A stretch of 64,000 nucleotides of DNA, from the NCBI RefSeq assembly GCF_019195455.1, contig NZ_JAIMBW010000001.1:3810001-3874000 (forward strand), given 5' to 3'. Shown here one piece after another: positions 1-64,000 of the stretch. The translations under genes were made by a program, and so were the position numbers. This stretch comes from Gymnodinialimonas phycosphaerae. Its GTDB lineage: Bacteria; Pseudomonadota; Alphaproteobacteria; Rhodobacterales; Rhodobacteraceae. The notes under the pieces are model-generated. The model saw only the letters and a list, made by a program, of their open reading frames with translations, was not told where the DNA came from and did not search any database. Every line of letters starts with the position of its first letter. Positions within the stretch are counted from its first letter, which is position 1.

Positions 1-1
1 C

Positions 2-232
2 ATGATGGTGGCGTTGAGCGTCGTCTACATCTGCCTGTTCTTCTACCTTCGGTCCGGCGCGCGGATGACGTTGGAAGAGGACTGGGTGCGAGAGGGTCGC
101 CCCGGCGACCGCGATGCCTGGGTGGATGAGCGTCTTGGCCTCAAGGTCTCTCGCATAAGGGTCTGGCTGGTTCTGGGCGTCTATGTCATGCCTTTGGTCG
201 GACTCGTGGCCTTTGTCTGGCTGAGCAACTGA
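2..232 (+). CDS. small two-helix membrane protein, 5' end uncertain
   Basis: Encodes about 76 residues with a hydrophobic segment at each end (roughly residues 3-15 and 53-73) around a charged, Asp/Arg-rich middle, so it is probably an inner-membrane protein with a short soluble loop. Two ATGs sit at 2 and 5, but the window starts one base earlier, so the true start may lie upstream. It ends 14 bases before the DUF1523 gene and is probably co-transcribed with it. I do not recognise a named family. Confidence 0.6.
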   Translation: MMVALSVVYICLFFYLRSGARMTLEEDWVREGRPGDRDAWVDERLGLKVSRIRVWLVLGVYVMPLVGLVAFVWLSN

Positions 233-245
233 AGGAAAGCTGCCG

Positions 246-887
246 ATGCGCTGGCCCCGGATTATCATTCTGCTGATCGTGTTGTCGATTCTTGGGGCCT
301 TCGCCCACTACACGCTGCCGCAGCGCGACATCGTTCGGATTACCGGCACTGAATCGGTGCGCGAGGAATTCACCTCGTGGAACCGCTGGTTCTATGCTGA
401 TGGCGAGGGGGGCGCGCTTGCCGCCGCCGGAAGCAATCGCGATATCCGGTTCATCAACACCGTGTTCCCTGACGAGGTGAACGCCGCCGGAGAGGTCACC
501 GAGCCCGGCCGCGTCATGGTCTATCGCAACGAGGATACCGGCTTTGGCTGGCCGCCCTACTTCAAACTGGATACGGCGGATTTGCAGGCAGAGGCAACGA
601 ACCTGGTGTCGACCGCGGCGGACCCGCAGTGGGTTGCCATAACCCATTACGGCTGGAGGCTGCATTTCCCGACGGCCTACCCCAATGCCGTGTCCGTGCG
701 CCCGGTCGATGGCCCGGACGTTCGCCTGATCCCCTGGACCAATATCGTGATCCTGCTGATCCTGGCGGCGCTGATCTTCTTGATCTGGCGTATGTGGGAG
801 CGGTTCGAGGACCGCGTGATCGCGCCTCTCGTCGATGGCACGGCTGTGCGGTGGGCAAAGCTCAAGGATCGGCTCAGCGGGCGGTAA
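246..887 (+). CDS. DUF1523 family membrane protein
   Basis: A 213-residue protein with an N-terminal transmembrane helix (about 5-22), an extracytoplasmic domain starting with an LPQRDIVRITGTE-like segment, and a second helix near residues 161-180 followed by a basic cytoplasmic tail. The layout and the early 'RDIVRITGTE' motif fit the DUF1523 family common in Rhodobacterales; its function is unknown. A purine-rich ribosome site (AAGGAAAG, about 233-240) precedes the ATG. It follows the small membrane protein closely and probably shares its transcript. Confidence 0.8.
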   Translation: MRWPRIIILLIVLSILGAFAHYTLPQRDIVRITGTESVREEFTSWNRWFYADGEGGALAAAGSNRDIRFINTVFPDEVNAAGEVTEPGRVMVYRNEDTGFGWPPYFKLDTADLQAEATNLVSTAADPQWVAITHYGWRLHFPTAYPNAVSVRPVDGPDVRLIPWTNIVILLILAALIFLIWRMWERFEDRVIAPLVDGTAVRWAKLKDRLSGR

Positions 888-939
888 CGCAGGCGGGCAC
901 CCGGATTGGCGACGCCTGCGCGGGGGCCAGGCCTGGGGT

Positions 940-965
940 TTGAGTTGTATTTGGCAAGATGAAGG
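940..965. repeat. dispersed 26-bp repeat, copy 1
   Basis: Begins TTGAGTTGTATT and ends GCAAGATGAAGG. It differs from the copy at 18343-18368 at a single base. It lies 48 bp beyond the stop codon of the minus-strand ALDH gene; copy 2 sits 45 bp beyond another minus-strand stop. Confidence 0.75.
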
Positions 966-1013
966 ACGGAGCGGTGCGCCCCGGGACCGAGCGGTGACGC
1001 GGGTTCCGGGGGG

Positions 1014-3353
1014 CTATTCGCCGTAGGGGATCCAGATGGTTTTGGTCTCCGTTCCCGCGTCAAGGAAAGGGCGCAGGTTGGGGGCGGTCCAGTCGGGGTT
1101 GCCGCCGGTGTTTGTCCAGGTGCGTTTGAGGTTGTTGGCAGAGGCCTTCTCAAGCGCTGTCGGATCCACGTGCGGCGAGAACGCCCAAAGCGCGTCGACC
1201 TCCATATGCCCAGCCAATGTCGGCGCGAGGTCCATGTGGTTTCCGGTCACGATATTGACGACGCCCGCGGGGACATCTGACGTTTCCAGCACCTGGTAGA
1301 GGTCCGTCATCACCAGGGGGGCTGCCTGTGACGGTGCCAGCACGATCCGGTTGCCCATCGCCAGCGCCGCTGCGAGGAGCGTCGTAGACGCGAGGAGGGG
1401 CGCGTCGTCGGGCGCGAGGGCGCCGACGATGCCGACAGGCTCTTTCATGGCCAGCGCCACGCCCCGCAGCGGGACGCCCTTGGTGGACCCGTCGAACTTG
1501 TCGGCCCAGGCGGCTGCGGTGAACAGCTGGTCGATGGTGGCCGTCACCTCTGCCGTGGCCTTGCCGTGCGAGGTGCCGATGGAGGTGCCGATCCGGTCGG
1601 CGAATTCATCCGCGCGCGCCGACAGGTTCTCGGCCAGGTAATAGAGGATCTGCGCCCGCAGATGCCCCGTGGACCCGCTCCATTTGGCGGCCCCGCGCGC
1701 GGCCTCCACCGCGTTGCGGATGTCCTTGCGGTTGCCTTGGCCGGTATGCCCCAGAAGCACGCCCTTGCGCGAGTAGTGGGCCGTTGAATAGCCCCCATCG
1801 GGCCGCGCCTGCTTGCCGCCGATATACATTTTCGCGGTCCGGTCGAGGTCCGCGACTGCGGACGTCGCGGGTGCCTCCGGCACTGCGATGGCCTTTGCCG
1901 CCGTCAGTTTCGCGTCGCTCTTCAGGTAAGCGCCAAGGCCTTCCCATCCGCCTTCACGCCCGAAGCCGCTTTCGCGGACGCCGCCGAAGGGGGCCGCCGC
2001 ATCGAAGAGGTTCGTGGCGTTCACCCAAACCACACCGGCCACCAGCTTGGGCGCGATATCCAGCGCGAGGTTCACGTTTTCCGTCCACAGGGTCGCCGCC
2101 AGGCCGTAGCGCGTGTTGTTGGCCACTTCGACGGCCTCCGCAGGCGTGCGGAAGGTGGTGGAGACGAGGACCGGCCCGAAGATTTCCTCTTGCATCAGGG
2201 GCGAGGCCGTATGCAGCCCGGTGATCAGCGTTGGTGGATAGAAGCAGCCGCCCTCGGGGATCGGGCCGGGGGCGTGGTAGATCTCGCCGTCCGACGCGCT
2301 GACCAGGCGCGTGATGGCGGCGTGTTGCACCGGGTCCACGATGGCGCCCACATCGATGCATTTGTCCATTGGGTCGCCGATGCGGAGCGTCGCCATGCGG
2401 GCGCACAGCCGCGCGTGGAAATCATCGGCGATGTTTTCCTGCACCAACAGGCGCGAGCCCGCGCAGCAGACCTGGCCCTGATTGAACCAGATCGCGTCCA
2501 CGAGGCCTTCGATGGCAGAGTCGATGTCGGCGTCGTCGAAGACGATGTAGGGGGATTTTCCGCCCAACTCCAATGTCAGGCTCTTGCCCGTGCCTGCGGT
2601 CTGTTCGCGGATCAGGCGGCCCACATCGGTGGAGCCGGTGAAGGCGATCTTGTCGACGTCGGCGGCCACCAGGGCGGCACCTGTGTCGCCATCGCCGGTG
2701 ATGATGTTCACCACGCCCGGTGGCACGCCTGCCTCCGTACAGATCTCGGCGAAGACCATGGCCGACAGCGAGGTGTATTCAGCGGGCTTCAGCACCACCG
2801 TGTTGCCCGCCGCCAGCGCGGGCGCGATCTTCCAGGCCAGCATCAAGAGCGGGAAGTTCCAGGGGATGATCTGGCCACAAACGCCAAGCGCCGAATGGCC
2901 GGGCATTTCCGTGGGCAGCAGTTGCGCGAGGCCCGCGTGGTAGTAGAAATGGCGGATCGCCAGCGGGATATCGATGTCGCGGGCCTCACGGATCGGTTTG
3001 CCGTTGTCCAGCGTCTCCATCGTCGCCAACAGGCGGGAATGTTTCTGCATCACCCGCGCGATGGCATAGAGCACGCGGGCACGTTTGGTATGGTCCTTCT
3101 CCCAGGCGGACTGCGCGCGGCGGGCGGCTTTTACGGCGGCTTCCACCTCTTCTGCCGTGGTCTTGGTGACGCCTGCCAGCTTCTCGCCCGTGGCGGGGTT
3201 GTTGGAGGCGAAATCATCGCGCAGCGGCCCCCATTTGCCGCCGATGAACGGGCCCGCGATGCCGCCACGATCGGCCAGCCAGGCATGCGCCTCGGACGCG
3301 CTTTCAGGGGCGGGGCCGTAGTCCATGGTTTCGAAAATCTCTGCGGTGGTCAT
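1014..3353 (-). CDS. aldehyde dehydrogenase, ALDH16-type double domain
   Basis: A 779-residue protein made of a full NAD(P)-dependent aldehyde dehydrogenase domain (about 30-490) fused to a second, incomplete ALDH-like domain (about 500-779). The first domain keeps the catalytic set: PWN with Asn166, Glu262 in LELGGKSP, and Cys296 in NQGQVCC. The second half keeps the ALDH fold signature but has no catalytic Cys motif. This architecture matches the ALDH16 family, known from Loktanella and other roseobacters. It is the last gene of a minus-strand operon with deoC, so the likely substrate is acetaldehyde released from deoxyribose-5-phosphate (inference). The start ATG follows a GGGGGA ribosome site and lies 3 bp after the preceding stop. 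Confidence 0.88.
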   Translation of the reverse strand: MTTAEIFETMDYGPAPESASEAHAWLADRGGIAGPFIGGKWGPLRDDFASNNPATGEKLAGVTKTTAEEVEAAVKAARRAQSAWEKDHTKRARVLYAIARVMQKHSRLLATMETLDNGKPIREARDIDIPLAIRHFYYHAGLAQLLPTEMPGHSALGVCGQIIPWNFPLLMLAWKIAPALAAGNTVVLKPAEYTSLSAMVFAEICTEAGVPPGVVNIITGDGDTGAALVAADVDKIAFTGSTDVGRLIREQTAGTGKSLTLELGGKSPYIVFDDADIDSAIEGLVDAIWFNQGQVCCAGSRLLVQENIADDFHARLCARMATLRIGDPMDKCIDVGAIVDPVQHAAITRLVSASDGEIYHAPGPIPEGGCFYPPTLITGLHTASPLMQEEIFGPVLVSTTFRTPAEAVEVANNTRYGLAATLWTENVNLALDIAPKLVAGVVWVNATNLFDAAAPFGGVRESGFGREGGWEGLGAYLKSDAKLTAAKAIAVPEAPATSAVADLDRTAKMYIGGKQARPDGGYSTAHYSRKGVLLGHTGQGNRKDIRNAVEAARGAAKWSGSTGHLRAQILYYLAENLSARADEFADRIGTSIGTSHGKATAEVTATIDQLFTAAAWADKFDGSTKGVPLRGVALAMKEPVGIVGALAPDDAPLLASTTLLAAALAMGNRIVLAPSQAAPLVMTDLYQVLETSDVPAGVVNIVTGNHMDLAPTLAGHMEVDALWAFSPHVDPTALEKASANNLKRTWTNTGGNPDWTAPNLRPFLDAGTETKTIWIPYGE

Positions 3354-3356
3354 GGG

Positions 3357-3638
3357 TTATCCCCCGATGAAGATGTAGGCGGCGATGGAGGCCGCACTGG
3401 CGGCGCAGGCGGCGATGGTAACGGGGCGGGCGCGGTCGCTGGCCTCGGCCACGGCGCGGAACTCGGGCGGCATGTCGGCGCGGTTGGCCTTGTTGCGGTA
3501 CTTCTGGTGGAAGGTGCGGGCCTGATCCACGGTCAGCTTGGCGGCTTCCGCGCGCAGGGGGCGCGAGACACGCAGCATCAGCCACATGCAGGTGACGACG
3601 ACGATGATCAGCAGGATGAGGTTGAGGTCGATGGCCAT
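3357..3638 (-). CDS. small two-helix membrane protein (deo operon)
   Basis: Encodes 93 residues: an N-terminal transmembrane helix (about 6-22), a basic and polar loop with a Tyr-Arg-Asn-Lys stretch, and a second helix at the C-terminus (about 73-91). The layout and spacing resemble the neighbouring 90-residue protein, so the two are probably old paralogues. It sits between deoC and the ALDH16 gene with 3-bp gaps on both sides, which indicates one operon and perhaps a membrane partner of the pathway. No family or function is recognised. Confidence 0.65.
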   Translation of the reverse strand: MAIDLNLILLIIVVVTCMWLMLRVSRPLRAEAAKLTVDQARTFHQKYRNKANRADMPPEFRAVAEASDRARPVTIAACAASAASIAAYIFIGG

Positions 3639-3641
3639 GGG

Positions 3642-3914
3642 TCAAATGAACACGTAAAGCACGATGGCACAAACCGTGACACTCATTGCGATGTAATAGA
3701 GTTTGGTCACCGCCTTTGCGGCGTCACGCAGGGGGCCGAACTTGTCCGGTATGTTGGCCACATCCTGGGCCGTGGACTTGTTGAGCGCACGGTATTCCTC
3801 CAACTCCGCTTCCGAAAAGGCGGAGGTCGCGGCCTTCATGGTAGATCTCATCCGCCGTGCCACGATGCCAAGGATGGCGGCAAGTGTGATGACAATGATC
3901 CATTCGGTGTTCAT
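3642..3914 (-). CDS. small two-helix membrane protein (deo operon), paralogue
   Basis: Encodes 90 residues with an N-terminal helix (about 4-20), an acidic helical middle (SEAELEEYRALNK) and a C-terminal helix (about 72-90). Its topology copies the next gene in the operon. It follows deoC by 33 bp and precedes its paralogue by 3 bp. No enzymatic motif is visible. It could form a heteromeric membrane complex with the neighbouring protein, but that is only inference from pairing and topology. Confidence 0.65.
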   Translation of the reverse strand: MNTEWIIVITLAAILGIVARRMRSTMKAATSAFSEAELEEYRALNKSTAQDVANIPDKFGPLRDAAKAVTKLYYIAMSVTVCAIVLYVFI

Positions 3915-3947
3915 AAATCCAGACCCAGAAGCAAGTTGCGGTTCGCG

Positions 3948-4946
3948 TCAGCCAATTCCGTGCCGATATCCGGCCGAATAAGCTCCGGTGACGTGGTGTT
4001 CCAATTGCCGTTCGATATCGCCCAGAAGGGAGGACGCGCCGAAGCGGAAGAGGTCGGGTTGCAGCCAGCGGTTGCCGAGTTCCTCTTTCATCAGGGATAG
4101 GTAGACGAGCGCATCCTTGGCCTTGCTGATCCCGCCCGCCGGTTTGTAGCCGACCTTGAAGCCGGTCAGTGCCTCGTACTGGCGGATCGCGCGCAGCATG
4201 GTGAGGGACACGGGCAGGGTGGCGTTGACGCTTTCCTTACCGGTGGAGGTCTTGATGAAATCGGCGCCCGCCATCATGCAGATCAGGCTGGCGCGGGCGA
4301 CATTGCGAAGCGTCCCCAGCTCTCCGGTGGCCAGGATCGCCTTGACGTGCGCCTCGCCGCAGGCGGCGCGGAAGGTGCGCATCTCGTCGTAAAGCGCCTG
4401 CCAGTCGCCCGTCAGCACGTGGCGGCGAGAGATCACGATGTCGATCTCGGCGGCGCCCGCCTTCACGCTCTCCTCGATCTCGGCCACCCGCAGGTGGAAC
4501 GGCGACAGGCCCGCCGGAAACCCGGTAGAGACGGCGGCCACGGGAATGCCGGTGCCCTCCAACGCCTCGACCGCGGTTTCGATCATCTCGTGGTAGACGC
4601 AGACCGCCCCGGTGGTGATGGCGGGCAGGCCGAGCGCGTCAAGGATATCGGCGCGCACCGGCTGTCGGGCTTTGGCGCAAAGCCGCCGGACGCGGCCCGG
4701 CGTGTCGTCGCCCGAGAGCGTCGTCAGGTCGATGCAGGTCACGGCCTTCGCCAGCCACGCGGCCTGATAGGCCTTCTTGACGGTGCGCCGCCCCGGCAGG
4801 GTCGCCGCGCGGCGTTCAATCGCCGAGGTATTGGCCTGCACGCGCGCCACAAGATCCATATCCAGATCCATGCCTGCGTTGCGGGGCAGGTGGACTTGGG
4901 GAAGCTGGTCGTTGTGCAGGGGCGGGGCGGTTGTGGTCTGCTGCAT
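3948..4946 (-). CDS. deoC: deoxyribose-phosphate aldolase
   Basis: Cleaves 2-deoxy-D-ribose-5-phosphate to glyceraldehyde-3-phosphate and acetaldehyde in the cytoplasm. The 332-residue protein is of the long type (human DERA is of similar length). Visible active-site features are Asp169 in AEIDIVI, the Schiff-base Lys232 in DFIKTSTGKES, and Lys268 in YKPAGGIS. The frame stays open upstream, but ATG at 4946 gives the normal family length. It heads the operon with two small membrane proteins and ALDH16; deoD at 15 kb and rpe nearby fit nucleoside and pentose use. Confidence 0.93.
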   Translation of the reverse strand: MQQTTTAPPLHNDQLPQVHLPRNAGMDLDMDLVARVQANTSAIERRAATLPGRRTVKKAYQAAWLAKAVTCIDLTTLSGDDTPGRVRRLCAKARQPVRADILDALGLPAITTGAVCVYHEMIETAVEALEGTGIPVAAVSTGFPAGLSPFHLRVAEIEESVKAGAAEIDIVISRRHVLTGDWQALYDEMRTFRAACGEAHVKAILATGELGTLRNVARASLICMMAGADFIKTSTGKESVNATLPVSLTMLRAIRQYEALTGFKVGYKPAGGISKAKDALVYLSLMKEELGNRWLQPDLFRFGASSLLGDIERQLEHHVTGAYSAGYRHGIG

Positions 4947-5023
4947 CACCGGGGCCTTTTCTGGTGTCGACGCAGCGTCCCATGGGGCCGCGCAAAAGGC
5001 AAGCTTGACCAAACGGTCAAAAA

Positions 5024-5470
5024 TCAAACCCGTGATAACAAAAGCCCGCCCGCCACCATCACCACGGCGAGGATCCGCGTCCAGCTGATGTCGCGCACCT
5101 GTAGGCCGAAGGCGCCGACAGCATCCAGGATCAGTGCCGTCAACACCTGGCCGAAGATCAGCGCTGCCATCAGGGTCAGCACGCCCAACGTGCCGACCGA
5201 TGCGACGGTGGAAAACACGTAGAACGCGCCAAGCGCCCCACCGATCCAGGCCCACCACGGCACGGTGGACAGGGCCGCCGCAGAGGGCACCGTGCCCCGC
5301 GCCACGACAATGACGCTTAGCAATATCGCGGCCACTATGAACGAGATCGCCGTCGCCGTGACAGGATCACCGACATGTGTGCTGAGCCTTCCGTTGACCA
5401 CCGCCTGCGTGGCGATGCAGGCCCCGCCGATCGCGACAAGGGCAAGGGCAGTGAGATATTGTGCGGTCAT
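5024..5470 (-). CDS. DMT-superfamily transporter, YdcZ/DUF606 type
   Basis: A 148-residue, very hydrophobic protein with about five predicted helices. The N-terminal part with G..IATQAVVNGRLS and a following 'DPVTATAISF' helix resembles the DUF606/YdcZ half-size members of the drug/metabolite transporter superfamily. The start at 5470 removes a 19-residue basic extension that would be unusual. It is divergent from rpe and 77 bp upstream of deoC, so it may be the first gene of the deo transcript. Substrate unknown. Confidence 0.72.
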   Translation of the reverse strand: MTAQYLTALALVAIGGACIATQAVVNGRLSTHVGDPVTATAISFIVAAILLSVIVVARGTVPSAAALSTVPWWAWIGGALGAFYVFSTVASVGTLGVLTLMAALIFGQVLTALILDAVGAFGLQVRDISWTRILAVVMVAGGLLLSRV

Positions 5471-5602
5471 CAATGGCCTCCGGGTTACGATGCTGCGGAC
5501 AGTGCGCGCGACGGTGGGGTTTGCCAAGGGGCAGGGCAGGGGCTAACAGGGCCGCAAACAGCCGTGCAGGGTCCAGCGGACCCGCAAACAGGAGGTGCTG
5601 CC

Positions 5603-6283
5603 ATGCCATTCGACCGTTCCATCAAGATCGCCCCATCCATCCTTGCCGCCGATTTCGCCAACTTCGGGGCGGAGGTTCGCGCGGTGGAGGCCCAGGGCGC
5701 GGACTGGATCCACATTGACGTGATGGACGGGCATTTCGTGCCCAACCTGACGTTTGGCCCGCCGATGGTGAAGGCGCTGCGCAAGCACGTGAGCACGGTG
5801 ATGGACGTGCATCTGATGATCTCTCCGGTCGATGCCTATATCGACGCCTATGCCGATGCGGGGGCGGATGTGCTGACCGCGCATGTGGAGGCCGGGCCCC
5901 ACATTCACCGCACGTTGCAGGCCATTCGAGGCGCGGGGATGAAGGCCGGTGTCGCGCTGAACCCCGGCACGCCCGCGTCCTCCATCGCCCATGTGTTGGA
6001 CATGTGTGACCTGGTTTGCGTGATGACGGTGAACCCCGGTTTCGGCGGGCAGTCGTTCATCGACATGACGTCGAAGATCGACACCCTGCGCAAGATGATC
6101 GGCGACCGGGAGGTGCATATCGAGATCGACGGCGGCGTGGACGCGAAGACGGCTCCGCTGGTGGCCCGGGCGGGCGCGGATGTGCTTGTGGCAGGCTCGG
6201 CTGTGTTCCGGGGCGGATCGGTGGATGATCCGGCGCCTTATGGCGAGAATATCCGGGCGATCCGGGCATCCGTGGAAGCATAG
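5603..6283 (+). CDS. rpe: ribulose-phosphate 3-epimerase
   Basis: Interconverts ribulose-5-phosphate and xylulose-5-phosphate in the pentose phosphate pathway (and in the Calvin cycle where present). The 226-residue TIM-barrel protein shows the family blocks IAPSILAADFANFG, WIHIDVMDGHFVPN with the metal-binding Asp and His, VMTVNPGFGGQSFI, and EIDGGVD. The ATG at 5603 follows a strong AGGAGG (5590-5595); longer in-frame starts upstream would add low-quality sequence. It is divergent from the DMT transporter, with 132 bp between the two starts. The 259 bp after it carry GC-rich inverted repeats but no gene. Confidence 0.95.
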   Translation: MPFDRSIKIAPSILAADFANFGAEVRAVEAQGADWIHIDVMDGHFVPNLTFGPPMVKALRKHVSTVMDVHLMISPVDAYIDAYADAGADVLTAHVEAGPHIHRTLQAIRGAGMKAGVALNPGTPASSIAHVLDMCDLVCVMTVNPGFGGQSFIDMTSKIDTLRKMIGDREVHIEIDGGVDAKTAPLVARAGADVLVAGSAVFRGGSVDDPAPYGENIRAIRASVEA

Positions 6284-6542
6284 AAGTGGCGGCGCCGCCG
6301 AGAGGCGGAGCGGTTTGCGTGCGCCGGGGTGGTTAGACCCGGCGGCCATAGGGGGTTCTGCCCCCGTTAAGCTTGTGATCTGGCAACCTGGTCTGCACCC
6401 GTTCTTTCAATGTCCTATCGCCTTTCGGCTACTTGAGGACAGGGACGTCGGGGTGGTCTATGATCAGGAGCGTACCGTCCTGTTGCTGCAGCGGGGATGG
6501 TTATGCTGTGGCAGGGTTAAGGAAAGGTTGACGGCGCTCCCG

Positions 6543-7214
6543 TCATGTCGAACCGCCGGCCGCCTTTGCTCTCTTTTTGGCGTCAAACGCTTCCCACACA
6601 TGCATCCGCCCTTTTTGCCGAGCATCGGCCAGCCAGAGTTTCTTGCGTGCGTCCGGTGTTTCCATAGCGCGGTAAATGCCGCCCGAATATTTTGCCCAAT
6701 CCAGAGCAAGGCCCTGTTTCACCAATTCAGCGGACAAATCACGCCCGTCGCTCAACGTGCATTTCGCAACAGTTCGCCCATGGTCATCGATTTCCGTAAT
6801 CTCCGCCGTCACGATCTGATTTTTACACAATTCAAACATGGCCCACTTGGCCTTCTTGCCAAAGGGGTGGTTCATTTCAAGCGCGTCGACCCCAAAAAGA
6901 CGGATCTGGGTTTTCTGGATGCGGAGCGTGTCCCCATCGACGATATAGGCTTTTCCTTTCAGGAAAGTGGGTTGCGGAACCGGCGTCGCTGTTTTTTCAG
7001 AGAAATGGTCATGCCTTGCCGTAGGCGCACGTGGCGTGGGACGCTTTGCCTGTGAAGGCGTCGGCGTTGGTGCATGATGGAATGTCGGCTTGCGCGCGCG
7101 ATGGTCTGATGGGACGTGATCCGAGGGTGGCGGACTCTTTTTACTGCCGCGATCAAGTAGAAAGTAGATGACGATTGTGCATCCCGCGACGGCAACAACG
7201 TAGATGATTTCCAA
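6543..7214 (-). CDS. membrane-anchored thermonuclease-like (SNase) protein
   Basis: A 223-residue protein with one N-terminal transmembrane helix (about 3-20), a Pro/His/Thr-rich linker (about 25-80) and a staphylococcal-nuclease-type domain (about 84-205). The nuclease core shows IVDGDTLRI, IRLFGVDALE and a later Arg in DDHGRTVAK, matching the Ca2+-binding acids and catalytic Arg/Glu of the family. The domain should face the periplasm and could degrade nucleic acid (inference). The start appears to be TTG at 7214; no in-frame ATG lies before the helix. Confidence 0.75.
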   Translation of the reverse strand: MEIIYVVAVAGCTIVIYFLLDRGSKKSPPPSDHVPSDHRARKPTFHHAPTPTPSQAKRPTPRAPTARHDHFSEKTATPVPQPTFLKGKAYIVDGDTLRIQKTQIRLFGVDALEMNHPFGKKAKWAMFELCKNQIVTAEITEIDDHGRTVAKCTLSDGRDLSAELVKQGLALDWAKYSGGIYRAMETPDARKKLWLADARQKGRMHVWEAFDAKKRAKAAGGST

Positions 7215-7281
7215 ATCAAGACGCTCACTGTTTTATTTGAGGTGAGTTTACCGACCACGTTGGGAAAATAAACCGGAGAGC

Positions 7282-7316
7282 AAAAAAAAACCTGCGCCGA
7301 GTGTCTTCGGCGCAGG
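7282..7316 (-). terminator. Rho-independent terminator of ccr
   Basis: A perfect 10-bp stem (CCTGCGCCGA at 7291-7300 with TCGGCGCAGG at 7307-7316) with a 6-nt loop. On the minus strand it is followed by nine U residues (A9 at 7282-7290). It lies 33 bp beyond the ccr stop codon. Confidence 0.92.
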
Positions 7317-7348
7317 TCAGTCTTGGGGTTAGATGTGGTCGTGTGGAA

Positions 7349-8650
<1,302 letters not shown>

Positions 8651-8719
8651 GTTACGTGTCCTTCACGTGATGCCGCACTGCGGAATCAAATGCTGCTGTT
8701 GCGAGAGATATAAATGGTC

Positions 8720-8728
8720 GCGCAATAA
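8720..8728 (-). promoter_or_regulatory. TTATTGCGC element upstream of ccr
   Basis: Read in the direction of ccr, TTATTGCGC ends 70 bp before the ATG. A further TTGC-containing half lies just upstream (GGTTGCA). The same core precedes ecm and the malyl-CoA thioesterase gene. A binding site for a RamB/PccR-type regulator is inferred. Confidence 0.5.
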
Positions 8729-8784
8729 TGCAACCTGAAATTGGCAGTTTGGGTAATTTTATGTCGCATTAGGGCGCGTGTGTC

Positions 8785-9258
8785 TTATGGCGCTGTTTGT
8801 GCGTCAAGCCAGTCACGCATGCGACGCGCGAGGGGGGCCACCTTCCGATTCCCGCTGAAGGCCGTTTCCAGCAGGATGTTGTCGCGGCCCTTCACAGAGA
8901 AGGCGATGGTGTGCATGTCGTCGTCCTCGTGGACGAAGATATCCGCCAACTCGGAGAACGGGATCGCCAAGGTGTCACGACCTGTCAGCCTGTGCCGCTT
9001 GATCGTTATGGTCCGGGTTGTGGCATCCAACACGGCTTCGTCAGAGGCATTATGGAATAGCCCGAATGCGCCGATCCCGTTGAAAAGCAGACCAAGAAAG
9101 AGCGCGAACACGTTCAGGATATCGCGCATGTTCTCCTGCGTCATTGCATAGGCGATGAGTGCGCCCACGCTGAGAAAAAACAGGCTTGCGAGATCGGCGA
9201 TGATTTTTCGGCGGCTGGTCACGACGAACCGTTGAGGGGAGTCTTCAATGACCTTCAT
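8785..9258 (-). CDS. hypothetical membrane protein with PH-like soluble part
   Basis: Encodes 157 residues: a short N-terminal strand region (ESPQRFVVTSRRK), two adjacent transmembrane helices (about 22-42 and 47-68), then a soluble domain that starts DATTRTITIKR and looks beta-rich, somewhat like small bacterial PH-type membrane proteins. It overlaps the acyltransferase gene upstream by 4 bp (ATGA), so the two are translationally coupled. Function unknown; the coupling hints at membrane-lipid biology. Confidence 0.65.
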   Translation of the reverse strand: MKVIEDSPQRFVVTSRRKIIADLASLFFLSVGALIAYAMTQENMRDILNVFALFLGLLFNGIGAFGLFHNASDEAVLDATTRTITIKRHRLTGRDTLAIPFSELADIFVHEDDDMHTIAFSVKGRDNILLETAFSGNRKVAPLARRMRDWLDAQTAP

Positions 9259-10643
9259 TCGGCCGCGTTCTCCCGCACCTCTGCGTCCAGCAGATGCGCC
9301 ACGCTGGCTGCGTAGTAGTCGACGACGGACACGCCACGTTCGGTCACGGTCAGGGCATCGCCCGAGCGCTCCACGAACCCGCGTTCCATCAGGGCGCGCA
9401 GGCCGGCTTCGATGGTGTAATCCAGATCCTCGCGGGCGAGGTGGATGCCTGTGTCCCGGGCCGAGGCCCGGTCTACGCGGTCCTGAACGGCGGCTTTGAG
9501 GGCCTGCGACGTGCGGGCGCCGCCCTTCAGGGCGTGGGCCACCAGGGGCACGGGCACGATGGGGGTGACGGCGGCGATACGGGACATGAGGGCGCGGCCC
9601 AGGGCTTCGGCGTCGTCGGCGTGGGGCTCGGCCAGGAAATCCTTGAGCGACAGGGGGTCCCCGAAAGAGACGGCGGCATAGCCATAGCGGTGGAATTTGC
9701 CGGTGAGGCGGTGCCAGATCTGGCGGCGCAGGTAGCGGTAGATCGGCAGCAGCGAGAATCGGAAGCCGCCGGTGCCGCCGTTTTGGGCGGCGATCAGGTT
9801 CCGGTCCTCCATCACGCGGTCATAATTGATGGCGACCGGCACGAAGGTGACGTTGCGCGACTTGCCCGGCGTGAAACCGTCGAGGATATAGGAGATAAGG
9901 CCCAGTTTCGGCTTGCCCAGGCCACCGGTGCGCGACAGCCCGCCCTCGGGGAAGACGGCCTGGGTCACGCCCGCCTCGGTCGCCATCTGCACGTAGCGGG
10001 CCAGCACCTTGCGGTAGAGCGGGTTGTTGTGGCGGCGGCGGATGAAGTATCCGCCGAGCGCGCGCACGAGGGTGCGCAGGGGCCAGACGCGGGCCCATTC
10101 GCCGACCGCATAGGCCAACGCAGAGCGTTCGGCCACCAGCCAGGTGACCAGCACATAATCCATGTTGGAGCGGTGGTTCATCACGAAGATGACCGTGTCG
10201 CTGTTGGGGATCGCTTCGAGCGCGTCGGAATTTGGGTTGGTGAGGCGCACCCGGTAGAGGGATTGCGACAGGAAGCGGGCGGCGCGAATGGCGAAGGCAA
10301 AGTAGGTGAAGGCGGAGAAGCCCGGCACGATCTCACGGGCGTAACGCTCGGCGGTTTGGGCGGCGACGTCTTCACGCACGCCTTTTTCGCGGGCATGTTC
10401 GACGATCGCCTGCGCAACCTCGGGGTCGTAAACGAGGCGGCGGACGGTATCCATGCGGCGGGCGAGTTTGAACGGCTGGATCGGGTTCTTGAGGCGTTTG
10501 TTTAGCTCGGCCACGGCATTTTCGAGGCGGCGGCGCAGGAACCAGCGGACGGAGGGAAACAGGAAGTGCGACGCGAAGGTCACCGCCGCGAACAGCAGGA
10601 TCAGCAGGAAGAGCCAAAGCGGCAAGGTCACGGGCGTCGTCAT
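9255..10643 (-). CDS. PlsB-like glycerol-3-phosphate / lysophosphatidate acyltransferase
   Basis: A 462-residue phospholipid acyltransferase. The acyltransferase domain shows the HX4D motif in MNHRSNMDYV and the FPEGGLSRTG glycerolipid-binding block; an N-terminal helix (about 5-25) anchors it to the membrane. The size and the long C-terminal part after the catalytic domain fit the GPAT-like acyltransferases of Rhodobacterales rather than the roughly 250-residue PlsC. ATG at 10643 is preferred; an ATG 36 bp further upstream is possible. It acylates glycerol-phosphate lipids at the inner membrane (family knowledge). It is coupled to the downstream membrane protein. Confidence 0.82.
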   Translation of the reverse strand: MTTPVTLPLWLFLLILLFAAVTFASHFLFPSVRWFLRRRLENAVAELNKRLKNPIQPFKLARRMDTVRRLVYDPEVAQAIVEHAREKGVREDVAAQTAERYAREIVPGFSAFTYFAFAIRAARFLSQSLYRVRLTNPNSDALEAIPNSDTVIFVMNHRSNMDYVLVTWLVAERSALAYAVGEWARVWPLRTLVRALGGYFIRRRHNNPLYRKVLARYVQMATEAGVTQAVFPEGGLSRTGGLGKPKLGLISYILDGFTPGKSRNVTFVPVAINYDRVMEDRNLIAAQNGGTGGFRFSLLPIYRYLRRQIWHRLTGKFHRYGYAAVSFGDPLSLKDFLAEPHADDAEALGRALMSRIAAVTPIVPVPLVAHALKGGARTSQALKAAVQDRVDRASARDTGIHLAREDLDYTIEAGLRALMERGFVERSGDALTVTERGVSVVDYYAASVAHLLDAEVRENAAE

Positions 10644-10984
10644 GAGCGCGAGGGTGTCAGGAATTGAGGGGGCGCGCAATCTGCGTCGGTCGCCGGTGCG
10701 GGACTGTTCAACGGCGGAGGTGACGCCTTATCTTGCGGGCATCTGCTTGGGTGGGGCGGTTGCGCATCGACGATGCAAGTCAAAGGGCCCGCCCGACGAA
10801 AGAGCCGCTACTGAAAAAAATGGATGCAAAACAGCGGCATGGTCGATGCGGTTGGCGAATCCGGAACACGCGATCAAAGGTTGGGGAGGGGGATGTCGTC
10901 GTCTGGAAACGCAATTTCCGCCCGTCGCCCTTGCCGGACAATGCGGGCCACCTGACGCCGAAAAGAAGGGCCGCAGACACAAAA
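10644..10984. other. intergenic stretch without a recognisable gene
   Basis: About 340 bp between the start of the acyltransferase gene and the terminator of the VPLPA-CTERM gene. It should contain the acyltransferase promoter. Frames open here lack coding bias and have no plausible ribosome site. Confidence 0.5.
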
Positions 10985-11008
10985 ATGCTGAGCCCGAAGG
11001 CTCAGCAT
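10985..11008 (-). terminator. terminator of the minus-strand VPLPA-CTERM gene
   Basis: A perfect 10-bp stem (ATGCTGAGCC / GGCTCAGCAT) with a CGAA loop, and an A5 run that becomes a U-tract on the minus strand. It starts 20 bp after the stop codon. Confidence 0.85.
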
Positions 11009-11028
11009 CGTGGCGTGTTTTCGCTGTC

Positions 11029-11598
11029 TCAGGCCGGGCGTCGCCGCGCTGCGATCAACCCTGCCAAACCACCAAGCAGAAGCAAGCCGCCGGCTGGCAG
11101 CGGTATTGCCGCGACCTGAGTGAAGCTCAGGTTGTCGGCATATATACCGCCGAGACCCAACTCACCGGTCGTACCGAACGTGATGCTCGCAATGTTCGTG
11201 GAAAGAAGAGTCAACGTGTGCATGGTCACGCTGCTCGACGAGATGTCGAGTGTCACGGTTTCCAGCAGCGTGTTGGCGGCGTCGAATGCACTGAGGAACA
11301 GCCGATCCGCGTCTGAACCGTTGTCACCCAGATCGACCGAGACGTTCTCCATCAGCGTCGAGAACGTGGCCGTCCAGAAGCTGTCCGCACTGTTCGGAAT
11401 TGTGCTTCGGACCAACGCGGATGTGCCGTTTGGCGAGAACCCCAAACCACAGGCTTCGTTGCCGACGCCGCCGGTGATGGTGACCTCTGAGGTTGCACAA
11501 TCGGCGACATTGTCAAATTCCAGCGTGGTCGCGCTGGCGGCAGAAACCGACAAGGCAAGAACGCCCGCAGCCAAAGCAGTAAGTATCGGGAACTTCAT
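11029..11598 (-). CDS. VPLPA-CTERM sorting-domain protein
   Basis: A 189-residue secreted protein: Sec signal peptide (about 1-24, ending SAASA), a beta-rich domain with VSVDLGDNGSDADRLFL, and a C-terminal tripartite sorting signal (IPLPAGG, hydrophobic helix, ARRRPA). Such signals are processed by an exosortase (XrtD type in this group) for cell-surface or matrix delivery. The ATG at 11598 follows TAGGAG; a longer frame upstream is not credible. It is a paralogue of, and divergent from, the gene at 11947. The exosortase is not in this window. Confidence 0.85.
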   Translation of the reverse strand: MKFPILTALAAGVLALSVSAASATTLEFDNVADCATSEVTITGGVGNEACGLGFSPNGTSALVRSTIPNSADSFWTATFSTLMENVSVDLGDNGSDADRLFLSAFDAANTLLETVTLDISSSSVTMHTLTLLSTNIASITFGTTGELGLGGIYADNLSFTQVAAIPLPAGGLLLLGGLAGLIAARRRPA

Positions 11599-11946
11599 AG
11601 AATACACTCCTAAAAATGAAAAATAATATGTTAACTTACATCGATTCTCGTGAAAACAGAAGAAAATCTTTGAACCCGGGAAGATGGGGCACCGCGCGAA
11701 AGCGAAGTCGAGGGGCAGGAGATTTGGGTGCGCATCCGGGCGTCTTGCGTCGGCCAGACAGCAAGTTTGGCGATGTGTCGTCCGAACGGCACGATGCCTC
11801 GGCGCATTTACGGTGAAGCGATTTTGCGCAAGAAAAGCCCCTATTCCGAGCATTGTGTGCGCGCCGGAAACAATGCGGAATCTCTTTCAAATGCGGCGGG
11901 AATGGTTTAAGATTTCATCAAAAGTTTAGTAAGTTTGGAGTTTAAA
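11599..11946. promoter_or_regulatory. divergent promoter region of the two VPLPA-CTERM genes
   Basis: About 350 bp, clearly more AT-rich near both gene starts (for example 11605-11650 and 11880-11946) than the surroundings. Each gene has its own ribosome site (AGGAG at 11607-11611 on the minus strand, GGAG at 11937-11940 on the plus strand). No convincing gene lies between them. Confidence 0.5.
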
Positions 11947-12522
11947 ATGAAGACGCTTCTTCTTGCAGCCGCAATGGCTGTGACAGGTACAATTGCATCC
12001 GCCACCACAGTGACCATTGATTTCGAGCAGTTCAACGCGTTCGACAATATTGACGGTCAAACCGTAAACGACGTCGTATTTTCCGCGCGTGGCAATGCTG
12101 TCAGCATCGAGACTGGCCCTGACGGTAGCTTGGGCATAATCGGACGGCCTGTGACGACCGAATATCCGTACCGCGCGGACTTTTCTGTTTTGGGCGTGAC
12201 GAACGTGTCGGTGGACTTGGGTGATTTTGGCGCCGATGAGGACCGGATCTTCCTGTTGGCCTTCGACAGCCTGGGCGGGCTGCTTTCATCGGCCATGGAA
12301 ACGATCCCAAGGGATGTTAATGGTTATCGGACCCTGAGCCTGTCAGCGAACAACATCAGCTATGTGTTGTTCGGCGGCGTTGGCTTTGAGGGGAACAACA
12401 GTGTCTACGCTGATAACTTCAGCTACACCATCGCAGCCGTTCCGCTGCCTGCAGGCGGTTTGCTGTTGGTGGGCGCGCTTGGGGCGATGGCCGTGGCCCG
12501 GCGGCGTCGCGCCGCATCCTGA
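11947..12522 (+). CDS. VPLPA-CTERM sorting-domain protein, paralogue
   Basis: A 191-residue secreted protein with a signal peptide (about 1-19), a beta-rich domain containing VSVDLGDFGADEDRIFLLAFDS, and a C-terminal VPLPAGG motif, hydrophobic helix and ARRRRAAS tail. The middle and C-terminal blocks align well with the divergent neighbour, so the two come from a duplication. ATG at 11947 has GGAG six bases upstream; an in-frame TTG 12 bases earlier overlaps that site and is rejected. Predicted to be exported and processed by an exosortase; its ligand is unknown. Confidence 0.85.
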   Translation: MKTLLLAAAMAVTGTIASATTVTIDFEQFNAFDNIDGQTVNDVVFSARGNAVSIETGPDGSLGIIGRPVTTEYPYRADFSVLGVTNVSVDLGDFGADEDRIFLLAFDSLGGLLSSAMETIPRDVNGYRTLSLSANNISYVLFGGVGFEGNNSVYADNFSYTIAAVPLPAGGLLLVGALGAMAVARRRRAAS

Positions 12523-12544
12523 ACGCGGAAAAATCTGAAATGTT

Positions 12545-12575
12545 GAGGGTCGCGTTTTCGCGGCCCTCTTTTTTT
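12545..12575 (+). terminator. terminator of the plus-strand VPLPA-CTERM gene
   Basis: A 10-bp stem with one G-U pair (GAGGGTCGCG / CGCGGCCCTC), a TTTT loop and a run of seven T. It lies 22 bp past the stop codon. Confidence 0.9.
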
Positions 12576-12605
12576 GCCGCGTTGCAGCGAAAACCTGTTG
12601 GAACT

Positions 12606-12614
12606 TTATTGCGC
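12606..12614 (+). promoter_or_regulatory. TTATTGCGC element upstream of ecm
   Basis: Identical 9-mer and same orientation relative to transcription as at ccr. It ends 48 bp before the ATG. Another TTGC half (CGTTGCAGCG) lies about 20 bp upstream and a GGCGCAAC half lies downstream. Confidence 0.5.
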
Positions 12615-12662
12615 ATGTGGTTTTAAGGGCGCAACTTTGTTGTTCAAACGTGAGTCCGCGCC

Positions 12663-14630
12663 ATGACAGATGCAAATGCCAAAGACCGCCCGTGGTTGAT
12701 CCGCACGTACGCAGGCCATTCAACGGCAGAGGCGTCAAATGCACTTTATCGCGGCAATCTGGCGAAGGGCCAGACGGGCTTGTCGGTGGCCTTCGATCTG
12801 CCGACGCAGACGGGATACGACAGCGACCACGTGCTGGCGCGCGGTGAGGTCGGCAAGGTCGGTGTACCAGTCAGTCATCTGGGCGACATGCGGATGCTTT
12901 TCCGCGATATCCCGCTGGAACAGATGAACACCTCGATGACGATCAACGCGACGGCGCCCTGGTTGCTATCGCTCTATATTGCCGTGGCGGAAGAGCAAGG
13001 GGCTGATGTGGCCAAGCTGCAAGGCACGGTGCAGAACGACCTGATGAAGGAATACCTGTCGCGCGGCACGTACATTTGCCCGCCAAAGCCAAGCATGGCG
13101 ATGATCGCGGATGTGGCGGAGTATTGCTACAAGGAGGTTCCGAAATGGAACCCGATGAACGTGTGCTCCTATCACCTGCAAGAGGCCGGCGCGACGCCGG
13201 AGCAGGAATTGGCATTCGCGTTGGCCACGGCCGTTTCCGTCCTGGATGAATTGCGTCCCCGTGTGCCTGAAGAAGATTTCCCAACTCTGGTGGGCCGGAT
13301 TTCCTTCTTCGTGAATGCGGGCATTCGGTTCGTGACCGAGATGTGCAAGATGCGCGCTTTCGTCGATCTGTGGGATGAGATTTGTGAGGAGCGCTACGGC
13401 GTCACTGATCCGAAGATGCGCCGTTTCCGCTATGGGGTGCAGGTCAACTCGCTGGGGCTGACGGAACAGCAGCCCGAAAACAACGTCTACCGCATTCTGA
13501 TCGAAATGCTGGCGGTGACGCTTTCCAAGAAAGCCCGCGCGCGCGCCGTGCAATTGCCCGCCTGGAATGAGGCGCTGGGATTGCCGCGCCCCTGGGATCA
13601 GCAATGGTCGATGCGGATGCAGCAGATCATGGCGTTCGAGACGGATCTTCTGGAATACGGCGATCTGTTCGACGGCAACCCGGTGGTCGACGCGAAAGTC
13701 GAGGAATTGAAGCAGGGCGCGCGCGCTGAATTGGCCAATCTCGATGGAATGGGCGGCGCCATTGATGCGATCGATTACATGAAGGGACGCTTGGTCGAAA
13801 GCAACGCCGACCGTGTGAACCGGATCGAGCGGGGCGAGACCGTGGTGGTTGGCGTGAACAAATACACCGCCTCCGAGCCATCGCCGCTGTTAGGGGAAGA
13901 CGGAGGGATCATGGTCGTGGATCCGGCGGTCGAGCAGGACCAGATCGCGCGTCTGGACGCGTGGCGGGACAGCCGCGATGCCGACGCGGTCCGCGCCGCG
14001 CTGGAGGCGCTGCGCACGGCGGCCCGTGACGGCAAGAACGTCATGCCTGCGTCCATCGCCGCTGCGAAAGCGGGGGTCACGACGGGTGAATGGGCGGGCG
14101 TGATGCGGGCCGTTCACGGGGAATACCGGGGGCCTACGGGCGTCTCGGGCGCGGTGTCCAACAAGACGGAAGGCCTGGAAGAGATCCGCGAGGCGGTCGA
14201 TCTGGTCAGCGACAAGCTGGGTCGTCGCCTGAAATTCCTGGTCGGCAAACCGGGCCTCGATGGGCATTCCAACGGCGCGGAACAAATCGCCTTCCGGGCG
14301 CGGGATTGCGGCATGGATATCAGCTATGAGGGTATTCGCCTGACGCCCGCGGAAATCGTTGCGGCCGCGAAAGCCGAGAACGCCCATGTGATCGGCCTGT
14401 CGATCCTGTCGGGCAGCCATGTGCCGCTGATCAAAGAAGTGATGGAGTTGATCCGCAAAGAGGAATTGGATATTCCGGTAATTGTCGGCGGTATTATCCC
14501 CGACGATGACCGGATAACGCTTTTGGGATACGGTATTGCGCGGGTTTATACGCCCAAGGATTTCGAATTGAACCGGATCATGATGGATATCGTTGCGCTG
14601 GTTGACCCTACGGCAATTGCCGCTGAATAG
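12663..14630 (+). CDS. ecm: ethylmalonyl-CoA mutase, B12-dependent
   Basis: Converts (2R)-ethylmalonyl-CoA to (2S)-methylsuccinyl-CoA in the ethylmalonyl-CoA pathway. The 655-residue protein has a methylmalonyl-CoA-mutase-type barrel (about 1-510; FDLPTQTGYDSDH, PVSHLGDM) and a C-terminal cobalamin domain (about 525-650) with the DxHxxG signature in GLDGHSNGAEQ, whose His is the lower cobalt ligand. The single-chain layout, length and position near ccr support Ecm over methylmalonyl-CoA mutase. Promoter shares the TTATTGCGC element with ccr. The downstream H-NS gene starts 110 bp later. Confidence 0.93.
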   Translation: MTDANAKDRPWLIRTYAGHSTAEASNALYRGNLAKGQTGLSVAFDLPTQTGYDSDHVLARGEVGKVGVPVSHLGDMRMLFRDIPLEQMNTSMTINATAPWLLSLYIAVAEEQGADVAKLQGTVQNDLMKEYLSRGTYICPPKPSMAMIADVAEYCYKEVPKWNPMNVCSYHLQEAGATPEQELAFALATAVSVLDELRPRVPEEDFPTLVGRISFFVNAGIRFVTEMCKMRAFVDLWDEICEERYGVTDPKMRRFRYGVQVNSLGLTEQQPENNVYRILIEMLAVTLSKKARARAVQLPAWNEALGLPRPWDQQWSMRMQQIMAFETDLLEYGDLFDGNPVVDAKVEELKQGARAELANLDGMGGAIDAIDYMKGRLVESNADRVNRIERGETVVVGVNKYTASEPSPLLGEDGGIMVVDPAVEQDQIARLDAWRDSRDADAVRAALEALRTAARDGKNVMPASIAAAKAGVTTGEWAGVMRAVHGEYRGPTGVSGAVSNKTEGLEEIREAVDLVSDKLGRRLKFLVGKPGLDGHSNGAEQIAFRARDCGMDISYEGIRLTPAEIVAAAKAENAHVIGLSILSGSHVPLIKEVMELIRKEELDIPVIVGGIIPDDDRITLLGYGIARVYTPKDFELNRIMMDIVALVDPTAIAAE

Positions 14631-14740
14631 CATTCAGCTCTCTTGACCAAAAAGGACATGTCTAAAAGGATACTTGCCTTTTGTGTGTCTTTTCTGCAAG
14701 TGGCTGCTCACTGGACGCCATAAGTGAAGGGGAGATCGTT

Positions 14741-15058
14741 GTGGCAAAATCACTGGAAAAAATGAGCCTGGAAGAGCTTCAAGCCCATCAAAGGGACGTG
14801 GAGGCTACGATCAAAGGCTATGAAAAAAAGCGCAGGTCCGAGTGCCTTGCGGAATTGAAGGCCGTCGCCAAGAAGCACGGGTTCACACTCGACGATTTCA
14901 CCGGCGGCAAACCCGCGTCGAAGTCCGGACCCAAGGGGGTGGCGAAATACGCCAACCCGGCGGATACCAGCCAGACCTGGACCGGGCGTGGGCGTCAGCC
15001 CAACTGGATCAAATCGGCGCTTGCCGCTGGCAAATCACTCGAAGAGTTCGCGATTTAA
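14741..15058 (+). CDS. H-NS family nucleoid protein
   Basis: A 105-residue DNA-binding protein: an N-terminal coiled coil (about 2-45, rich in Glu/Lys/Leu) for oligomerisation and a C-terminal H-NS-type DNA-binding domain with TWTGRGRQPNWI, the AT-hook-like loop that enters the minor groove. Start is GTG at 14741 with AAGGGGA about 8 bases upstream. The stop codon abuts the ATG of deoD without a spacer, so translation is probably coupled. Its family silences AT-rich or horizontally acquired DNA. Confidence 0.85.
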   Translation: MAKSLEKMSLEELQAHQRDVEATIKGYEKKRRSECLAELKAVAKKHGFTLDDFTGGKPASKSGPKGVAKYANPADTSQTWTGRGRQPNWIKSALAAGKSLEEFAI

Positions 15059-15763
15059 ATGACGGTTCATATCGGCGCCGCAAAGGGCGACATCGCGGAA
15101 ACGGTTTTGATGCCGGGCGATCCGCTTCGGGCGAAATGGGCGGCAGAGCGGTTTCTGGAAAACCCGGTCTGCGTCAATGAAGTTCGGGGGATGCTGGGGT
15201 TCACGGGGATGTGGCGCGGCAATCGCGTCACCATCCACGGGTCCGGCATGGGCATGCCAAGCCTGTCGATCTACGCCAACGAATTGCTTCGCGACTACGG
15301 GGCCAAGACGTTGATCCGGATCGGCTCGTGCGGGGCGATGCAGACCTCGGTGAAGTTGCGGGATGTGATCCTGGCGATGACGGCGTCGTCGTTGTCGACG
15401 CCTTCCAAGGGCACCTTCCGAGAGCTGAATTTCGCCCCTTGCGCCGACTATGGCTTGCTTCAGGCGGCCTACACGGCGGCTGCGGGCAAGGGCTCGGGCA
15501 TCCACGTGGGCGGGATCTACTCGTCCGACGTGTTCTATGATGAGCGCCCGGATCTCAACGAGCAGATGGTGCGCCACGGCGTGCTGGCCGTGGAGATGGA
15601 AGCGGCAGAACTGTACAACCTGGCGGCGCGTTACGGCGCGCGGGCGCTGGCGGTTCTGACCGTCTCGGACCATTTGCTGACGGAAGAGGCACTGCCCTCG
15701 GAAGATCGGCAGTCCAGCTTCTCGGACATGGTGGAGATCGCGCTGGAGGCGGCATTCGCATGA
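15059..15763 (+). CDS. deoD: purine-nucleoside phosphorylase, DeoD type
   Basis: Phosphorolyses purine (deoxy)nucleosides to the free base and (deoxy)ribose-1-phosphate. The 234-residue protein has the hexameric NP-I fold signatures: [32 protein letters not shown], and VEMEAAELY near the C-terminus, followed by VSDHLLTEE with the catalytic Asp. The ATG touches the stop of the H-NS gene, and the 3' end overlaps the aldo/keto reductase gene by 4 bp. It feeds the deoxyribose route of deoC and ALDH16 in the first 5 kb. Confidence 0.93.
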
Positions 15764-16755
15764 GCGCGCCCGCGGGACACCGCGAAAGGCGAATAGTCGG
15801 GCAGAATGTCGGGCCGATTGGCCTTGGGTGCATGAGCTTTGGCGGCATCTACGGGGCCACGGATGAACAAGAAAGCGCCGCCTGCATGCAGGCGGCGCTT
15901 GATCTGGGCGTGACCCATTGGGACGTGGCCGAGGTCTACGGCGATGGCGTGTCGGAAAGCGTCATCGGCAGGTTCCTGGCCCAGACCGACGCGCAGGTGA
16001 CGCTGGCCACCAAGGGCGGCATCTACCGCACGCCGGAACGGCATTTCAGCAATGCGCGTGACCGGTTGCGCGCCTCGTTGGAGGGGTCGTTGAAGCGATT
16101 GGGGCGGTCGTCGGTGGAGTTGTATTACATCCACCGCAGGGATCATTCGATCGAAGTCGAAGCGGTCATGGAGACCATGATGGGCTTCAGGGACGAAGGG
16201 CTGATCGGCGGCATCGGGTTTTCGGAGATCGCGCCTTTCACCCTGCGCCGCGCGGCCACCGTTGGCCCTGTCGCGGCGGTGCAATCGGAATACTCACTTT
16301 GGACGCGGCAGCCCGAATTGGGCATGATCCAGACCTGCGCGGAGTTGGGCGTGGCGTTCGTGGCTTTCTCGCCCCTGGCGCGCGGCATGTTGAGCGATAG
16401 ATTCCCAGGGCGCGAGGCCTTTGCCGACGGCGATTTCCGCAAAGGCTCGCCGCGCTTCTCGGACCCGAATTACCAGGCGAACATGGCCGCGATTGCGGGC
16501 TTCAAGGCCTGGTGCGCCGCGAAGGGATGGGCGACATCGTCCGTGGCGCTGGCTTGGGTTCTGGCGCAGGGGGAACACATCGTGCCGATCCCCGGAACGC
16601 GGTCCGCGGCGCATCTGGCGGAGTGGGGTGCAGCCACCGAGATCGACCTGAGTGACGCGGATCTGGCCGAGATCGAGGGGCTGTTGCCGGTAGGTTTCGC
16701 CCACGGCGCACGCTATGGCGGTGCGAGTTGGCCGGGGATCGAGATTTACGGCTAG
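15760..16755 (+). CDS. aldo/keto reductase
   Basis: A 331-residue NADPH-dependent oxidoreductase with the (beta/alpha)8 fold. The catalytic tetrad can be seen as Asp in [10 protein letters not shown] (Tyr beside it), Lys in TLATKGG and His in YYIHRRDHS; the C-terminal cofactor block is [15 protein letters not shown]. It overlaps deoD by ATGA and is therefore co-translated with it. Substrate unknown; a sugar or aldehyde role in nucleoside catabolism is inference from the operon only. Confidence 0.88.
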
Positions 16756-16779
16756 GGACGGGGGAGACGCTTGCATGCG

Positions 16780-16800
16780 GTCTTTTGAGTTTCAAAAGAC
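16780..16800. terminator. hairpin between convergent genes
   Basis: GTCTTTTGA / TCAAAAGAC forms a perfect 9-bp stem with a 3-nt loop, flanked by GC-rich, partly complementary arms (about 16761-16779 and 16801-16820). It lies between the convergent aldo/keto reductase and decarboxylase genes and could terminate both. Confidence 0.6.
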
Positions 16801-16834
16801 GCCTGCGTCGCCCCTCCCACCGTCCCGTTGCGCG

Positions 16835-18004
16835 TTACACGATCACGACATCGAGCGGCGGGAAGCCGTTGAAGCCGATGGAGGCGTAGGTTGTCGTGTA
16901 GGCGCCGCAGTTGCGGATCCAGATCCGCTCGCCTGATTTCAGGCCGAGCGGCAGGGCGACGGGGCGCTTTTCATAGAGCACATCGGCGCTGTCACACGAG
17001 GGGCCTGCAAGGATGCAGGGGCCCATGGCCTCATGGTCGCGGTCGGTGGCGAACTGGTAGCGGATCGCCTCGTCCATGGTTTCGGCCAGGCCCGAGAATT
17101 TGCCGATATCGAGGTAAACCCAGCGGTGCAGGTCGTCGGGGGATTTGCGAGACACCAGAAGGACTTCGGCAGCGATCATGCCGGCTTCGGCCACCATGGA
17201 GCGACCGGGTTCCGCCATCACGCGGGGGACGTCGCCGAAGCGGGCGTGCACCAGTTCCATCACGCGGGCGGCATAGGCCGTGGGGTGCGGGATGTCGTCG
17301 CCGTAGAAGGCGGGGAAGCCGCCGCCGATGTTGAGCAGGTCCAGCGCGAAGCCCGCGTCATGGGCGGCGTCCCAGACGGCGGCGATGCCGTCGAGCACAG
17401 GCGCCCACATCATCGGGTCACGGGTTTGGGAACCGACGTGGAACGACAGGCCGACGGGGCGCAGGTCCAGCGCGCGCGCCTCGGCCATCAGGGCCAGCGC
17501 GTTATCGCGGGTGGTGCCGAACTTGCGGGTCAGCGGCCAGTCGGCGCCGGAGGCGTCGACCAGAAGGCGGATGTAGACCTGCGCGCCGGGGGCGTGCTGG
17601 GCGATTTTCTCAAGCTCTTCCGACGCATCGGCTGCGAAGACATCGACGCCGACGGAGTGGGCGAAGGCGATGTCGGAGGGTTTCTTGACAGTGTTGCCGA
17701 AGGAGATGTGCGACGGTGCGGCACCGGCATCGAGGCACATCTGGATTTCCACGCGGGACGCGGCGTCGAACCCGGAGCCGAGGGCCACGAGGCGAGACAG
17801 GATTTCAGGCGCGGGGTTGGCTTTGATCGCGTAGTGGATGTGGGCGTTGCCGAGGCCGGCTTCGAGCGCAAGGTATTGCTGCGCGACGCGGTCAAGGTCG
17901 AGGACCAGTGTCGGACGCTCGAACGTGTGGGCGCGGGCGTAGGCCTCGGCGCGGGAAGCGGATGCGGAATGGGCGGGCGAAAGCCCGAGGAACGTAGCGG
18001 TCAT
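16835..18004 (-). CDS. ornithine/lysine decarboxylase, fold-type III
   Basis: A 389-residue PLP enzyme of the alanine-racemase-fold decarboxylases that makes putrescine (or cadaverine) from ornithine (or lysine). Lys61 in HYAIKANPAPE binds PLP; GFDAASRVEI, FHVGSQ, NIGGGFP and EPGRSMVAEAG are the cofactor and phosphate loops, and the GPSCDSADVL block supplies the active-site Cys-Asp. ATG at 18004 has GGAG about 6 bases upstream; an in-frame ATG 30 bases earlier is possible. A leader of roughly 300 bases precedes it, see the separate entry. Confidence 0.9.
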   Translation of the reverse strand: MTATFLGLSPAHSASASRAEAYARAHTFERPTLVLDLDRVAQQYLALEAGLGNAHIHYAIKANPAPEILSRLVALGSGFDAASRVEIQMCLDAGAAPSHISFGNTVKKPSDIAFAHSVGVDVFAADASEELEKIAQHAPGAQVYIRLLVDASGADWPLTRKFGTTRDNALALMAEARALDLRPVGLSFHVGSQTRDPMMWAPVLDGIAAVWDAAHDAGFALDLLNIGGGFPAFYGDDIPHPTAYAARVMELVHARFGDVPRVMAEPGRSMVAEAGMIAAEVLLVSRKSPDDLHRWVYLDIGKFSGLAETMDEAIRYQFATDRDHEAMGPCILAGPSCDSADVLYEKRPVALPLGLKSGERIWIRNCGAYTTTYASIGFNGFPPLDVVIV

Positions 18005-18330
18005 CACGATCTCCAAGTGGACGAAACGCCCCATGCAAGGGGACGTGTTGCATTCAAAGGGAGACGTTACCGTCGCTACGTAACTGCGATGGTTATCCCG
18101 GGTCAGAGCACCTGAAGTGCGCAGACCCGACTTACCACCCGTGACAGAGGCGCGTGCGTTGGCGTCTATAAATGCGCATTTGGGGCAAGTGTGGATTCGG
18201 ATCAAGAGATTTTTTCGCGCAGCGTGACTTTTTCGAGTTCCGGGGGAATCGGACACGATTTGATCGTGTCACCGGGAGCCTGGCGTGTGACGTCGGGAAC
18301 CCGTCTATCGCCGACCAGTGGCGCGTTTGG
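18005..18330 (-). promoter_or_regulatory. long leader of the decarboxylase gene, possible speF-type RNA
   Basis: No gene is recognisable here. The stretch contains several inverted repeats, including a perfect 8-bp stem GACACGAT/ATCGTGTC with a 3-nt loop at 18252-18270. Alphaproteobacterial ornithine decarboxylase genes often carry the long speF leader RNA, so this could be one. I cannot verify the consensus by eye. Confidence 0.35.
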
Positions 18331-18342
18331 GGACGTGTCGGA

Positions 18343-18368
18343 TTGAGTTGTATTGGGCAAGATGAAGG
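18343..18368. repeat. dispersed 26-bp repeat, copy 2
   Basis: Matches the copy at 940-965 in 25 of 26 positions (T to G inside the TATT-GGGCAAG part). It lies 45 bp past the stop of the DUF1989 gene, the same relative position as copy 1 to the ALDH16 gene. Confidence 0.75.
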
Positions 18369-18413
18369 GAGCAGGCGCGCGCGGGGGCGCGGCGCGTTAA
18401 CCTTGATAGGGGG

Positions 18414-19268
18414 TTAACGGCCGTGGGTGCGGTCGTAGGGATTTGCGCCGGGCGGCTGATGTGTGGTCGTGTGGGCGGTGTCGAAGATTTCGACCAGCAG
18501 CGGGTAGCAGGGGGTCACGTCGCTTGAATGCTCGGCCCCGCAGTCGCCACCGGGGCAGGCAGAGAGCGCGCCGATCAGGTCGATTTCGGCGCGGAATTCA
18601 AACACGTCGCCGGGGCGGACGGGGGAGGCTTTCATGAAGTATTGCCCGGTGTCGCGGGTAAAGCCGGTGCACATGAAAACATTGAGGACATCGTGGATGA
18701 ACGGCTCGGCCTGGTCCAGCGGCAGGCCGGTTTCGTCGGCAAAGGCACGGGTCAGGTTGGAGTGGCAGCAATGGTGGTACTGTCCGCCGTCCGACAGAAG
18801 CGCGTGGGTGTAGGGATCACACCGGGTGCCGATCACGTCGTGGACCGCGCCGCCGTAGTCGTCGATGCCGTACCAATCGAGGCTGTCGTGGGTGACGGTG
18901 GCCATTGGGCGCAGGTGGGGCAGGTTGGACCAGAGGAAATCGCCCGTCGTCACATGGGTGCCGTGGAGCGCGCGGGTCTTGCCGGAGTAGAAATGCTCGG
19001 TGATGTCATGGGCGTTCCACAGGTTCAGATCGCCCACCTGGGGGCCTTCGATCGAGCGGATGCGCACGGTCTGGCCCGCACGGGCGGTAAAGGTGGCGGC
19101 ATCGCGGGCGTCGGCCTGAACGCCCACGATGGTTCCCGTGGGCGTGGCGGGCCCGAGGCCTTGCGGCGTTTGCAAGGTCTCGGGCGGATAGCAGACGACA
19201 GGAGGGATGCCGCGGCGCGCCTCGGTGTCAGGGGGCGGGGGCGTCAGCTTGGGGCGTCGGTTGGGCAT
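18414..19268 (-). CDS. DUF1989 / urea carboxylase-associated family protein
   Basis: A 284-residue protein of the DUF1989 family. Recognisable blocks are the AGQTVRIRSIEGPQVGDLNLWNA region, the GDFLWSNLPHLRPMATV region, a HHCCHSNL metal-like cluster and VLNVFMCTGF near the C-terminus, with GGDCG later; Cys and His here probably bind metal. Family members sit near urea carboxylase or amine catabolism genes; none is next to this copy. With ATG at 19268 it overlaps creD by 41 bp, so a shorter start cannot be excluded. Confidence 0.8.
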   Translation of the reverse strand: MPNRRPKLTPPPPDTEARRGIPPVVCYPPETLQTPQGLGPATPTGTIVGVQADARDAATFTARAGQTVRIRSIEGPQVGDLNLWNAHDITEHFYSGKTRALHGTHVTTGDFLWSNLPHLRPMATVTHDSLDWYGIDDYGGAVHDVIGTRCDPYTHALLSDGGQYHHCCHSNLTRAFADETGLPLDQAEPFIHDVLNVFMCTGFTRDTGQYFMKASPVRPGDVFEFRAEIDLIGALSACPGGDCGAEHSSDVTPCYPLLVEIFDTAHTTTHQPPGANPYDRTHGR

Positions 19269-20652
19269 CGAGTGCTTTCTTCTGTTGTGGTACGCCGTGG
19301 CGCGGCGTTCCCCACATCGTCTTGGCGGGGTCACGCGGCGGGCCGTACCAATCTTCGTTCCGTGTCATGAACATGGTCAACGCGAGCGCGAAGAATGCAA
19401 GAGTGGATCCGGCCAGCAGCGCATAATCCGCAGAGCGCAGGATCAGGTAGAGGACGCCGTAAGTCACCGCCAGCATGCATCCGAGGATCAACGACCGGTT
19501 CCCAAGCTTCAACCCCAGCGCCCCGAACAGTGTCAGCAGCAGCGTCGTGGCCCCGGCCGAGACGCCGTAGGCCGCGCCGAAGCCGATTTGTTCGGCGTAG
19601 GAAACCATCAGCAGCACGAACACGGACTGCGCCAACCCGATCAGGATATATTGCACCGGGTGAGTCGGGCGTTTGGTGGCGCCTTCGACCAGTAGGATCG
19701 TCAGGAAGGTCAGCGCGATGAAGAGGATGCCATAGCGCGCCGCGCGGTACGCCTTTTGGTAGAAATCATTGGGTTGGAAGAACTGTACACCGAATGCTGT
19801 TTGCTGGCGGGCCGTGGCGTCATAGTCCTGACGCGCGGCCTGGGGCAGCGTGCGGGCGAGGTGAGGGATCGACCAGGTGGCCGAGAAGCCCGCATCGGTG
19901 ATGGTACGGGTGTTGGGCAGGAAGGCGCCCTGAAAACTGGGGTGGGGCCAATCGGAGGTGAGTGTCACGTTAGACGCCCGCCCCACGGGCGTAACCTGCA
20001 GGTCGGCGGCGCCGTTGAACCCCAGCGACATGGTGTAGCCGTCGTGATCGCGCGGGTCCCCAAGGTCGGCGATGATGCCTGCGGTGCCGTCTGCGCGTGG
20101 TTCCAGCGGGATTGCGATGTTGCCTGCGCGCAGCGTCGCATCGCCGCGTAGCGCCCGGTTGGCCGAGACGGTGATTCGCAGTTGCGCCTGATCCCACAAG
20201 ATCTCTTCCTGGCCCGACAGCAGGTCATCGGCGGCGGCGAGGTCATAGGTCAGATCCATCGTCGCGAGGGCCTGGAACACGGGCACATCGAAGATGCCGC
20301 GGGATCGGATCTCGGTTTGCGTGTCGAGGGCGAGCGAGAAATCCTCGGGCAGCAGGTAGATTGGCGCGGCGCTGCGGATGCGGGTGACGGGGCGGTCTTC
20401 GACCCGAACCTCGCCGGTCTCGGGGTCGGTGACGTTCACGCGCTCGGTCAGGGTGACGGGGCCTTGCACGGGCAGGATCAGCATGGGGCCGGACAAAAGC
20501 TGTGCGCCGCCCCATTCCGCGCCGACGTCCTGCAACGTCCGCTCTGCCAGGCGGGCGCGGTCATCGACGACCAGCGACACGAAGAACACCGGGATATACA
20601 TCAGAACGGCCAAAAGGCCGACGATCAGGAAACGAGTGCCGAGGCTGCGCAT
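19228..20652 (-). CDS. creD: CreD-like inner-membrane protein
   Basis: A 474-residue protein with one N-terminal helix (about 8-28), a large periplasmic domain (30-300; SAAPIYLLPEDFSL, RGIFDVPVFQA) and five or six C-terminal helices (about 310-440). This is the CreD family, linked in enterobacteria to envelope integrity and the CreBC response. No creBC genes are nearby. ATG at 20652 has an AAAGGG ribosome site. The C-terminal tail overlaps the start of the DUF1989 gene. Confidence 0.85.
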   Translation of the reverse strand: MRSLGTRFLIVGLLAVLMYIPVFFVSLVVDDRARLAERTLQDVGAEWGGAQLLSGPMLILPVQGPVTLTERVNVTDPETGEVRVEDRPVTRIRSAAPIYLLPEDFSLALDTQTEIRSRGIFDVPVFQALATMDLTYDLAAADDLLSGQEEILWDQAQLRITVSANRALRGDATLRAGNIAIPLEPRADGTAGIIADLGDPRDHDGYTMSLGFNGAADLQVTPVGRASNVTLTSDWPHPSFQGAFLPNTRTITDAGFSATWSIPHLARTLPQAARQDYDATARQQTAFGVQFFQPNDFYQKAYRAARYGILFIALTFLTILLVEGATKRPTHPVQYILIGLAQSVFVLLMVSYAEQIGFGAAYGVSAGATTLLLTLFGALGLKLGNRSLILGCMLAVTYGVLYLILRSADYALLAGSTLAFFALALTMFMTRNEDWYGPPRDPAKTMWGTPRHGVPQQKKALDAQPTPQADAPAP

Positions 20653-20773
20653 GGAAATACCCTTTTTGCGAATGGTCCAGGCAAGGGTGGCCCGGGGTCG
20701 GCTTGCGGGCAACGGCGCAGATGTGCAGGTTTTCGGGTCTTTTTGCGCAGGCCTTCCCAGAGGCTAGGCCGCG

Positions 20774-21556
20774 CTAGGCGGGCGCGGTCCAGATGTTGCG
20801 CGTCGCCGAGGTATCGAAGTCAAAGCCGAAGCTATCGATGTCGTCGGCGTACCAATCCGCGATGTCCTGAATCGTCTTGGCGGTGTAGTGGCTTTTCTAA
20901 TCCTGCGACGCGTCGGTTCGGGTCGTGTTGCGTCTTTCCAATGGCTTGGCCAGATCGAAATAGGCCCGGGCCTCGTCGCCCCAGTGTTCTTGACGCAAGA
21001 GGTCGGCGGCGATGTTTCCGTCATCATCCACCACGTAATCGCGTTGCGGATACCAGCCCCGCACGGCGCGGTGCCAGAAGAACGGCTTGTTCCCGTCGGC
21101 GAAGCGGGTGTCGAGAAAGGCCTCGAAACTCATGACGCGGGCGCTGTCGAGGGAGTTGCCCTGTTGCGCGGCCATCTGCGCGAAGCGGTAGCGCGAAACG
21201 GTGCGCGCCCGGGGGTTGCGGATCACGGCGACCGGCGTCAGGCGGGCCGCCAACCACGGCTTCACATCTCGCAGGCGCGCGTGGGCGATGCCGTGATGCT
21301 TGTTCGCGTCACCCATCGTCTTGAGCAGGTCGCGCAGATAACGGCGATCGCGCAGGAACTGACGATGCACGCCGACCATTTTCCAACGCAACTCTCGCGT
21401 TCTGCGCATCGAGACGCCGGCGTTCTTGGGGATGTGGAGGAAAGGGTGGTCCGCCTTGCCCGAAGAGACCGCCGCCAGCGCCTGAATATCCCTTAGGGTG
21501 ATGAGTGAGGCGAACGCGGGTTTCGCCTTCGTCAGCGTGGTCGGGGGCTGTGGCAT
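20774..21556 (-). pseudogene. sulfotransferase-family gene interrupted by an in-frame amber codon
   Basis: The frame from ATG 21556 gives 219 residues with the sulfotransferase PAPS motifs: FLHIPKNAGVSM (5'-phosphate loop, residues 39-50) and VIRNPRARTVSRYRF (3'-phosphate loop). A TAG at 20897-20899 ends it. The same frame continues past the TAG for 40 sense codons to TAG at 20774, reading KSHYTAKTIQDIADWYADDI and then an aromatic SFGFDFDT block, which looks like a genuine C-terminus of this family. The full protein would be 260 residues. So this is a point-mutated gene, a sequencing error, or readthrough. A transfer of sulfate to carbohydrate is the usual family role. Confidence 0.75.
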
Positions 21557-21637
21557 GAGGGAAGGGATTCCCGAGTGGAAGGGCCCGATGGGAAAGGGGA
21601 TTGCGACCGAGATGCAGGGCGTGGCCGGGGCTAGGGC

Positions 21638-21659
21638 GCGCCAGCCGTTGGGCTGGCGC
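21638..21659 (-). terminator. hairpin after sdhB
   Basis: A perfect 9-bp GC-rich stem (GCGCCAGCC / GGCTGGCGC) with a GTTG loop, starting 7 bp past the sdhB stop. No U-run follows, so it may act as an mRNA-stabilising or weak termination hairpin. Confidence 0.6.
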
Positions 21660-21666
21660 CGGGCGC

Positions 21667-22461
21667 TTAATGCGTCCGTTCGACCATCATCTTCTTGATC
21701 GAGGCAATCGCCTTGGCCGGGTTCAGGCCCTTGGGGCAGGTCTTGGTGCAGTTCATGATCGTGTGGCAACGGTAGAGCTTGAAGGGGTCTTCCAGCTCGT
21801 CCAGACGCTCTCCGGTGGCCTCATCGCGGCTGTCGATGATCCAGCGGTAGGCGTGCAGAAGGGCGGCGGGCCCGAGGTAGCGGTCGCCGTTCCACCAATA
21901 AGACGGACAGGACGTGGAGCAGCAGGCGCACATGACGCATTCATAGAGACCGTCGAGTTTCTCACGATCGTCGATGCTTTGACGCCACTCTTTCTCGGGC
22001 CGGGAGGTCTTGGTTTCCAGCCATGGCATGATGGAGGCGTGTTGGGCGTAGAAATGCGTCAGGTCTGGGATCAGGTCCTTTACCACGGGCATGTGGGGCA
22101 GGGGGTAGATGGCGATATCGCCGTCGACTTCGTCCATGCCATAGATGCAGGCCAGCGTGTTGGTGCCCTTGGACTTCACGCCGCCGATGTTCATCGCGCA
22201 GGACCCGCAGATCCCTTCGCGGCAGGAACGGCGGAAGGTCAGGGTCGGATCGATCTCGTTCTTGATCTTGATCAGCGCGTCCAGAACCATCGGGCCGCAG
22301 GTGTCCATGTCGACCCAATAGGTGTCGATGGAGGGGTTCTTTCCGTCATCGGGGTTCCAGCGATAGATCTGGAATTTGCGCAGGTTGGTCGCGCCTTCGG
22401 GCTTCGGCCAGGTCTTGCCATGCGTGATGCGAGAGTTCTTGGGGAGGGCGAGTTCAACCAT
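21667..22461 (-). CDS. sdhB: succinate dehydrogenase iron-sulfur subunit
   Basis: Carries electrons from the flavin of SdhA to ubiquinone at the SdhCD anchor. The 264-residue protein has an N-terminal ferredoxin domain with Cys80, Cys85, Cys88 and Cys105 for the [2Fe-2S] centre, then [12 protein letters not shown] and [15 protein letters not shown] for the [4Fe-4S] and [3Fe-4S] centres. The loop between Cys88 and Cys105 is about five residues longer (GVKSKGT) than the usual 12-residue spacing. It is the last gene of the sdh operon and is separated from sdhA by three lipoprotein genes. Confidence 0.96.
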
Positions 22462-22494
22462 GGGGGATGTCTCCTCGGGGGGTGTTCTGTTGTG

Positions 22495-22824
22495 TCATGT
22501 GCGGCCACTGGCCGTGATGCCGAAGGTCAGGCCGCCGCCGCGCGGGTTGGGCTGACCTGCCATGCGGCGGGCCACGCAATCGCGCAGCGCGTCTGCCTCG
22601 GATCTGGGGTTCAGGATGTCCGACGTGATGGTCACGCGGCCACTGGTGGACGGGCCACCGGTGCCGCCCGCGATGCCAATGTTGCCGGAAATGCCGTCGG
22701 CTTGCCGTGCCTCTTCCGCGCAGAGCCGTTCCGCCGTCGCCCGGGAGGGCGGCTGCGCCGGGCCACAGGCCGCGACACCTGCGAAGAGCGCTGGTGACAG
22801 CGCGAGGAGGGCCGAGAGGCGCAT
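22495..22824 (-). CDS. small lipoprotein within the sdh operon (third)
   Basis: Encodes 109 residues with a lipoprotein signal (lipobox VAAC, Cys20). The mature part has two further cysteines (RLCAEE, RDCVARR), suggesting one disulfide, and a Gly/Thr-rich centre. Its ATG overlaps the stop of the previous gene by one base (TGATG), so it is coupled. No family is recognised. Placement in the sdh operon suggests a link with complex II or the envelope, but nothing in the sequence proves it. Confidence 0.7.
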   Translation of the reverse strand: MRLSALLALSPALFAGVAACGPAQPPSRATAERLCAEEARQADGISGNIGIAGGTGGPSTSGRVTITSDILNPRSEADALRDCVARRMAGQPNPRGGGLTFGITASGRT

Positions 22825-23156
22825 CAGCCAAGCCCCCGGAAAAAGCCGTCGAAGTAGTTTCCGGCGGTGCATTGCAGGGTCGCGGGGCGCTGAAGGATCG
22901 TGCTGACGGTGTTTGACGCGGCCTCGGTGTTGCCCAGGGCAATGCCGCCCGCGATGGTCACGATCTCCTGCGCCGAGGCATTGTCGATCACGCAATTGGT
23001 AATCGGCGTGGCGTCCACGCCGGGAAAGCGGCTTTCGACCTCGGCATTCACGAAGGTTCGCGCCTGTTGTCGGGCCAGTTGGTCGGCCACGTCCTTAAAC
23101 CCCACGCAAGCGGTCAACGGCACGCAGGCAGCAAGGATCAGGGCGGCAGCCTTCAT
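22824..23156 (-). CDS. small lipoprotein within the sdh operon (second)
   Basis: Encodes 110 residues with a lipoprotein signal peptide (lipobox LTAC, Cys17). The mature chain is helical in the first half (DVADQLARQQARTFVNAEVE) and has two other Cys (TNCVID, LQCTAG). It overlaps the preceding lipoprotein by 4 bp (ATGA) and the next by one base. Unknown function. All three lipoproteins share the pattern of one lipid Cys plus two Cys. Confidence 0.7.
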   Translation of the reverse strand: MKAAALILAACVPLTACVGFKDVADQLARQQARTFVNAEVESRFPGVDATPITNCVIDNASAQEIVTIAGGIALGNTEAASNTVSTILQRPATLQCTAGNYFDGFFRGLG

Positions 23157-23341
23157 CCAGAGGCCCCAACGCAGATTGCCGTGCCCGACTGGATCGGGCC
23201 AAAGCCGTCCACGCAGCCGCGACCCAGCGGCGGTGCGTAGGTTTGCGGGACGATTACGGTCTCATCGCTGTTGAATAGGTTGCAGCCCGAGACGCTGGTC
23301 ACCGCCAGCAAAAAGCCCGCAGTTAGAATCATGCGTTTCAT
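23153..23341 (-). CDS. small lipoprotein within the sdh operon (first)
   Basis: Encodes 62 residues: signal peptide with lipobox VSGC (Cys20) and a 43-residue mature chain with two cysteines (GRGCVDG, AICVGA). It starts one base after the sdhA stop and overlaps the next gene by 4 bp, so it is translated with sdhA. No homologue is recognised by eye. Confidence 0.68.
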   Translation of the reverse strand: MKRMILTAGFLLAVTSVSGCNLFNSDETVIVPQTYAPPLGRGCVDGFGPIQSGTAICVGASG

Positions 23342-23342
23342 A

Positions 23343-25163
23343 TCAATACACCCGTGCCTTTGGCTTGATCTTGTCCATGTCGATCCCGCCCTCGTTATGG
23401 CCGATCAGCGGGCTGAGGCCCACGGCGCGATAATCCAGGTCCACCTTGTTGCCATCGACCGTCGCCAGCGAATGCTTGCGCCAGTTCTTGTCGTCGCGGT
23501 CGGGATAATCCTCGTGGGCATGGGCGCCCCGGGATTCCTTGCGCGCTTCGGCCCCGGCGATCGTCGCCAAGGCGTTGGGCATCAGGTTGGTCAGCTCCAG
23601 CGTTTCCATCAGGTCCGAGTTCCAGATCATCGACCGGTCCGTGACGGCGATATCGTCCATCTTGCCCGCGACGGAGGTCATCTTCTCCAGCCCTTCGGCC
23701 AGCGTCTTGTCGGTGCGGAACACGGCAGCGTCGGCCTGCATGGTCTTCTGCATTTCCAGGCGCAACTCGGCCGTGGAGAGACTGCCCGAGGCATGGCGCA
23801 CGTCGTCAAAGCGTGCCAGCGCCTTGTCGATCTGGCTTTGCGGCACATCGGGGTTGGTCTCGTTCGGGTCCACGATCTCGCCCGCCTTGATGGCGGCCGC
23901 GCGGCCAAAGACCACCAGGTCGATCAAGGAGTTGGAGCCCAGGCGGTTCGCCCCGTGGACAGAGGCACACCCGGCCTCGCCCACGGCCATGAGGCCCGGA
24001 ACGATGCGGTTTGGGTCTTTCTCGGTGGGGTTCAGTACCTCGCCCAGGTAGTTCGTGGGGATGCCGCCCATGTTGTAATGCACCGTGGGCAGAACCGGGA
24101 TCGGTTCCTTCGTCAGGTCGACGCCTGCGAAGATGCGCGCGCTCTCGGAAATACCCGGCAGGCGCAGGTCCAGCGTTTCCTTGGGCAGGTGGTTGAGGTG
24201 CAGGTGAATATGATCCTTCTGCTCGCCCACGCCGCGGCCTTCGCGGATCTCCATCGTCATGCAGCGCGAAACCACGTCGCGTGACGCCAGATCCTTGTAG
24301 GTGGGCGCGTAGCGTTCCATGAACCGCTCACCTTCGGAGTTGGTCAGGTAGCCGCCTTCGCCCCGCGCGCCCTCGGTGATCAGGCAACCCGCGCCGTAGA
24401 TGCCGGTGGGGTGGAACTGCACGAACTCCATATCCTGAAGCGGCAGCCCTGCGCGCGCGACCATGCCACCGCCGTCGCCGGTGCAGGTGTGGGCCGAGGT
24501 GGCGGAGAAATAGGCGCGGCCATAGCCGCCTGTCGCCAGAACGCACATCTTGGAATGGAAGACATGCATCGTGCCGTCGTCCAGCTTCCACGCGACGACG
24601 CCGACGCATTGGCCTTCATCGTTCATCAGAAGGTCAGTCGCGAAGTACTCGATGAAGAATTCCGCGTCGTTCTTGAGCGACTGGCCATAGAGCGTGTGCA
24701 GGATCGCGTGACCGGTCCGGTCGGCGGCGGCACAGGTGCGTTGCACGGGGGGGCCTTCGCCGAATTCGGTGGTATGGCCACCGAAGGGGCGCTGGTAGAT
24801 CTTGCCCTCTTCGGTGCGAGAGAACGGCACGCCGTAGTGCTCCAGCTCATAGACCGCCTTGGGCGCTTCGCGCGCGAGGTATTCCATCGCGTCCGTGTCG
24901 CCCAACCAGTCCGAGCCCTTCACGGTGTCATACATGTGCCAGTGCCAGTGGTCCGGCCCCATGTTGCCAAGGCTGGCGGCGATGCCGCCTTGGGCTGCCA
25001 CAGTGTGCGAGCGGGTCGGGAACACCTTGGAGATGCAGGCTGTCTTCAGGCCCTGCTCGGCCATGCCAAGCGTTGCACGCAGGCCCGATCCGCCCGCGCC
25101 TACGACGACAACGTCATAGGTGTGGTGGGTCAAGGCATAGGCGGGAGAGGTCGTATCTTTCAT
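23343..25163 (-). CDS. sdhA: succinate dehydrogenase flavoprotein subunit
   Basis: Oxidises succinate to fumarate using covalently bound FAD on the cytoplasmic side of complex II. The 606-residue chain shows the dinucleotide fold [11 protein letters not shown] (20-30), the FAD-linked His53 in [10 protein letters not shown], the FGGHTTEFG and FHPTG substrate-site blocks, the active-site Arg region [11 protein letters not shown] and the C-terminal [14 protein letters not shown]. It follows sdhD by 10 bp and precedes the first lipoprotein by one base. Confidence 0.97.
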
Positions 25164-25173
25164 CGTCAGCTCC

Positions 25174-25545
25174 TCAAAGCGCGATTTGCATCAGGGCCAC
25201 AAGGCCGCCAGCGGCCAGCCCGTAACAGATGATTGTGGTCGCGATGATCGAGACCTTCTTGGTCAGCCCGTGGGTGTAGTCTTCCAGCAGGGTCTGCATC
25301 CCGTAACGTAGGTGGTGGGCGCCAACGACAAGGTAGGCCGCGACAATCAGCGCAGGCACCGGCTTGCCAAGGGTGGCGATGACGTCTGCATGCTCGGACC
25401 CAAGGGCGGACCCGATGATGCCCAGAAAGAACGGCGTCAGGATCAGAAGCGCCACGGAGGTGACGGTCATCGTCCAATGCTGCGCAGTGCCGCCATGGGC
25501 GGAGCCGAGGCCGGAAACACGTTTGCGGTCGGTAAGATATGCCAT
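25174..25545 (-). CDS. sdhD: succinate dehydrogenase membrane anchor subunit
   Basis: A 123-residue protein with three transmembrane helices (about 26-48, 62-82, 95-118). The second helix carries [16 protein letters not shown], with the His expected to bind haem b and the Tyr/Asp near the quinone site. It anchors SdhAB with SdhC. It lies between sdhC (10-bp gap) and sdhA (10-bp gap). Confidence 0.92.
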
Positions 25546-25555
25546 GTTATGCCCC

Positions 25556-25939
25556 TTAAATCGCGATGAGCGTGAGGAAGGTGAGCGCGACAGAGCCGAT
25601 CAGCATGCCCCAACCCATCTTGTCAGACGTCTCGACATCCAGGCCGTAGCCCGCGTCCCACACCAGATGCCGCACACCGCCAAGCGCGTGATACCAGAGC
25701 CCAAGGACACTGAGCGACATGACGATATCGCCAAGGAAGCTGGTCACCCAGCCGTCTACCGTGGCGAAGTACTCTGGCCCCGAAGCCGCCACCATCAGCC
25801 ACCAGACCACAAGGATGCCCGAGACCAGCATGGCGTTGCCGGTGATCCGCACGAGGATCGAGGTGATGGAGTTCAGCTGCGGTTTGTAGATCGTCAGATG
25901 AGGTGAAAGCGGACGATTGCCGCGGTTGACGTCTGCCAT
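25556..25939 (-). CDS. sdhC: succinate dehydrogenase cytochrome b556 subunit
   Basis: A 127-residue, three-helix subunit with the N-terminal signature RPLSPHLTIYKPQ and the haem-ligand block WYHALGGVRHLVWD. It is the first gene of the sdh operon; AGGGGA lies about 9 bases before the ATG. The paired TGTGATCACA palindromes lie 144-174 bp upstream. Confidence 0.94.
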   Translation of the reverse strand: MADVNRGNRPLSPHLTIYKPQLNSITSILVRITGNAMLVSGILVVWWLMVAASGPEYFATVDGWVTSFLGDIVMSLSVLGLWYHALGGVRHLVWDAGYGLDVETSDKMGWGMLIGSVALTFLTLIAI

Positions 25940-26082
25940 GGCGACGGTTCCCCTTAAGTGTGTGCCGTGTCTAGCTAGTGCCAGTCGTTGACGTAGGAAT
26001 AAGGGGATTTGCCGGTGTAGTCACGCGTTAGGGGGGTAAAATTGAAAGCAAGTGTGGGGCTTAACGCCGCAGAATGGGGTAG

Positions 26083-26113
26083 TGTGATCACAGGTAAAGC
26101 AGGTGTGATCACA
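26083..26113. promoter_or_regulatory. paired TGTGATCACA operators upstream of sdhC
   Basis: Two identical perfect 10-bp palindromes TGTGATCACA at 26083-26092 and 26104-26113, 21 bp apart from start to start (two helical turns). They lie in the roughly 230 bp between sdhC and the DoxX gene stop. An identical pair with identical spacing lies upstream of sucC. Confidence 0.7.
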
Positions 26114-26170
26114 AGTTAAGGAGGCCCAGGCTTTTGACCCGGGCGCCCTTGGGGTCGCAGGACCCGTGAA

Positions 26171-26596
26171 TCAGATGCGATTCCCACGCGCGATGAACCA
26201 TGCGCCCAAGAACAGGACGACGGTGTGGAACTCCATGCCGCCGAAGGGGTGGCTTTCAGAGGGGAGGGCGCTCCACTGGCCCCAATGGACCAAAGCGATT
26301 GCGCCGATCATGATGGCCGCGATGATCGCGCCGCCTGCACGAGTCGACAGATCACCCAATGTGGTGCGCAGCGCGCCACCGGCGATCAAGGCGATGCCCG
26401 CAAGCACCTCGGTCACGGCCACGAGGGTCCAGAGCCACAGAGGAAGGCCCATGAATGCCGCGCCCGCTTCCAGCGCGGGAAGCTTGTCGATGCCATGATA
26501 AAGGAACACCCCTGCGACGGGCAGGCGCAGAAGCCAGTGGGTTTGCGCCAACCAGTCAGAGGAGGAGGCGGTGGTGTTGGTGGTCAGGGTTGCCAT
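26171..26596 (-). CDS. DoxX family membrane protein
   Basis: A 141-residue protein with four predicted helices (about 22-38, 50-75, 83-105, 118-137) and the DoxX-type beginning LLRLPVAGVFLYHGIDKL. Family members are small membrane proteins, some linked to quinone or redox stress. ATG at 26596 has a good CGGAGA site; the longer start 21 bases upstream overlaps it. It is single, between the sdh operon and the mesaconyl-CoA hydratase unit. Confidence 0.82.
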   Translation of the reverse strand: MATLTTNTTASSSDWLAQTHWLLRLPVAGVFLYHGIDKLPALEAGAAFMGLPLWLWTLVAVTEVLAGIALIAGGALRTTLGDLSTRAGGAIIAAIMIGAIALVHWGQWSALPSESHPFGGMEFHTVVLFLGAWFIARGNRI

Positions 26597-26697
26597 GATG
26601 ATGTCTCCGGCGATCAATGTTTCGATGCCGGGGACATAGCGACGCGCAGAAGTTCATGCAAAGCGCAGTTTGTGTGCATATTTGCAGATTTGTAGAC

Positions 26698-27732
26698 TCA
26701 GGTCGGGAGGAACGCCCAGTAGTCCAGATCCAGCAGCACCTCGGGGAGGTATTTGCCATCCTCGCCCCGCAACGCTCCGGCCTCGCCTTTGGTGGCCACG
26801 AGCCGCAAGCGCAGGGCGCCGACGTGGGGGTTGGAGGTGGGGGCCGTGTCAAGGACCTCGGACCAAGCGCGGATTGTGTCGCCGGCCATCGCCGGGTTGG
26901 CGTGGGCGCCTGCGTTGATCGCTGCCAGAAGTTGCGCGTTGGCGAGGCCATTGAACGACAGGGCACGGGCAAGCGAGATGATGTGGCCGCCGTAGATCAG
27001 GCGCTTGCCGTCGGGCCGCGCAGTGACGTCGAAATGGACTTTCGCCGTGTTCTGCCACAGGCGGGTGGCCATCATATGTTCGGGGTCGGTGAGGGTGACG
27101 CCATCGACGTGGTCGATGATCTCGCCCACGGTGTAATCTCCGTGGCGATGCGGCTCTCCGGCGAGGGCGAAATCGTAGGCGGACCAGTCCAGATCCTCGG
27201 GGATGTGCAGCGCGTCGGCGGGGACGACTTTGGCGAGGTCCGGCACGACGGGCGTGGGCGCAGGGGCGGCGGCGTCGCGTTTGCGGACCATGACCCAGCG
27301 CACGTATTCGAGTACCGGAATGTCGCTGTGGACGATGCCCGTCGTGCGAACCCAGACGATACCGGTCTTGCCGTTGGAATTTTCTTTCAGGCCAATGACT
27401 TCGGATGTGGCAGAGATGGTATCCCCCGCTTCGATCCGTTCCAGGAAACGCCCCTCGGCGTAGCCCAGGTTGGCGACCGCGTTGAGGGAGATATCGGGCA
27501 CGGTCTTGCCAAAGACAGTGTGGAACGTGATCAGATCATCAAGTTTCGGAATCTGGATCACCGCGCCGGGCGAGGCGAACTCGGTGGAGGAGTGCATCGC
27601 AAACCGGGGGCCGTAAAGCGCCTGATACATGGCCACATCGCCTTGGGTCACGGTGCGGGGCGTGGCGTGGCGCAGGATCTGGCCGACGCGATAATCCTCG
27701 AAGAAGTAGCCGGCGTTGGTTTTAGAGGTCAT
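26698..27732 (-). CDS. mch: mesaconyl-CoA hydratase (beta-methylmalyl-CoA dehydratase)
   Basis: Hydrates mesaconyl-C1-CoA to beta-methylmalyl-CoA in the ethylmalonyl-CoA pathway. The 344-residue protein has two hot-dog (MaoC-like) domains: the first with FFEDYRVGQILRH and TVTQGDVAMYQALYG, the second with LIYGGHIISLARALSFNG. Length and the first block fit Mch rather than shorter MaoC proteins. Last gene of a minus-strand operon after DUF1737, NnrU and the malyl-CoA thioesterase; overlaps the DUF1737 gene by 4 bp. Confidence 0.9.
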   Translation of the reverse strand: MTSKTNAGYFFEDYRVGQILRHATPRTVTQGDVAMYQALYGPRFAMHSSTEFASPGAVIQIPKLDDLITFHTVFGKTVPDISLNAVANLGYAEGRFLERIEAGDTISATSEVIGLKENSNGKTGIVWVRTTGIVHSDIPVLEYVRWVMVRKRDAAAPAPTPVVPDLAKVVPADALHIPEDLDWSAYDFALAGEPHRHGDYTVGEIIDHVDGVTLTDPEHMMATRLWQNTAKVHFDVTARPDGKRLIYGGHIISLARALSFNGLANAQLLAAINAGAHANPAMAGDTIRAWSEVLDTAPTSNPHVGALRLRLVATKGEAGALRGEDGKYLPEVLLDLDYWAFLPT

Positions 27733-27932
27733 TGCGCGCCCAGTTTCATGTCAGGGGAATAGGGGGCGTCGATGTCCTTCACCACGGCCTGTCCGCAGCG
27801 CATTACACCGCGGGCCGCATCGAAGGACATGGTGGGCGATCCGTGAAGGACCCACCCCTTGGCCAAGGCCTCGGACACTTTGTGGCAGAACGCCGAGGTG
27901 TCATCCTCGGTCAGGAGTCGGTAGATCTGCAT
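27729..27932 (-). CDS. DUF1737 protein
   Basis: A 67-residue soluble protein with YRLLTEDDTSAFCHKVSEAL and GWVLHGSPTMSFD, the DUF1737 signature. Function unknown in the family. It is embedded between NnrU and mch (overlapping mch by 4 bp), so it is part of the ethylmalonyl-CoA pathway transcript. Confidence 0.85.
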   Translation of the reverse strand: MQIYRLLTEDDTSAFCHKVSEALAKGWVLHGSPTMSFDAARGVMRCGQAVVKDIDAPYSPDMKLGAQ

Positions 27933-27935
27933 TGC

Positions 27936-28490
27936 TTATCCCCAGGGTTGATAGCCGAGCCAGTAGTGGATGAGCATGACGACCACGATGACCACGACGG
28001 TGGCGACGATGGCGGTGATCTCTTTCTTGATCGGCACGGGGTGGGGCGGCGTCCACGGCTCCCCCATCCGCTTGAGGATGATGACCTCTGCCACGGCCCA
28101 TGCGAGCAGCCCGCCGAACAGCACGAAGGACGCTAGGTCGCCGTTCACCAACAGGTGCGCCACGGCCCAGATCTTGAACCCCGTCAGTTGCGGATTTTTC
28201 ACCTTTGTGGTGATCCACGTCTTCGCGCCGGAGGCCGCGTAAAGGTAAAAGGCGAAGACCATCAACAGGTTATTGATACCCACCAGCGCAGGCGTGCGGC
28301 CCCACCAGAACGGGCCATAGGCACCACGATAGCCCACGACCATAAGTACGATGGAGACGACGATAAGGCCCGCAACGATGCCCTTGCCCTTGTCACCAAG
28401 CCTTGCGCGGCTGTCGGGGGCGAGGCGTTTCCAGAAGTGCGCGCCGGACCAGAGCAGGAGCCCTGCGATAAGTAGGATCCAGGACATCAT
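27936..28490 (-). CDS. NnrU family membrane protein
   Basis: A 184-residue protein with five or six transmembrane helices. The opening LLLWSGAHFWKRLAPDSR and the AVAHLLVNGDLASFVLFGG block are typical of NnrU, first seen near nitrite/nitric oxide reduction genes and common in Rhodobacterales near mcl and mch. Its ATGATG start overlaps the end of the malyl-CoA thioesterase gene by 4 bp. Exact role unknown. Confidence 0.88.
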   Translation of the reverse strand: MMSWILLIAGLLLWSGAHFWKRLAPDSRARLGDKGKGIVAGLIVVSIVLMVVGYRGAYGPFWWGRTPALVGINNLLMVFAFYLYAASGAKTWITTKVKNPQLTGFKIWAVAHLLVNGDLASFVLFGGLLAWAVAEVIILKRMGEPWTPPHPVPIKKEITAIVATVVVIVVVMLIHYWLGYQPWG

Positions 28491-29344
28491 GCGGCCTCCA
28501 ATGCGGCAATGGCGTCGGCCTTGGCGAGGGTCGCCCGGGCGGTTTCGACGTGCAGGTTCTCGACGATCTTGCCGTCCACGACGGCCACAGCTTCGCCCTT
28601 GGCAAGCGCGGCAACATAGGCGTCGATCTGGCGGCGGGCGAGGTCGATATCCTCGGCCGTGGGCCCGAAGGCCGCGTTGGCGATGGCGACTTGCGCCGGG
28701 TGAATCAGGGTCTTGCCGTCGAAGCCGAAATCGCGGCCCTGTTGGCATTCCGCGCGCAGGCCGTCTTCATCCTTGAAAGCATTGTAGACGCCATCGATGC
28801 AGAGGATGCCATGGGTGCGGGCGGCCAGAACGCATAGCTGAAGCGACATCATCATCGCGTCACGGGTCCGCGCGCCCAGGTCTTTGGCAAGGTCATTGGT
28901 GCCCATCACGAAGCCCGCCATGCGCGGGGCGCTTGCGATCTCGGCGGCGTTGAGGATGCCCTGGGGCGTTTCCATCATCGCCCAGATCCGGGTGTCTTGG
29001 GTCTTGGGATTCGCATCGAGCAGGGCGGCGAGCGCCTCGATATCCCGCGCGCTGTTGACCTTGGGCAGCAGCACGGCCTGGGGCGCGGCCTCGGCCAGGG
29101 TGGCCAGATCATCGGCGCCCCATGGGGTATCGAAGCCATTGATGCGGGTGATTTGCAGACGCGCGCCGTAGCCGCCGTCTTGCAGCGCGGTCTTCAGGGT
29201 GTCTCGCGCGGCGGGCTTCTCATCTGCGGCGACGGCATCTTCGAGATCGAAGATGATCGCATCGGTGGGAATCGTCTTCGCTTTCTCCAACGCGCGGGTG
29301 CGGGAGGCGGGAATATACAGGACGGATCGGCAGGGCTGTGTCAT
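28487..29344 (-). CDS. mcl2: CoA-ester lyase family, probable (3S)-malyl-CoA thioesterase
   Basis: A 285-residue HpcH/HpaI-CitE family enzyme. RSVLYIPASRTRALEKA binds CoA/phosphate, and IFDLEDAV, LPKVNS, METPQGI and GTNDLAKDL are the Mg2+ and substrate loops. The length (about 285, versus about 318 for malyl-CoA lyase Mcl1) and linkage to mch suggest (3S)-malyl-CoA thioesterase, which hydrolyses malyl-CoA to malate at the end of the ethylmalonyl-CoA pathway. A lyase activity cannot be excluded. First gene of the operon with NnrU, DUF1737 and mch; a TTGTTGCGC element lies 86 bp upstream. Confidence 0.82.
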   Translation of the reverse strand: MTQPCRSVLYIPASRTRALEKAKTIPTDAIIFDLEDAVAADEKPAARDTLKTALQDGGYGARLQITRINGFDTPWGADDLATLAEAAPQAVLLPKVNSARDIEALAALLDANPKTQDTRIWAMMETPQGILNAAEIASAPRMAGFVMGTNDLAKDLGARTRDAMMMSLQLCVLAARTHGILCIDGVYNAFKDEDGLRAECQQGRDFGFDGKTLIHPAQVAIANAAFGPTAEDIDLARRQIDAYVAALAKGEAVAVVDGKIVENLHVETARATLAKADAIAALEAA

Positions 29345-29429
29345 CGGGCACCGCGAGTTGCTTGATTTGGCCCTTTTGGGACCACATGGCCAAGGGAAAC
29401 GCAAGGGTCTTGCTGCAACGCAGAATGTC

Positions 29430-29438
29430 GCGCAACAA
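29430..29438 (-). promoter_or_regulatory. TTGTTGCGC element upstream of the mcl2-mch operon
   Basis: In the gene direction, TTGTTGCGCGAC, almost the same as TTATTGCGCGAC at ccr. Additional TTGC halves (CGTTGCGAAA, CGTTGCAGCA) flank it. It lies 86 bp before the ATG. Confidence 0.5.
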
Positions 29439-29609
29439 AATTTCGCAACGATTTTACCGGATATTAACCCCGATCCCGCAAAGTCGACCCGCAGGCACCC
29501 GACCAGAGGTGCAGCGCGATTGGAGGGAGGTCCACCTGGACCGGGTCGCTTCACGCACGCAATGCTTACCGCACGCAACGGCGTCCCGCTTTGAAAAGGG
29601 ACGAACGCT

Positions 29610-29942
29610 ATGAAAAGAATCGCATCCAATACCAAATTCGCCCTGGGCGCCTGGGTTGTTCTGGCCGTTTTGACGGCCATGCCCGCAAATGCCCAAAATC
29701 GAGGCCTTCAAATGCTCTGCGCGGATCGCAGCATCATCGTGGGCGAGTTGACCGGTCGCTACGGCGAGCAGGTTCACGGCATGGGATTGGCGCATCAGAA
29801 CCGCATCGTGGAGGTCTATGTTTCAGAAGAAACAGGGTCTTGGACGATCACCGTGACCTCGGCGGATGGCACCACATGCCTGATGGCGGCGGGTCAGCAT
29901 TTCGCCCAGATGCCCCCGGCGATACCCGGCGAAGACCTGTAA
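29610..29942 (+). CDS. hypothetical secreted protein
   Basis: Encodes 110 residues with a signal peptide (about 1-29, cleavage after ANA) and a small mature domain with two cysteines (QMLCADR, GTTCLMAA), probably joined in a disulfide. AAAAGGGA precedes the ATG. It lies divergent from the mcl2 operon and 116 bp upstream of mdh. No family recognised; the mature part resembles small periplasmic proteins annotated only as hypothetical in roseobacters. Confidence 0.65.
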   Translation: MKRIASNTKFALGAWVVLAVLTAMPANAQNRGLQMLCADRSIIVGELTGRYGEQVHGMGLAHQNRIVEVYVSEETGSWTITVTSADGTTCLMAAGQHFAQMPPAIPGEDL

Positions 29943-30055
29943 CAAACCCCTCGGATCGTCGGGTTGGGGCTATCCGCCGCGCACAGTCTCCTTGCGCCTG
30001 AGCCGTGCTGGGTCTACCCCTCCGCCCGACAAAACTCTGAATCCGAGGATCTTGA

Positions 30056-31021
<966 letters not shown>

Positions 31022-31043
31022 GCCGTTTCGACTTGAGCCAAGG

Positions 31044-31073
31044 GGGTCGGGTGCGTGCATCCGGCCCTTTTTT
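31044..31073 (+). terminator. terminator of mdh
   Basis: A 10-bp stem with two G-U pairs (GGGTCGGGTG / CATCCGGCCC), a CGTG loop and six T residues; it starts 22 bp after the stop codon. Confidence 0.88.
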
Positions 31074-31152
31074 GTGCGCTTTTCCCAAAACCCTTGCGGG
31101 TCTGGGGCGAAGTTGATTCAATCGCGCAAAATAACGCGAAAGAGGCAGCACC

Positions 31153-31611
31153 TTGGGCAAGCGGATCATCACCTACGGAACGTTCGACCTGTTCCACATC
31201 GGCCATGTGCGGCTGCTCAAGCGGTTGGCGGCCTTGGGTGATCACCTGACGGTCTGTGTGTCTTCGGATGAATTCAACGCCATCAAGGGCAAGAAAACTG
31301 TGATCCCTTACGCGCAACGGGCCGAGATCGTGGGCGCGTGTCGCTACGTGGACAACGTGCTGCCCGAACATGACTGGGACCAGAAGCGCGACGACATCGT
31401 GCGCGAAAAGATCGACATTTTCGCCATGGGCGACGATTGGAGCGGCAAGTTCAACGACCTTGGCGACCTGTGCGAGGTCTTCTACTTGCCCCGCACCGAG
31501 GACGTGTCCTCGACGTCGCTCAAGGCCTTCATGGAAGCGCTGCGCGATGAGCAGTTGAAAGAGGTCAAGCATTTGATCGAGACGCTGAACAGCAAAGCCG
31601 CGGGGCTCTGA
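31153..31611 (+). CDS. glycerol-3-phosphate cytidylyltransferase-like nucleotidyltransferase
   Basis: A 152-residue member of the TagD-like nucleotidylyltransferases: TYGTFDLFHIGHVRLLKR carries the HxGH motif, VCVSSDEFN and the YAQRAEIV loop follow, and EDVSSTSLK is the C-terminal ISTTxI-like nucleotide block. The reaction would be CTP plus glycerol-3-phosphate giving CDP-glycerol. Start is TTG at 31153 (MGKRIITYGT); AGAGG precedes it. Next gene, 3 bp on, is LicD-like, so the pair probably makes a glycerol- or choline-phosphate decorated surface polymer. Confidence 0.85.
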   Translation: MGKRIITYGTFDLFHIGHVRLLKRLAALGDHLTVCVSSDEFNAIKGKKTVIPYAQRAEIVGACRYVDNVLPEHDWDQKRDDIVREKIDIFAMGDDWSGKFNDLGDLCEVFYLPRTEDVSSTSLKAFMEALRDEQLKEVKHLIETLNSKAAGL

Positions 31612-31614
31612 ACG

Positions 31615-32496
31615 ATGGACAGTACCCAATTGATTGACACGGTGTGGGACAGGGTTCGGGGCGACAAGATCCCGAAGGACGATTGGCAAAAGATGCACGA
31701 AGCGCTGGAGGCCGTGCGTGACCCCCGCGACCCGAAATGGGTGCAGGCGTGGATCGCGTTGAACTGCGCCACGCGGCAAAAGGCTTTTGCCACCCAACGG
31801 CTGATGTCGCGGTATTCCAAGCAGTGCCTCAAGCGCGACGCGATGGATGAATTCAACGAATTTCTCCGGTATTTGCAGGACGATCTGGGCTTCTACCTGC
31901 CCAACGGCAGCGCCTACACCGAAAGTTTCCGAACGGCGGATGTAGAGGCGGTGATCGCCAAGTGCAGCGACTTGGCCGACCAGTTGGCCGAGCTGGATCT
32001 AGAGGTCTTCGCGAACTCCGGCACGCTTCTGGGGATCGTGCGCGAAGGCACCCTTCTGGAGCATGACAACGACATCGATCTGGGTGTCCTGCTGGAGGCG
32101 CGCACGGAAAAGGACGCGGCGACGGAGTGGCTGGCGCTGTGCGATCGGCTGATCAAGGACGGCGTCGCGGTGGAGCGGTCTTCCTGGAGCAAGGTGACGC
32201 TGAAGTTGCAGAAAATCGGCATCTTCGGGGTGGACCTGTTCCCGGCCTGGATCGACGGCGACGACAAGTTGTACGTCTACCCGCACACCTTTGGGGCGAT
32301 GACGCGGCCGCAGCTTCTGCCCTACACCCGCCACGCGGCCACCGGCCTGTGCCTGCCCGCCGATGCAGAGGCGATGCTGGTGTGCAATTACGGCACCGAT
32401 TGGCGCGTGCCCAATGCCGGGTGGACCTTTGGCTGGAAGACCGCGAATGAGAACTTCGCGGGTTTTCTGGATGAGGTCGAAAAGGCGATTGGTTAG
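31615..32496 (+). CDS. LicD-like phosphotransferase
   Basis: A 293-residue protein. Residues about 110-160 hold the LicD signature, FANSGTLLGIVREGTLLEHD followed by NDIDLGV, whose acidic residues bind metal in nucleotidyltransferase-fold transferases of phosphocholine or other polyol phosphates. The N-terminal 100 residues are helical and unmatched. It starts 3 bp after the cytidylyltransferase gene and is convergent with the glycosyltransferase gene 9 bp beyond its stop. A role in attaching the CDP-linked group to a glycan is likely but inferred. Confidence 0.75.
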   Translation: MDSTQLIDTVWDRVRGDKIPKDDWQKMHEALEAVRDPRDPKWVQAWIALNCATRQKAFATQRLMSRYSKQCLKRDAMDEFNEFLRYLQDDLGFYLPNGSAYTESFRTADVEAVIAKCSDLADQLAELDLEVFANSGTLLGIVREGTLLEHDNDIDLGVLLEARTEKDAATEWLALCDRLIKDGVAVERSSWSKVTLKLQKIGIFGVDLFPAWIDGDDKLYVYPHTFGAMTRPQLLPYTRHAATGLCLPADAEAMLVCNYGTDWRVPNAGWTFGWKTANENFAGFLDEVEKAIG

Positions 32497-32505
32497 GGGG
32501 CGGGC

Positions 32506-33535
32506 TTAAATCACGCCATTCTTGCGCGCTTTGCGCAGCCATTTGTCGACCTTCGGTCGCAACAGCGCATCGAAGTATTCTGGGCTGAGGTGCACCGTTT
32601 GCCCTGGAAACGCGGCAGCCAGCGCAGGCCCAAGGTCATATCGATCCCTTGTGATATGGCCGTTGTCTTCCAGCGCCTCGATCTCGGTTGGGTGATATCC
32701 GGTGAGCTGCTCGTAAGGCGCGCGTAGTGCGTCCGCATCGTTCACACAGCCAAGGATCTCGCGCCATTGCGCGATGCGGAAGGGGGGGTAGCTGCGCCAG
32801 GAATTCCGGAGAGTTGGCGGCCTGTCGCACGAACTTGGCCGCCCAATGCAGCGGGGTCAGCCCGTCGAAATGCGCCAGCTCGATCTGGTCGGCGGGGTAA
32901 TGTGGCGGCACCACGCGGTCCTTGATGTGCCCGTGGCGGGGCACGTGGATGCCGATGTTCATGCCAATCCGCGTGCGCACGAACGGCTTGCCTGCCGCGT
33001 GCCCCGTAAACCCGAAGGGCGCAAGCTCCGAGGTGCGTAGGGGTGTGTCCTCGCGGCCCTGATAGTGAACCTTGAAGACGCCATCGAAAATCGTCGTTTG
33101 CCGTGCGCTCTTTATCGTCGTGCGTTCGAGGTTGAAGACCTTCATCCATGTCGCCGCCTCGGGGATCTCGGACAATTGCAGCGCCACATCCGAGCCGGGG
33201 CGCAGAAATTCGTCGGCATCGCAGCTAAGCAGAAAGTCGACGTTGCACCGGGCCTGGGCCCGCGTTGCGTTGATCGACTGGCGGTTGTTTTGCCGCCGTG
33301 GGCGGCGCGGCGCGGCGGTGGCCCAATAGACCCGATCGCAGCGAGTGACATGGGCCGGGGGGATCCAGTCGAGGGTATCGGCCGCCGGATCATAGGGATC
33401 ATCGAAGTAGAGGCGGATTTCCCGCGCCCCCAAAGCCAGGTGATGGGCCACGAAAGCCAGGACAAGGGGCGCCGGTTCCGCGATGGTGGCGACAATGCCC
33501 CATGTCGGTGTGCGCTTGGGCTGTGGCTTTGACAT
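32506..33535 (-). pseudogene. glycosyltransferase family 2-type gene with a frameshift at a C7 run
   Basis: From ATG 33535 the frame encodes a GT-A-like glycosyltransferase: IVATIAEPAPLVLAFVAHH, FLLSCDADEFL (DxD region) and HYPADQIELAHF. After a run of seven C on the coding strand (32782-32788), the frame turns into low-complexity Arg-rich sequence. The original reading resumes one frame over (IAQWREILG, then ADALRAPYEQL to KWLRKARKNGVI, stop 32506). Removing one C restores a continuous 342-residue protein. So the gene is frameshifted, phase-variable, or misread. It belongs with the polymer genes next to it. Confidence 0.72.
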
Positions 33536-33645
33536 TGCGCGCTGTTCGCCGCTTTGTATCCGGTCGCTCGAAGCTTGCGCCGGATCAGGGGTGCCGCAAG
33601 GGAAAGCGGTGAGTCGGGGTAGGGTAAGGGGATTCCCACAATATT

Positions 33646-33676
33646 TGTGATCACACTTTTTTTGCCTGTGATCACA
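33646..33676. promoter_or_regulatory. paired TGTGATCACA operators upstream of sucC
   Basis: Two identical perfect palindromes at 33646-33655 and 33667-33676, again 21 bp apart. Together they make a larger inverted repeat, TTTGTGATCACA...TGTGATCACAAA. They lie 111-141 bp before the sucC ATG. The same pair and spacing is found at sdhC. Confidence 0.72.
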
Positions 33677-33786
33677 AATGTCGGATTTTGCCGCAAATCC
33701 TATTGAATAGGGCACTTTACCGTTCCATTGCCCGCGTGGGTTGTGTTTACGTCAGACGACCATGACCAAATGAACGGACCTTTTTC

Positions 33787-34980
33787 ATGAACATTCATGA
33801 GTACCAGGCGAAAGCCCTCCTCGCGCAATATGGCGCTCCGGTGTCTGATGGACGCGTTGTCCTGAGGGCGGAAGAAGCCAAGACGGCGGCGGGCGAAATG
33901 GACGGGCCTTTGTGGGTCGTGAAAGCACAAATCCACGCGGGCGGACGCGGCAAAGGCAAATTCAAGGAAGCCGACGCCGGTGAAGCTGGCGGTGTGCGCC
34001 TTGCGAAATCGGCGCAGGAAGCGGCCGATGAGGCCAAGAAGATGCTTGGCCGCACTCTGGTGACGCACCAGACCGGGCCCGCAGGCAAACAGGTCAATCG
34101 CATCTACATCGAAGACGGGTCCGGCATCGAGACCGAGATGTACCTGGCGCTTCTGGTGGATCGCCAGACCAGCCGCATCAGCTTTGTCTGCTCGACCGAG
34201 GGCGGCATGGACATCGAAGAAGTCGCTGCCGCGACGCCTGAAAAGATCCTGAGCTTCTCTGTCGATCCCGCGACAGGCTACCAGCCGTTCCATGGCCGCC
34301 GTGTCGCCTTCTCGCTGGGGCTGAAAGGCCAGCAGGTCAAGCAATGCGTCAAGCTGATGGGGCAACTCTTCAAGGCCTTCCAGGAGAAGGACATGGAGAT
34401 GCTGGAGATCAACCCGCTGATCGTGACCGACAGCGGGGACCTGAAAGTTCTTGATGCCAAGGTCAGCTTTGACGGCAACGCCGTCTACCGCCACGCCGAT
34501 GTGGCCAGCTTGCGCGATGAAACGGAAGAGGATGCCAAGGAATTGGCGGCCTCCAAGTTCGACCTCAACTATATCGCTTTGGACGGTGAGATCGGCTGCA
34601 TGGTCAACGGCGCGGGCCTTGCCATGGCGACGATGGACATCATCAAGCTTTACGGTGCTGAGCCCGCCAACTTCCTTGACGTGGGCGGTGGCGCCACGAA
34701 GGAGAAGGTTACAGAGGCATTCAAGATCATCACCTCGGACCCGCAGGTGAAGGGCATTTTCGTCAACATCTTCGGTGGGATCATGCGCTGCGATATCATC
34801 GCCGAAGGCGTGATCGCGGCGGTGAAAGAGGTGGGTCTTCAGATGCCGCTGGTCGTGCGCCTGGAAGGCACCAACGTCGAGAAGGGCAAGGAGATCATCA
34901 ACAACTCCGGCCTTGATGTGATCGCGGCGGATGACCTGAAGGACGGCGCGCAGAAGATCGTGAAGGCTGTGAAAGGCTGA
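33787..34980 (+). CDS. sucC: succinyl-CoA synthetase (ADP-forming) beta subunit
   Basis: Forms succinate and ATP (or GTP) from succinyl-CoA with SucD. The 397-residue protein begins [18 protein letters not shown], with the ATP-grasp domain ([15 protein letters not shown]) in the N-terminal half and the CoA-ligase fold with [12 protein letters not shown] and [10 protein letters not shown] in the C-terminal half. First gene of a long plus-strand TCA gene cluster. Three unrelated genes separate it from sucD, which is unusual. Confidence 0.97.
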
Positions 34981-34984
34981 CACG

Positions 34985-35431
34985 ATGGCGTTGCCACGTC
35001 TCAACTTCCTGAGTGCAAAGCGGGTCGCCATGGCGGCCTGCGTCAGCGCGGCGGCAAGCCCCGCCGCGGCGCAAGCGCCGTCGGTGGGGTCGGTCATCGC
35101 CGACCCGGTGGTGCTGGGGCGGATGTTTGCGAACGTCTGCGTGGCGGCGACGGATGCGCCGAGGGTGGAGGCGTCATTGGACGCGGTCGGCATGGTCCCC
35201 AGCCCCGAGACGGGGACATATTTCCACCAGCTTTTCGACTTGTCGGTGAGCCCCACGGGCGGCGGATGCTCGATGGTGTTTGTGACGGACCTGGACGACG
35301 ACGCAGCGATGGCAGCGTTTGAGGCGTCGATGGTGCAGGCGGTTGGCGCCCACGTGCCGACGTTCGCGATGAACGTTCGTGAAACCGGCGGCGAAAGCTA
35401 TGTGCGCGCCCGGATCGAGGTGTCGTGGTGA
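34985..35431 (+). CDS. hypothetical secreted protein between sucC and sucD
   Basis: Encodes 148 residues with a signal peptide (about 1-29, cleavage after AAA or AQA) and a mature domain with two cysteines (NVCVAAT, GGCSMVF). It starts 4 bp after the sucC stop and overlaps the methyltransferase gene by 4 bp (GTGA), so it is in the suc operon. No family recognised. It resembles in size and style the secreted proteins at 36249 and 39510. Confidence 0.65.
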   Translation: MALPRLNFLSAKRVAMAACVSAAASPAAAQAPSVGSVIADPVVLGRMFANVCVAATDAPRVEASLDAVGMVPSPETGTYFHQLFDLSVSPTGGGCSMVFVTDLDDDAAMAAFEASMVQAVGAHVPTFAMNVRETGGESYVRARIEVSW

Positions 35432-36252
35432 GCGCGACGCACTCCCATAGGCAGGCCATGGCGCCAGCGACGCGGCCCTGTCCCAATTGCGCGGCAGAGG
35501 ACCCGGCGGACTACCCTGATTTGCACCGGGACGACTGGCGCATGGGGCAATGCCGCAACTGTGACCTTGTCTATTTGTTGAACCCGCCGGGCTACGAGGC
35601 TTTGGTCGAGGACTTCGCCTGGGAGAAGACCTGGGTTTTCGAGAAGGCCGCACGGCTGGAGGCCCGCCCGCTGATGCAGCGCGCTGACCTGGCGACGCGT
35701 TGGCGTCACAAGATCGGGCGCAAGCCCGATGCGGTGCGCTATGCGGAGTGGTTTGGCAGCGGCAACCTGCTGAACGTGGGATGTGCGGGCGCAAGCGCGC
35801 AGTTCCCCGGTTTCACCCAATACGGGATCGAGATTTCGGCGGAATTGGCCGAGCTGGCGAACACCAACCTTGCCCCCCACGGCGGATATTGCATCCACGG
35901 CCCCGGCGCACAGGCGATCCGAGAATTCCCCGACGCGATGTTCGACGGGATCATCCTACGCTCCTATCTGGAGCATGAGGAACACCCCCGTCCGGTGCTG
36001 GAACAGGCCGCTCGCATCCTCAAGCCCGGGGGCCGCGCCTATGTGCGGGTGCCGAATTTCGGCAGCCTTGGCAAACGGATCTTCGGGCGCAATTGGGTGG
36101 GCCTGCGGTATCCCGATCATGTGCAGTATTTCACCTTGGCCACTCTGCGTGACCTCGCGGAGCGTACCGGGTTTACGGTGCGGCTGCTGAACCCGCTGCG
36201 CCTGCCGATGGACGACAACATCAATGCCCTCTTCGAGAGGCGCGCCACATGA
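35428..36252 (+). CDS. class I SAM-dependent methyltransferase with N-terminal zinc ribbon
   Basis: A 274-residue protein. An N-terminal CPNC...CRNC pair (about residues 18-45) forms a zinc ribbon. A Rossmann methyltransferase follows, with NLLNVGCAGASAQ (SAM loop), a GIILRSYLEHEEHP block and LKPGGRAYVRVPN. Such proteins often methylate sugars in glycan or nucleotide-sugar pathways. Start is probably GTG 35428 overlapping the previous stop; ATG 35458 would also keep the ribbon. Context in the suc operon is unexplained. Confidence 0.78.
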   Translation: MSATHSHRQAMAPATRPCPNCAAEDPADYPDLHRDDWRMGQCRNCDLVYLLNPPGYEALVEDFAWEKTWVFEKAARLEARPLMQRADLATRWRHKIGRKPDAVRYAEWFGSGNLLNVGCAGASAQFPGFTQYGIEISAELAELANTNLAPHGGYCIHGPGAQAIREFPDAMFDGIILRSYLEHEEHPRPVLEQAARILKPGGRAYVRVPNFGSLGKRIFGRNWVGLRYPDHVQYFTLATLRDLAERTGFTVRLLNPLRLPMDDNINALFERRAT

Positions 36253-36800
36253 TGGACCCGAACCGCAAAAGCGCCCTGTGGGGCGCGCTGAAACTGGTCG
36301 GCGCCGTCGGGCTGATTGCCCTGGCGGGCTGCCGTGTGGAGGCCCAAGATGCCACCGTCCCGCAAGCAGGCAGCGCGGCTTTCGCGGGCCATTGTTTCAG
36401 TCCTTTCATGACCGCCGCGCGCGCGCAGGAGGTCTTGGCATCGCCTGGCGTGCGGGTGGATTTTTATGATCTTGACCCGTTCTCCCGGGTCGAACCCAGC
36501 CCCGTGACAGGCCGCGCGGCGACCCCGGGCACGGACCGCCGCTGTGAGGTGGCCTTTGACGGCGATCACGCAGAGCTGACAACAAGCGCCGCCGTGGCGG
36601 GGTTGGAGATGGAAGGGATCGACAACGTCGCCCCGGTGCCCGACCGCTACGCGCATACGGACGGCACGGCCCTTCTGGGCGCGCGCTTCCTTAACCCGCG
36701 CCGCGTCGCGGTCGTCCATGTGGGCACCCGCTCCGGTCCAAACGGCATCGAGACGTTCCTGATGGTCGAGCGGATGACCCCGCTTGAGCCCGTCCAATGA
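36249..36800 (+). CDS. hypothetical lipoprotein
   Basis: Encodes 183 residues with a lipoprotein-like signal (helix about 14-27, lipobox LAGC) followed by a mature domain with two other cysteines (GHCFSPF, DRRCEVAF). It overlaps the methyltransferase gene by ATGA. Sequence blocks such as AAFAGHCFSPFMTA and the two-Cys layout recall other short secreted proteins in this operon. Function unknown. The next 246 bp before sucD contain no convincing gene. Confidence 0.65.
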   Translation: MMDPNRKSALWGALKLVGAVGLIALAGCRVEAQDATVPQAGSAAFAGHCFSPFMTAARAQEVLASPGVRVDFYDLDPFSRVEPSPVTGRAATPGTDRRCEVAFDGDHAELTTSAAVAGLEMEGIDNVAPVPDRYAHTDGTALLGARFLNPRRVAVVHVGTRSGPNGIETFLMVERMTPLEPVQ

Positions 36801-37046
36801 CGGGCCGTGACGCATATGATGTGGCTTCGGCCCGGCCAGCGGACACAACGGCGTCTTGCATTCGGCTGAGGGCGTCTGGTCGCCCGGAGCAGCTTTGTCG
36901 CCCCGCCGCCCCGCGCGCGCGTTTTCACGCGGCGCAATCAGGCGCGCAATCGCCTCATGCATTCCATCGCCCATGGCGGTCTGGCCCAACTGCCCGACCG
37001 AACCCCATGACCCATTCTCTATCCCAAACGACCACAGGAGGCCCCG

Positions 37047-37928
37047 ATGGCCGTACTCGTTGACGAAAATACCAAGGTGATCTGCCAAGGTTTCACCGGA
37101 TCCCAAGGCACGTTCCATTCGGAACAGGCGATTGCCTATGGCACCAAGATGGTCGGCGGCGTCACCCCCGGCAAAGGTGGCATGACGCACCTGGATCTGC
37201 CCGTGTTCAACTCGGTCCATGAGGCCAAGCACGTGACCGAAGCCAACGCCTCGGTGATCTATGTGCCGCCGCCCTTCGCCGCTGATTCCATCCTTGAGGC
37301 GATCGATGCCGAGATGGAGCTGATCATCTGCATCACCGAAGGCATTCCGGTGCTCGACATGATGCGCGTGAAGCGCGCGCTGGAGGGGTCTTCGTCGAAG
37401 TTGATCGGCCCCAACTGCCCCGGTGTCATCACGCCGGACGCCTGCAAGATCGGCATCATGCCCGGTCACATCCACAAGCGTGGGTCTTGCGGCGTCGTTT
37501 CGCGCTCGGGCACGCTGACCTATGAGGCCGTGAAGCAAACCACCGATGTGGGTCTGGGCCAGTCCACCTGCGTGGGCATCGGTGGTGACCCGATCAAGGG
37601 GACCGAGCATATCGACGTGCTGGAATGGTTCCTGGCCGATGATGAGACGCAAAGCATCATCATGATCGGTGAGATCGGTGGCAGCGCTGAAGAAGAAGCC
37701 GCACAGTTCCTCGCTGATGAGAAGAAGCGCGGCCGCTGGAAGCCCACGGCGGGCTTCATTGCTGGTCGCACGGCCCCTCCGGGTCGTCGCATGGGTCACG
37801 CCGGTGCAATTGTTGCCGGTGGCAAGGGCGGCGCGGAAGACAAGATCGAAGCGATGAAGTCTGCGGGCATCATCGTGGCCGACAGCCCGGCGACGTTGGG
37901 TGAGGCTGTTGTCGAGGCGATTGGCTAA
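37047..37928 (+). CDS. sucD: succinyl-CoA synthetase (ADP-forming) alpha subunit
   Basis: Partner of SucC. The 293-residue protein has the CoA-binding N-terminal domain ([30 protein letters not shown]) and the ligase domain with the phosphorylated His in [17 protein letters not shown]. The ATG follows GGAGG (about 37037). It starts 246 bp after the inserted lipoprotein gene and is followed after 3 bp by DUF805 genes. Confidence 0.97.
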
Positions 37929-37931
37929 GAG

Positions 37932-38516
37932 ATGAATGCATCGTCGGCCCAGACTTTCGGACGGCTCGTCTCCTTTCGGGGACGAGCTGGTCATGCGGAG
38001 TTCTGGGCCGTAGTTGGTTTGTCCTTTGCGGTCATGTTGCCTGCATTCCTGACGGAATTCAGATGGCTGTTTTGGACAACCCACGAATACACGGCTGAGG
38101 TCACGCGAAGCAGCTTTGTCACAGGGGAAACGACGCGCTTTCAGGAGCAGGTGACCAATGTCTATTTGACCCTCTTCTCAGTCGAGGGCTCCTGGGTGAC
38201 GATCGTTCCGCTTTGCGTCGTCATCGTGCCACTTTTAGCGGCCCTGGTGCGGCGGTTGCATGATTTAGGGCGATCCGGCTGGTGGGCCTTTGTTGCGTTG
38301 TTCTTGCTGTTCGGCTTGGAGCCTCTAGTTCGGGCGATGATAGAATTCCTTGCGCTGTCAGTTCCCATTGTGGCTCTTGTCGCTTCGTTGCTTCTGGGTT
38401 TCCCCACTTTTGTTCTATCGAGCGCAGCTCTTATTGTTTTGGTGCTCTGGACGGCCAATGAAGGTGAGCCGGAGATAAATGAATTTGGACCCAAGCCGAC
38501 TGGAATTCTTGTATGA
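37932..38516 (+). CDS. DUF805 membrane protein 1
   Basis: A 194-residue protein with four hydrophobic helices; the start FGRLVSFRGRAGHAEFWAVV and the later RRLHDLGRSGWW are the DUF805 signatures. Codon and AT content is somewhat higher than in its two neighbours (compare 38030-38180), so it may have a different age or origin. It overlaps DUF805 gene 2 by 4 bp. Function of the family is unknown. Confidence 0.85.
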   Translation: MNASSAQTFGRLVSFRGRAGHAEFWAVVGLSFAVMLPAFLTEFRWLFWTTHEYTAEVTRSSFVTGETTRFQEQVTNVYLTLFSVEGSWVTIVPLCVVIVPLLAALVRRLHDLGRSGWWAFVALFLLFGLEPLVRAMIEFLALSVPIVALVASLLLGFPTFVLSSAALIVLVLWTANEGEPEINEFGPKPTGILV

Positions 38517-39097
38517 CCTTTTCCGAAGCCATCCGCACCAACATCGTCGAATGCCTCAATTTCCAGGGCCGCGCGCCGCGCTCGGCCTATTGGTGGTACA
38601 TCCTGTTCATCTCGCTCGGCTCGATCGTGACGTTCATTCTCGACTTCATGATCTTCTGGCCCCCGCTTGAAGAAATGGGTCCGTTTCTGATTGAAGGCTT
38701 CGGGTCGATCAGTGATTTCTACATCAACATCATGCCGATCACGACCTTCTGGTATCTGCTGAACTACCTGCCGATGCTGGCCGTCGGCGTGCGCCGGATG
38801 CACGATTGTGACCGCCCCGGCTGGTGGTTCATCGCGACGGTGGTCTTTGTGACGATCATGTCGATTGTCGTGTTCCAGGTCGTGGGCCCGCAGTCCGCCG
38901 AGATGATGATGATCGCCTTCGATCCGAACCCCTCGATGTCTGAGATCAACGCGATGATGGCGCGCATGGAAGACCTGAACCGCACGTCCTCGATCCTGTC
39001 GGGCATCCAGACCCTGCCGAGCCTGTTGGTCATTATCTGGATGGCCTCCAAGGGCACGAACGGCCCGAACCAGTATGGGGAGGACCCGCTGGCATGA
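38513..39097 (+). CDS. DUF805 membrane protein 2
   Basis: A 194-residue DUF805 protein with the LNFQGRAPRSAYWWYILF opening, an RRMHDCDRPGWW helix-turn motif, and an NQYGEDPLA tail. Overlaps both neighbours by 4 bp, giving a tightly coupled three-gene tandem. Probably an inner-membrane protein with four helices. Confidence 0.87.
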   Translation: MTFSEAIRTNIVECLNFQGRAPRSAYWWYILFISLGSIVTFILDFMIFWPPLEEMGPFLIEGFGSISDFYINIMPITTFWYLLNYLPMLAVGVRRMHDCDRPGWWFIATVVFVTIMSIVVFQVVGPQSAEMMMIAFDPNPSMSEINAMMARMEDLNRTSSILSGIQTLPSLLVIIWMASKGTNGPNQYGEDPLA

Positions 39098-39513
39098 CGT
39101 TCACGGAGTCCATCAGTACCTGTTTCAGGAAGTACGCCTCCTTCTCGGGCCGCGCCGCGCGATCCGAGTTCTGGTGGTTTGCGCTGTTTCTGGCGATCGT
39201 GGATCTGTCGTTGTCACTGGTGTCCAAGGCGCTTTCGGGCGTCTGGAACCTGGCCACCGTGCTACCTTATGCCGCCGTGGCGTGGCGGCGGCTTCACGAT
39301 ACCGACCGCACGGGCCTGTGGACTCTGGCACCGCTGGTCCCGATGGTGGTGGCCTTTATCGGGGTTGCAAGTGCGCGAAGCTTTGAAGAATTCGGTCCGG
39401 TGTTCTGGGTCGGGGTGGCGGGCACCGTGGTGCTCTGCATCGTGAATATCGTCTTCTGGGCATCGCGCGGAACGTCGGGTTCCAACCCATACGGGGAGGA
39501 TCCGCTGGCATGA
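39094..39513 (+). CDS. DUF805 membrane protein 3
   Basis: A 139-residue, shorter DUF805 member with ASFSGRAARSEFWWFALFL, WRRLHDTDRTGLW and the same PYGEDPLA C-terminus as protein 2. It lacks the long middle loop of the other two. Overlaps the next secreted-protein gene by ATGA. Confidence 0.87.
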   Translation: MTFTESISTCFRKYASFSGRAARSEFWWFALFLAIVDLSLSLVSKALSGVWNLATVLPYAAVAWRRLHDTDRTGLWTLAPLVPMVVAFIGVASARSFEEFGPVFWVGVAGTVVLCIVNIVFWASRGTSGSNPYGEDPLA

Positions 39514-40136
39514 GACGTTTGGTTTCGATCTTGGCCGTCCTTGCAACTTGCGGTCCCGCAATGGCTCAGGATGATCCCATCTACGCCCCCTGCCTGATGC
39601 AGTTTCCCGCGCCAAGCGAGTTTGCCGACATGACGGATTGGATCGCCGCCATGGAAGACGCAGGCTGGAATCACCGCACGTGGGAGATGATGCGCACCAG
39701 CGCAGCCCCCCCGTTGGCAGAGATCTCGATTGGCTCGCGGTTTCTGCCGTCGCCTTTCCGCAATGCGGCCGAGGCTCAGGACTTCGCCGACCGCGCCCTG
39801 ACTGCTTTCGAGCCGAGCATGAGCGTCAATGAAATCTTCACACGGGGCGATCTTTCCGCCGCCGTGTCGACGGTGGAGTTGGATCCGGGCGTGATCAGTG
39901 TTCTGTGCACCTTCGCGGGGCCTTCCGTGCCGGATGCCGATGCGATCTTTGCCATCGATGAACGCAGCATGGATGAGATCGGCATTTCCATGGGCTTTCT
40001 TGAACCTGATCTGCCCGATAATGCCGTCTCGCTTGACGTGACCGCCATCCGCTTTAACGGCTCGGATACCGTGCTTGCGCCGATCACCGGGCGCGAGGGC
40101 ATCACCGTCGCCTTTGAATACACCTTGCCGGGATGA
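39510..40136 (+). CDS. hypothetical secreted protein
   Basis: Encodes 208 residues with a signal peptide (about 1-19, cleavage after AMA) and a mature domain with two cysteines (YAPCLMQF, SVLCTFAG). It is joined by a 4-bp overlap to the DUF805 tandem and lies 38 bp before sucA. No family recognised; the two-Cys secreted type recurs in this operon. Confidence 0.65.
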   Translation: MRRLVSILAVLATCGPAMAQDDPIYAPCLMQFPAPSEFADMTDWIAAMEDAGWNHRTWEMMRTSAAPPLAEISIGSRFLPSPFRNAAEAQDFADRALTAFEPSMSVNEIFTRGDLSAAVSTVELDPGVISVLCTFAGPSVPDADAIFAIDERSMDEIGISMGFLEPDLPDNAVSLDVTAIRFNGSDTVLAPITGREGITVAFEYTLPG

Positions 40137-40174
40137 GTGTTTCCCTTTCCCCCCTCCACCCGAGGATTTGACCG

Positions 40175-43132
40175 ATGAATGACCAATCTCCCAACGATAC
40201 ATTCCACGCCTCCAGCTTCATGCAGGGGCACAATGCGGAATATCTGGAGCAGCTTTACGCCCAATATGCCAAGGATCCGGCTGCGGTGGATGCGGCCTGG
40301 GCGGACTTCTTTGCGCAACTTGGCGACGCCGAGGATGCACAGGCCGAAGCCACCGGGCCTTCGTGGGCGCGCACCGACTGGCCGCCCATGCCGGGCGATG
40401 ACCTGACAGCGGCGTTGACCGGCGAATACCCGGTCGCGGCCGAGGGAAAAGAGGCGGGTAAGAAAATCGCTGCGAAGGCCGAGGAAAAGGGCGTCGAGTT
40501 GACCGACGACCAGATCCAGCGCGCCGTGCTCGACAGCATTCGCGCCCTGATGATCATCCGCGCCTACCGCATCCGGGGGCATCTGGTGGCAGATCTGGAT
40601 CCGCTGGGGATGCGCGATCAGACGCCGCATCCGGAACTGGACCCGGCGTCCTACGGCTTCACCGATGCCGACATGGACCGCCCGATCTTCATCGATAACG
40701 TGTTGGGTCTTCAAATGGCCTCGATGCGGCAGATCATCGACATTGTGAAGCGGACCTACTGCGGCACGTTTGCGTTGCAGTACATGCACATATCCAACCC
40801 CGTGGAAGCCTCGTGGCTGAAAGAGCGGATTGAAGGCTACGGCAAGGAGATCGCCTTCACCAAGGAAGGCCGCAAGGCGATTCTCAACAAGATGGTTGAG
40901 GCGGAAGGGTTCGAGAAGTTCCTTCACGTCAAATACATGGGCACCAAGCGGTTTGGCCTTGATGGCGGCGAAAGCCTGATCCCCGCGATGGAGCAGATCA
41001 TCAAACGCGGCGGTCAGTTGGGCATCGAAGAGATCGTCATCGGCATGCCGCACCGGGGCCGTCTGTCGGTTCTGGCCAACGTGATGGCCAAGCCCTACCG
41101 CGCGATTTTCAACGAGTTCCAGGGCGGGTCGTTCAAGCCCGAAGATGTCGATGGGTCGGGCGATGTGAAATATCACCTCGGCGCGTCAAGTGACCGGGAA
41201 TTTGACGACAATGTCGTACACCTGTCGCTGACCGCGAACCCGTCGCATCTGGAGGCGGTAAACCCGGTCGTGTTGGGCAAGGTGCGCGCCAAGCAGGATC
41301 AGAAGGGCGACAGCGACCGCACGAAGGTCATGGGTATTTTGTTGCACGGTGATGCGGCTTTTGCGGGGCAGGGCGTTGTGGCGGAAGGCCTTGGCCTTTC
41401 GGGCCTGCGCGGGCACCGCACCGGCGGCACCATCCACATCATCGTCAACAACCAGATCGGCTTTACGACGGCGCCGCACTTTTCGCGGTCGTCTCCGTAT
41501 CCGACGGATATCGCGTTGATGGTGGAAGCGCCGATTTTCCACGTGAACGGCGATGATCCCGAGGCGGTGGTCCACGCCGCCCGCGTGGCGACGGAATTCC
41601 GTCAGATGTTCCACAAGGACGTGGTCATCGACATCTTCTGCTACCGCAGGTTCGGTCATAACGAGGGCGACGAGCCCATGTTCACCAACCCGATCATGTA
41701 CAAGAAGATCAAGACCCAACGCACAACGCTGGCGCTTTATACGGAGCGGCTGGTCAAGGATGGTCTGATCCCCGAAGGCGAGATCGAGGACATGAAGGCC
41801 TCGTTCCAGTCCTATCTGAACGAGGAATTCGAGGCCGGAAAAGACTTCAAACCCAACAAGGCGGATTGGTTGGACGGGCGCTGGTCGCACCTCGACCGCA
41901 AGGACGAGGCCGCCTATGAGCGCGGAGCCACCGCCATCAAGCCCGAGACCTTCGCAGAAATCGGCAAGGCGCTGAGCACCGCGCCCGAGGGCGTGAGCCT
42001 GCACAAGACCGTGGAGCGTTTGCTGGACGCGAAAGCGAAGATGTTCGAGACCGGCAAAGGCTTTGACTGGGCGACCGGAGAGGCCCTGGCCTTCGGGTCG
42101 TTGCTGACCGAGGGCTACCCGGTGCGCCTGTCAGGCCAGGACAGCACGCGGGGCACGTTCAGCCAGCGGCATTCGGGCCTGATCGACCAGGAGACGGAGG
42201 ATCGGTACTACCCGCTCAACAATATTCGGGAGGGTCAGGCGCATTACGAGGTCATCGACTCGATGCTGTCGGAATACGCGGTGCTGGGGTTCGAATATGG
42301 CTACACGCTGGCCGAGCCCAACGCACTGACCCTGTGGGAGGCGCAGTTCGGCGATTTCGCCAACGGCGCGCAGATCATGTTCGATCAGTTTATCTCAAGC
42401 GGAGAACGCAAGTGGCTGCGGATGAGTGGTCTGGTCATGTTGTTGCCTCACGGGTTCGAGGGGCAGGGGCCGGAACACTCGTCGGCACGGCTGGAGCGCT
42501 TCTTGCAGATGTCGGCCGAGGATAACTGGATCGTCGCCAATTGCACGACGCCGGCGAACTACTTCCACATTCTGCGCCGCCAGATTCACCGTGATTTCCG
42601 CAAGCCGCTGGTGCTAATGACGCCGAAATCCCTGCTGCGCCACAAGCTGGCGATCAGCGAGGCCGAGGATTTCACCACCGGATCGAGCTTCCACCGCTGC
42701 CTCTGGGATGATGCCCAGAAGGGCAACTCGGACACCGAGTTGGTGGCCGATGAGAAGATCAAGCAGGTCGTGATATGCTCGGGCAAGGTCTACTTCGACC
42801 TGCTGGAAGAGCGCGACGCACGGGGGATCGACGACGTCTACCTGCTGCGGCTGGAACAGTTCTACCCGTTCCCTGCGCTGGCCCTGACCAAGGAGCTTGA
42901 GCGCTTCAAGGCAGCCAAGATCGTCTGGTGCCAGGAAGAACCGAAGAACCAGGGGGCGTGGTCGTTCATCGAGCCGAACCTTGAGTGGGTGCTGACGCGC
43001 ATCGGCTCGGATACGACACGCCCGCGCTATGCGGGTCGCAACGCTTCGGCCTCGCCCGCGACGGGCTTGGCCTCCGCCCATAAATCCCAACAAGCAGCAC
43101 TCATCGACAGTGCGCTGACCATCGAAGGGTAA
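40175..43132 (+). CDS. sucA: 2-oxoglutarate dehydrogenase E1 component
   Basis: Decarboxylates 2-oxoglutarate with thiamine diphosphate and passes the succinyl group to the lipoyl arm of SucB. The 985-residue chain has the N-terminal peripheral-subunit segment ([16 protein letters not shown]), [14 protein letters not shown], the ThDP region with [13 protein letters not shown] and NNQIGFTT, and the C-terminal transketolase part ([19 protein letters not shown]). It precedes sucB by 4 bp. Confidence 0.97.
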
Positions 43133-43136
43133 TAAA

Positions 43137-44642
43137 ATGTCTGTAGAAGTTCGTGTGCCCACTCTGGGCGAATCCGTGACCGAGGCGACCGTGGCGACAT
43201 GGTTCAAGAAGCCTGGCGATGCCGTGGCCGTCGATGAAATGCTGTGCGAGTTGGAGACCGACAAGGTGACGGTGGAAGTGCCCTCGCCCGCCGCCGGCAC
43301 GCTGGGTGAGATCGTGGCCGCAGAAGGCGAGACCGTTGGCGTTGACGCGCTTCTGGCGACGTTGAGTGAAGGCAAAGGCGCCGCAGCTGCCCCGAAGGGG
43401 AAGGACAAAGCGCCCGCCGTTGCCGACCCTGTGGACGCGAATGCGGCCGATGCTGTTGATGTGATGGTTCCCACGCTGGGGGAAAGCGTGACAGAGGCGA
43501 CGGTTTCCACGTGGTTCAAGAAAGTTGGCGACACGGTCGCGCAGGACGAAATGCTGTGCGAGTTGGAGACCGACAAGGTTTCGGTCGAGGTGCCCTCGCC
43601 TGCGGCAGGCGTGTTGAGTGAGATCCTGGCGGCGGAAGGGTCCACGGTTGAAGCCTCGGCGAAGCTGGCTGTGATTGGTGGCGCTGTCGCGGCAGATGCC
43701 TCTTCGGACGCTCAAGCGCCCTCCTCGCAGGGGAACGGTGGCAAGGACGTGTCCAATGCGCCCTCGGCGGAGAAGTTGATGGCAGACAAGGGCCTGTCGG
43801 CGGACCAGGTGCAGGGTACCGGTCGCGATGGGCGGATCATGAAGGAAGATGTGATGAAGGCGGCAGCGGCCCCGGCGCCTGCGGCGACCGCGCCCGCCCC
43901 GCCTGCCCAAACGCCTCGCGCCCCCGTCGCGGCCAGCGACGAGGCCCGTGAAGAGCGGGTCAAGATGACCCGCTTGCGCCAGACCATCGCGCGCCGCCTG
44001 AAGGACGCGCAGAACACGGCGGCGATCCTGACCACCTACAACGAGGTCGACATGACCGAGGTCATGGCGCTGCGCAACGAGTACAAGGATCTGTTCCTGA
44101 AGAAGCACGGGGTAAAGCTTGGCTTCATGTCGTTCTTTACCAAGGCCTGTGTCCATGCCCTGCGCGAAGTGCCCGAGGTGAATGCCGAGATCGACGGGCA
44201 AGAAATCGTCTACAAGAACTTCATCCACATGGGGATTGCGGCGGGAACGCCCCAGGGCCTTGTGGTGCCGGTGATCCGCGACGTGGATGGGATGAGCTTT
44301 GCTGATATCGAGAAGGCAATTGCCGAGAAGGGCGCCCGCGCCCGTGATGGCAAGCTGTCCATGGCCGAGATGCAGGGTGGCACGTTCACGATCTCCAACG
44401 GTGGGGTCTATGGCTCGCTGATGTCCTCGCCGATCCTGAACCCGCCGCAGTCGGGTATCCTGGGCATGCACAAGATCCAGGAACGTCCCATGGCGATTGG
44501 CGGTCAGGTCGTGATCCGTCCAATGATGTACCTGGCGCTGTCCTATGACCACCGGATCGTGGACGGCAAAGGCGCGGTGACGTTCCTTGTGCGGGTGAAA
44601 GAGGCGTTGGAGGATCCGCGGCGGTTGCTGATGGACTTGTGA
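43137..44642 (+). CDS. sucB: 2-oxoglutarate dehydrogenase E2 component with two lipoyl domains
   Basis: Dihydrolipoyllysine succinyltransferase core of the complex. The 501-residue protein has two tandem lipoyl domains (Lys43 and Lys147, both in ELETDKV) joined by an Ala/Pro/Lys linker, a peripheral-subunit-binding domain ([16 protein letters not shown]) and the catalytic domain ending in [12 protein letters not shown]. The two lipoyl repeats are very similar at DNA level too (43150-43310 versus 43460-43620). Double lipoyl domains are common in this order. Confidence 0.96.
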
Positions 44643-45217
44643 TCGTCATGATGGAGCGAATTTACCAAAACTGGGTGTACGGCGGGATCCTCGCCGCCTC
44701 CATCCTGTTGTTGCTGGCGCCGCTGCTCGGGTGGCCCTTGCCTGCGCTTTTGGTATTTCTTGCGTTGCCCATCTACATGATCCACCAGTTCGAAGAACAT
44801 GACGCGGACAGGTTTCGCCTGTTCGTCAACGGAATGATGGGACCGTCCGTGCGCGGGCTGTCCCATCGCGCCGTATTTGTCATCAACTACGTTGGCGTCT
44901 GGCTCTTCATAATGGCGGCGATCTGGCTTGTGCGCGAAGGGTCGCCCGGGTGGGGCGCGCTTGCGGGATATCTTCTGGTGATCAACGCCGTGGCGCATAT
45001 CGTCCAAGGCCTCGCGTTGCGCAAATACAACCCCGGTTTGATCACTGCCATCATCACCTTCCTGCCGCTCGGCGTGGCAATCGTGATGACCTGCGACGCA
45101 TCCCTGGTCCAACATGGCGTATCGCTGGCGGCGGTGATTGCATTGCACGGGGCCATCATCGTCCATGCCCGCAAGGCGGCGGTGCCGCCGCCCAACCCCG
45201 GTGCGACCGCCACATGA
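44639..45217 (+). CDS. HXXEE domain membrane protein
   Basis: A 192-residue protein with about five helices and the [11 protein letters not shown] motif (HXXEE family) after the second helix; a His pair may bind metal or haem. GTG at 44639 overlaps the sucB stop (GTGA); ATG 44648 is an alternative. It overlaps the MAPEG gene by 4 bp. Function of the family is unknown. Confidence 0.8.
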
Positions 45218-45615
45218 CCATGACCCCCGAACTCACCGCCCTTGCTCTTGCGGCCCTGCTGCAAGCGGTGCAATTCGTGCTCTACGCGGTGCCGGCCAAC
45301 CGGGATCTTGGGCCGGGTTACACCATGTCGGCCCGTGACCGGGAGCCGTCCCGGAAGATGTCGGACGTCACCGGGCGGCTTGGCCGGGCAATGGATAACC
45401 ATTTCGAGGGGCTGATCCTCTTCACCGTCGCTGTGGTGGTCGTCACGCTCGGCGGTCAATCCACCGGCTTCACCGCCGCCTGCGCCTGGGTCTACCTCGG
45501 CGCACGGGTGATCTATATCCCGGCCTATGCCTTTGACCTGCGGCCCTGGCGATCGATCGTCTGGGCGGTTGGGTTTTTCGCGACGATGCTTATGGTGGGG
45601 GCGGCGCTGATTTAG
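45214..45615 (+). CDS. MAPEG family membrane protein
   Basis: A 133-residue, four-helix protein. [37 protein letters not shown] and the [15 protein letters not shown] block with its Glu are typical of bacterial MAPEG (membrane glutathione/eicosanoid) proteins. Starts ATG 45214, overlapping the HXXEE gene. Lies 100 bp upstream of lpd. Confidence 0.86.
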
Positions 45616-45665
45616 GGGCGCGGCGGCCTTACATGAGTACCAACAGAACAACTACAGGTTCACGA

Positions 45666-45695
45666 CAGCTTCAAGATATCGAAACACTGAAGCTG
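45666..45695. promoter_or_regulatory. inverted repeat in the lpd leader
   Basis: CAGCTTCA (45666-45673) and TGAAGCTG (45688-45695) form a perfect 8-bp inverted repeat with a 14-nt spacer, 21 bp before the ATG. It could be an operator or a hairpin that controls translation of lpd. Confidence 0.4.
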
Positions 45696-45715
45696 ACCTT
45701 ACAGGAGACAGTTCC

Positions 45716-47104
45716 ATGTCCAGCTACGACGTCATCGTAATCGGTTCCGGCCCCGGCGGCTATGTCTGCGCGATCCGCTGCGCGCAACTGGGCCTGAAAG
45801 CCGCTGTTGTTGAGGGGCGAGAGACCCTTGGCGGAACCTGTCTGAACATCGGGTGCATTCCTTCCAAGGCGCTGCTGCATGCGAGCCACATGTTGCATGA
45901 GGCGGAGCACAACTTCGCTGCCATGGGCCTGAAGGGCAAAAGCCCCTCGGTCGACTGGGCGCAGATGCAGGAATACAAGAAGGACACCATTGGCCAAAAT
46001 ACCAAGGGGATCGAATTCTTGTTCAAAAAGAACAAGATAGACTGGCTGAAGGGCTGGGGCTCTATCCCCGAGGCGGGCAAGGTCAAGGTGGGCGACGAGG
46101 TACACGAAGCCAAGACGATCATCGTGGCGTCCGGGTCTGAGCCGTCGTCGCTGCCTGGGATCGAAATCGACCAGAAGGTCGTCGTGGACAGCGAAGGGGC
46201 GCTGAGCTTGCCGAAGGTGCCCAAGAAGATGGTGGTGATCGGGGCGGGCGTGATTGGGCTTGAATTGGGCTCGGTCTATTCGCGGCTGGGGTCCGAGGTG
46301 CAGGTGATTGAATTCCTCGACCACATCACGCCGGGCATGGATGCCGAGACTTCCAAGGTGTTCCAGAGAACCCTGAAAAAACAAGGCATTGACTTCACCC
46401 TCGGGGCTGCGGTGCAAAGCGTTTCCGCCACGAAGACCAAGGCGAAAGTGACCTACAAGCTGCGCAAGGATGACAGCGAGGCCACGGTGGACGCGGATGT
46501 CGTTCTGGTGGCGACCGGGCGCAAGCCCTACACGGATGGTTTGGGCCTTGAGGCGCTGGGCGTGAAGATGTCGGATCGCGGCCAGATCGAGGTTGACGGC
46601 CAGTACCGCACCAACGTTCCGGGCATTCTGGCGATCGGCGATGCGATCGCGGGCCCGATGCTGGCCCACAAGGCCGAGGATGAGGGCATGGCCGCCGCGG
46701 AAGTGGCCGCAGGCAAGCATGGCCACGTGAACTACGGCGTGATCCCCGGCGTGATCTACACCCACCCCGAAGTGTCGAATGTCGGGGCCACGGAAGAAGA
46801 CCTGAAAGAGGCCGGGCGCGCGTACAAGGTCGGCAAGTTCTCGTTCATGGGCAATGGGCGTGCCAAGGCGAACTTCGCGGGCGACGGTTTCGTGAAGATC
46901 CTTGCCGATGCCGAAACGGACCGCATCTTGGGTGCCCATATCATCGGGCCGATGGCGGGTGATCTGATCCACGAGATCTGTGTGGCAATGGAATTCGGCG
47001 CCTCGGCCCAGGATCTCGCCATGACGTGCCACGCACATCCGACGTACTCGGAAGCCGTGCGCGAAGCGGCATTGGCCTGCGGCGACGGGGCGATCCACGC
47101 CTGA
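45716..47104 (+). CDS. lpd: dihydrolipoyl dehydrogenase
   Basis: Reoxidises the lipoyl arm of SucB with NAD. The 462-residue flavoprotein has [12 protein letters not shown] for FAD, the redox pair Cys42/Cys47 in [13 protein letters not shown], a [15 protein letters not shown] loop, and the C-terminal [13 protein letters not shown] with the catalytic His. It closes the sucA-sucB group; AGGAGAC precedes the ATG. Confidence 0.96.
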
Positions 47105-47208
47105 TCCTGGGCGGGGGCCACGATACCTGTTTTGGTCCCCTCCCGGCCACATTGTTGCTTGTTTTCCGCAACATGGTAACGCTTGATTAACCCCGATCGA
47201 GCGATCTC

Positions 47209-48189
47209 ATGCCCGTCTACTATCTTTACGTCTACGCGCCTTCTGATTTCGTTGGGGGCCTGCCGGATGAAGTCAGCGCCGCAGCTGCGGGCACGCCGAC
47301 ATTCACGTTGCAACTGCTTCCAGGGGCGGTGCCCACGGTGATCGCCGTCAATGACGATGACACCATCTTTGATGAGGTCGACGCGACGCAATCGCTCGAC
47401 GTGGCGGCAACGATCGATGGCACGACCTACGGGTCGGGCACCACGATCAACACCGCCTATGATCTGATCAACACCGCCAATGGCCACAAGGTCACCAGCT
47501 TCCATTTCGGTGGCGACGGCTATCAACAAGGCGCGGTGGATGGCCTTGTTTCGACGGTCGAACTGATTCCAAGCACGCCCTACACCTTCAACACGGAACG
47601 CACGTCTCATTTGCAGGCGAATCCCTATGACGGCTACGTGGCGTGTTTCGTGGCGGGAAGCCGCCTGCTGACACCGCAGGGACTGGTCCCTGTCGAGGCA
47701 TTGCGGCCCGGTGATCTGGTCAGCACATTGGATAGCGGGGCCATGCCCTTGCGGTGGACTGGCAAGCGCCGGGTCCGCGGCGTCGGGCCTTTGGCGCCGG
47801 TAAAGATCCCGGCTGGGTGGAACGGACTGATGCGCGACCTGTCGGTATCGCCGCAGCACCGGATGCTGGTGACGGGGGCGGGCTGCGAATTGACGTTGGG
47901 CTGCGACAGCGCGCTGGTTTCGGCGCGCCAATTGGCGGATTTGGGCGTCGCGTGCGTGGTGCCGCAGGCGCAAGTGACCTACCACCATGTGATGTTCGAC
48001 ACCCACGAGATCGTGCTGGCCGAAGGCGCCCCCAGCGAAAGCCTGTTGGCCAATGACCGCACCCTGACCGGCTTTGCGATGGACGCAGCTGATGAGCTTC
48101 GCATGTTGTTCCCAGAGCTTGCCTCTGCCCCAATGGTGCCCGCGCGCCCGATCCTGCGCGCCCATGAGGCATGCCTTGCCGTGTCCTAG
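47209..48189 (+). CDS. Hint-domain protein
   Basis: A 326-residue protein: an N-terminal beta-rich part (1-145) and a Hint (hedgehog/intein) domain (about 145-300) with CFVAGSRLLTPQGLVPVEAL, LRPGDLV and the SPQHRMLV block-B His. These roseobacter Hint proteins are probably autoprocessing or surface-related; there is no C-terminal Asn/His pair for full splicing. It is convergent with the GntR gene; the ends overlap by 4 bp. Confidence 0.85.
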   Translation: MPVYYLYVYAPSDFVGGLPDEVSAAAAGTPTFTLQLLPGAVPTVIAVNDDDTIFDEVDATQSLDVAATIDGTTYGSGTTINTAYDLINTANGHKVTSFHFGGDGYQQGAVDGLVSTVELIPSTPYTFNTERTSHLQANPYDGYVACFVAGSRLLTPQGLVPVEALRPGDLVSTLDSGAMPLRWTGKRRVRGVGPLAPVKIPAGWNGLMRDLSVSPQHRMLVTGAGCELTLGCDSALVSARQLADLGVACVVPQAQVTYHHVMFDTHEIVLAEGAPSESLLANDRTLTGFAMDAADELRMLFPELASAPMVPARPILRAHEACLAVS

Positions 48190-48839
48190 TTCGCCAGTAA
48201 CCGCAGGCCCTGAGTGACGTCCGCGCGCAGCGCGAGGCGTAGGCCGGGTTCGTCGCCCGCCTTCAGCGCCGCAAGGATCAGCTTGTGGTGCGGCGGCGAT
48301 TCGGTGCGGCCCAATCTGCCGTAAAGCGCGCGCATCGTCGGGCCCATTTGCAGCCAGACCGTTTCCGCCAGCGCCAGCATCGCGGGGGCCTGGGCGCGCA
48401 GGTACAATGTCCGGTGAAACTCAAGGTTCAGTCGGATGTAGGCTACCGCGTCCCGTTTTGCGATCACCTGGGCGATCTGCGCGTTGATCGCTTCCATCCG
48501 CTCGATCAGGGCCGGGTGGGCGCGGGGCAATGCGCGGGAGGCCAGTTCGGGCTCCAGCAGCGCCCGGATGGAGGCCAGCTCCTCGATGCGCTCATTGGAC
48601 AATTCGGGCGTCGAGACCCGGCCAGACACCGACAAGAACAGCGCACCTTCGCTGACAAGGCGGCGGATGGCTTCGCGTGCGGGCGTCATCGAGACGCCAA
48701 ACTCGCGCCCGACACCACGTAATGTCATCGCCTCTCCGGGCGGGACCTCGCCATACATGATGCGAGAGCGCAGGGCGCGGTAGACGCGGTCGTGGGCGAC
48801 GGCGGCGCCGGTTTCCGTAGGGCGAGGGTTCATCAGCAT
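48186..48839 (-). CDS. GntR/FadR-subfamily transcriptional regulator (FCD domain)
   Basis: A 217-residue regulator with an N-terminal winged HTH (about 15-75; IMYGEVPPGEAMTLRGV and SMTPAREAIRRLVSEGAL) and an all-helical FCD ligand domain (about 80-210; EELASIRALLEPELA, NLEFHRTLY with metal-binding His). ATG 48839 follows CGGGAG. The adjacent YgjP-like gene lies upstream on the same strand (4-bp gap). Ligand unknown. Being next to the TCA cluster, it is one candidate for the TGTGATCACA sites. Confidence 0.87.
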   Translation of the reverse strand: MLMNPRPTETGAAVAHDRVYRALRSRIMYGEVPPGEAMTLRGVGREFGVSMTPAREAIRRLVSEGALFLSVSGRVSTPELSNERIEELASIRALLEPELASRALPRAHPALIERMEAINAQIAQVIAKRDAVAYIRLNLEFHRTLYLRAQAPAMLALAETVWLQMGPTMRALYGRLGRTESPPHHKLILAALKAGDEPGLRLALRADVTQGLRLLAN

Positions 48840-48843
48840 TGCA

Positions 48844-49557
48844 TCACTCCCGGGCTTCGAATCGCCACGCCTGAAGCTCTGCCCCATGGGCACGCATCCA
48901 GCGGCGGTTTTGGTCCGTCTTGGGGCAAAGCTGCTTGCAAAGCGCCCAGAACCGGGGGGAGTGGTTCATCTCGACCAGATGCGCGACCTCGTGGGCGACG
49001 ACATAATCCAGCACCTCTGGTGGGGCCATGATCAGCCGCCACGAGAACATCAGGTCGCCCTTGGACGAGCAGCTGCCCCACCGGGACCGTGGATCGCGCA
49101 GGGTGATCCGGCCATAGCGTTTGCCGATGGCGCCCGCGTGCACGGCGACGGCTTGTGCCAAGCGTTCGCGCGCCATGGCAGTCAGAAGGGCCTTGATCCG
49201 GGGACCTTCGCGGGGGCCTTCGGGGACGTGGACCGCGCCCTCTGAAAAGTGCGCGGCCCTTCCAGGGCCAGCAAAGACAGGGCGCGCGACACCGCAAACC
49301 GGAATCTCTGCACCGATCGCGGCCCTTTTCACGCCCGGTGCGCGGTCGAGATTTTCGCGCACCCACGCTTCGCGGTCGCGTAGAAACGCCAAGGCCTCAG
49401 CCTCTGGCGCCCAGGTGGGCAGGCTCAATGAGACTCGCCCGTCCGAGCGACTCACGCGCAGGGAAAACCGCTTGGCGCGGGCGTTTCGGCGCAGCAAGAC
49501 CTCCACCGGAGGGTCCCCGGGGAGGGTATGGGTTGATACGGGCGATCTGGCGGACAA
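48844..49557 (-). CDS. YgjP-like zinc metallopeptidase (M48/SprT-like)
   Basis: A 237-residue protein of the DUF45/YgjP family. The C-terminal half has RWGSCSSKGDLMFSWRLIMA and the zinc-binding HEVAHLVEMNHS motif, followed by FW..C and the catalytic Glu in HEVAH. The N-terminal half is beta-rich (RRNARAKRFSLRVSR). Cytoplasmic; substrate not known. Confidence 0.88.
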   Translation of the reverse strand: MSARSPVSTHTLPGDPPVEVLLRRNARAKRFSLRVSRSDGRVSLSLPTWAPEAEALAFLRDREAWVRENLDRAPGVKRAAIGAEIPVCGVARPVFAGPGRAAHFSEGAVHVPEGPREGPRIKALLTAMARERLAQAVAVHAGAIGKRYGRITLRDPRSRWGSCSSKGDLMFSWRLIMAPPEVLDYVVAHEVAHLVEMNHSPRFWALCKQLCPKTDQNRRWMRAHGAELQAWRFEARE

Positions 49558-49669
49558 GTGCGAAGCTCCAAACTGCAGGACGGCGCGGGGGCTGTGAAAG
49601 CCTTTGACAGTCCCCAGACACTATGGCAGAGCCCGAGTTCCCGCGATACCGATGATTGAAGGGGGTTTC

Positions 49670-50008
49670 ATGCCCAAAGAGGAATGGGGCGTTAAACGCG
49701 TCTGTCCCACCACCGGAAAACGTTTCTACGACTTGGGCGCAAGCCCGATTGTCAGCCCCTACACGGGCGAAGTCGTCGTGCTTGAAACCGGCAAGGGCGG
49801 CGCCCAGAGCCTGGTGGCCGATAAGGCCGCGACAAAAGCCAAGGAAGTCGAAGACGCAGATGATGATCTGGTGTTGGACGACGACATCGACATCGATGAT
49901 GAAGATGACGCCGATCTGCCCGATGATGATGTGCTCGACGATGACGACGAGGACACCGTTGCGCTGGACGATATTGCCGACGTGGCATCGGATGACAGCG
50001 ACGACTGA
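49670..50008 (+). CDS. FYDLN-acid domain protein (TIGR02300)
   Basis: A 112-residue protein: residues 1-50 form the conserved EWGVKRVCPTTGKRFYDLG domain, and the C-terminal 55 residues are almost only Asp, Glu and small residues (about 30 acidic). This layout is TIGR02300, conserved across alphaproteobacteria, function unknown. ATG 49670 follows GGGGG. The tRNA-Ala gene lies 81 bp downstream. Confidence 0.9.
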   Translation: MPKEEWGVKRVCPTTGKRFYDLGASPIVSPYTGEVVVLETGKGGAQSLVADKAATKAKEVEDADDDLVLDDDIDIDDEDDADLPDDDVLDDDDEDTVALDDIADVASDDSDD

Positions 50009-50089
50009 CGGTTTGGCCGGGGTTCTGTTGGCAGCAACCTGATTTTTTGCTTGCACGGCCCGCAGCCCGGCCTTACACCGCCCGCCAAT

Positions 50090-50165
50090 GGGGCCTTAGC
50101 TCAGCTGGGAGAGCGCCTGCATGGCATGCAGGAGGTCAGCGGTTCGATCCCGCTAGGCTCCACCA
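50090..50165 (+). tRNA. tRNA-Ala(GGC)
   Basis: A 76-nt cloverleaf. The acceptor GGGGCCT pairs with AGGCTCC; the D arm is in AGCTCAGCTGGGAGAGC; the anticodon arm CCTGC-ATGGCAT-GCAGG gives anticodon GGC; the T arm is GCGGTTCGATCCCGC. The CCA tail is encoded. Confidence 0.97.
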
Positions 50166-50246
50166 TTTTCCATACGCGGTATGTGCTTCGTGGGTTCCAC
50201 GGTATGGCGCGTGCATGACCCTTGCGGTTTTTGCCAAGCGCGCCGG

Positions 50247-50278
50247 GGTCGGCGGTTCGATCCCGCTAGGCTTCACCA
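50247..50278 (+). repeat. duplicated 3' end of tRNA-Ala
   Basis: About 32 bp repeat the T arm and acceptor 3' strand of the tRNA-Ala gene (GGCGGTTCGATCCCGCTAGG, then CTTCACCA) with two changes, 113 bp downstream. No 5' half or anticodon arm fits, so it is not a functional tRNA. It looks like an att-site remnant or tRNA relic. Confidence 0.7.
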
Positions 50279-50446
50279 AGCGCTTTTGCCAAGCAAAAGC
50301 GTGCGGCCGATAGGGTGTTTTCTGAGAGAAAATGTCCCGAAAGGCCAATCCCCCAGAACATAAGCACAGCGCAGTTCATCTTCGGTGCAACTCCTCTTCG
50401 CGCCGAGTTGCCCGCATCCGCCGCCCCACGCTAGGGTGGTGTATCG

Positions 50447-51088
50447 ATGTCCCGGAGCCCGCGCGCCATGATCACCGAGATCGAGGACTATTTCACCAAA
50501 GGCTGTGGTCGTTGCGACCGCTTCGCCACGCCTCAGTGCTCGGCATTGGTCTGGGGGGAAGGCATCGCCCTGCTGCGCCAGATCTGCCGGGAGGCCGGGC
50601 TGGAAGAGACGGTGAAATGGGGCCAGCCCTGCTACACTCACGCCAGTCACAATATCGCGATTCTCGGCGCCTTTCGTGCCAATTTCACGATCGGCTTCTT
50701 CAACCCGTCCCTCATGACGGATCCGGAGGGCTTGCTGGAGAGGCGAGGGCCCAATACGCGCACGGCGGGCACCATGTTCTTCACCGATGCGGCACAGGTC
50801 CGCGCCCGTGCAAGCGTGATCGCGGCCTACATGAAAGAATCCAAGGGATATGCCGATCAAGGGCTGAAGCCGGTCAAGCAGGTCAGCGAGCTGACGCTCC
50901 CCTACGAATTGCTTCACGCGCTGGACCGGGATTCTGAGCTGGCGGAAGCCTTCCACGCCCTGACGCCCGGTCGGAAGAAAAGCTACGTGATCGCCTTGAA
51001 CTCGGCCAAGAAGCCCGAAACCCGCGTGGCGCGACTCGAGAAGTATCGTCCGAAGATTTTGGCGGGCAAGGGCGCGCTGGAGCGTTAG
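50447..51088 (+). CDS. YdeI/OmpD-associated family protein (DUF1801-like)
   Basis: A 213-residue soluble protein: an N-terminal DUF1801-type domain (residues 8-120, with TVKWGQPCYTH and GFFNPSLM) and a C-terminal basic tail with GRKKSYVIALNSAKKPETRVARLEKYRPKI cut here into its key parts SYVIALNSAKK and KYRPKI, typical of YdeI-like proteins. Function unclear in general; some are linked to bacteriocin protection. ATG 50468 (MITEIEDYF) is an alternative start. Confidence 0.83.
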   Translation: MSRSPRAMITEIEDYFTKGCGRCDRFATPQCSALVWGEGIALLRQICREAGLEETVKWGQPCYTHASHNIAILGAFRANFTIGFFNPSLMTDPEGLLERRGPNTRTAGTMFFTDAAQVRARASVIAAYMKESKGYADQGLKPVKQVSELTLPYELLHALDRDSELAEAFHALTPGRKKSYVIALNSAKKPETRVARLEKYRPKILAGKGALER

Positions 51089-51143
51089 GTCAAGGCGGTT
51101 TCCCCCGCGCGCCAAGTTGCGGCGCGAAGGGGGGGCAGTGGCG

Positions 51144-53231
51144 TTATTGGCCCGAGAGGCTTTGCGCCAAGCGCATCAGTTGCACAGCCTCCGTGCGGTA
51201 CCCGAACTCGTCTGTGCCGCGGTTGGCGTTGGCCAGCGCGATGGCATCGGCGTAGTCCCATTCGCCAAGGAAGTCCGACCTGCGCAGCAGTTGCCCGAAG
51301 CCCGCGATGGCGGCGGCGAATTGGGCGTCTGCGCCGGGTTCGGCGACGGCGGCGGCGATGGGGAAGTCGATCAACTGACTCTCCTGTGCGCCCGGCTCTT
51401 TCCAGCGCAGCGAGATGAACCCCAACTCATCGCCGTATTCGACCTCCGCCTCATCGTCAGCCGCATAGCGCAGCGGGGCCACCAGTGTCGTAGGTGATCC
51501 CACGGGCGTGATCTCGTAGATCGCGGTGACGGAATGCCCCGCGCTGATGTCACCGGCATCCACGGCGTCGTTGGCGAAATCCTCGCGGGCCAGCGCGCGC
51601 GTCTCGTAGCCGATCAGGCGGTATTCGGCGATGACGTCGGGGTTGAACTCCACCTGCACTTTCAGGTCATCGGCGATGGGGAAGAGGGCGCCGGCCAATT
51701 GGTCCACCAGCACCCGCTGCGCTTCGTGCAGGGTGTCGATATAGGCCGCCGTGCCGTTGCCGTTCTGCGCCAAGGCCTGCATCGTGTCGTCTTGCAGGTT
51801 CCCGCGCCCGAAGCCGAGGACGCTCAGGTAGATGCCCGTCTCGCGTTGTTCTGCGATGTAATCCTCCAACGCACCGGGATCGCTGAGGCCGACGTTGAAA
51901 TCTCCGTCGGTGGCCAGCAATACGCGGCTGATGTCGCCTTCTTCCGTCATCTCGGCGGCAAGGCGGTAGGCTTCCTCCAGCCCGCCGACGCCATTGGTGC
52001 TGCCGCCCGCTTGCAGGGCCGTGAGCGCGGCGCTGATGGTGGCGGTATCGCTAGCTGCTGTGGGGTCCAAGGCGACACCAGCGCTGCCCGCGTAGGTCAC
52101 GATGGCGACCTCATCGTCTGGGTTCAGACGGTCCAGCATCAGGCGGAACGACTGGATCAGCAAAGGCAACTTCGCCGGGTCATTCATAGAGCCGCTCGTG
52201 TCGATCAGGAACACCAGGTTCAGGGGCGGGCGGTCCTCCACCATGGGCATCTCACCCTGAATGCCGATATGCAGAAGCTGCGTGTCGGGGTTCCAGGGGG
52301 TCTGGAACACTTGCACGGTCGGGCGGAATGGGCTGACGTCATCCGCCGTGGGGGCGGGGTAGTCGTAGGGGAAGTAGTTCACCATCTCCTCGATCCGCAC
52401 GGCATCCGGCGTGGGCAATTGCCCCCGGTTCAGCGTCGCGCGCAGCAGCGCATAAGAGGCCGTGTCGACGTCAATCGAGAAGGTCGAGACGGGGTCTTCC
52501 GCGACGATCTGCAAGGGGTTGGTGTCGGCGTTTGCGAATTCTTCACGCAGGGGTGCGGGCGGTTGCACGTGGTCATTGAAGCCACCGGATTGGATGATCG
52601 CGCCGGAATTCCAGCCGTTCTGGGCGGGCACGCCGGTGGCAACGTCGCCAGTTGGCGCAATGCGACCCACAGTGGCCGTGTTGCCCCACCCGGTGGTGAT
52701 GTCGGTGCCCCCGAGGTCAAGGGCGGTGGCCCCCTCGGCATCGCCGATGCGGCCATCGCCATCGGTGACCAGCGCGCGCGGGGCGGGCGTCTGCGCCACT
52801 TCGGCCGCAATCATCTGCGGCATGGGGGCGGCGTCCACCTCTTCCCTCGTGTCATCGGCTATCACGATTACGTCGTGTTCTGCGGCGATAGGCTCTTGCA
52901 GAACGGGCGCGGGGCCTTGCAGCATCTCTTGGCCTTGCGGGCTGAGGAACAGAAAGCCCACGGCAACGAGGGCGGTGGTTGCGGTCAATGCGCCACCCGC
53001 TTTGAGAATGGGGGTCTTGGAAATCAACATTTCAAAAGCTCCTTTTAAAAAGCCACGATTGGTCGGGGTCTCAGAGCTTTGACGGGCCGAGTCCCGTGAT
53101 TCTTGGGTCGTCTCGAAAATTTCCATCGACCGGGCTATGACCTCGGCCTTGCCCGCGGCATCGGGCGCAGGCGTGACGTCCGCCATCGCGCGCTTCAGGT
53201 CGTCCAAGTCGTTGAATTCGTTGGAGGTCAT
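51144..53231 (-). CDS. von Willebrand factor A domain membrane protein, YfbK-like
   Basis: A 695-residue protein. Residues 1-75 form a cytoplasmic segment (DLDDLKRAMADVTPAP...), then one transmembrane helix (about 79-97), a Gly/Asp-rich linker, the YfbK N-terminal block (DPVSTFSIDVDTASYALLR) and a vWA domain with MIDAS residues DTSGS (344-348), followed by a DUF3520-like region. Its ATG overlaps the sigma factor stop by 4 bp, so the N-terminal part may act as an anti-sigma domain (inference). Confidence 0.88.
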   Translation of the reverse strand: MTSNEFNDLDDLKRAMADVTPAPDAAGKAEVIARSMEIFETTQESRDSARQSSETPTNRGFLKGAFEMLISKTPILKAGGALTATTALVAVGFLFLSPQGQEMLQGPAPVLQEPIAAEHDVIVIADDTREEVDAAPMPQMIAAEVAQTPAPRALVTDGDGRIGDAEGATALDLGGTDITTGWGNTATVGRIAPTGDVATGVPAQNGWNSGAIIQSGGFNDHVQPPAPLREEFANADTNPLQIVAEDPVSTFSIDVDTASYALLRATLNRGQLPTPDAVRIEEMVNYFPYDYPAPTADDVSPFRPTVQVFQTPWNPDTQLLHIGIQGEMPMVEDRPPLNLVFLIDTSGSMNDPAKLPLLIQSFRLMLDRLNPDDEVAIVTYAGSAGVALDPTAASDTATISAALTALQAGGSTNGVGGLEEAYRLAAEMTEEGDISRVLLATDGDFNVGLSDPGALEDYIAEQRETGIYLSVLGFGRGNLQDDTMQALAQNGNGTAAYIDTLHEAQRVLVDQLAGALFPIADDLKVQVEFNPDVIAEYRLIGYETRALAREDFANDAVDAGDISAGHSVTAIYEITPVGSPTTLVAPLRYAADDEAEVEYGDELGFISLRWKEPGAQESQLIDFPIAAAVAEPGADAQFAAAIAGFGQLLRRSDFLGEWDYADAIALANANRGTDEFGYRTEAVQLMRLAQSLSGQ

Positions 53232-53770
53232 TGATCCTCCTCCTGTTCTCTCATCTCGCGCAATTTCTTCTTTGCCTCGGCCACGCGCCATGAAATCGTG
53301 CCTTCCGTGACGCCCAAAATCTCTGCCGCATCCGCGTGGGTGACGTCATCCAGCACCAGTGCCAGCGTGTCGCGCAGGGACGGGGACAGACCCGCCATCG
53401 CGCCGTACAGCCAGGCCATTGCCTCTGCGCCTTGCTCGGCGGATTTCACCCGGTCCACTTCCCAATCGGCCCACCCGTCCGTGGCGCGGGCATAGCTGGC
53501 CTGTCGCCTGCGCCGGTCCGTTGCCGCGTTAACGGCGACCCGGTAGAGCCATGTCGTCACCTTCGCCTGCGCGCGGTAGCCCGAGAGCTTGCCCGGCAGG
53601 GCAAGGCAGATGTCTTGCGTCAGGTCCTCCGCCTCGGCGCGGCTGCCGGTCAGACGGAAGCAGAGGGCGAAGAGGCGGTCGTAGACGCGGCTCAGCAATA
53701 GCTGAAACGCGGCGCCATCGCCCCCCGCGGCCGCAAGGGCCAGGTCCTCATCATTCACATTCATGCGCAT
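53228..53770 (-). CDS. ECF-type RNA polymerase sigma factor
   Basis: A 180-residue sigma-70 family protein. Region 2 (FQLLLSRVYDRLFALCFRL, AEAEDLTQDICLAL) and region 4 (LRDTLALVLDDVTHADAAEIL, GVTEGTISWRVAEAKKKLR) are clear; there is no region 1. ATG 53770 or 53764. It heads the two-gene unit with the vWA protein, which is probably its membrane regulator. Confidence 0.93.
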   Translation of the reverse strand: MRMNVNDEDLALAAAGGDGAAFQLLLSRVYDRLFALCFRLTGSRAEAEDLTQDICLALPGKLSGYRAQAKVTTWLYRVAVNAATDRRRRQASYARATDGWADWEVDRVKSAEQGAEAMAWLYGAMAGLSPSLRDTLALVLDDVTHADAAEILGVTEGTISWRVAEAKKKLREMREQEEDQ

Positions 53771-54012
53771 GTCATAGCCTATGACGGGGCCCGAACGGGA
53801 ATCCTTGGGGCGGGCACGGAATACTATCGCGATGAATGTGGTTGTTGTTGAAATTGAGACCATCAATCTCAAAAACCCCTTGACCTGAGGGGCGCACGGG
53901 GGCCAAAGCAAAGACCTTACTGCGTTTAGGCACTTCGCCGCAGCCGTCGCACTGGCGCTGGGGGCAGGAGGCAGGTTACACGCAATTACCGCGACTCAGA
54001 GGCCCTGCCGTT

Positions 54013-54936
54013 ATGCAAATCTACCTACCCATTGCCGAGGTGAGCGTGAACGCGTTCCTTCTGCTGGGGCTGGGGGGACTTGTGGGCATCCTTTCGGGCA
54101 TGTTCGGAGTTGGCGGCGGCTTCCTGATGACACCGCTTTTGTTCTTCATCGGCATTCCCCCGGCCGTCGCCGTGGCGACCGAGGCGAACCAGATCGTGGC
54201 CTCGTCATTTTCAGGTGTGCTGGCGCATTTCAAACGAAAGACCGTCGATCTGAAGATGGGGCTGGTACTGTTGGTCGGTGGCCTCATAGGGGCCGCGATC
54301 GGTGTGCAAGTCTTTGCGATGCTGACTGCGATTGGCCAGGTCGATCTGCTGGTGAAGCTGTGCTACGTTGTTTTCCTTGGGATAATCGGCGCCTTGATGT
54401 TCGTCGAAAGCCTGAACGCCATCCGGAAATCGCGCAAGGCCGGGGGTGTCGTGCCGCCTAAACGGCGTCAACGCGGTTGGATCCATGCGCTGCCATTCAA
54501 GATGCGGTTCCGGACCTCGGGGCTTTATATCTCGGTCATTCCGCCGCTGGTCGTGGGCCTTTTCGTGGGCGTGTTGGCCGCGATCATGGGCGTGGGCGGT
54601 GGCTTCATCATGGTGCCCGCGATGATTTACCTTCTGGGGATGCCCACGAAGGTCGTGGTCGGCACCTCGCTGTTCCAGATCATTTTCGTCACCGGCTTCG
54701 CTACCCTGATGCATGCGACGACGAACTACACCGTCGATATGGTGCTGGCCGTGCTGCTGCTGGTGGGCGGCGTTGTGGGCGCGCAGATCGGGGCGCGGAT
54801 CGGCACCAAGATGAAGGCCGAACAGTTGCGGATCTTGCTGGCGATCATGGTCCTTGCGGTCTGCGGCAAGCTGGCGTTCGATCTGCTGGTGATGCCGTCG
54901 GAACTTTATTCCATTGGCGCGGGGGCGGGCCATTGA
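54013..54936 (+). CDS. TauE/SafE family sulfite/sulfonate exporter
   Basis: A 307-residue membrane protein with about eight helices in two repeats, each with a glycine-rich GMFGVGGG / IMGVGGGF motif and a following PxL. This is the TauE/SafE anion-exporter family. Substrate is perhaps sulfite or another organic sulfur anion in a roseobacter, but not proven. Its stop overlaps the TIGR02186 gene by TTGA. Confidence 0.9.
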   Translation: MQIYLPIAEVSVNAFLLLGLGGLVGILSGMFGVGGGFLMTPLLFFIGIPPAVAVATEANQIVASSFSGVLAHFKRKTVDLKMGLVLLVGGLIGAAIGVQVFAMLTAIGQVDLLVKLCYVVFLGIIGALMFVESLNAIRKSRKAGGVVPPKRRQRGWIHALPFKMRFRTSGLYISVIPPLVVGLFVGVLAAIMGVGGGFIMVPAMIYLLGMPTKVVVGTSLFQIIFVTGFATLMHATTNYTVDMVLAVLLLVGGVVGAQIGARIGTKMKAEQLRILLAIMVLAVCGKLAFDLLVMPSELYSIGAGAGH

Positions 54937-55688
54937 GGGTGATCGCACTCCTCCTCGCGGCGCTTGTCGCAGGTGTCGGGCCCGCGACGTCCGAGGAGGT
55001 CGTGGCGGGTCTGTCACAAGATGCGATCAACATCACGGCGAATTTCGAGGGATCAGAAATTCTGATTTTCGGCGCGGTCAGCCGGATCGCGCCTGCGCCC
55101 GAGGGCGATCTACAGGTGATCATCACCGTCGAGGGGCCGTCCCTGCCGGTCGCCGTCCGCCGCAAGGACCGCAGGTTCGGGATTTGGGTCAATACCGATG
55201 CGATTGAAGTCGATGAAGCCCCATCGTTCTACGCTGTGGCCACGACGTCGGCCTTCGGTGAGGTGATTTCGGCGACGGAGGATTTGCGCCACAGGGTCTC
55301 GATCCCGCGCGCGATCAGGGCCGTGGGCATTGGCGTGGCAGATGGCGCCTCCTTCACCGAGGCGTTGATCCGGATCCGGGAATCCGAGGATCTGTACCAA
55401 TTGAACGAGGGCGGCGTGACCCTTCGTAACGAAACCTTGTTCGACACATCCATCCAATTGCCTGCAAACCTGGTTGAAGGGGACTACCGGACACGCATAT
55501 TCTTGACCCGTGGGGGCGTTGTCCTCGACGTGTATGAGCAAGATATCGCAGTGCGGAAAGTTGGTTTGGAACGGTTCATCTACAATCTCGCCCACGAACG
55601 GCCCCTGGTTTACGGCATTCTGTCGCTGACCATTGCCATTCTGGCGGGGTGGCTGGCCTCTGCCGTTTTCCGCTACATTCGCGCGTGA
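54933..55688 (+). CDS. TIGR02186 family membrane-anchored protein
   Basis: A 251-residue protein with an N-terminal signal-like helix (about 2-19), a beta-rich periplasmic part (NFEGSEILIFGAV, VEGPSLPVAVRRKDR) and a C-terminal helix (about 226-246). Family TIGR02186 is found next to TauE/SafE permeases, as here. TTG start at 54933 overlaps the exporter stop, indicating coupling. It may help the exporter, but the role is unknown. Confidence 0.87.
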   Translation: MRVIALLLAALVAGVGPATSEEVVAGLSQDAINITANFEGSEILIFGAVSRIAPAPEGDLQVIITVEGPSLPVAVRRKDRRFGIWVNTDAIEVDEAPSFYAVATTSAFGEVISATEDLRHRVSIPRAIRAVGIGVADGASFTEALIRIRESEDLYQLNEGGVTLRNETLFDTSIQLPANLVEGDYRTRIFLTRGGVVLDVYEQDIAVRKVGLERFIYNLAHERPLVYGILSLTIAILAGWLASAVFRYIRA

Positions 55689-55713
55689 GGCGCGCGATCC
55701 CCGGAGATCGCGC

Positions 55714-56100
55714 ATGAGTACCTCGGCCCAGAAGGTTGTACGCAGGTTCTGGCAGTCGATGGCCACCAATGACTTCAGCGCGGCAAGCCTTTGTTTAACC
55801 GAAGATTTTCGCCTGCAATGGCCGCAATCCGATGAAATGATCGAGGGCAGGGAAAACTTTGCTGCCCTCAATGCGGCTTACCCGGCCAATGGGTTGTGGA
55901 CCTTCGATCTGCGCCGGATCGTGGGGGAGGGTAGCCAGATCGTGACCGAGGTTGGGGTCAGCGACGGCGTGGTGCGGGCCACCGCCTTGACGTTTCACAC
56001 GGTCAGGGGCGATCTGATCGCGTTGCAGCGGGAATTCTGGCCAGATCCGTTCGAGGCACCGACGTGGCGCTCGGCCTGGGTGCGGCACCCAACCGATTGA
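55714..56100 (+). CDS. SnoaL-like / NTF2-like protein
   Basis: A 128-residue protein with the cone-shaped NTF2-like fold: VVRRFWQSMATNDFSAASLC, MIEGRENFAALN and FWPDPFEAP are the SnoaL-type signatures. ATG 55714 has CGGAGA 6-10 bases upstream. It starts 25 bp after the TIGR02186 gene and is probably in the same transcript. Ligand or reaction unknown. Confidence 0.78.
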   Translation: MSTSAQKVVRRFWQSMATNDFSAASLCLTEDFRLQWPQSDEMIEGRENFAALNAAYPANGLWTFDLRRIVGEGSQIVTEVGVSDGVVRATALTFHTVRGDLIALQREFWPDPFEAPTWRSAWVRHPTD

Positions 56101-56214
56101 TTTTGTTGGGTATATGGATCTTTTCGTCCGCGTGCATTGGTTTGGCAGGGGCCAGAATTTCATATTTTTGGAACAAAGATGGGGTGAGGCTATGCGTGAC
56201 AGTCGGGGGATGCC

Positions 56215-56943
56215 TCAGCCGCGCCCGACGAAGGGCATATTGGTGGCCAAAACGGTCTGGAAAAGCACGTTGGCGCTGAGGGGCATGTTGGCCATATGCA
56301 GGACGGATTGTGCGGCGTCCTCGACATTCATCATATCCATCAAGGGTTTTCCGTCGGCAATGCGGCGGTCGTTCAGGGCATCTACCAGGTCTGTCCTGGC
56401 GTTGCCGATGTCGATCTGACCCACGGCGATATTGAAGGCACGGCCATCGAGGCTAAGGGTCTTGGTGAGACCCGTGACGCCGTGTTTGGTGGTCGTATAG
56501 CAGATGCTGCCCTCCCGCGGCGCATGAGCAGAGAGGGAGCCATTGTTGATGATCCGACCTCCTTGGGGGTCTTGCGCCCGCATTTGGGCGAAAGCGGCGC
56601 GGGCCACGTTGAACATGCCTGTCAGGTTCACGGAAAGACTTTGATGCCAATCCGTTACGTCGATTTCATCGATTGTGCCCTGGGGCGTGAAAATGCCTGC
56701 GTTGTTGAATACGGCGTCCAGTCGGCCCCAATTGGCGACCACAGCTGTGACCGCGGCCTCGACCTGATCCAGTTGCGTGACGTCGCCCGGCAGGGCGAGG
56801 GCGTTCGGCTGACCGGAGGCCACTTCCGCGAGGAGCGCGCTGCGACGCGCGAGGAGTGCCACGTTCCAGCCGGAGGCCAAAAAGGCCTCGGCGGTAGCGC
56901 GGCCGATGCCCGAGCTGGCGCCGGTGATCAGGATGGTTTTCAT
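56215..56943 (-). CDS. short-chain dehydrogenase/reductase
   Basis: A 242-residue SDR with the NAD(P) motif TGASSGIGRATAEAF, NNAG, and the catalytic Ser/Tyr/Lys in NGSLSAHAPREGSICYTTTKHG. It lies 50 bp downstream of the helicase gene on the same strand. Substrate unknown; the rare GASSGIGRA and the start GPLITGA-like opening fit general oxidoreductases. Confidence 0.9.
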   Translation of the reverse strand: MKTILITGASSGIGRATAEAFLASGWNVALLARRSALLAEVASGQPNALALPGDVTQLDQVEAAVTAVVANWGRLDAVFNNAGIFTPQGTIDEIDVTDWHQSLSVNLTGMFNVARAAFAQMRAQDPQGGRIINNGSLSAHAPREGSICYTTTKHGVTGLTKTLSLDGRAFNIAVGQIDIGNARTDLVDALNDRRIADGKPLMDMMNVEDAAQSVLHMANMPLSANVLFQTVLATNMPFVGRG

Positions 56944-56993
56944 GGGCTTCCGCTTCGTAATTATCGCGCAGTTTTCATGTAGTTTTTCTGTAA

Positions 56994-58562
56994 CTACATC
57001 GTGGTTGTGTCCACGTCTTCCTCAGCGCTCAGTTCCAGGGGGGCTGCCTTGACGATCAGGTCGTCGGTGCCGAGGCCGTTCACAGGCCGAGAGAGCATGT
57101 AGCGCGTGACCCAGAACAGCCGCTCTTCGGCGCGGGTAATCGCGACGTAGGCCAGCCGCTTCCACAGCGCCTGCCCCGCCTCCATCCGGCCCGCGCGGGA
57201 GGCGGCATAAAGATCCGGCGCGAAGACCTGAACCTCGGGCCACTGCGATCCCTGCGCCTTGTGCATCGTCACCGCCGCGCCGTGCAGGAAGGCGGCCCCC
57301 ATGCGGGCGGCATAGGGCAGGAAGGGTTCTTCCTCGCCCGGTTTCTCGATCTTCACGATCGAGGCGGCGGAGAAGCGCGGGGTTTCGGCGCCGATCACGT
57401 GCAGTCGCGAGAAGCCCGGTTTGTTGCCGGGGCCCAAGTAGACCACGGGCGCGCCCTTGATCAGGCCACGCGCCTCCAGGTCGATACGCTTCTTGCGGTG
57501 TTTCAGGGGCAATTCGATCCCGTCGCAGATCAGCGGCTCTCCGGGCAGGATCTCATCGTCGCCTGCGCCGAAGGCCGCGCGGAAGGCGGCGATCAGGCGG
57601 ATGCGGGTGGCATTGCGCCAGACCAGAACCGGCGAGCGCGCCATCATGTCGGCGTTGGCGCGGGGGCTGATGACGACGCGGTCGTCGCGGGCGGCGGCCT
57701 CTTCGATCATCTGCTCGAAGTCGCGGAATTCAAGTTGTGGATCGCCCAGGGCGTGGGCGAGGTCAAGGATCGGATTATCGGCGTCCTGGCGGTGGACGCG
57801 GCCCAGGTGCAGCAGGTTGTCGCCCTTGAACCGGTCGAAAATCATCTCGCCGGATTGGCCGACGGGGGCCAGCTGCGCGGGGTCGCCAAAGAGGATCAGG
57901 GTGGGGAAGATTTCTTTGAGGTCTTGGAACTGCTTGTCGTCCAGCATGGACGACTCGTCCACCAGCCCGATATCCAAACCATCTTCGCGGCGCTTCCAGC
58001 CGGTGATGAAGTCTGACCCCCGCAGCCCGGCAGAGGCCAGCGCGGCGGGCACGGATTTCGTCGCCTCATAGACCTCTTTCGCGCGGTCCATGGCGGCGTC
58101 GGTCAGCGCCTCGATCACCGGGCGTTCGCCGTTTCCAGCCAGCCATTCGGCAACCTTCTCGAATTCCGGGTCATACATCGGCGTGTAGAGGATGCGGTGG
58201 ATCGTCGTGGCGGGCACGCCGCGATTGCGCAGGACGGAAGCCGCCTTGTTGGTCGGCGCCAGCACCGCCACGGTGCGGCGTTCCTTGCGGCGCTTGCCTT
58301 CCCAATCGCCCGAAACGATTTCGACCCCCGTGCGTTCCAGCGCCTTGACCAGTTCCGCAAGCAGCAGCGTCTTGCCCGAGCCCGCTTTGCCCGTCACCGC
58401 GAGCACGGCACCCTGAGTTTCCTTGGCAGGCACCAGCGTGTCGTCGTCGATATCAACGCCCATCTCCCGCAGGACCTCGGCGATGCGATCGTGGGCGTGG
58501 GCCTGATCTTCGGAGAAGGTGGGGGCCGAAGATGAATCGGAAGAGGCAACGGGAGCTGTCAT
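56994..58562 (-). CDS. RecD-like SF1 ATP-dependent DNA helicase
   Basis: A 522-residue helicase-type ATPase: Walker A VTGKAGSGKTLLL (58-65 core), motif Ia APTNKAASVL, Walker B in LVDESSM, motif III FGDPAQLAPVG, and C-terminal MHKAQGSQWPEV with VAITRAEERL. This is the RecD/UvrD-like SF1B arrangement, DNA repair or recombination. No partner nuclease domain is seen in the chain. Confidence 0.9.
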   Translation of the reverse strand: MTAPVASSDSSSAPTFSEDQAHAHDRIAEVLREMGVDIDDDTLVPAKETQGAVLAVTGKAGSGKTLLLAELVKALERTGVEIVSGDWEGKRRKERRTVAVLAPTNKAASVLRNRGVPATTIHRILYTPMYDPEFEKVAEWLAGNGERPVIEALTDAAMDRAKEVYEATKSVPAALASAGLRGSDFITGWKRREDGLDIGLVDESSMLDDKQFQDLKEIFPTLILFGDPAQLAPVGQSGEMIFDRFKGDNLLHLGRVHRQDADNPILDLAHALGDPQLEFRDFEQMIEEAAARDDRVVISPRANADMMARSPVLVWRNATRIRLIAAFRAAFGAGDDEILPGEPLICDGIELPLKHRKKRIDLEARGLIKGAPVVYLGPGNKPGFSRLHVIGAETPRFSAASIVKIEKPGEEEPFLPYAARMGAAFLHGAAVTMHKAQGSQWPEVQVFAPDLYAASRAGRMEAGQALWKRLAYVAITRAEERLFWVTRYMLSRPVNGLGTDDLIVKAAPLELSAEEDVDTTTM

Positions 58563-58630
58563 GGGCGCGACCCTACCCGCGCCTGTGGGCGAGGGGTAGG
58601 GGCGAAGGCCAGGATCAAGGGATCTTGCGC

Positions 58631-58933
58631 CTAGAGTAACACGTCGCCAAGCAAGATCGGATTGGCGTCGCGGACATGCGAAAGGTCGTCTGTTGCCACT
58701 GCCAGGGTTAACGCCAGCGAGCGGGCCAGTTGTGCGTCGATGCGGTTGGGACCGCTGCCGTTGAACGTGTCGATGATCACCCGGTCCGCTGAAAGAAGCG
58801 CACGGATCACCGCGATGGCGGGCTCTTCCGGGACGGAATTGCGTAGGGTGGTAGCAAGGGTGAGGGCGTCGTTGTCGGGGGCCATGACGGCTGCGAGAAC
58901 GTGTTCGAGTAGGGATTCAGTATCTTTGCGCAT
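58631..58933 (-). CDS. hypothetical small protein
   Basis: Encodes 100 residues, mostly helical, with ESLLEHVLAAVMAPDND and AIAVIRALLSADRVI and no membrane helix or cysteine. No family recognised. The start at 58933 is uncertain because no good ribosome site is visible; an ATG at 58993 would lengthen it by 20 residues. It lies in a roughly 570-bp space between the helicase and doeB. Confidence 0.45.
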   Translation of the reverse strand: MRKDTESLLEHVLAAVMAPDNDALTLATTLRNSVPEEPAIAVIRALLSADRVIIDTFNGSGPNRIDAQLARSLALTLAVATDDLSHVRDANPILLGDVLL

Positions 58934-59129
58934 CGGGGTTTCGGTCAGGGCCGTCCTTTTGAAGGGGAAGGGATGACCGGGGTTCTCCCGCATGATGGCC
59001 GGTTTCATCGGCGTCTGCTTTGGTGAGCAGGCCCGGGCTATCCGGGGGCGCCTGGGGAGGCAAGCGTCGCATTGGAAACAGACAATTTGCGCGAAACAGT
59101 TAACGTTTCCGGCTTCTGAAATCAGCTCG

Positions 59130-60137
59130 CTATGGAAATCCGATGGGCCCTTCATCGGTCCCGATGACGAAAGCGCAATCGCCGGGTTTGATCAGGCCGG
59201 GCACATGGCGCGCGGCAAGGATGCCGGGGCGCTGCGCGTGGATGGATTTCGGGACGGTGCAGAGATCATCGACGTTATAGATATCCGCCAGCTTCTGGTG
59301 CTGTTCGACCGTATCGCCAAGGGCCACGTGGGCGTGAAACAGCCCGCCGTGGGTGGCGAAGTGGAAGCCGCCAGGATCAGAGAGGTCCAGCCCGCGAGAG
59401 GGGCGTGCGCCGGCGGGCCAATCGTAGTGAACGTGGTGGGCAAGGACATTGCGTAGACCTGAGATCGCGATCTCGGCGCTGACGGCGGTGGCCGTTCCCG
59501 CGCCGCCAAGCTCTGTCGTCACGAAGGTCCTGCCCGCCCTCTCGGCCGCGCCGTCCAGCATGCCGGTGTCGTCAATTTCACGCAGGCGGGCGGTCCAGGG
59601 CGCGCCGAAAGCCCGCGCGGCGGTGGCACAGCGGTGGTCTTGGTCGGCATCATCGAGGATGTGGGACACGGCCATGGGCAGAAAGTCGAGCGTTTTGCCG
59701 CCGGAGTGAAGATCAATCACCAGATCGGCCATGGGGATCAGCGTATCGTTGATGACGGCGGCGATCTTCTGGGTGATCGTTCCGGAGGCTGCGCCGGGGA
59801 ACGCCCGGTTAAGGTTCACGCCGTCGAGGGGCGAGGTCCGCGTGGCGGCGCGAAACGCAGGTGCGTTGAGGGCGGGGATCGCGATGAGGCGGCCGAAGAT
59901 GGTTTCGGGCGTGGCGGCGTCGATCAGGTGGCGGATGGCAATCGGCCCCTCGTATTCATCGCCATGGGTGCCACCCATCACCAGCGCCGTTTGGCCGGGG
60001 CGGGTGCCGTTGATCACCACGAGCGGGATCATCACGTGTCCCCAGGCGCTGTCATCGGCGGAGTGGGGCAGCCGGATGTGGCCATAGTGCTTGCCGGGCA
60101 TGTCGAGGGCGGCGTTGTCCTTCTCGAACACGATCAT
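59130..60137 (-). CDS. doeB: N2-acetyl-L-2,4-diaminobutyrate deacetylase (DoeB-like)
   Basis: A 335-residue member of the succinylglutamate desuccinylase/aspartoacylase family. Zinc ligands are visible in GGTHGDEYEG (His and Glu) and DLHSGG (His). Together with the M24-family neighbour it fits DoeB, which releases acetate from acetylated diaminobutyrate during ectoine breakdown. It overlaps doeA by ATGA at 60134-60137. Other acyl-amino-acid deacylases are possible; the context argues for DoeB. Confidence 0.82.
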   Translation of the reverse strand: MIVFEKDNAALDMPGKHYGHIRLPHSADDSAWGHVMIPLVVINGTRPGQTALVMGGTHGDEYEGPIAIRHLIDAATPETIFGRLIAIPALNAPAFRAATRTSPLDGVNLNRAFPGAASGTITQKIAAVINDTLIPMADLVIDLHSGGKTLDFLPMAVSHILDDADQDHRCATAARAFGAPWTARLREIDDTGMLDGAAERAGRTFVTTELGGAGTATAVSAEIAISGLRNVLAHHVHYDWPAGARPSRGLDLSDPGGFHFATHGGLFHAHVALGDTVEQHQKLADIYNVDDLCTVPKSIHAQRPGILAARHVPGLIKPGDCAFVIGTDEGPIGFP

Positions 60138-61312
60138 TTCACCGAGACCTCCCGCGGCAGGGAGGATAGGCAATCTGCGCCCGTTTCGGTAATCAAGATG
60201 GGTTCGGTGATCTCGATCCCGCCGTCATCAAGCCAAAGGGCGGGCATGAAGTGGAAGGTCATGCCGGGTTCCAGCACGGTGGTGTCGCCGGCGCGGAAAG
60301 ACATCGTGCGTTCGCCCCAATCGGGGGGATAGCTAAGGCCGATGGCGTAGCCGCAGCGGCTGTCTTTCTCATACCCCAGGCGGTTAAGCGTGCTGTTGAA
60401 CGCCGTGGCGATGTCCTCGCAGGTATTGCCGGGTTTGGCCTGCGCGAGGGCCTGCGCGCTGGCCTCCAACACCGCGTCTTCGGCCCGCCTGTAGGCGTCG
60501 GGCATGGTGCCGAGGAAAAGCGTACGCGATTGCGGGCAGTGGTAGCGGCGGTAGACGCCTGCGATCTCGAAAAACGTGGCCTCGCCTTCGCGCATCGGCT
60601 TGTCGTCCCACGTCAGATGCGGCGCGGTGGCGTCCATGCCCGAGGGCGTCAGCGGCACGATGGCCGGATAGTCGCCCCAGGCGTCGTCGGTGCCCAGAAC
60701 GGACGTGCGCAGGATCTCGGCCACCAGGTGATGCTTGGGCAGGCCCGGCTCTGCGACCTCCAGGATACGGGTATGCATCGCTTCCACAATGCCCGCCGCC
60801 TTGCGCATCCGGTCGATCTCGGCTGGGGATTTTACGGCGCGTTGCCAGTTCACCAAGCCTGTCGCGTCCACCAGCGTCGCGTCTGGCAGATGCGCCACAA
60901 GGGCCGCGTGGGCAGCCGCTGAATAGTAGTAGTTGTCCAGTTCCACGCCAATACGCGCAGACCCTGCGCCCTTGTCACGCAACAGCGCCGCTAGCGTTTC
61001 ATGGGGGTGCTTTTCGGGGTTCTGAACGTAGGTGTCATCATAGCCGATCACGTGATCATCGGGCATGTAGACCGTCCGAAGCGCCCCCAGCCCGTCCATT
61101 GCCCGGCCCCACCACAGCGGCACGCCCGAGGTCCCGACGACAACCGCCTGATGCACGTAGAACGACCAGCCGTCATAGCCGGAAATCCACGCCATGTTCG
61201 ACGGGTCGGTGATCACAAGCCAGTCGATCTCTCGCGCCTCCATTGCGGCGCGCAGCTTGTCGAGGCGTGCGAGATAGTCAGAGGTCGGAAAAGCGAGGTT
61301 GTTGCTGGCCAT
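60134..61312 (-). CDS. doeA: ectoine hydrolase (DoeA-like, M24 peptidase family)
   Basis: A 392-residue creatinase/prolidase-fold protein. The N-terminal domain contains DWLVITDPSNMAWISGYDGW and SFYVHQAVV; the C-terminal pita-bread domain has EGEATFFEIAGVYRRYHC and YAIGLSYPPDWGE. These match DoeA, which opens the ectoine ring to acetyl-diaminobutyrate. ATG 61312 follows AAGGAAA. It is coupled to doeB. Confidence 0.85.
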   Translation of the reverse strand: MASNNLAFPTSDYLARLDKLRAAMEAREIDWLVITDPSNMAWISGYDGWSFYVHQAVVVGTSGVPLWWGRAMDGLGALRTVYMPDDHVIGYDDTYVQNPEKHPHETLAALLRDKGAGSARIGVELDNYYYSAAAHAALVAHLPDATLVDATGLVNWQRAVKSPAEIDRMRKAAGIVEAMHTRILEVAEPGLPKHHLVAEILRTSVLGTDDAWGDYPAIVPLTPSGMDATAPHLTWDDKPMREGEATFFEIAGVYRRYHCPQSRTLFLGTMPDAYRRAEDAVLEASAQALAQAKPGNTCEDIATAFNSTLNRLGYEKDSRCGYAIGLSYPPDWGERTMSFRAGDTTVLEPGMTFHFMPALWLDDGGIEITEPILITETGADCLSSLPREVSVK

Positions 61313-61606
61313 GGGTGTTTCCTTTTTCGCCAGGAGGTTGATCCGCAAAACCGAGAGGGGTCCAGCCTCTTTGCGACATCCTGTGGCGTTGGATCGGCGT
61401 CGTGGATCTGCGTGGCACCGAGGTCATGCGCCATGGGGGGCCGGGGGGTCTTCCCCCCGCGTCGCACCGAAGGTGCCACCGCGGTCGTGTCCAAAGGCCG
61501 TCAGGCCGTGGCACGCCGACGCGTGCCGTTGCGCGATTGTCGGGAACAGGCCTTTCGTTCCCGCGCCACGGTGATAGCCTGTCCCCAACGCAAGGAGGAT
61601 CACGCG
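61313..61606. promoter_or_regulatory. structured intergenic region between doeA and the aminotransferase
   Basis: No gene seen in 294 bp. An outer stem GTGGCACC (61412-61419) / GGTGCCAC (61472-61479) encloses a G6/C6 hairpin (61442-61459, loop TCTT). This region holds the promoters of both divergent genes; the structures could be regulatory or transcriptional stops. Confidence 0.4.
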
Positions 61607-62977
61607 ATGCTGACGAACGACCAACTAAGCCGGTGGGATCAGGACCACTTCTTTCATCCCTCCACCGCGCTGGGGGCCCACGCACGCGGCGAAGCGCCGG
61701 GGATGATCATCAAGACGGCCGAGGGCTGTCACATCACGGACCGCAACGGCAACCGGATGCTGGATGCCTTCGCGGGGCTTTACTGCGTGAACATCGGCTA
61801 TGGCCGCCAAGAGGTGGCCGAGGCCATTGCGGCGCAGGCGCGCGAGTTGGCCTATTACCACTCCTACGTGGGCAACGGCACGGAGGCCTCGATCACGCTC
61901 GCCAAGATGGTCACGGACCGTGCGCCGGACGGCATGAACCGCGTCTATTTCGGGCAGGGTGGGTCGGACGCGAACGAGACCAACATCAAGCTGGTTTGGT
62001 ACTACAACAACATCCTGGGGCGGCCCGAGAAGAAGAAAATCATCTCGCGCTGGCGGGGATATCATGGCTCGGGCCTGATGAGTGGAAGCCTGACGGGCCT
62101 GTCGCTTTTCCACAAGAAGTTTGATCTTCCCTTGGACAAAGTGCTCCACAGTACAGCGCCATACTTCTTCCAGCGTGAAAATGTTGCACAAACCGAACAA
62201 GAGTTCACAGCCCAATGTGCCGCCGATCTGGAAGAGATGATCGCCCGCGAAGGCGCCGATACTATCGCCGCGTTCATCGCGGAGCCGGTCATCGGAACCG
62301 GCGGCATCGTCCCCCCGCCCGAGGGCTATTGGGAGGCCATCGGCGCGATCCTGAAGAAGCACGATATCCTGTTGATCGCCGACGAGGTCATCACCGGGTT
62401 CGGGCGTTTGGGCACCATGTTCGGCTCGCCCTTCTATGGGATGGACCCCGACATCATCACTATCGCCAAGGGGCTGACGAGTGCTTATGCACCGCTGTCG
62501 GGCTCGGTCGTCCATGACCGGGTGTTCGAGGTCCTGGCGCGCGGCACCGATGAGAACGGGCCTTTGGGTCACGGCTGGACGTATTCGGCGCATCCCATCG
62601 GGGCCGCGGCGGGGGTGGCGAACCTGAAGCTGCTCGATAGCCTTGGGTTGGTGGACAATGCCGCCGACGTCGGCCCCTACCTGACGGCGCAGATGCGTGC
62701 GGCACTGGGGGAGCATCCGCACTTGGGTGAGATCCGGGGCGTTGGCATGTTGACGGCGCTGGAGCTGGTCGCCAAGCCCGGCACCCGCGAAGGGTTCGAT
62801 CCGGCCGCCAAGGTTGTCCCGCAGATCGCGGCTGCCATGGCCAGGCGCGGGGTGATCGCCCGCGCCATGCCCCAGGCTGATATCGTGGGCTTCTCTCCGC
62901 CCCTGTGCCTGACCCGCGCCGAGGCCGACACCATCGTCGGCGTCACGGCAGAGGCGGTAGCAGAGGTGCTGGGCTGA
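61607..62977 (+). CDS. class III aminotransferase, possible diaminobutyrate transaminase
   Basis: A 456-residue PLP-dependent aminotransferase of class III. Lys288 in TIAKGLTSAYAP is the Schiff-base lysine; DEVITGFGRLG holds the cofactor Asp, and YHGSGLMSGSLTG is the substrate-side block. Its position beside doeA/doeB suggests a DoeD-like step on 2,4-diaminobutyrate. A general omega-amino acid or taurine role is possible. AAGGAGGAT precedes the ATG. Confidence 0.85.
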   Translation: MLTNDQLSRWDQDHFFHPSTALGAHARGEAPGMIIKTAEGCHITDRNGNRMLDAFAGLYCVNIGYGRQEVAEAIAAQARELAYYHSYVGNGTEASITLAKMVTDRAPDGMNRVYFGQGGSDANETNIKLVWYYNNILGRPEKKKIISRWRGYHGSGLMSGSLTGLSLFHKKFDLPLDKVLHSTAPYFFQRENVAQTEQEFTAQCAADLEEMIAREGADTIAAFIAEPVIGTGGIVPPPEGYWEAIGAILKKHDILLIADEVITGFGRLGTMFGSPFYGMDPDIITIAKGLTSAYAPLSGSVVHDRVFEVLARGTDENGPLGHGWTYSAHPIGAAAGVANLKLLDSLGLVDNAADVGPYLTAQMRAALGEHPHLGEIRGVGMLTALELVAKPGTREGFDPAAKVVPQIAAAMARRGVIARAMPQADIVGFSPPLCLTRAEADTIVGVTAEAVAEVLG

Positions 62978-63139
62978 TCGGCCCGATGCGCCCCCCAATG
63001 TGTGCCGAGGTACGCCTCCCTCGGTGCGCTCACGGTGTCAATGATCCAGAACAAAGCCCCCTGGCCTGCCGGACTGGTATGACCCGGCAGGCGTCTGGCC
63101 GCATCTTCCGTGGTCGACGCATCTGGACAGGAGGCCGCA

Positions 63140-63661
63140 ATGAAAGTCTTGATCCTCTATGCAACCGTCGAGGGGCAAACCGGCAAAATCGCGCGGTTTG
63201 TTCAGGAACAGATCGAAGCGCTTGGGCACGAGGCCACGTTGGCCAACGCCGACGACCCTGCCGAATTGCCGATAGACGGAGCGGATGCCGTGGTGCTGGC
63301 AGCACCGGTTCACCAGCGGCGTCACCCAAGAAACTTCGAAGCGCTGGTGAGCGCCCGCAAGGATGATCTGGCCGCGCGCAAGGTGCTGATGCTGACTGTC
63401 AGCCTGAACGCGGCCTTCGCCGAGGGCCGTGAGGAAGCCGCAGATTATCTGCTGGAGATGAAGATGCGCACCGGGCTGGAGCCCACTGCGGAACTCTTGG
63501 TCGCGGGTGCCGTGCGCACCGGCGAATATGATTACTTTGCCAAGCAGGTTGTGGAGCATGTGGTGATGCGCGGTCGGGACTACGACCGCTCGGTCGATGA
63601 GCATGAGTTCACCGATTGGGACGCCTTGGCCACGGCCTTGAAAGCGTTCCTGAAGGGCTAG
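63140..63661 (+). CDS. flavodoxin-domain protein, HemG-like
   Basis: A 173-residue flavodoxin-fold protein. ILYATVEGQTGKIARFV is the FMN phosphate loop; VLAAPVHQRRHPRNFEALV and FTDWDALATALKAFL match the layout of HemG protoporphyrinogen oxidase. AGGAGG sits at 63129-63134. No haem genes are nearby, so the electron acceptor or substrate is unproven. Confidence 0.82.
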   Translation: MKVLILYATVEGQTGKIARFVQEQIEALGHEATLANADDPAELPIDGADAVVLAAPVHQRRHPRNFEALVSARKDDLAARKVLMLTVSLNAAFAEGREEAADYLLEMKMRTGLEPTAELLVAGAVRTGEYDYFAKQVVEHVVMRGRDYDRSVDEHEFTDWDALATALKAFLKG

Positions 63662-63772
63662 GATGCGCGCCTTCGGGGGAGCGCGCCGCCCGGCTTCCCC
63701 CTTGCGAGGATTCAAACCCTTCGTTAGGCTTAAACGATTATTGTTTAACCTGATTTCGGACCTATTCCCTTT

Positions 63773-64000
63773 ATGCCTGACACGCACGTCACTTGCCCCA
63801 ACTGCGGCTACGGCTACGAGAACCTGCGCAAATCCACGCGGATGTTCGATTGCCCGGCCTGCGGCACCACGCTGTACCGCGAGGACAACACCCTGGCGCC
63901 CATGGGCAACAATGGCGAGATGCACGACTACCCCATGCTGTTCGGTCTTGGCGATGCGGTCACCGCAGAGGGGCGCAAATACGTCATTCAGGGCCACGCG
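63773..64000 (+). CDS. zinc-ribbon protein, C-terminus cut by the window end
   Basis: Open from ATG 63773 to the window end (76 codons seen). It begins with a four-Cys zinc ribbon (CPNCGYGY and FDCPACGTTL), then an FGLGDAVTAEGRKY block like DUF4178-type proteins. The rest is outside the window, so function and length are unknown. Confidence 0.65.
   Translation, partial: MPDTHVTCPNCGYGYENLRKSTRMFDCPACGTTLYREDNTLAPMGNNGEMHDYPMLFGLGDAVTAEGRKYVIQGHA

Follow-up and report, generated by a model that had tools for sequence, protein, structure and literature searches.

Paired palindromes upstream of sdhCDAB and the suc genes in Gymnodinialimonas phycosphaerae as probable operators of a GntR/FCD regulator

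Palindrome Pairs Upstream of sdhC and sucC

The window analyzed here is a stretch of 64,000 nucleotides from Gymnodinialimonas phycosphaerae. It carries sdhCDAB, the suc genes with lpd, and the gene of a GntR/FCD regulator:

21667..22461, minus strand: sdhB (Fer2_3, Fer4)
23343..25163, minus strand: sdhA (FAD_binding_2, Succ_DH_flav_C)
25174..25545, minus strand: sdhD (Sdh_cyt)
25556..25939, minus strand: sdhC (Sdh_cyt)
25996..26001, minus strand: putative sdh -10-like element TATTCC, 17 nt after GTGACT
26019..26024, minus strand: putative sdh -35-like element GTGACT, assigned from conservation
26083..26092, no strand assigned: sdh operator palindrome TGTGATCACA, promoter-proximal (exact scan, shuffles)
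26104..26113, no strand assigned: sdh operator palindrome TGTGATCACA, promoter-distal (exact scan, shuffles)
33646..33655, no strand assigned: suc operator palindrome TGTGATCACA, promoter-distal (exact scan, shuffles)
33667..33676, no strand assigned: suc operator palindrome TGTGATCACA, promoter-proximal (exact scan, shuffles)
33717..33724, plus strand: conserved suc promoter-side element, window copy TTACCGTT, putative -35 or other role
33787..34980, plus strand: sucC (ATP-grasp_2, Ligase_CoA)
37047..37928, plus strand: sucD (CoA_binding, Ligase_CoA)
40175..43132, plus strand: sucA (2-oxoglutarate dehydrogenase E1)
43137..44642, plus strand: sucB (E2 acyltransferase)
45716..47104, plus strand: lpd (E3, Pyr_redox_2)
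48186..48839, minus strand: GntR/FCD regulator, probable AkgR orthologue (Pfam GntR and FCD)

An exact scan of the window located TGTGATCACA at 26083, 26104, 33646, and 33667. The four copies form two pairs with a spacing of 21 bp each, one upstream of sdhC and the other upstream of sucC. A sequence-only reading of the window had reported these pairs and judged them unlikely to occur by chance. All four copies proved exact, and shuffled windows contained 0.02 copies on average (0 of 100 shuffles reached four). Two N11-spaced pairs were detected in the window even at three mismatches, vs. none in the shuffles. Single sites with two mismatches were at background level in the window (19 found, 20.4 expected), so the signal lies only in exact or near-exact pairs. 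KGTGATCACM with one mismatch was dropped as a search pattern, since it gave 898 matches genome-wide.

The complete genome (4.32 Mb) contains six exact copies of TGTGATCACA, including the four in the window. The other two are single copies inside ORFs with no exact partner; one of them is accompanied in its ORF by a near copy, CGTGATCACA, at a distance of ∼110 bp. Occurrence of the pair at many unrelated sites, which would have spoken against the sequence-only reading, was not seen in the genome, and within the window no further target beyond sdh and suc was seen.

Conservation of the Pairs in the Family

Pairs of TGTGATCACA are carried by 239 of 244 family genomes, usually two per genome, and a reversed-pattern control was present in only one of the 244. 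In 226 genomes an exact pair precedes the start of sucC by 88–118 bp. In 20 relatives' stretches, chosen because two exact pairs share one contig, the pair was kept at both sdhC and sucC in all 20. In the genomes sampled from this large bacterial family the operator has come close to fixation, and the predicted conservation in relatives was confirmed. One genome with no exact pair (G231) has degenerate pairs at sdh and at suc alike, with the 21-bp spacing retained.

Third pairs in two genomes were rejected as TCA targets: in G010 the pair belongs to an inverted repeat flanked by sugar-type genes, and in G234 it lies inside an Mfd-like ORF (gene names assigned by eye from translations).

The GntR/FCD Protein Encoded in the Window

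The product of 48186..48839 belongs to the GntR/FCD family (Pfam GntR, E = 4e-13; FCD, E = 2.8e-21). Pfam gave these two domains only, and the HTH_6 domain of the RpiR family is absent. The predicted structure is helical apart from two short strands, both in the N-terminal domain; over five models the mean pLDDT ranged from 59.7 (worst) to 81.4 (best). The closest solved sequence is that of E. coli McbR (PDB 4p9f, E = 9.9e-23). The top NCBIfam match was PRK11414 (NF008504), which we take to be McbR; because the score of 88 bits is far below the curated cut-off of 225 bits, an identity as McbR was rejected. The metal site of Atu1419, a GntR/FCD protein of Agrobacterium fabrum, is formed by one Asn and three His; in the window protein, N138, H142, and H185 are candidate residues for such a site and do not vary among 27 orthologues.

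An orthologue with best E ≤ 1e-79 (read by eye) was found in 239 of the 244 family genomes. Among the four genomes that have no pair at either gene, one gave no match, one a protein of 35% identity, and two proteins of 47–50% identity; the orthologue is present in G231, the fifth genome lacking an exact pair. Co-occurrence of exact pairs and orthologue was significant (Fisher p = 1.7e-7).

The palindrome is also found at the regulator's own gene. Among 80 named relatives, the closest of at least 395 confirmed matches, GTGATCAC was present ≤60 bp before akgR in 64 (0.05 expected from shuffles) and absent from the other 16; no such box precedes akgR in the window or its genus. The protein had been one of two candidate regulators in the sequence-only reading, and the evidence fits: since the four pairless genomes have either no orthologue or a highly diverged one and GTGATCAC stands before its own gene in most close relatives, it is most probably the regulator of the pairs.

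Relation to AkgR

The second candidate was AkgR, thought to be of RpiR type. We take RSP_0981 of R. sphaeroides to be AkgR. In the passages available from a 2015 paper, RSP_0981 is called a GntR family regulator and is predicted to act on sucCD, sdh, and 2-oxoglutarate dehydrogenase; those from a 2019 paper list the same GTGATCAC among AkgR sites and term AkgR a transcriptional activator. Taken together, these descriptions make it most likely that the two candidates are one protein, which is probably GntR and not RpiR; the RpiR assignment was not upheld. The window shares with the AkgR regulon a GntR-type regulator and a GTGATCAC box at sdh and suc. The window protein is a probable orthologue of RSP_0981, as suggested by the presence of a single, well-conserved orthologue in all but five of the 244 family genomes, with none titled R. 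sphaeroides among the best 80 of at least 395 loci. Judging from locus tags, RSP_0981 would be located near sdh, whereas the gene here lies beyond suc, on the side of lpd. RSP_1663 and NtrC were also predicted at sdh in the 2015 passages, so AkgR need not act alone.

The AkgR literature passages at hand do not mention the 20–21 bp pairing, the stepped pair-to-promoter distance, or the akgR box, which the primary AkgR paper may describe. Text search with exact TGTGATCACA yielded no paper recognizable from its title or the start of its abstract as being about this regulator.

Distance Between Pair and Promoter

At sdh, the conserved putative promoter elements are located downstream of the pair, with no overlap. 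GTGACW was absent from the scanned range in 47 of 244 genomes, and from one (G198) of 26 sdh promoters inspected in full. From 197 matching genomes 150 were used, and five were dropped (four with the wrong pair orientation and one duplicate). In the resulting 145 genomes the distance between pair and promoter fell into three ranges of 47–50, 56–61, and 69–71 bp (44–74 bp scanned), approximately one helical turn apart, with one outlier at a fourth. The steps average ∼11 bp, and the maximum of the periodicity score is broad, at 11–11.5 and not at 10.5.

The first motif found in suc promoters was the ribosome-binding site, not a promoter element, and the search was therefore repeated after trimming the last 24 bases. 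TATTGA, close to the suc pair, was rejected as a promoter element because it is not conserved. In 67 suc sequences the distance showed two main classes ∼10 bp apart, with 8 sequences (12-base motif) or 13 sequences (8-base motif) outside both clusters. Forty of these were extra stretches, hand-picked to span the available lengths and in many cases short; the class proportions at suc should therefore not be read as a census, and selection by length may have sharpened the two classes. The same helix face towards the promoter appears to be kept in many family members. Distance classes spaced by about one turn at both operons are consistent with activation by two dimers on a constant face of the DNA.

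Proposed Mechanism and Alternative Explanations

We consider it very likely that the pairs are operators of AkgR and that AkgR is the GntR/FCD protein at 48186..48839. One dimer would bind each 10-bp palindrome, and two dimers 20–21 bp apart (∼two turns) would occupy the same DNA face and function as a unit placed upstream of the core promoter; in the window, the two sdh palindromes precede the presumed start of sdh transcription by ∼98 and 119 bp. This unit would activate through contact or by bending the DNA, in a way that depends on a constant helical face, so switching sdhCDAB and the suc genes together, and in many relatives the extra box would allow AkgR to control its own gene. A dimer pair coordinating the two operons had been proposed from the sequence, and the present evidence is consistent with it.

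It is unlikely that AkgR binds the pairs but represses sdh and suc, or acts by bending or looping only, with no RNA polymerase contact. Many GntR proteins are repressors, and the akgR box is located some 10–30 bp before the start codon, a place where a repressor could act. The sdh pair, however, is upstream of the promoter elements and not over them, and whole-turn spacing to the promoter is typical of upstream activators, though repression loops are also phase-sensitive. Atu1419, a VanR member, binds a single 10-bp palindrome as a dimer in crystals, is a tetramer in solution, and controls its own gene, according to the passages seen. It differs from the system here in being a repressor, in its palindrome (ATGTATACAT), and in joining sites 190 bp apart through a tetramer and a DNA loop. 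Repression with looping by such a relative speaks for this alternative; its dimer on one 10-bp palindrome speaks for the mechanism proposed above. Against repression by AkgR stands the term activator in the 2019 passages.

That another transcription factor binds the pairs, with the GntR protein co-lost by chance only, is much less probable. The 2019 passages tie GTGATCAC to AkgR. The palindrome stands before the GntR gene in most of the 80 closest of at least 395 matches, and in a set of 25 more distant homologues it also precedes 7. On the other side, the joint loss of pairs and orthologue is limited to three genera, and G023 has both pairs and no homologue above 30%. CRP consensus half-sites resemble the TGTGA/TCACA letters here, but CRP sites need 6 bp between half-sites, whereas these half-sites abut and the second palindrome comes 11 bp after the first, which makes a CRP/FNR-type regulator highly improbable. 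Binding by an RpiR-type regulator is just as hard to credit: no direct support was found, although HexR, a protein of this type, is described as regulating genes of central carbon metabolism in other proteobacteria. The three RpiR genes found in the genome are elsewhere with none of the six exact palindromes near them, and RSP_0981, predicted for these operons, is called GntR.

The palindrome may be older than this regulon. PS417_07240, the deoxyribonate cluster regulator of Pseudomonas simiae, is described as 32% identical to AkgR and has GTGATCAC at -47 to -40 relative to the start codon of its own gene, a site that is conserved among its homologues; it differs from AkgR in its targets, and no pair appears in the passage concerned. 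A broader reading, for which we see the balance as even, is that AkgR is a face-locked two-dimer unit recruited from an older self-regulating subfamily with the same palindrome. It would have been shifted by whole turns in many genera at sdh, and independently at suc, with the face kept.

The analysis ties two TCA operons and a probable regulator to one exact operator and names the gene to test as regulator. The natural spacing variants could serve to measure the geometry with which a GntR/FCD regulator activates. If the broader reading is true, the family as a whole would represent a natural spacing experiment, and a GntR/FCD protein would co-activate the TCA cycle from upstream via phase-dependent contact.

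Palindrome pairs upstream of sdhC and sucC

The sequence-only reading had placed four copies of the perfect palindrome TGTGATCACA (core GTGATCAC) in two pairs before sdhC and sucC. The positions were correct; shuffled sequences (n = 100) averaged 0.02 copies, and the count of four is not due to chance. Pairs with an N11 spacer were matched twice in the window even with up to three mismatches allowed, and never in the shuffles. The features concerned are as follows.

26083/26104: left pair, upstream of the minus-strand genes sdhC, sdhD, sdhA and sdhB; the sdhC start codon lies 144 bp beyond the last C of the proximal GTGATCAC
33646/33667: right pair, upstream of the plus-strand gene sucC; 111 bp to the sucC start
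33677-33689: AAATGTCGGATTTT, directly after the suc pair; kept in many relatives read, outside the palindrome itself
35425-36800 and 38513-40136: gaps between sucC/sucD and sucD/sucA, occupied by one methyltransferase-like gene, one DUF805 gene and two ORFs that lack a Pfam match
47209-48189: Hint_2-domain protein, encoded on the strand opposite to the adjoining regulator gene, with a 4-bp overlap at the ends
48186-48839, minus strand: GntR/FCD protein, probable AkgR orthologue

Downstream of sucC, the same strand carries sucD, sucA, sucB and lpd; other genes intervene in the sucC-sucD and sucD-sucA gaps. Six exact copies of the palindrome occur in the whole genome (4,324,088 bases). A genome scan, as the sequence-only reading had proposed, gave just two copies beyond the window pairs, both unpaired and within ORFs; no exact partner was found for either. 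A near copy, CGTGATCACA, lies ∼110 bp from one of them in the same ORF.

Conservation of the pairs

We examined 244 genomes drawn evenly from the order of the window, all of one family and representing 100 genera. At least one GTGATCAC-N0-30-GTGATCAC was present in 239 of the 244 and exactly two in most, and a reversed control pattern was matched in one. The spacer was 12 or 13 (centres 20 or 21 bp apart) in 70 of 75 pairs among the matches listed. Among 285 genomes from the class but outside the family, 5 had a pair with spacer 8-18. All 20 stretches examined, which had been chosen as spanning two pairs, carried one pair before sdhC and the other before sucC. An exact pair stood 88-118 bp upstream of the sucC start in 226/244 genomes. 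The outer flanks were compared at 59 suc sites with an N13 spacer, where the GTGATCAC core is exact by definition: TTT precedes (81-98% per base) and AAA follows (95-98%). The A+T content of the inner spacer is 66% for suc and 65% for sdh, vs. 37% for the window.

Probable identity of the regulator

Homologues of the GntR/FCD protein were detected in 242/244 genomes at E ≤ 1e-15; read by eye, the best E value was ≤ 1e-79 in 239 genomes, and the next value after the gap was 5e-57. Five genomes lack an exact pair (G110, G227, G141, G232, and G231). There was no match in G232, and the homologues in G141, G110 and G227 were 35, 50 and 47% identical, respectively; in the tree the G110 and G227 proteins sit just outside the orthologue clade. 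No pair was found in the 350 bp upstream of sucC and sdhC in these four genomes. G231 has the orthologue and degenerate pairs at both genes, with the 21-bp spacing retained. The reverse exception is G023, which has both pairs yet no homologue above 30% identity (all 27 candidates scored); this could reflect an assembly gap or a real loss. Fisher's exact test gave p = 1.7e-7 for exact pairs and 3.5e-8 with G231 counted as paired, although the co-loss is limited to three genera and is therefore no proof by itself. The pairless sucC upstream stretches of G110 and G227 (L146 and L147) have in common a different palindrome, TGGTATACCA, which is absent before sdhC.

GTGATCAC was also found within 60 bp upstream of the regulator gene start in 64 of 80 close named relatives (the best 80 of at least 395 matches), where shuffles expect 0.05. 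In the same set, 54 of the 66 sites are the full TGTGATCACA, and a ygjP-like gene lies immediately upstream of the regulator gene in 74/80. No such box was found in the window or its genus, where the regulator gene abuts ygjP. The GntR/FCD protein had been one of the suggested candidates; the co-loss with the pairs and the box before its gene in close relatives indicate that the regulator of the pairs has very probably been identified.

Outside the orthologue clade, GTGATCAC lies upstream of 7 of 25 distinct homologues among the matches listed (each gene entered a single time; up to 1500 bp examined), first at -32, -33, -45, -80, -91, -168, and -336. The -32 and -33 boxes belong to the AkgR-like genes of G110 and G227 (stretches L203 and L204), the -168 box is a pair (-168, -147) upstream of a 31%-identical AkgR homologue in another family (L120, from G389), and the furthest, at -336, may be chance. 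In G354 a 38%-identical gene is followed, after 150 bp, by a spacer-16 pair, and G147 has a double box at -51 and -38 upstream of akgR. Because GTGATCAC is found near the regulator's own gene in close relatives and in distant homologues, we take its recognition as the probable specificity of the subfamily. In another family, pairs beside TonB receptor-like genes (judged by eye from translations) have centres 21 bp apart in L120 (G389) and 22 bp in L119 (from G257).

We take RSP_0981 to be AkgR. In PMC4344238, RSP_0981 is termed a GntR family regulator with sucCD, sdh and 2-oxoglutarate dehydrogenase as predicted targets, and RSP_1663 and NtrC are likewise predicted at sdh. Among the literature matches listed for AkgR, GTGATCAC with GntR, TGTGATCACA, phasing, and TCA/GntR, a scope outside which the primary AkgR paper falls, no description of pair spacing or promoter distance was recognised.

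The predicted regulator model has a mean pLDDT of 81.4 (five models, 59.7-81.4). N138, H142 and H185 are shared by all 27 orthologues compared, and are candidate residues of a putative metal site.

Distance between pair and presumed promoter

The best-conserved stretch downstream of the sdh pair is GTGAC[AT], followed 16-18 bp on by TATTCC or a similar word in many genomes; we take these as the putative -35 and -10 of the sdh promoter. The pair followed by 44-74 bp and GTGACW was matched in 197/244 genomes. Of the 197 matches, 150 were listed; removing one duplicate and four rows with the pair misoriented left 145, one per genome. Distances were 47-50 in 18 genomes (5 genera), 56-61 in 108, and 69-71 in 19 (9 genera); none of the 145 fell at 51-55 or 62-68. 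Two genera contain both the middle and the long form among these matches. Full reading of 26 sdh promoters added a distance of 80 in G138 and ATGAC at 60 and 69 in G139 and G157; G198 has no GTGACW word in this promoter. By our own arithmetic on the matches listed, the chance that all 14 displaced genera fall on the 7 positions of the short and long ranges, out of the other 25 scanned positions, is ∼2e-8, a figure that assumes free placement; the ranges were chosen post hoc, and there is some dependence among the genera. Steps measure ∼11 bp, and the periodicity score peaks broadly (0.85 at 10.5, 0.88 at 11-11.5).

At suc, an unsupervised motif search without distance prior covered 67 sequences, each trimmed to begin 20 bp past the pair and to stop 24 bp short of the start. 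It found AAAAAGCCGTTT, starting 26-28 bp past the pair in 18 sequences and 35-38 bp past it in 41; the other 8 have it elsewhere, three at 31-32 bp. An 8-base motif lay at 29-31 in 13, 38-42 in 41, and elsewhere in 13. These proportions are no census, since 40 of the 67 sequences were hand-chosen over the length range.

Proposed mechanism

The FCD protein Atu1419 is a tetramer in solution and binds one 10-bp palindrome as a dimer. With palindromes spaced by about two turns, two dimers would sit on one DNA face. The pair lies upstream of the presumed core promoter; in the window its centres are ∼98 and ∼119 bp from the presumed start of sdh transcription. Because of this position, and because the pair moves by approximately whole turns across genera, we read the shifting promoter distance as pointing to phase-dependent activation. 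The main rival concerns direction: repression by looping in place of activation would be phase-sensitive too. We conclude that the operator pair is real, strongly conserved and of a known kind of regulator, and that its geometry is testable.
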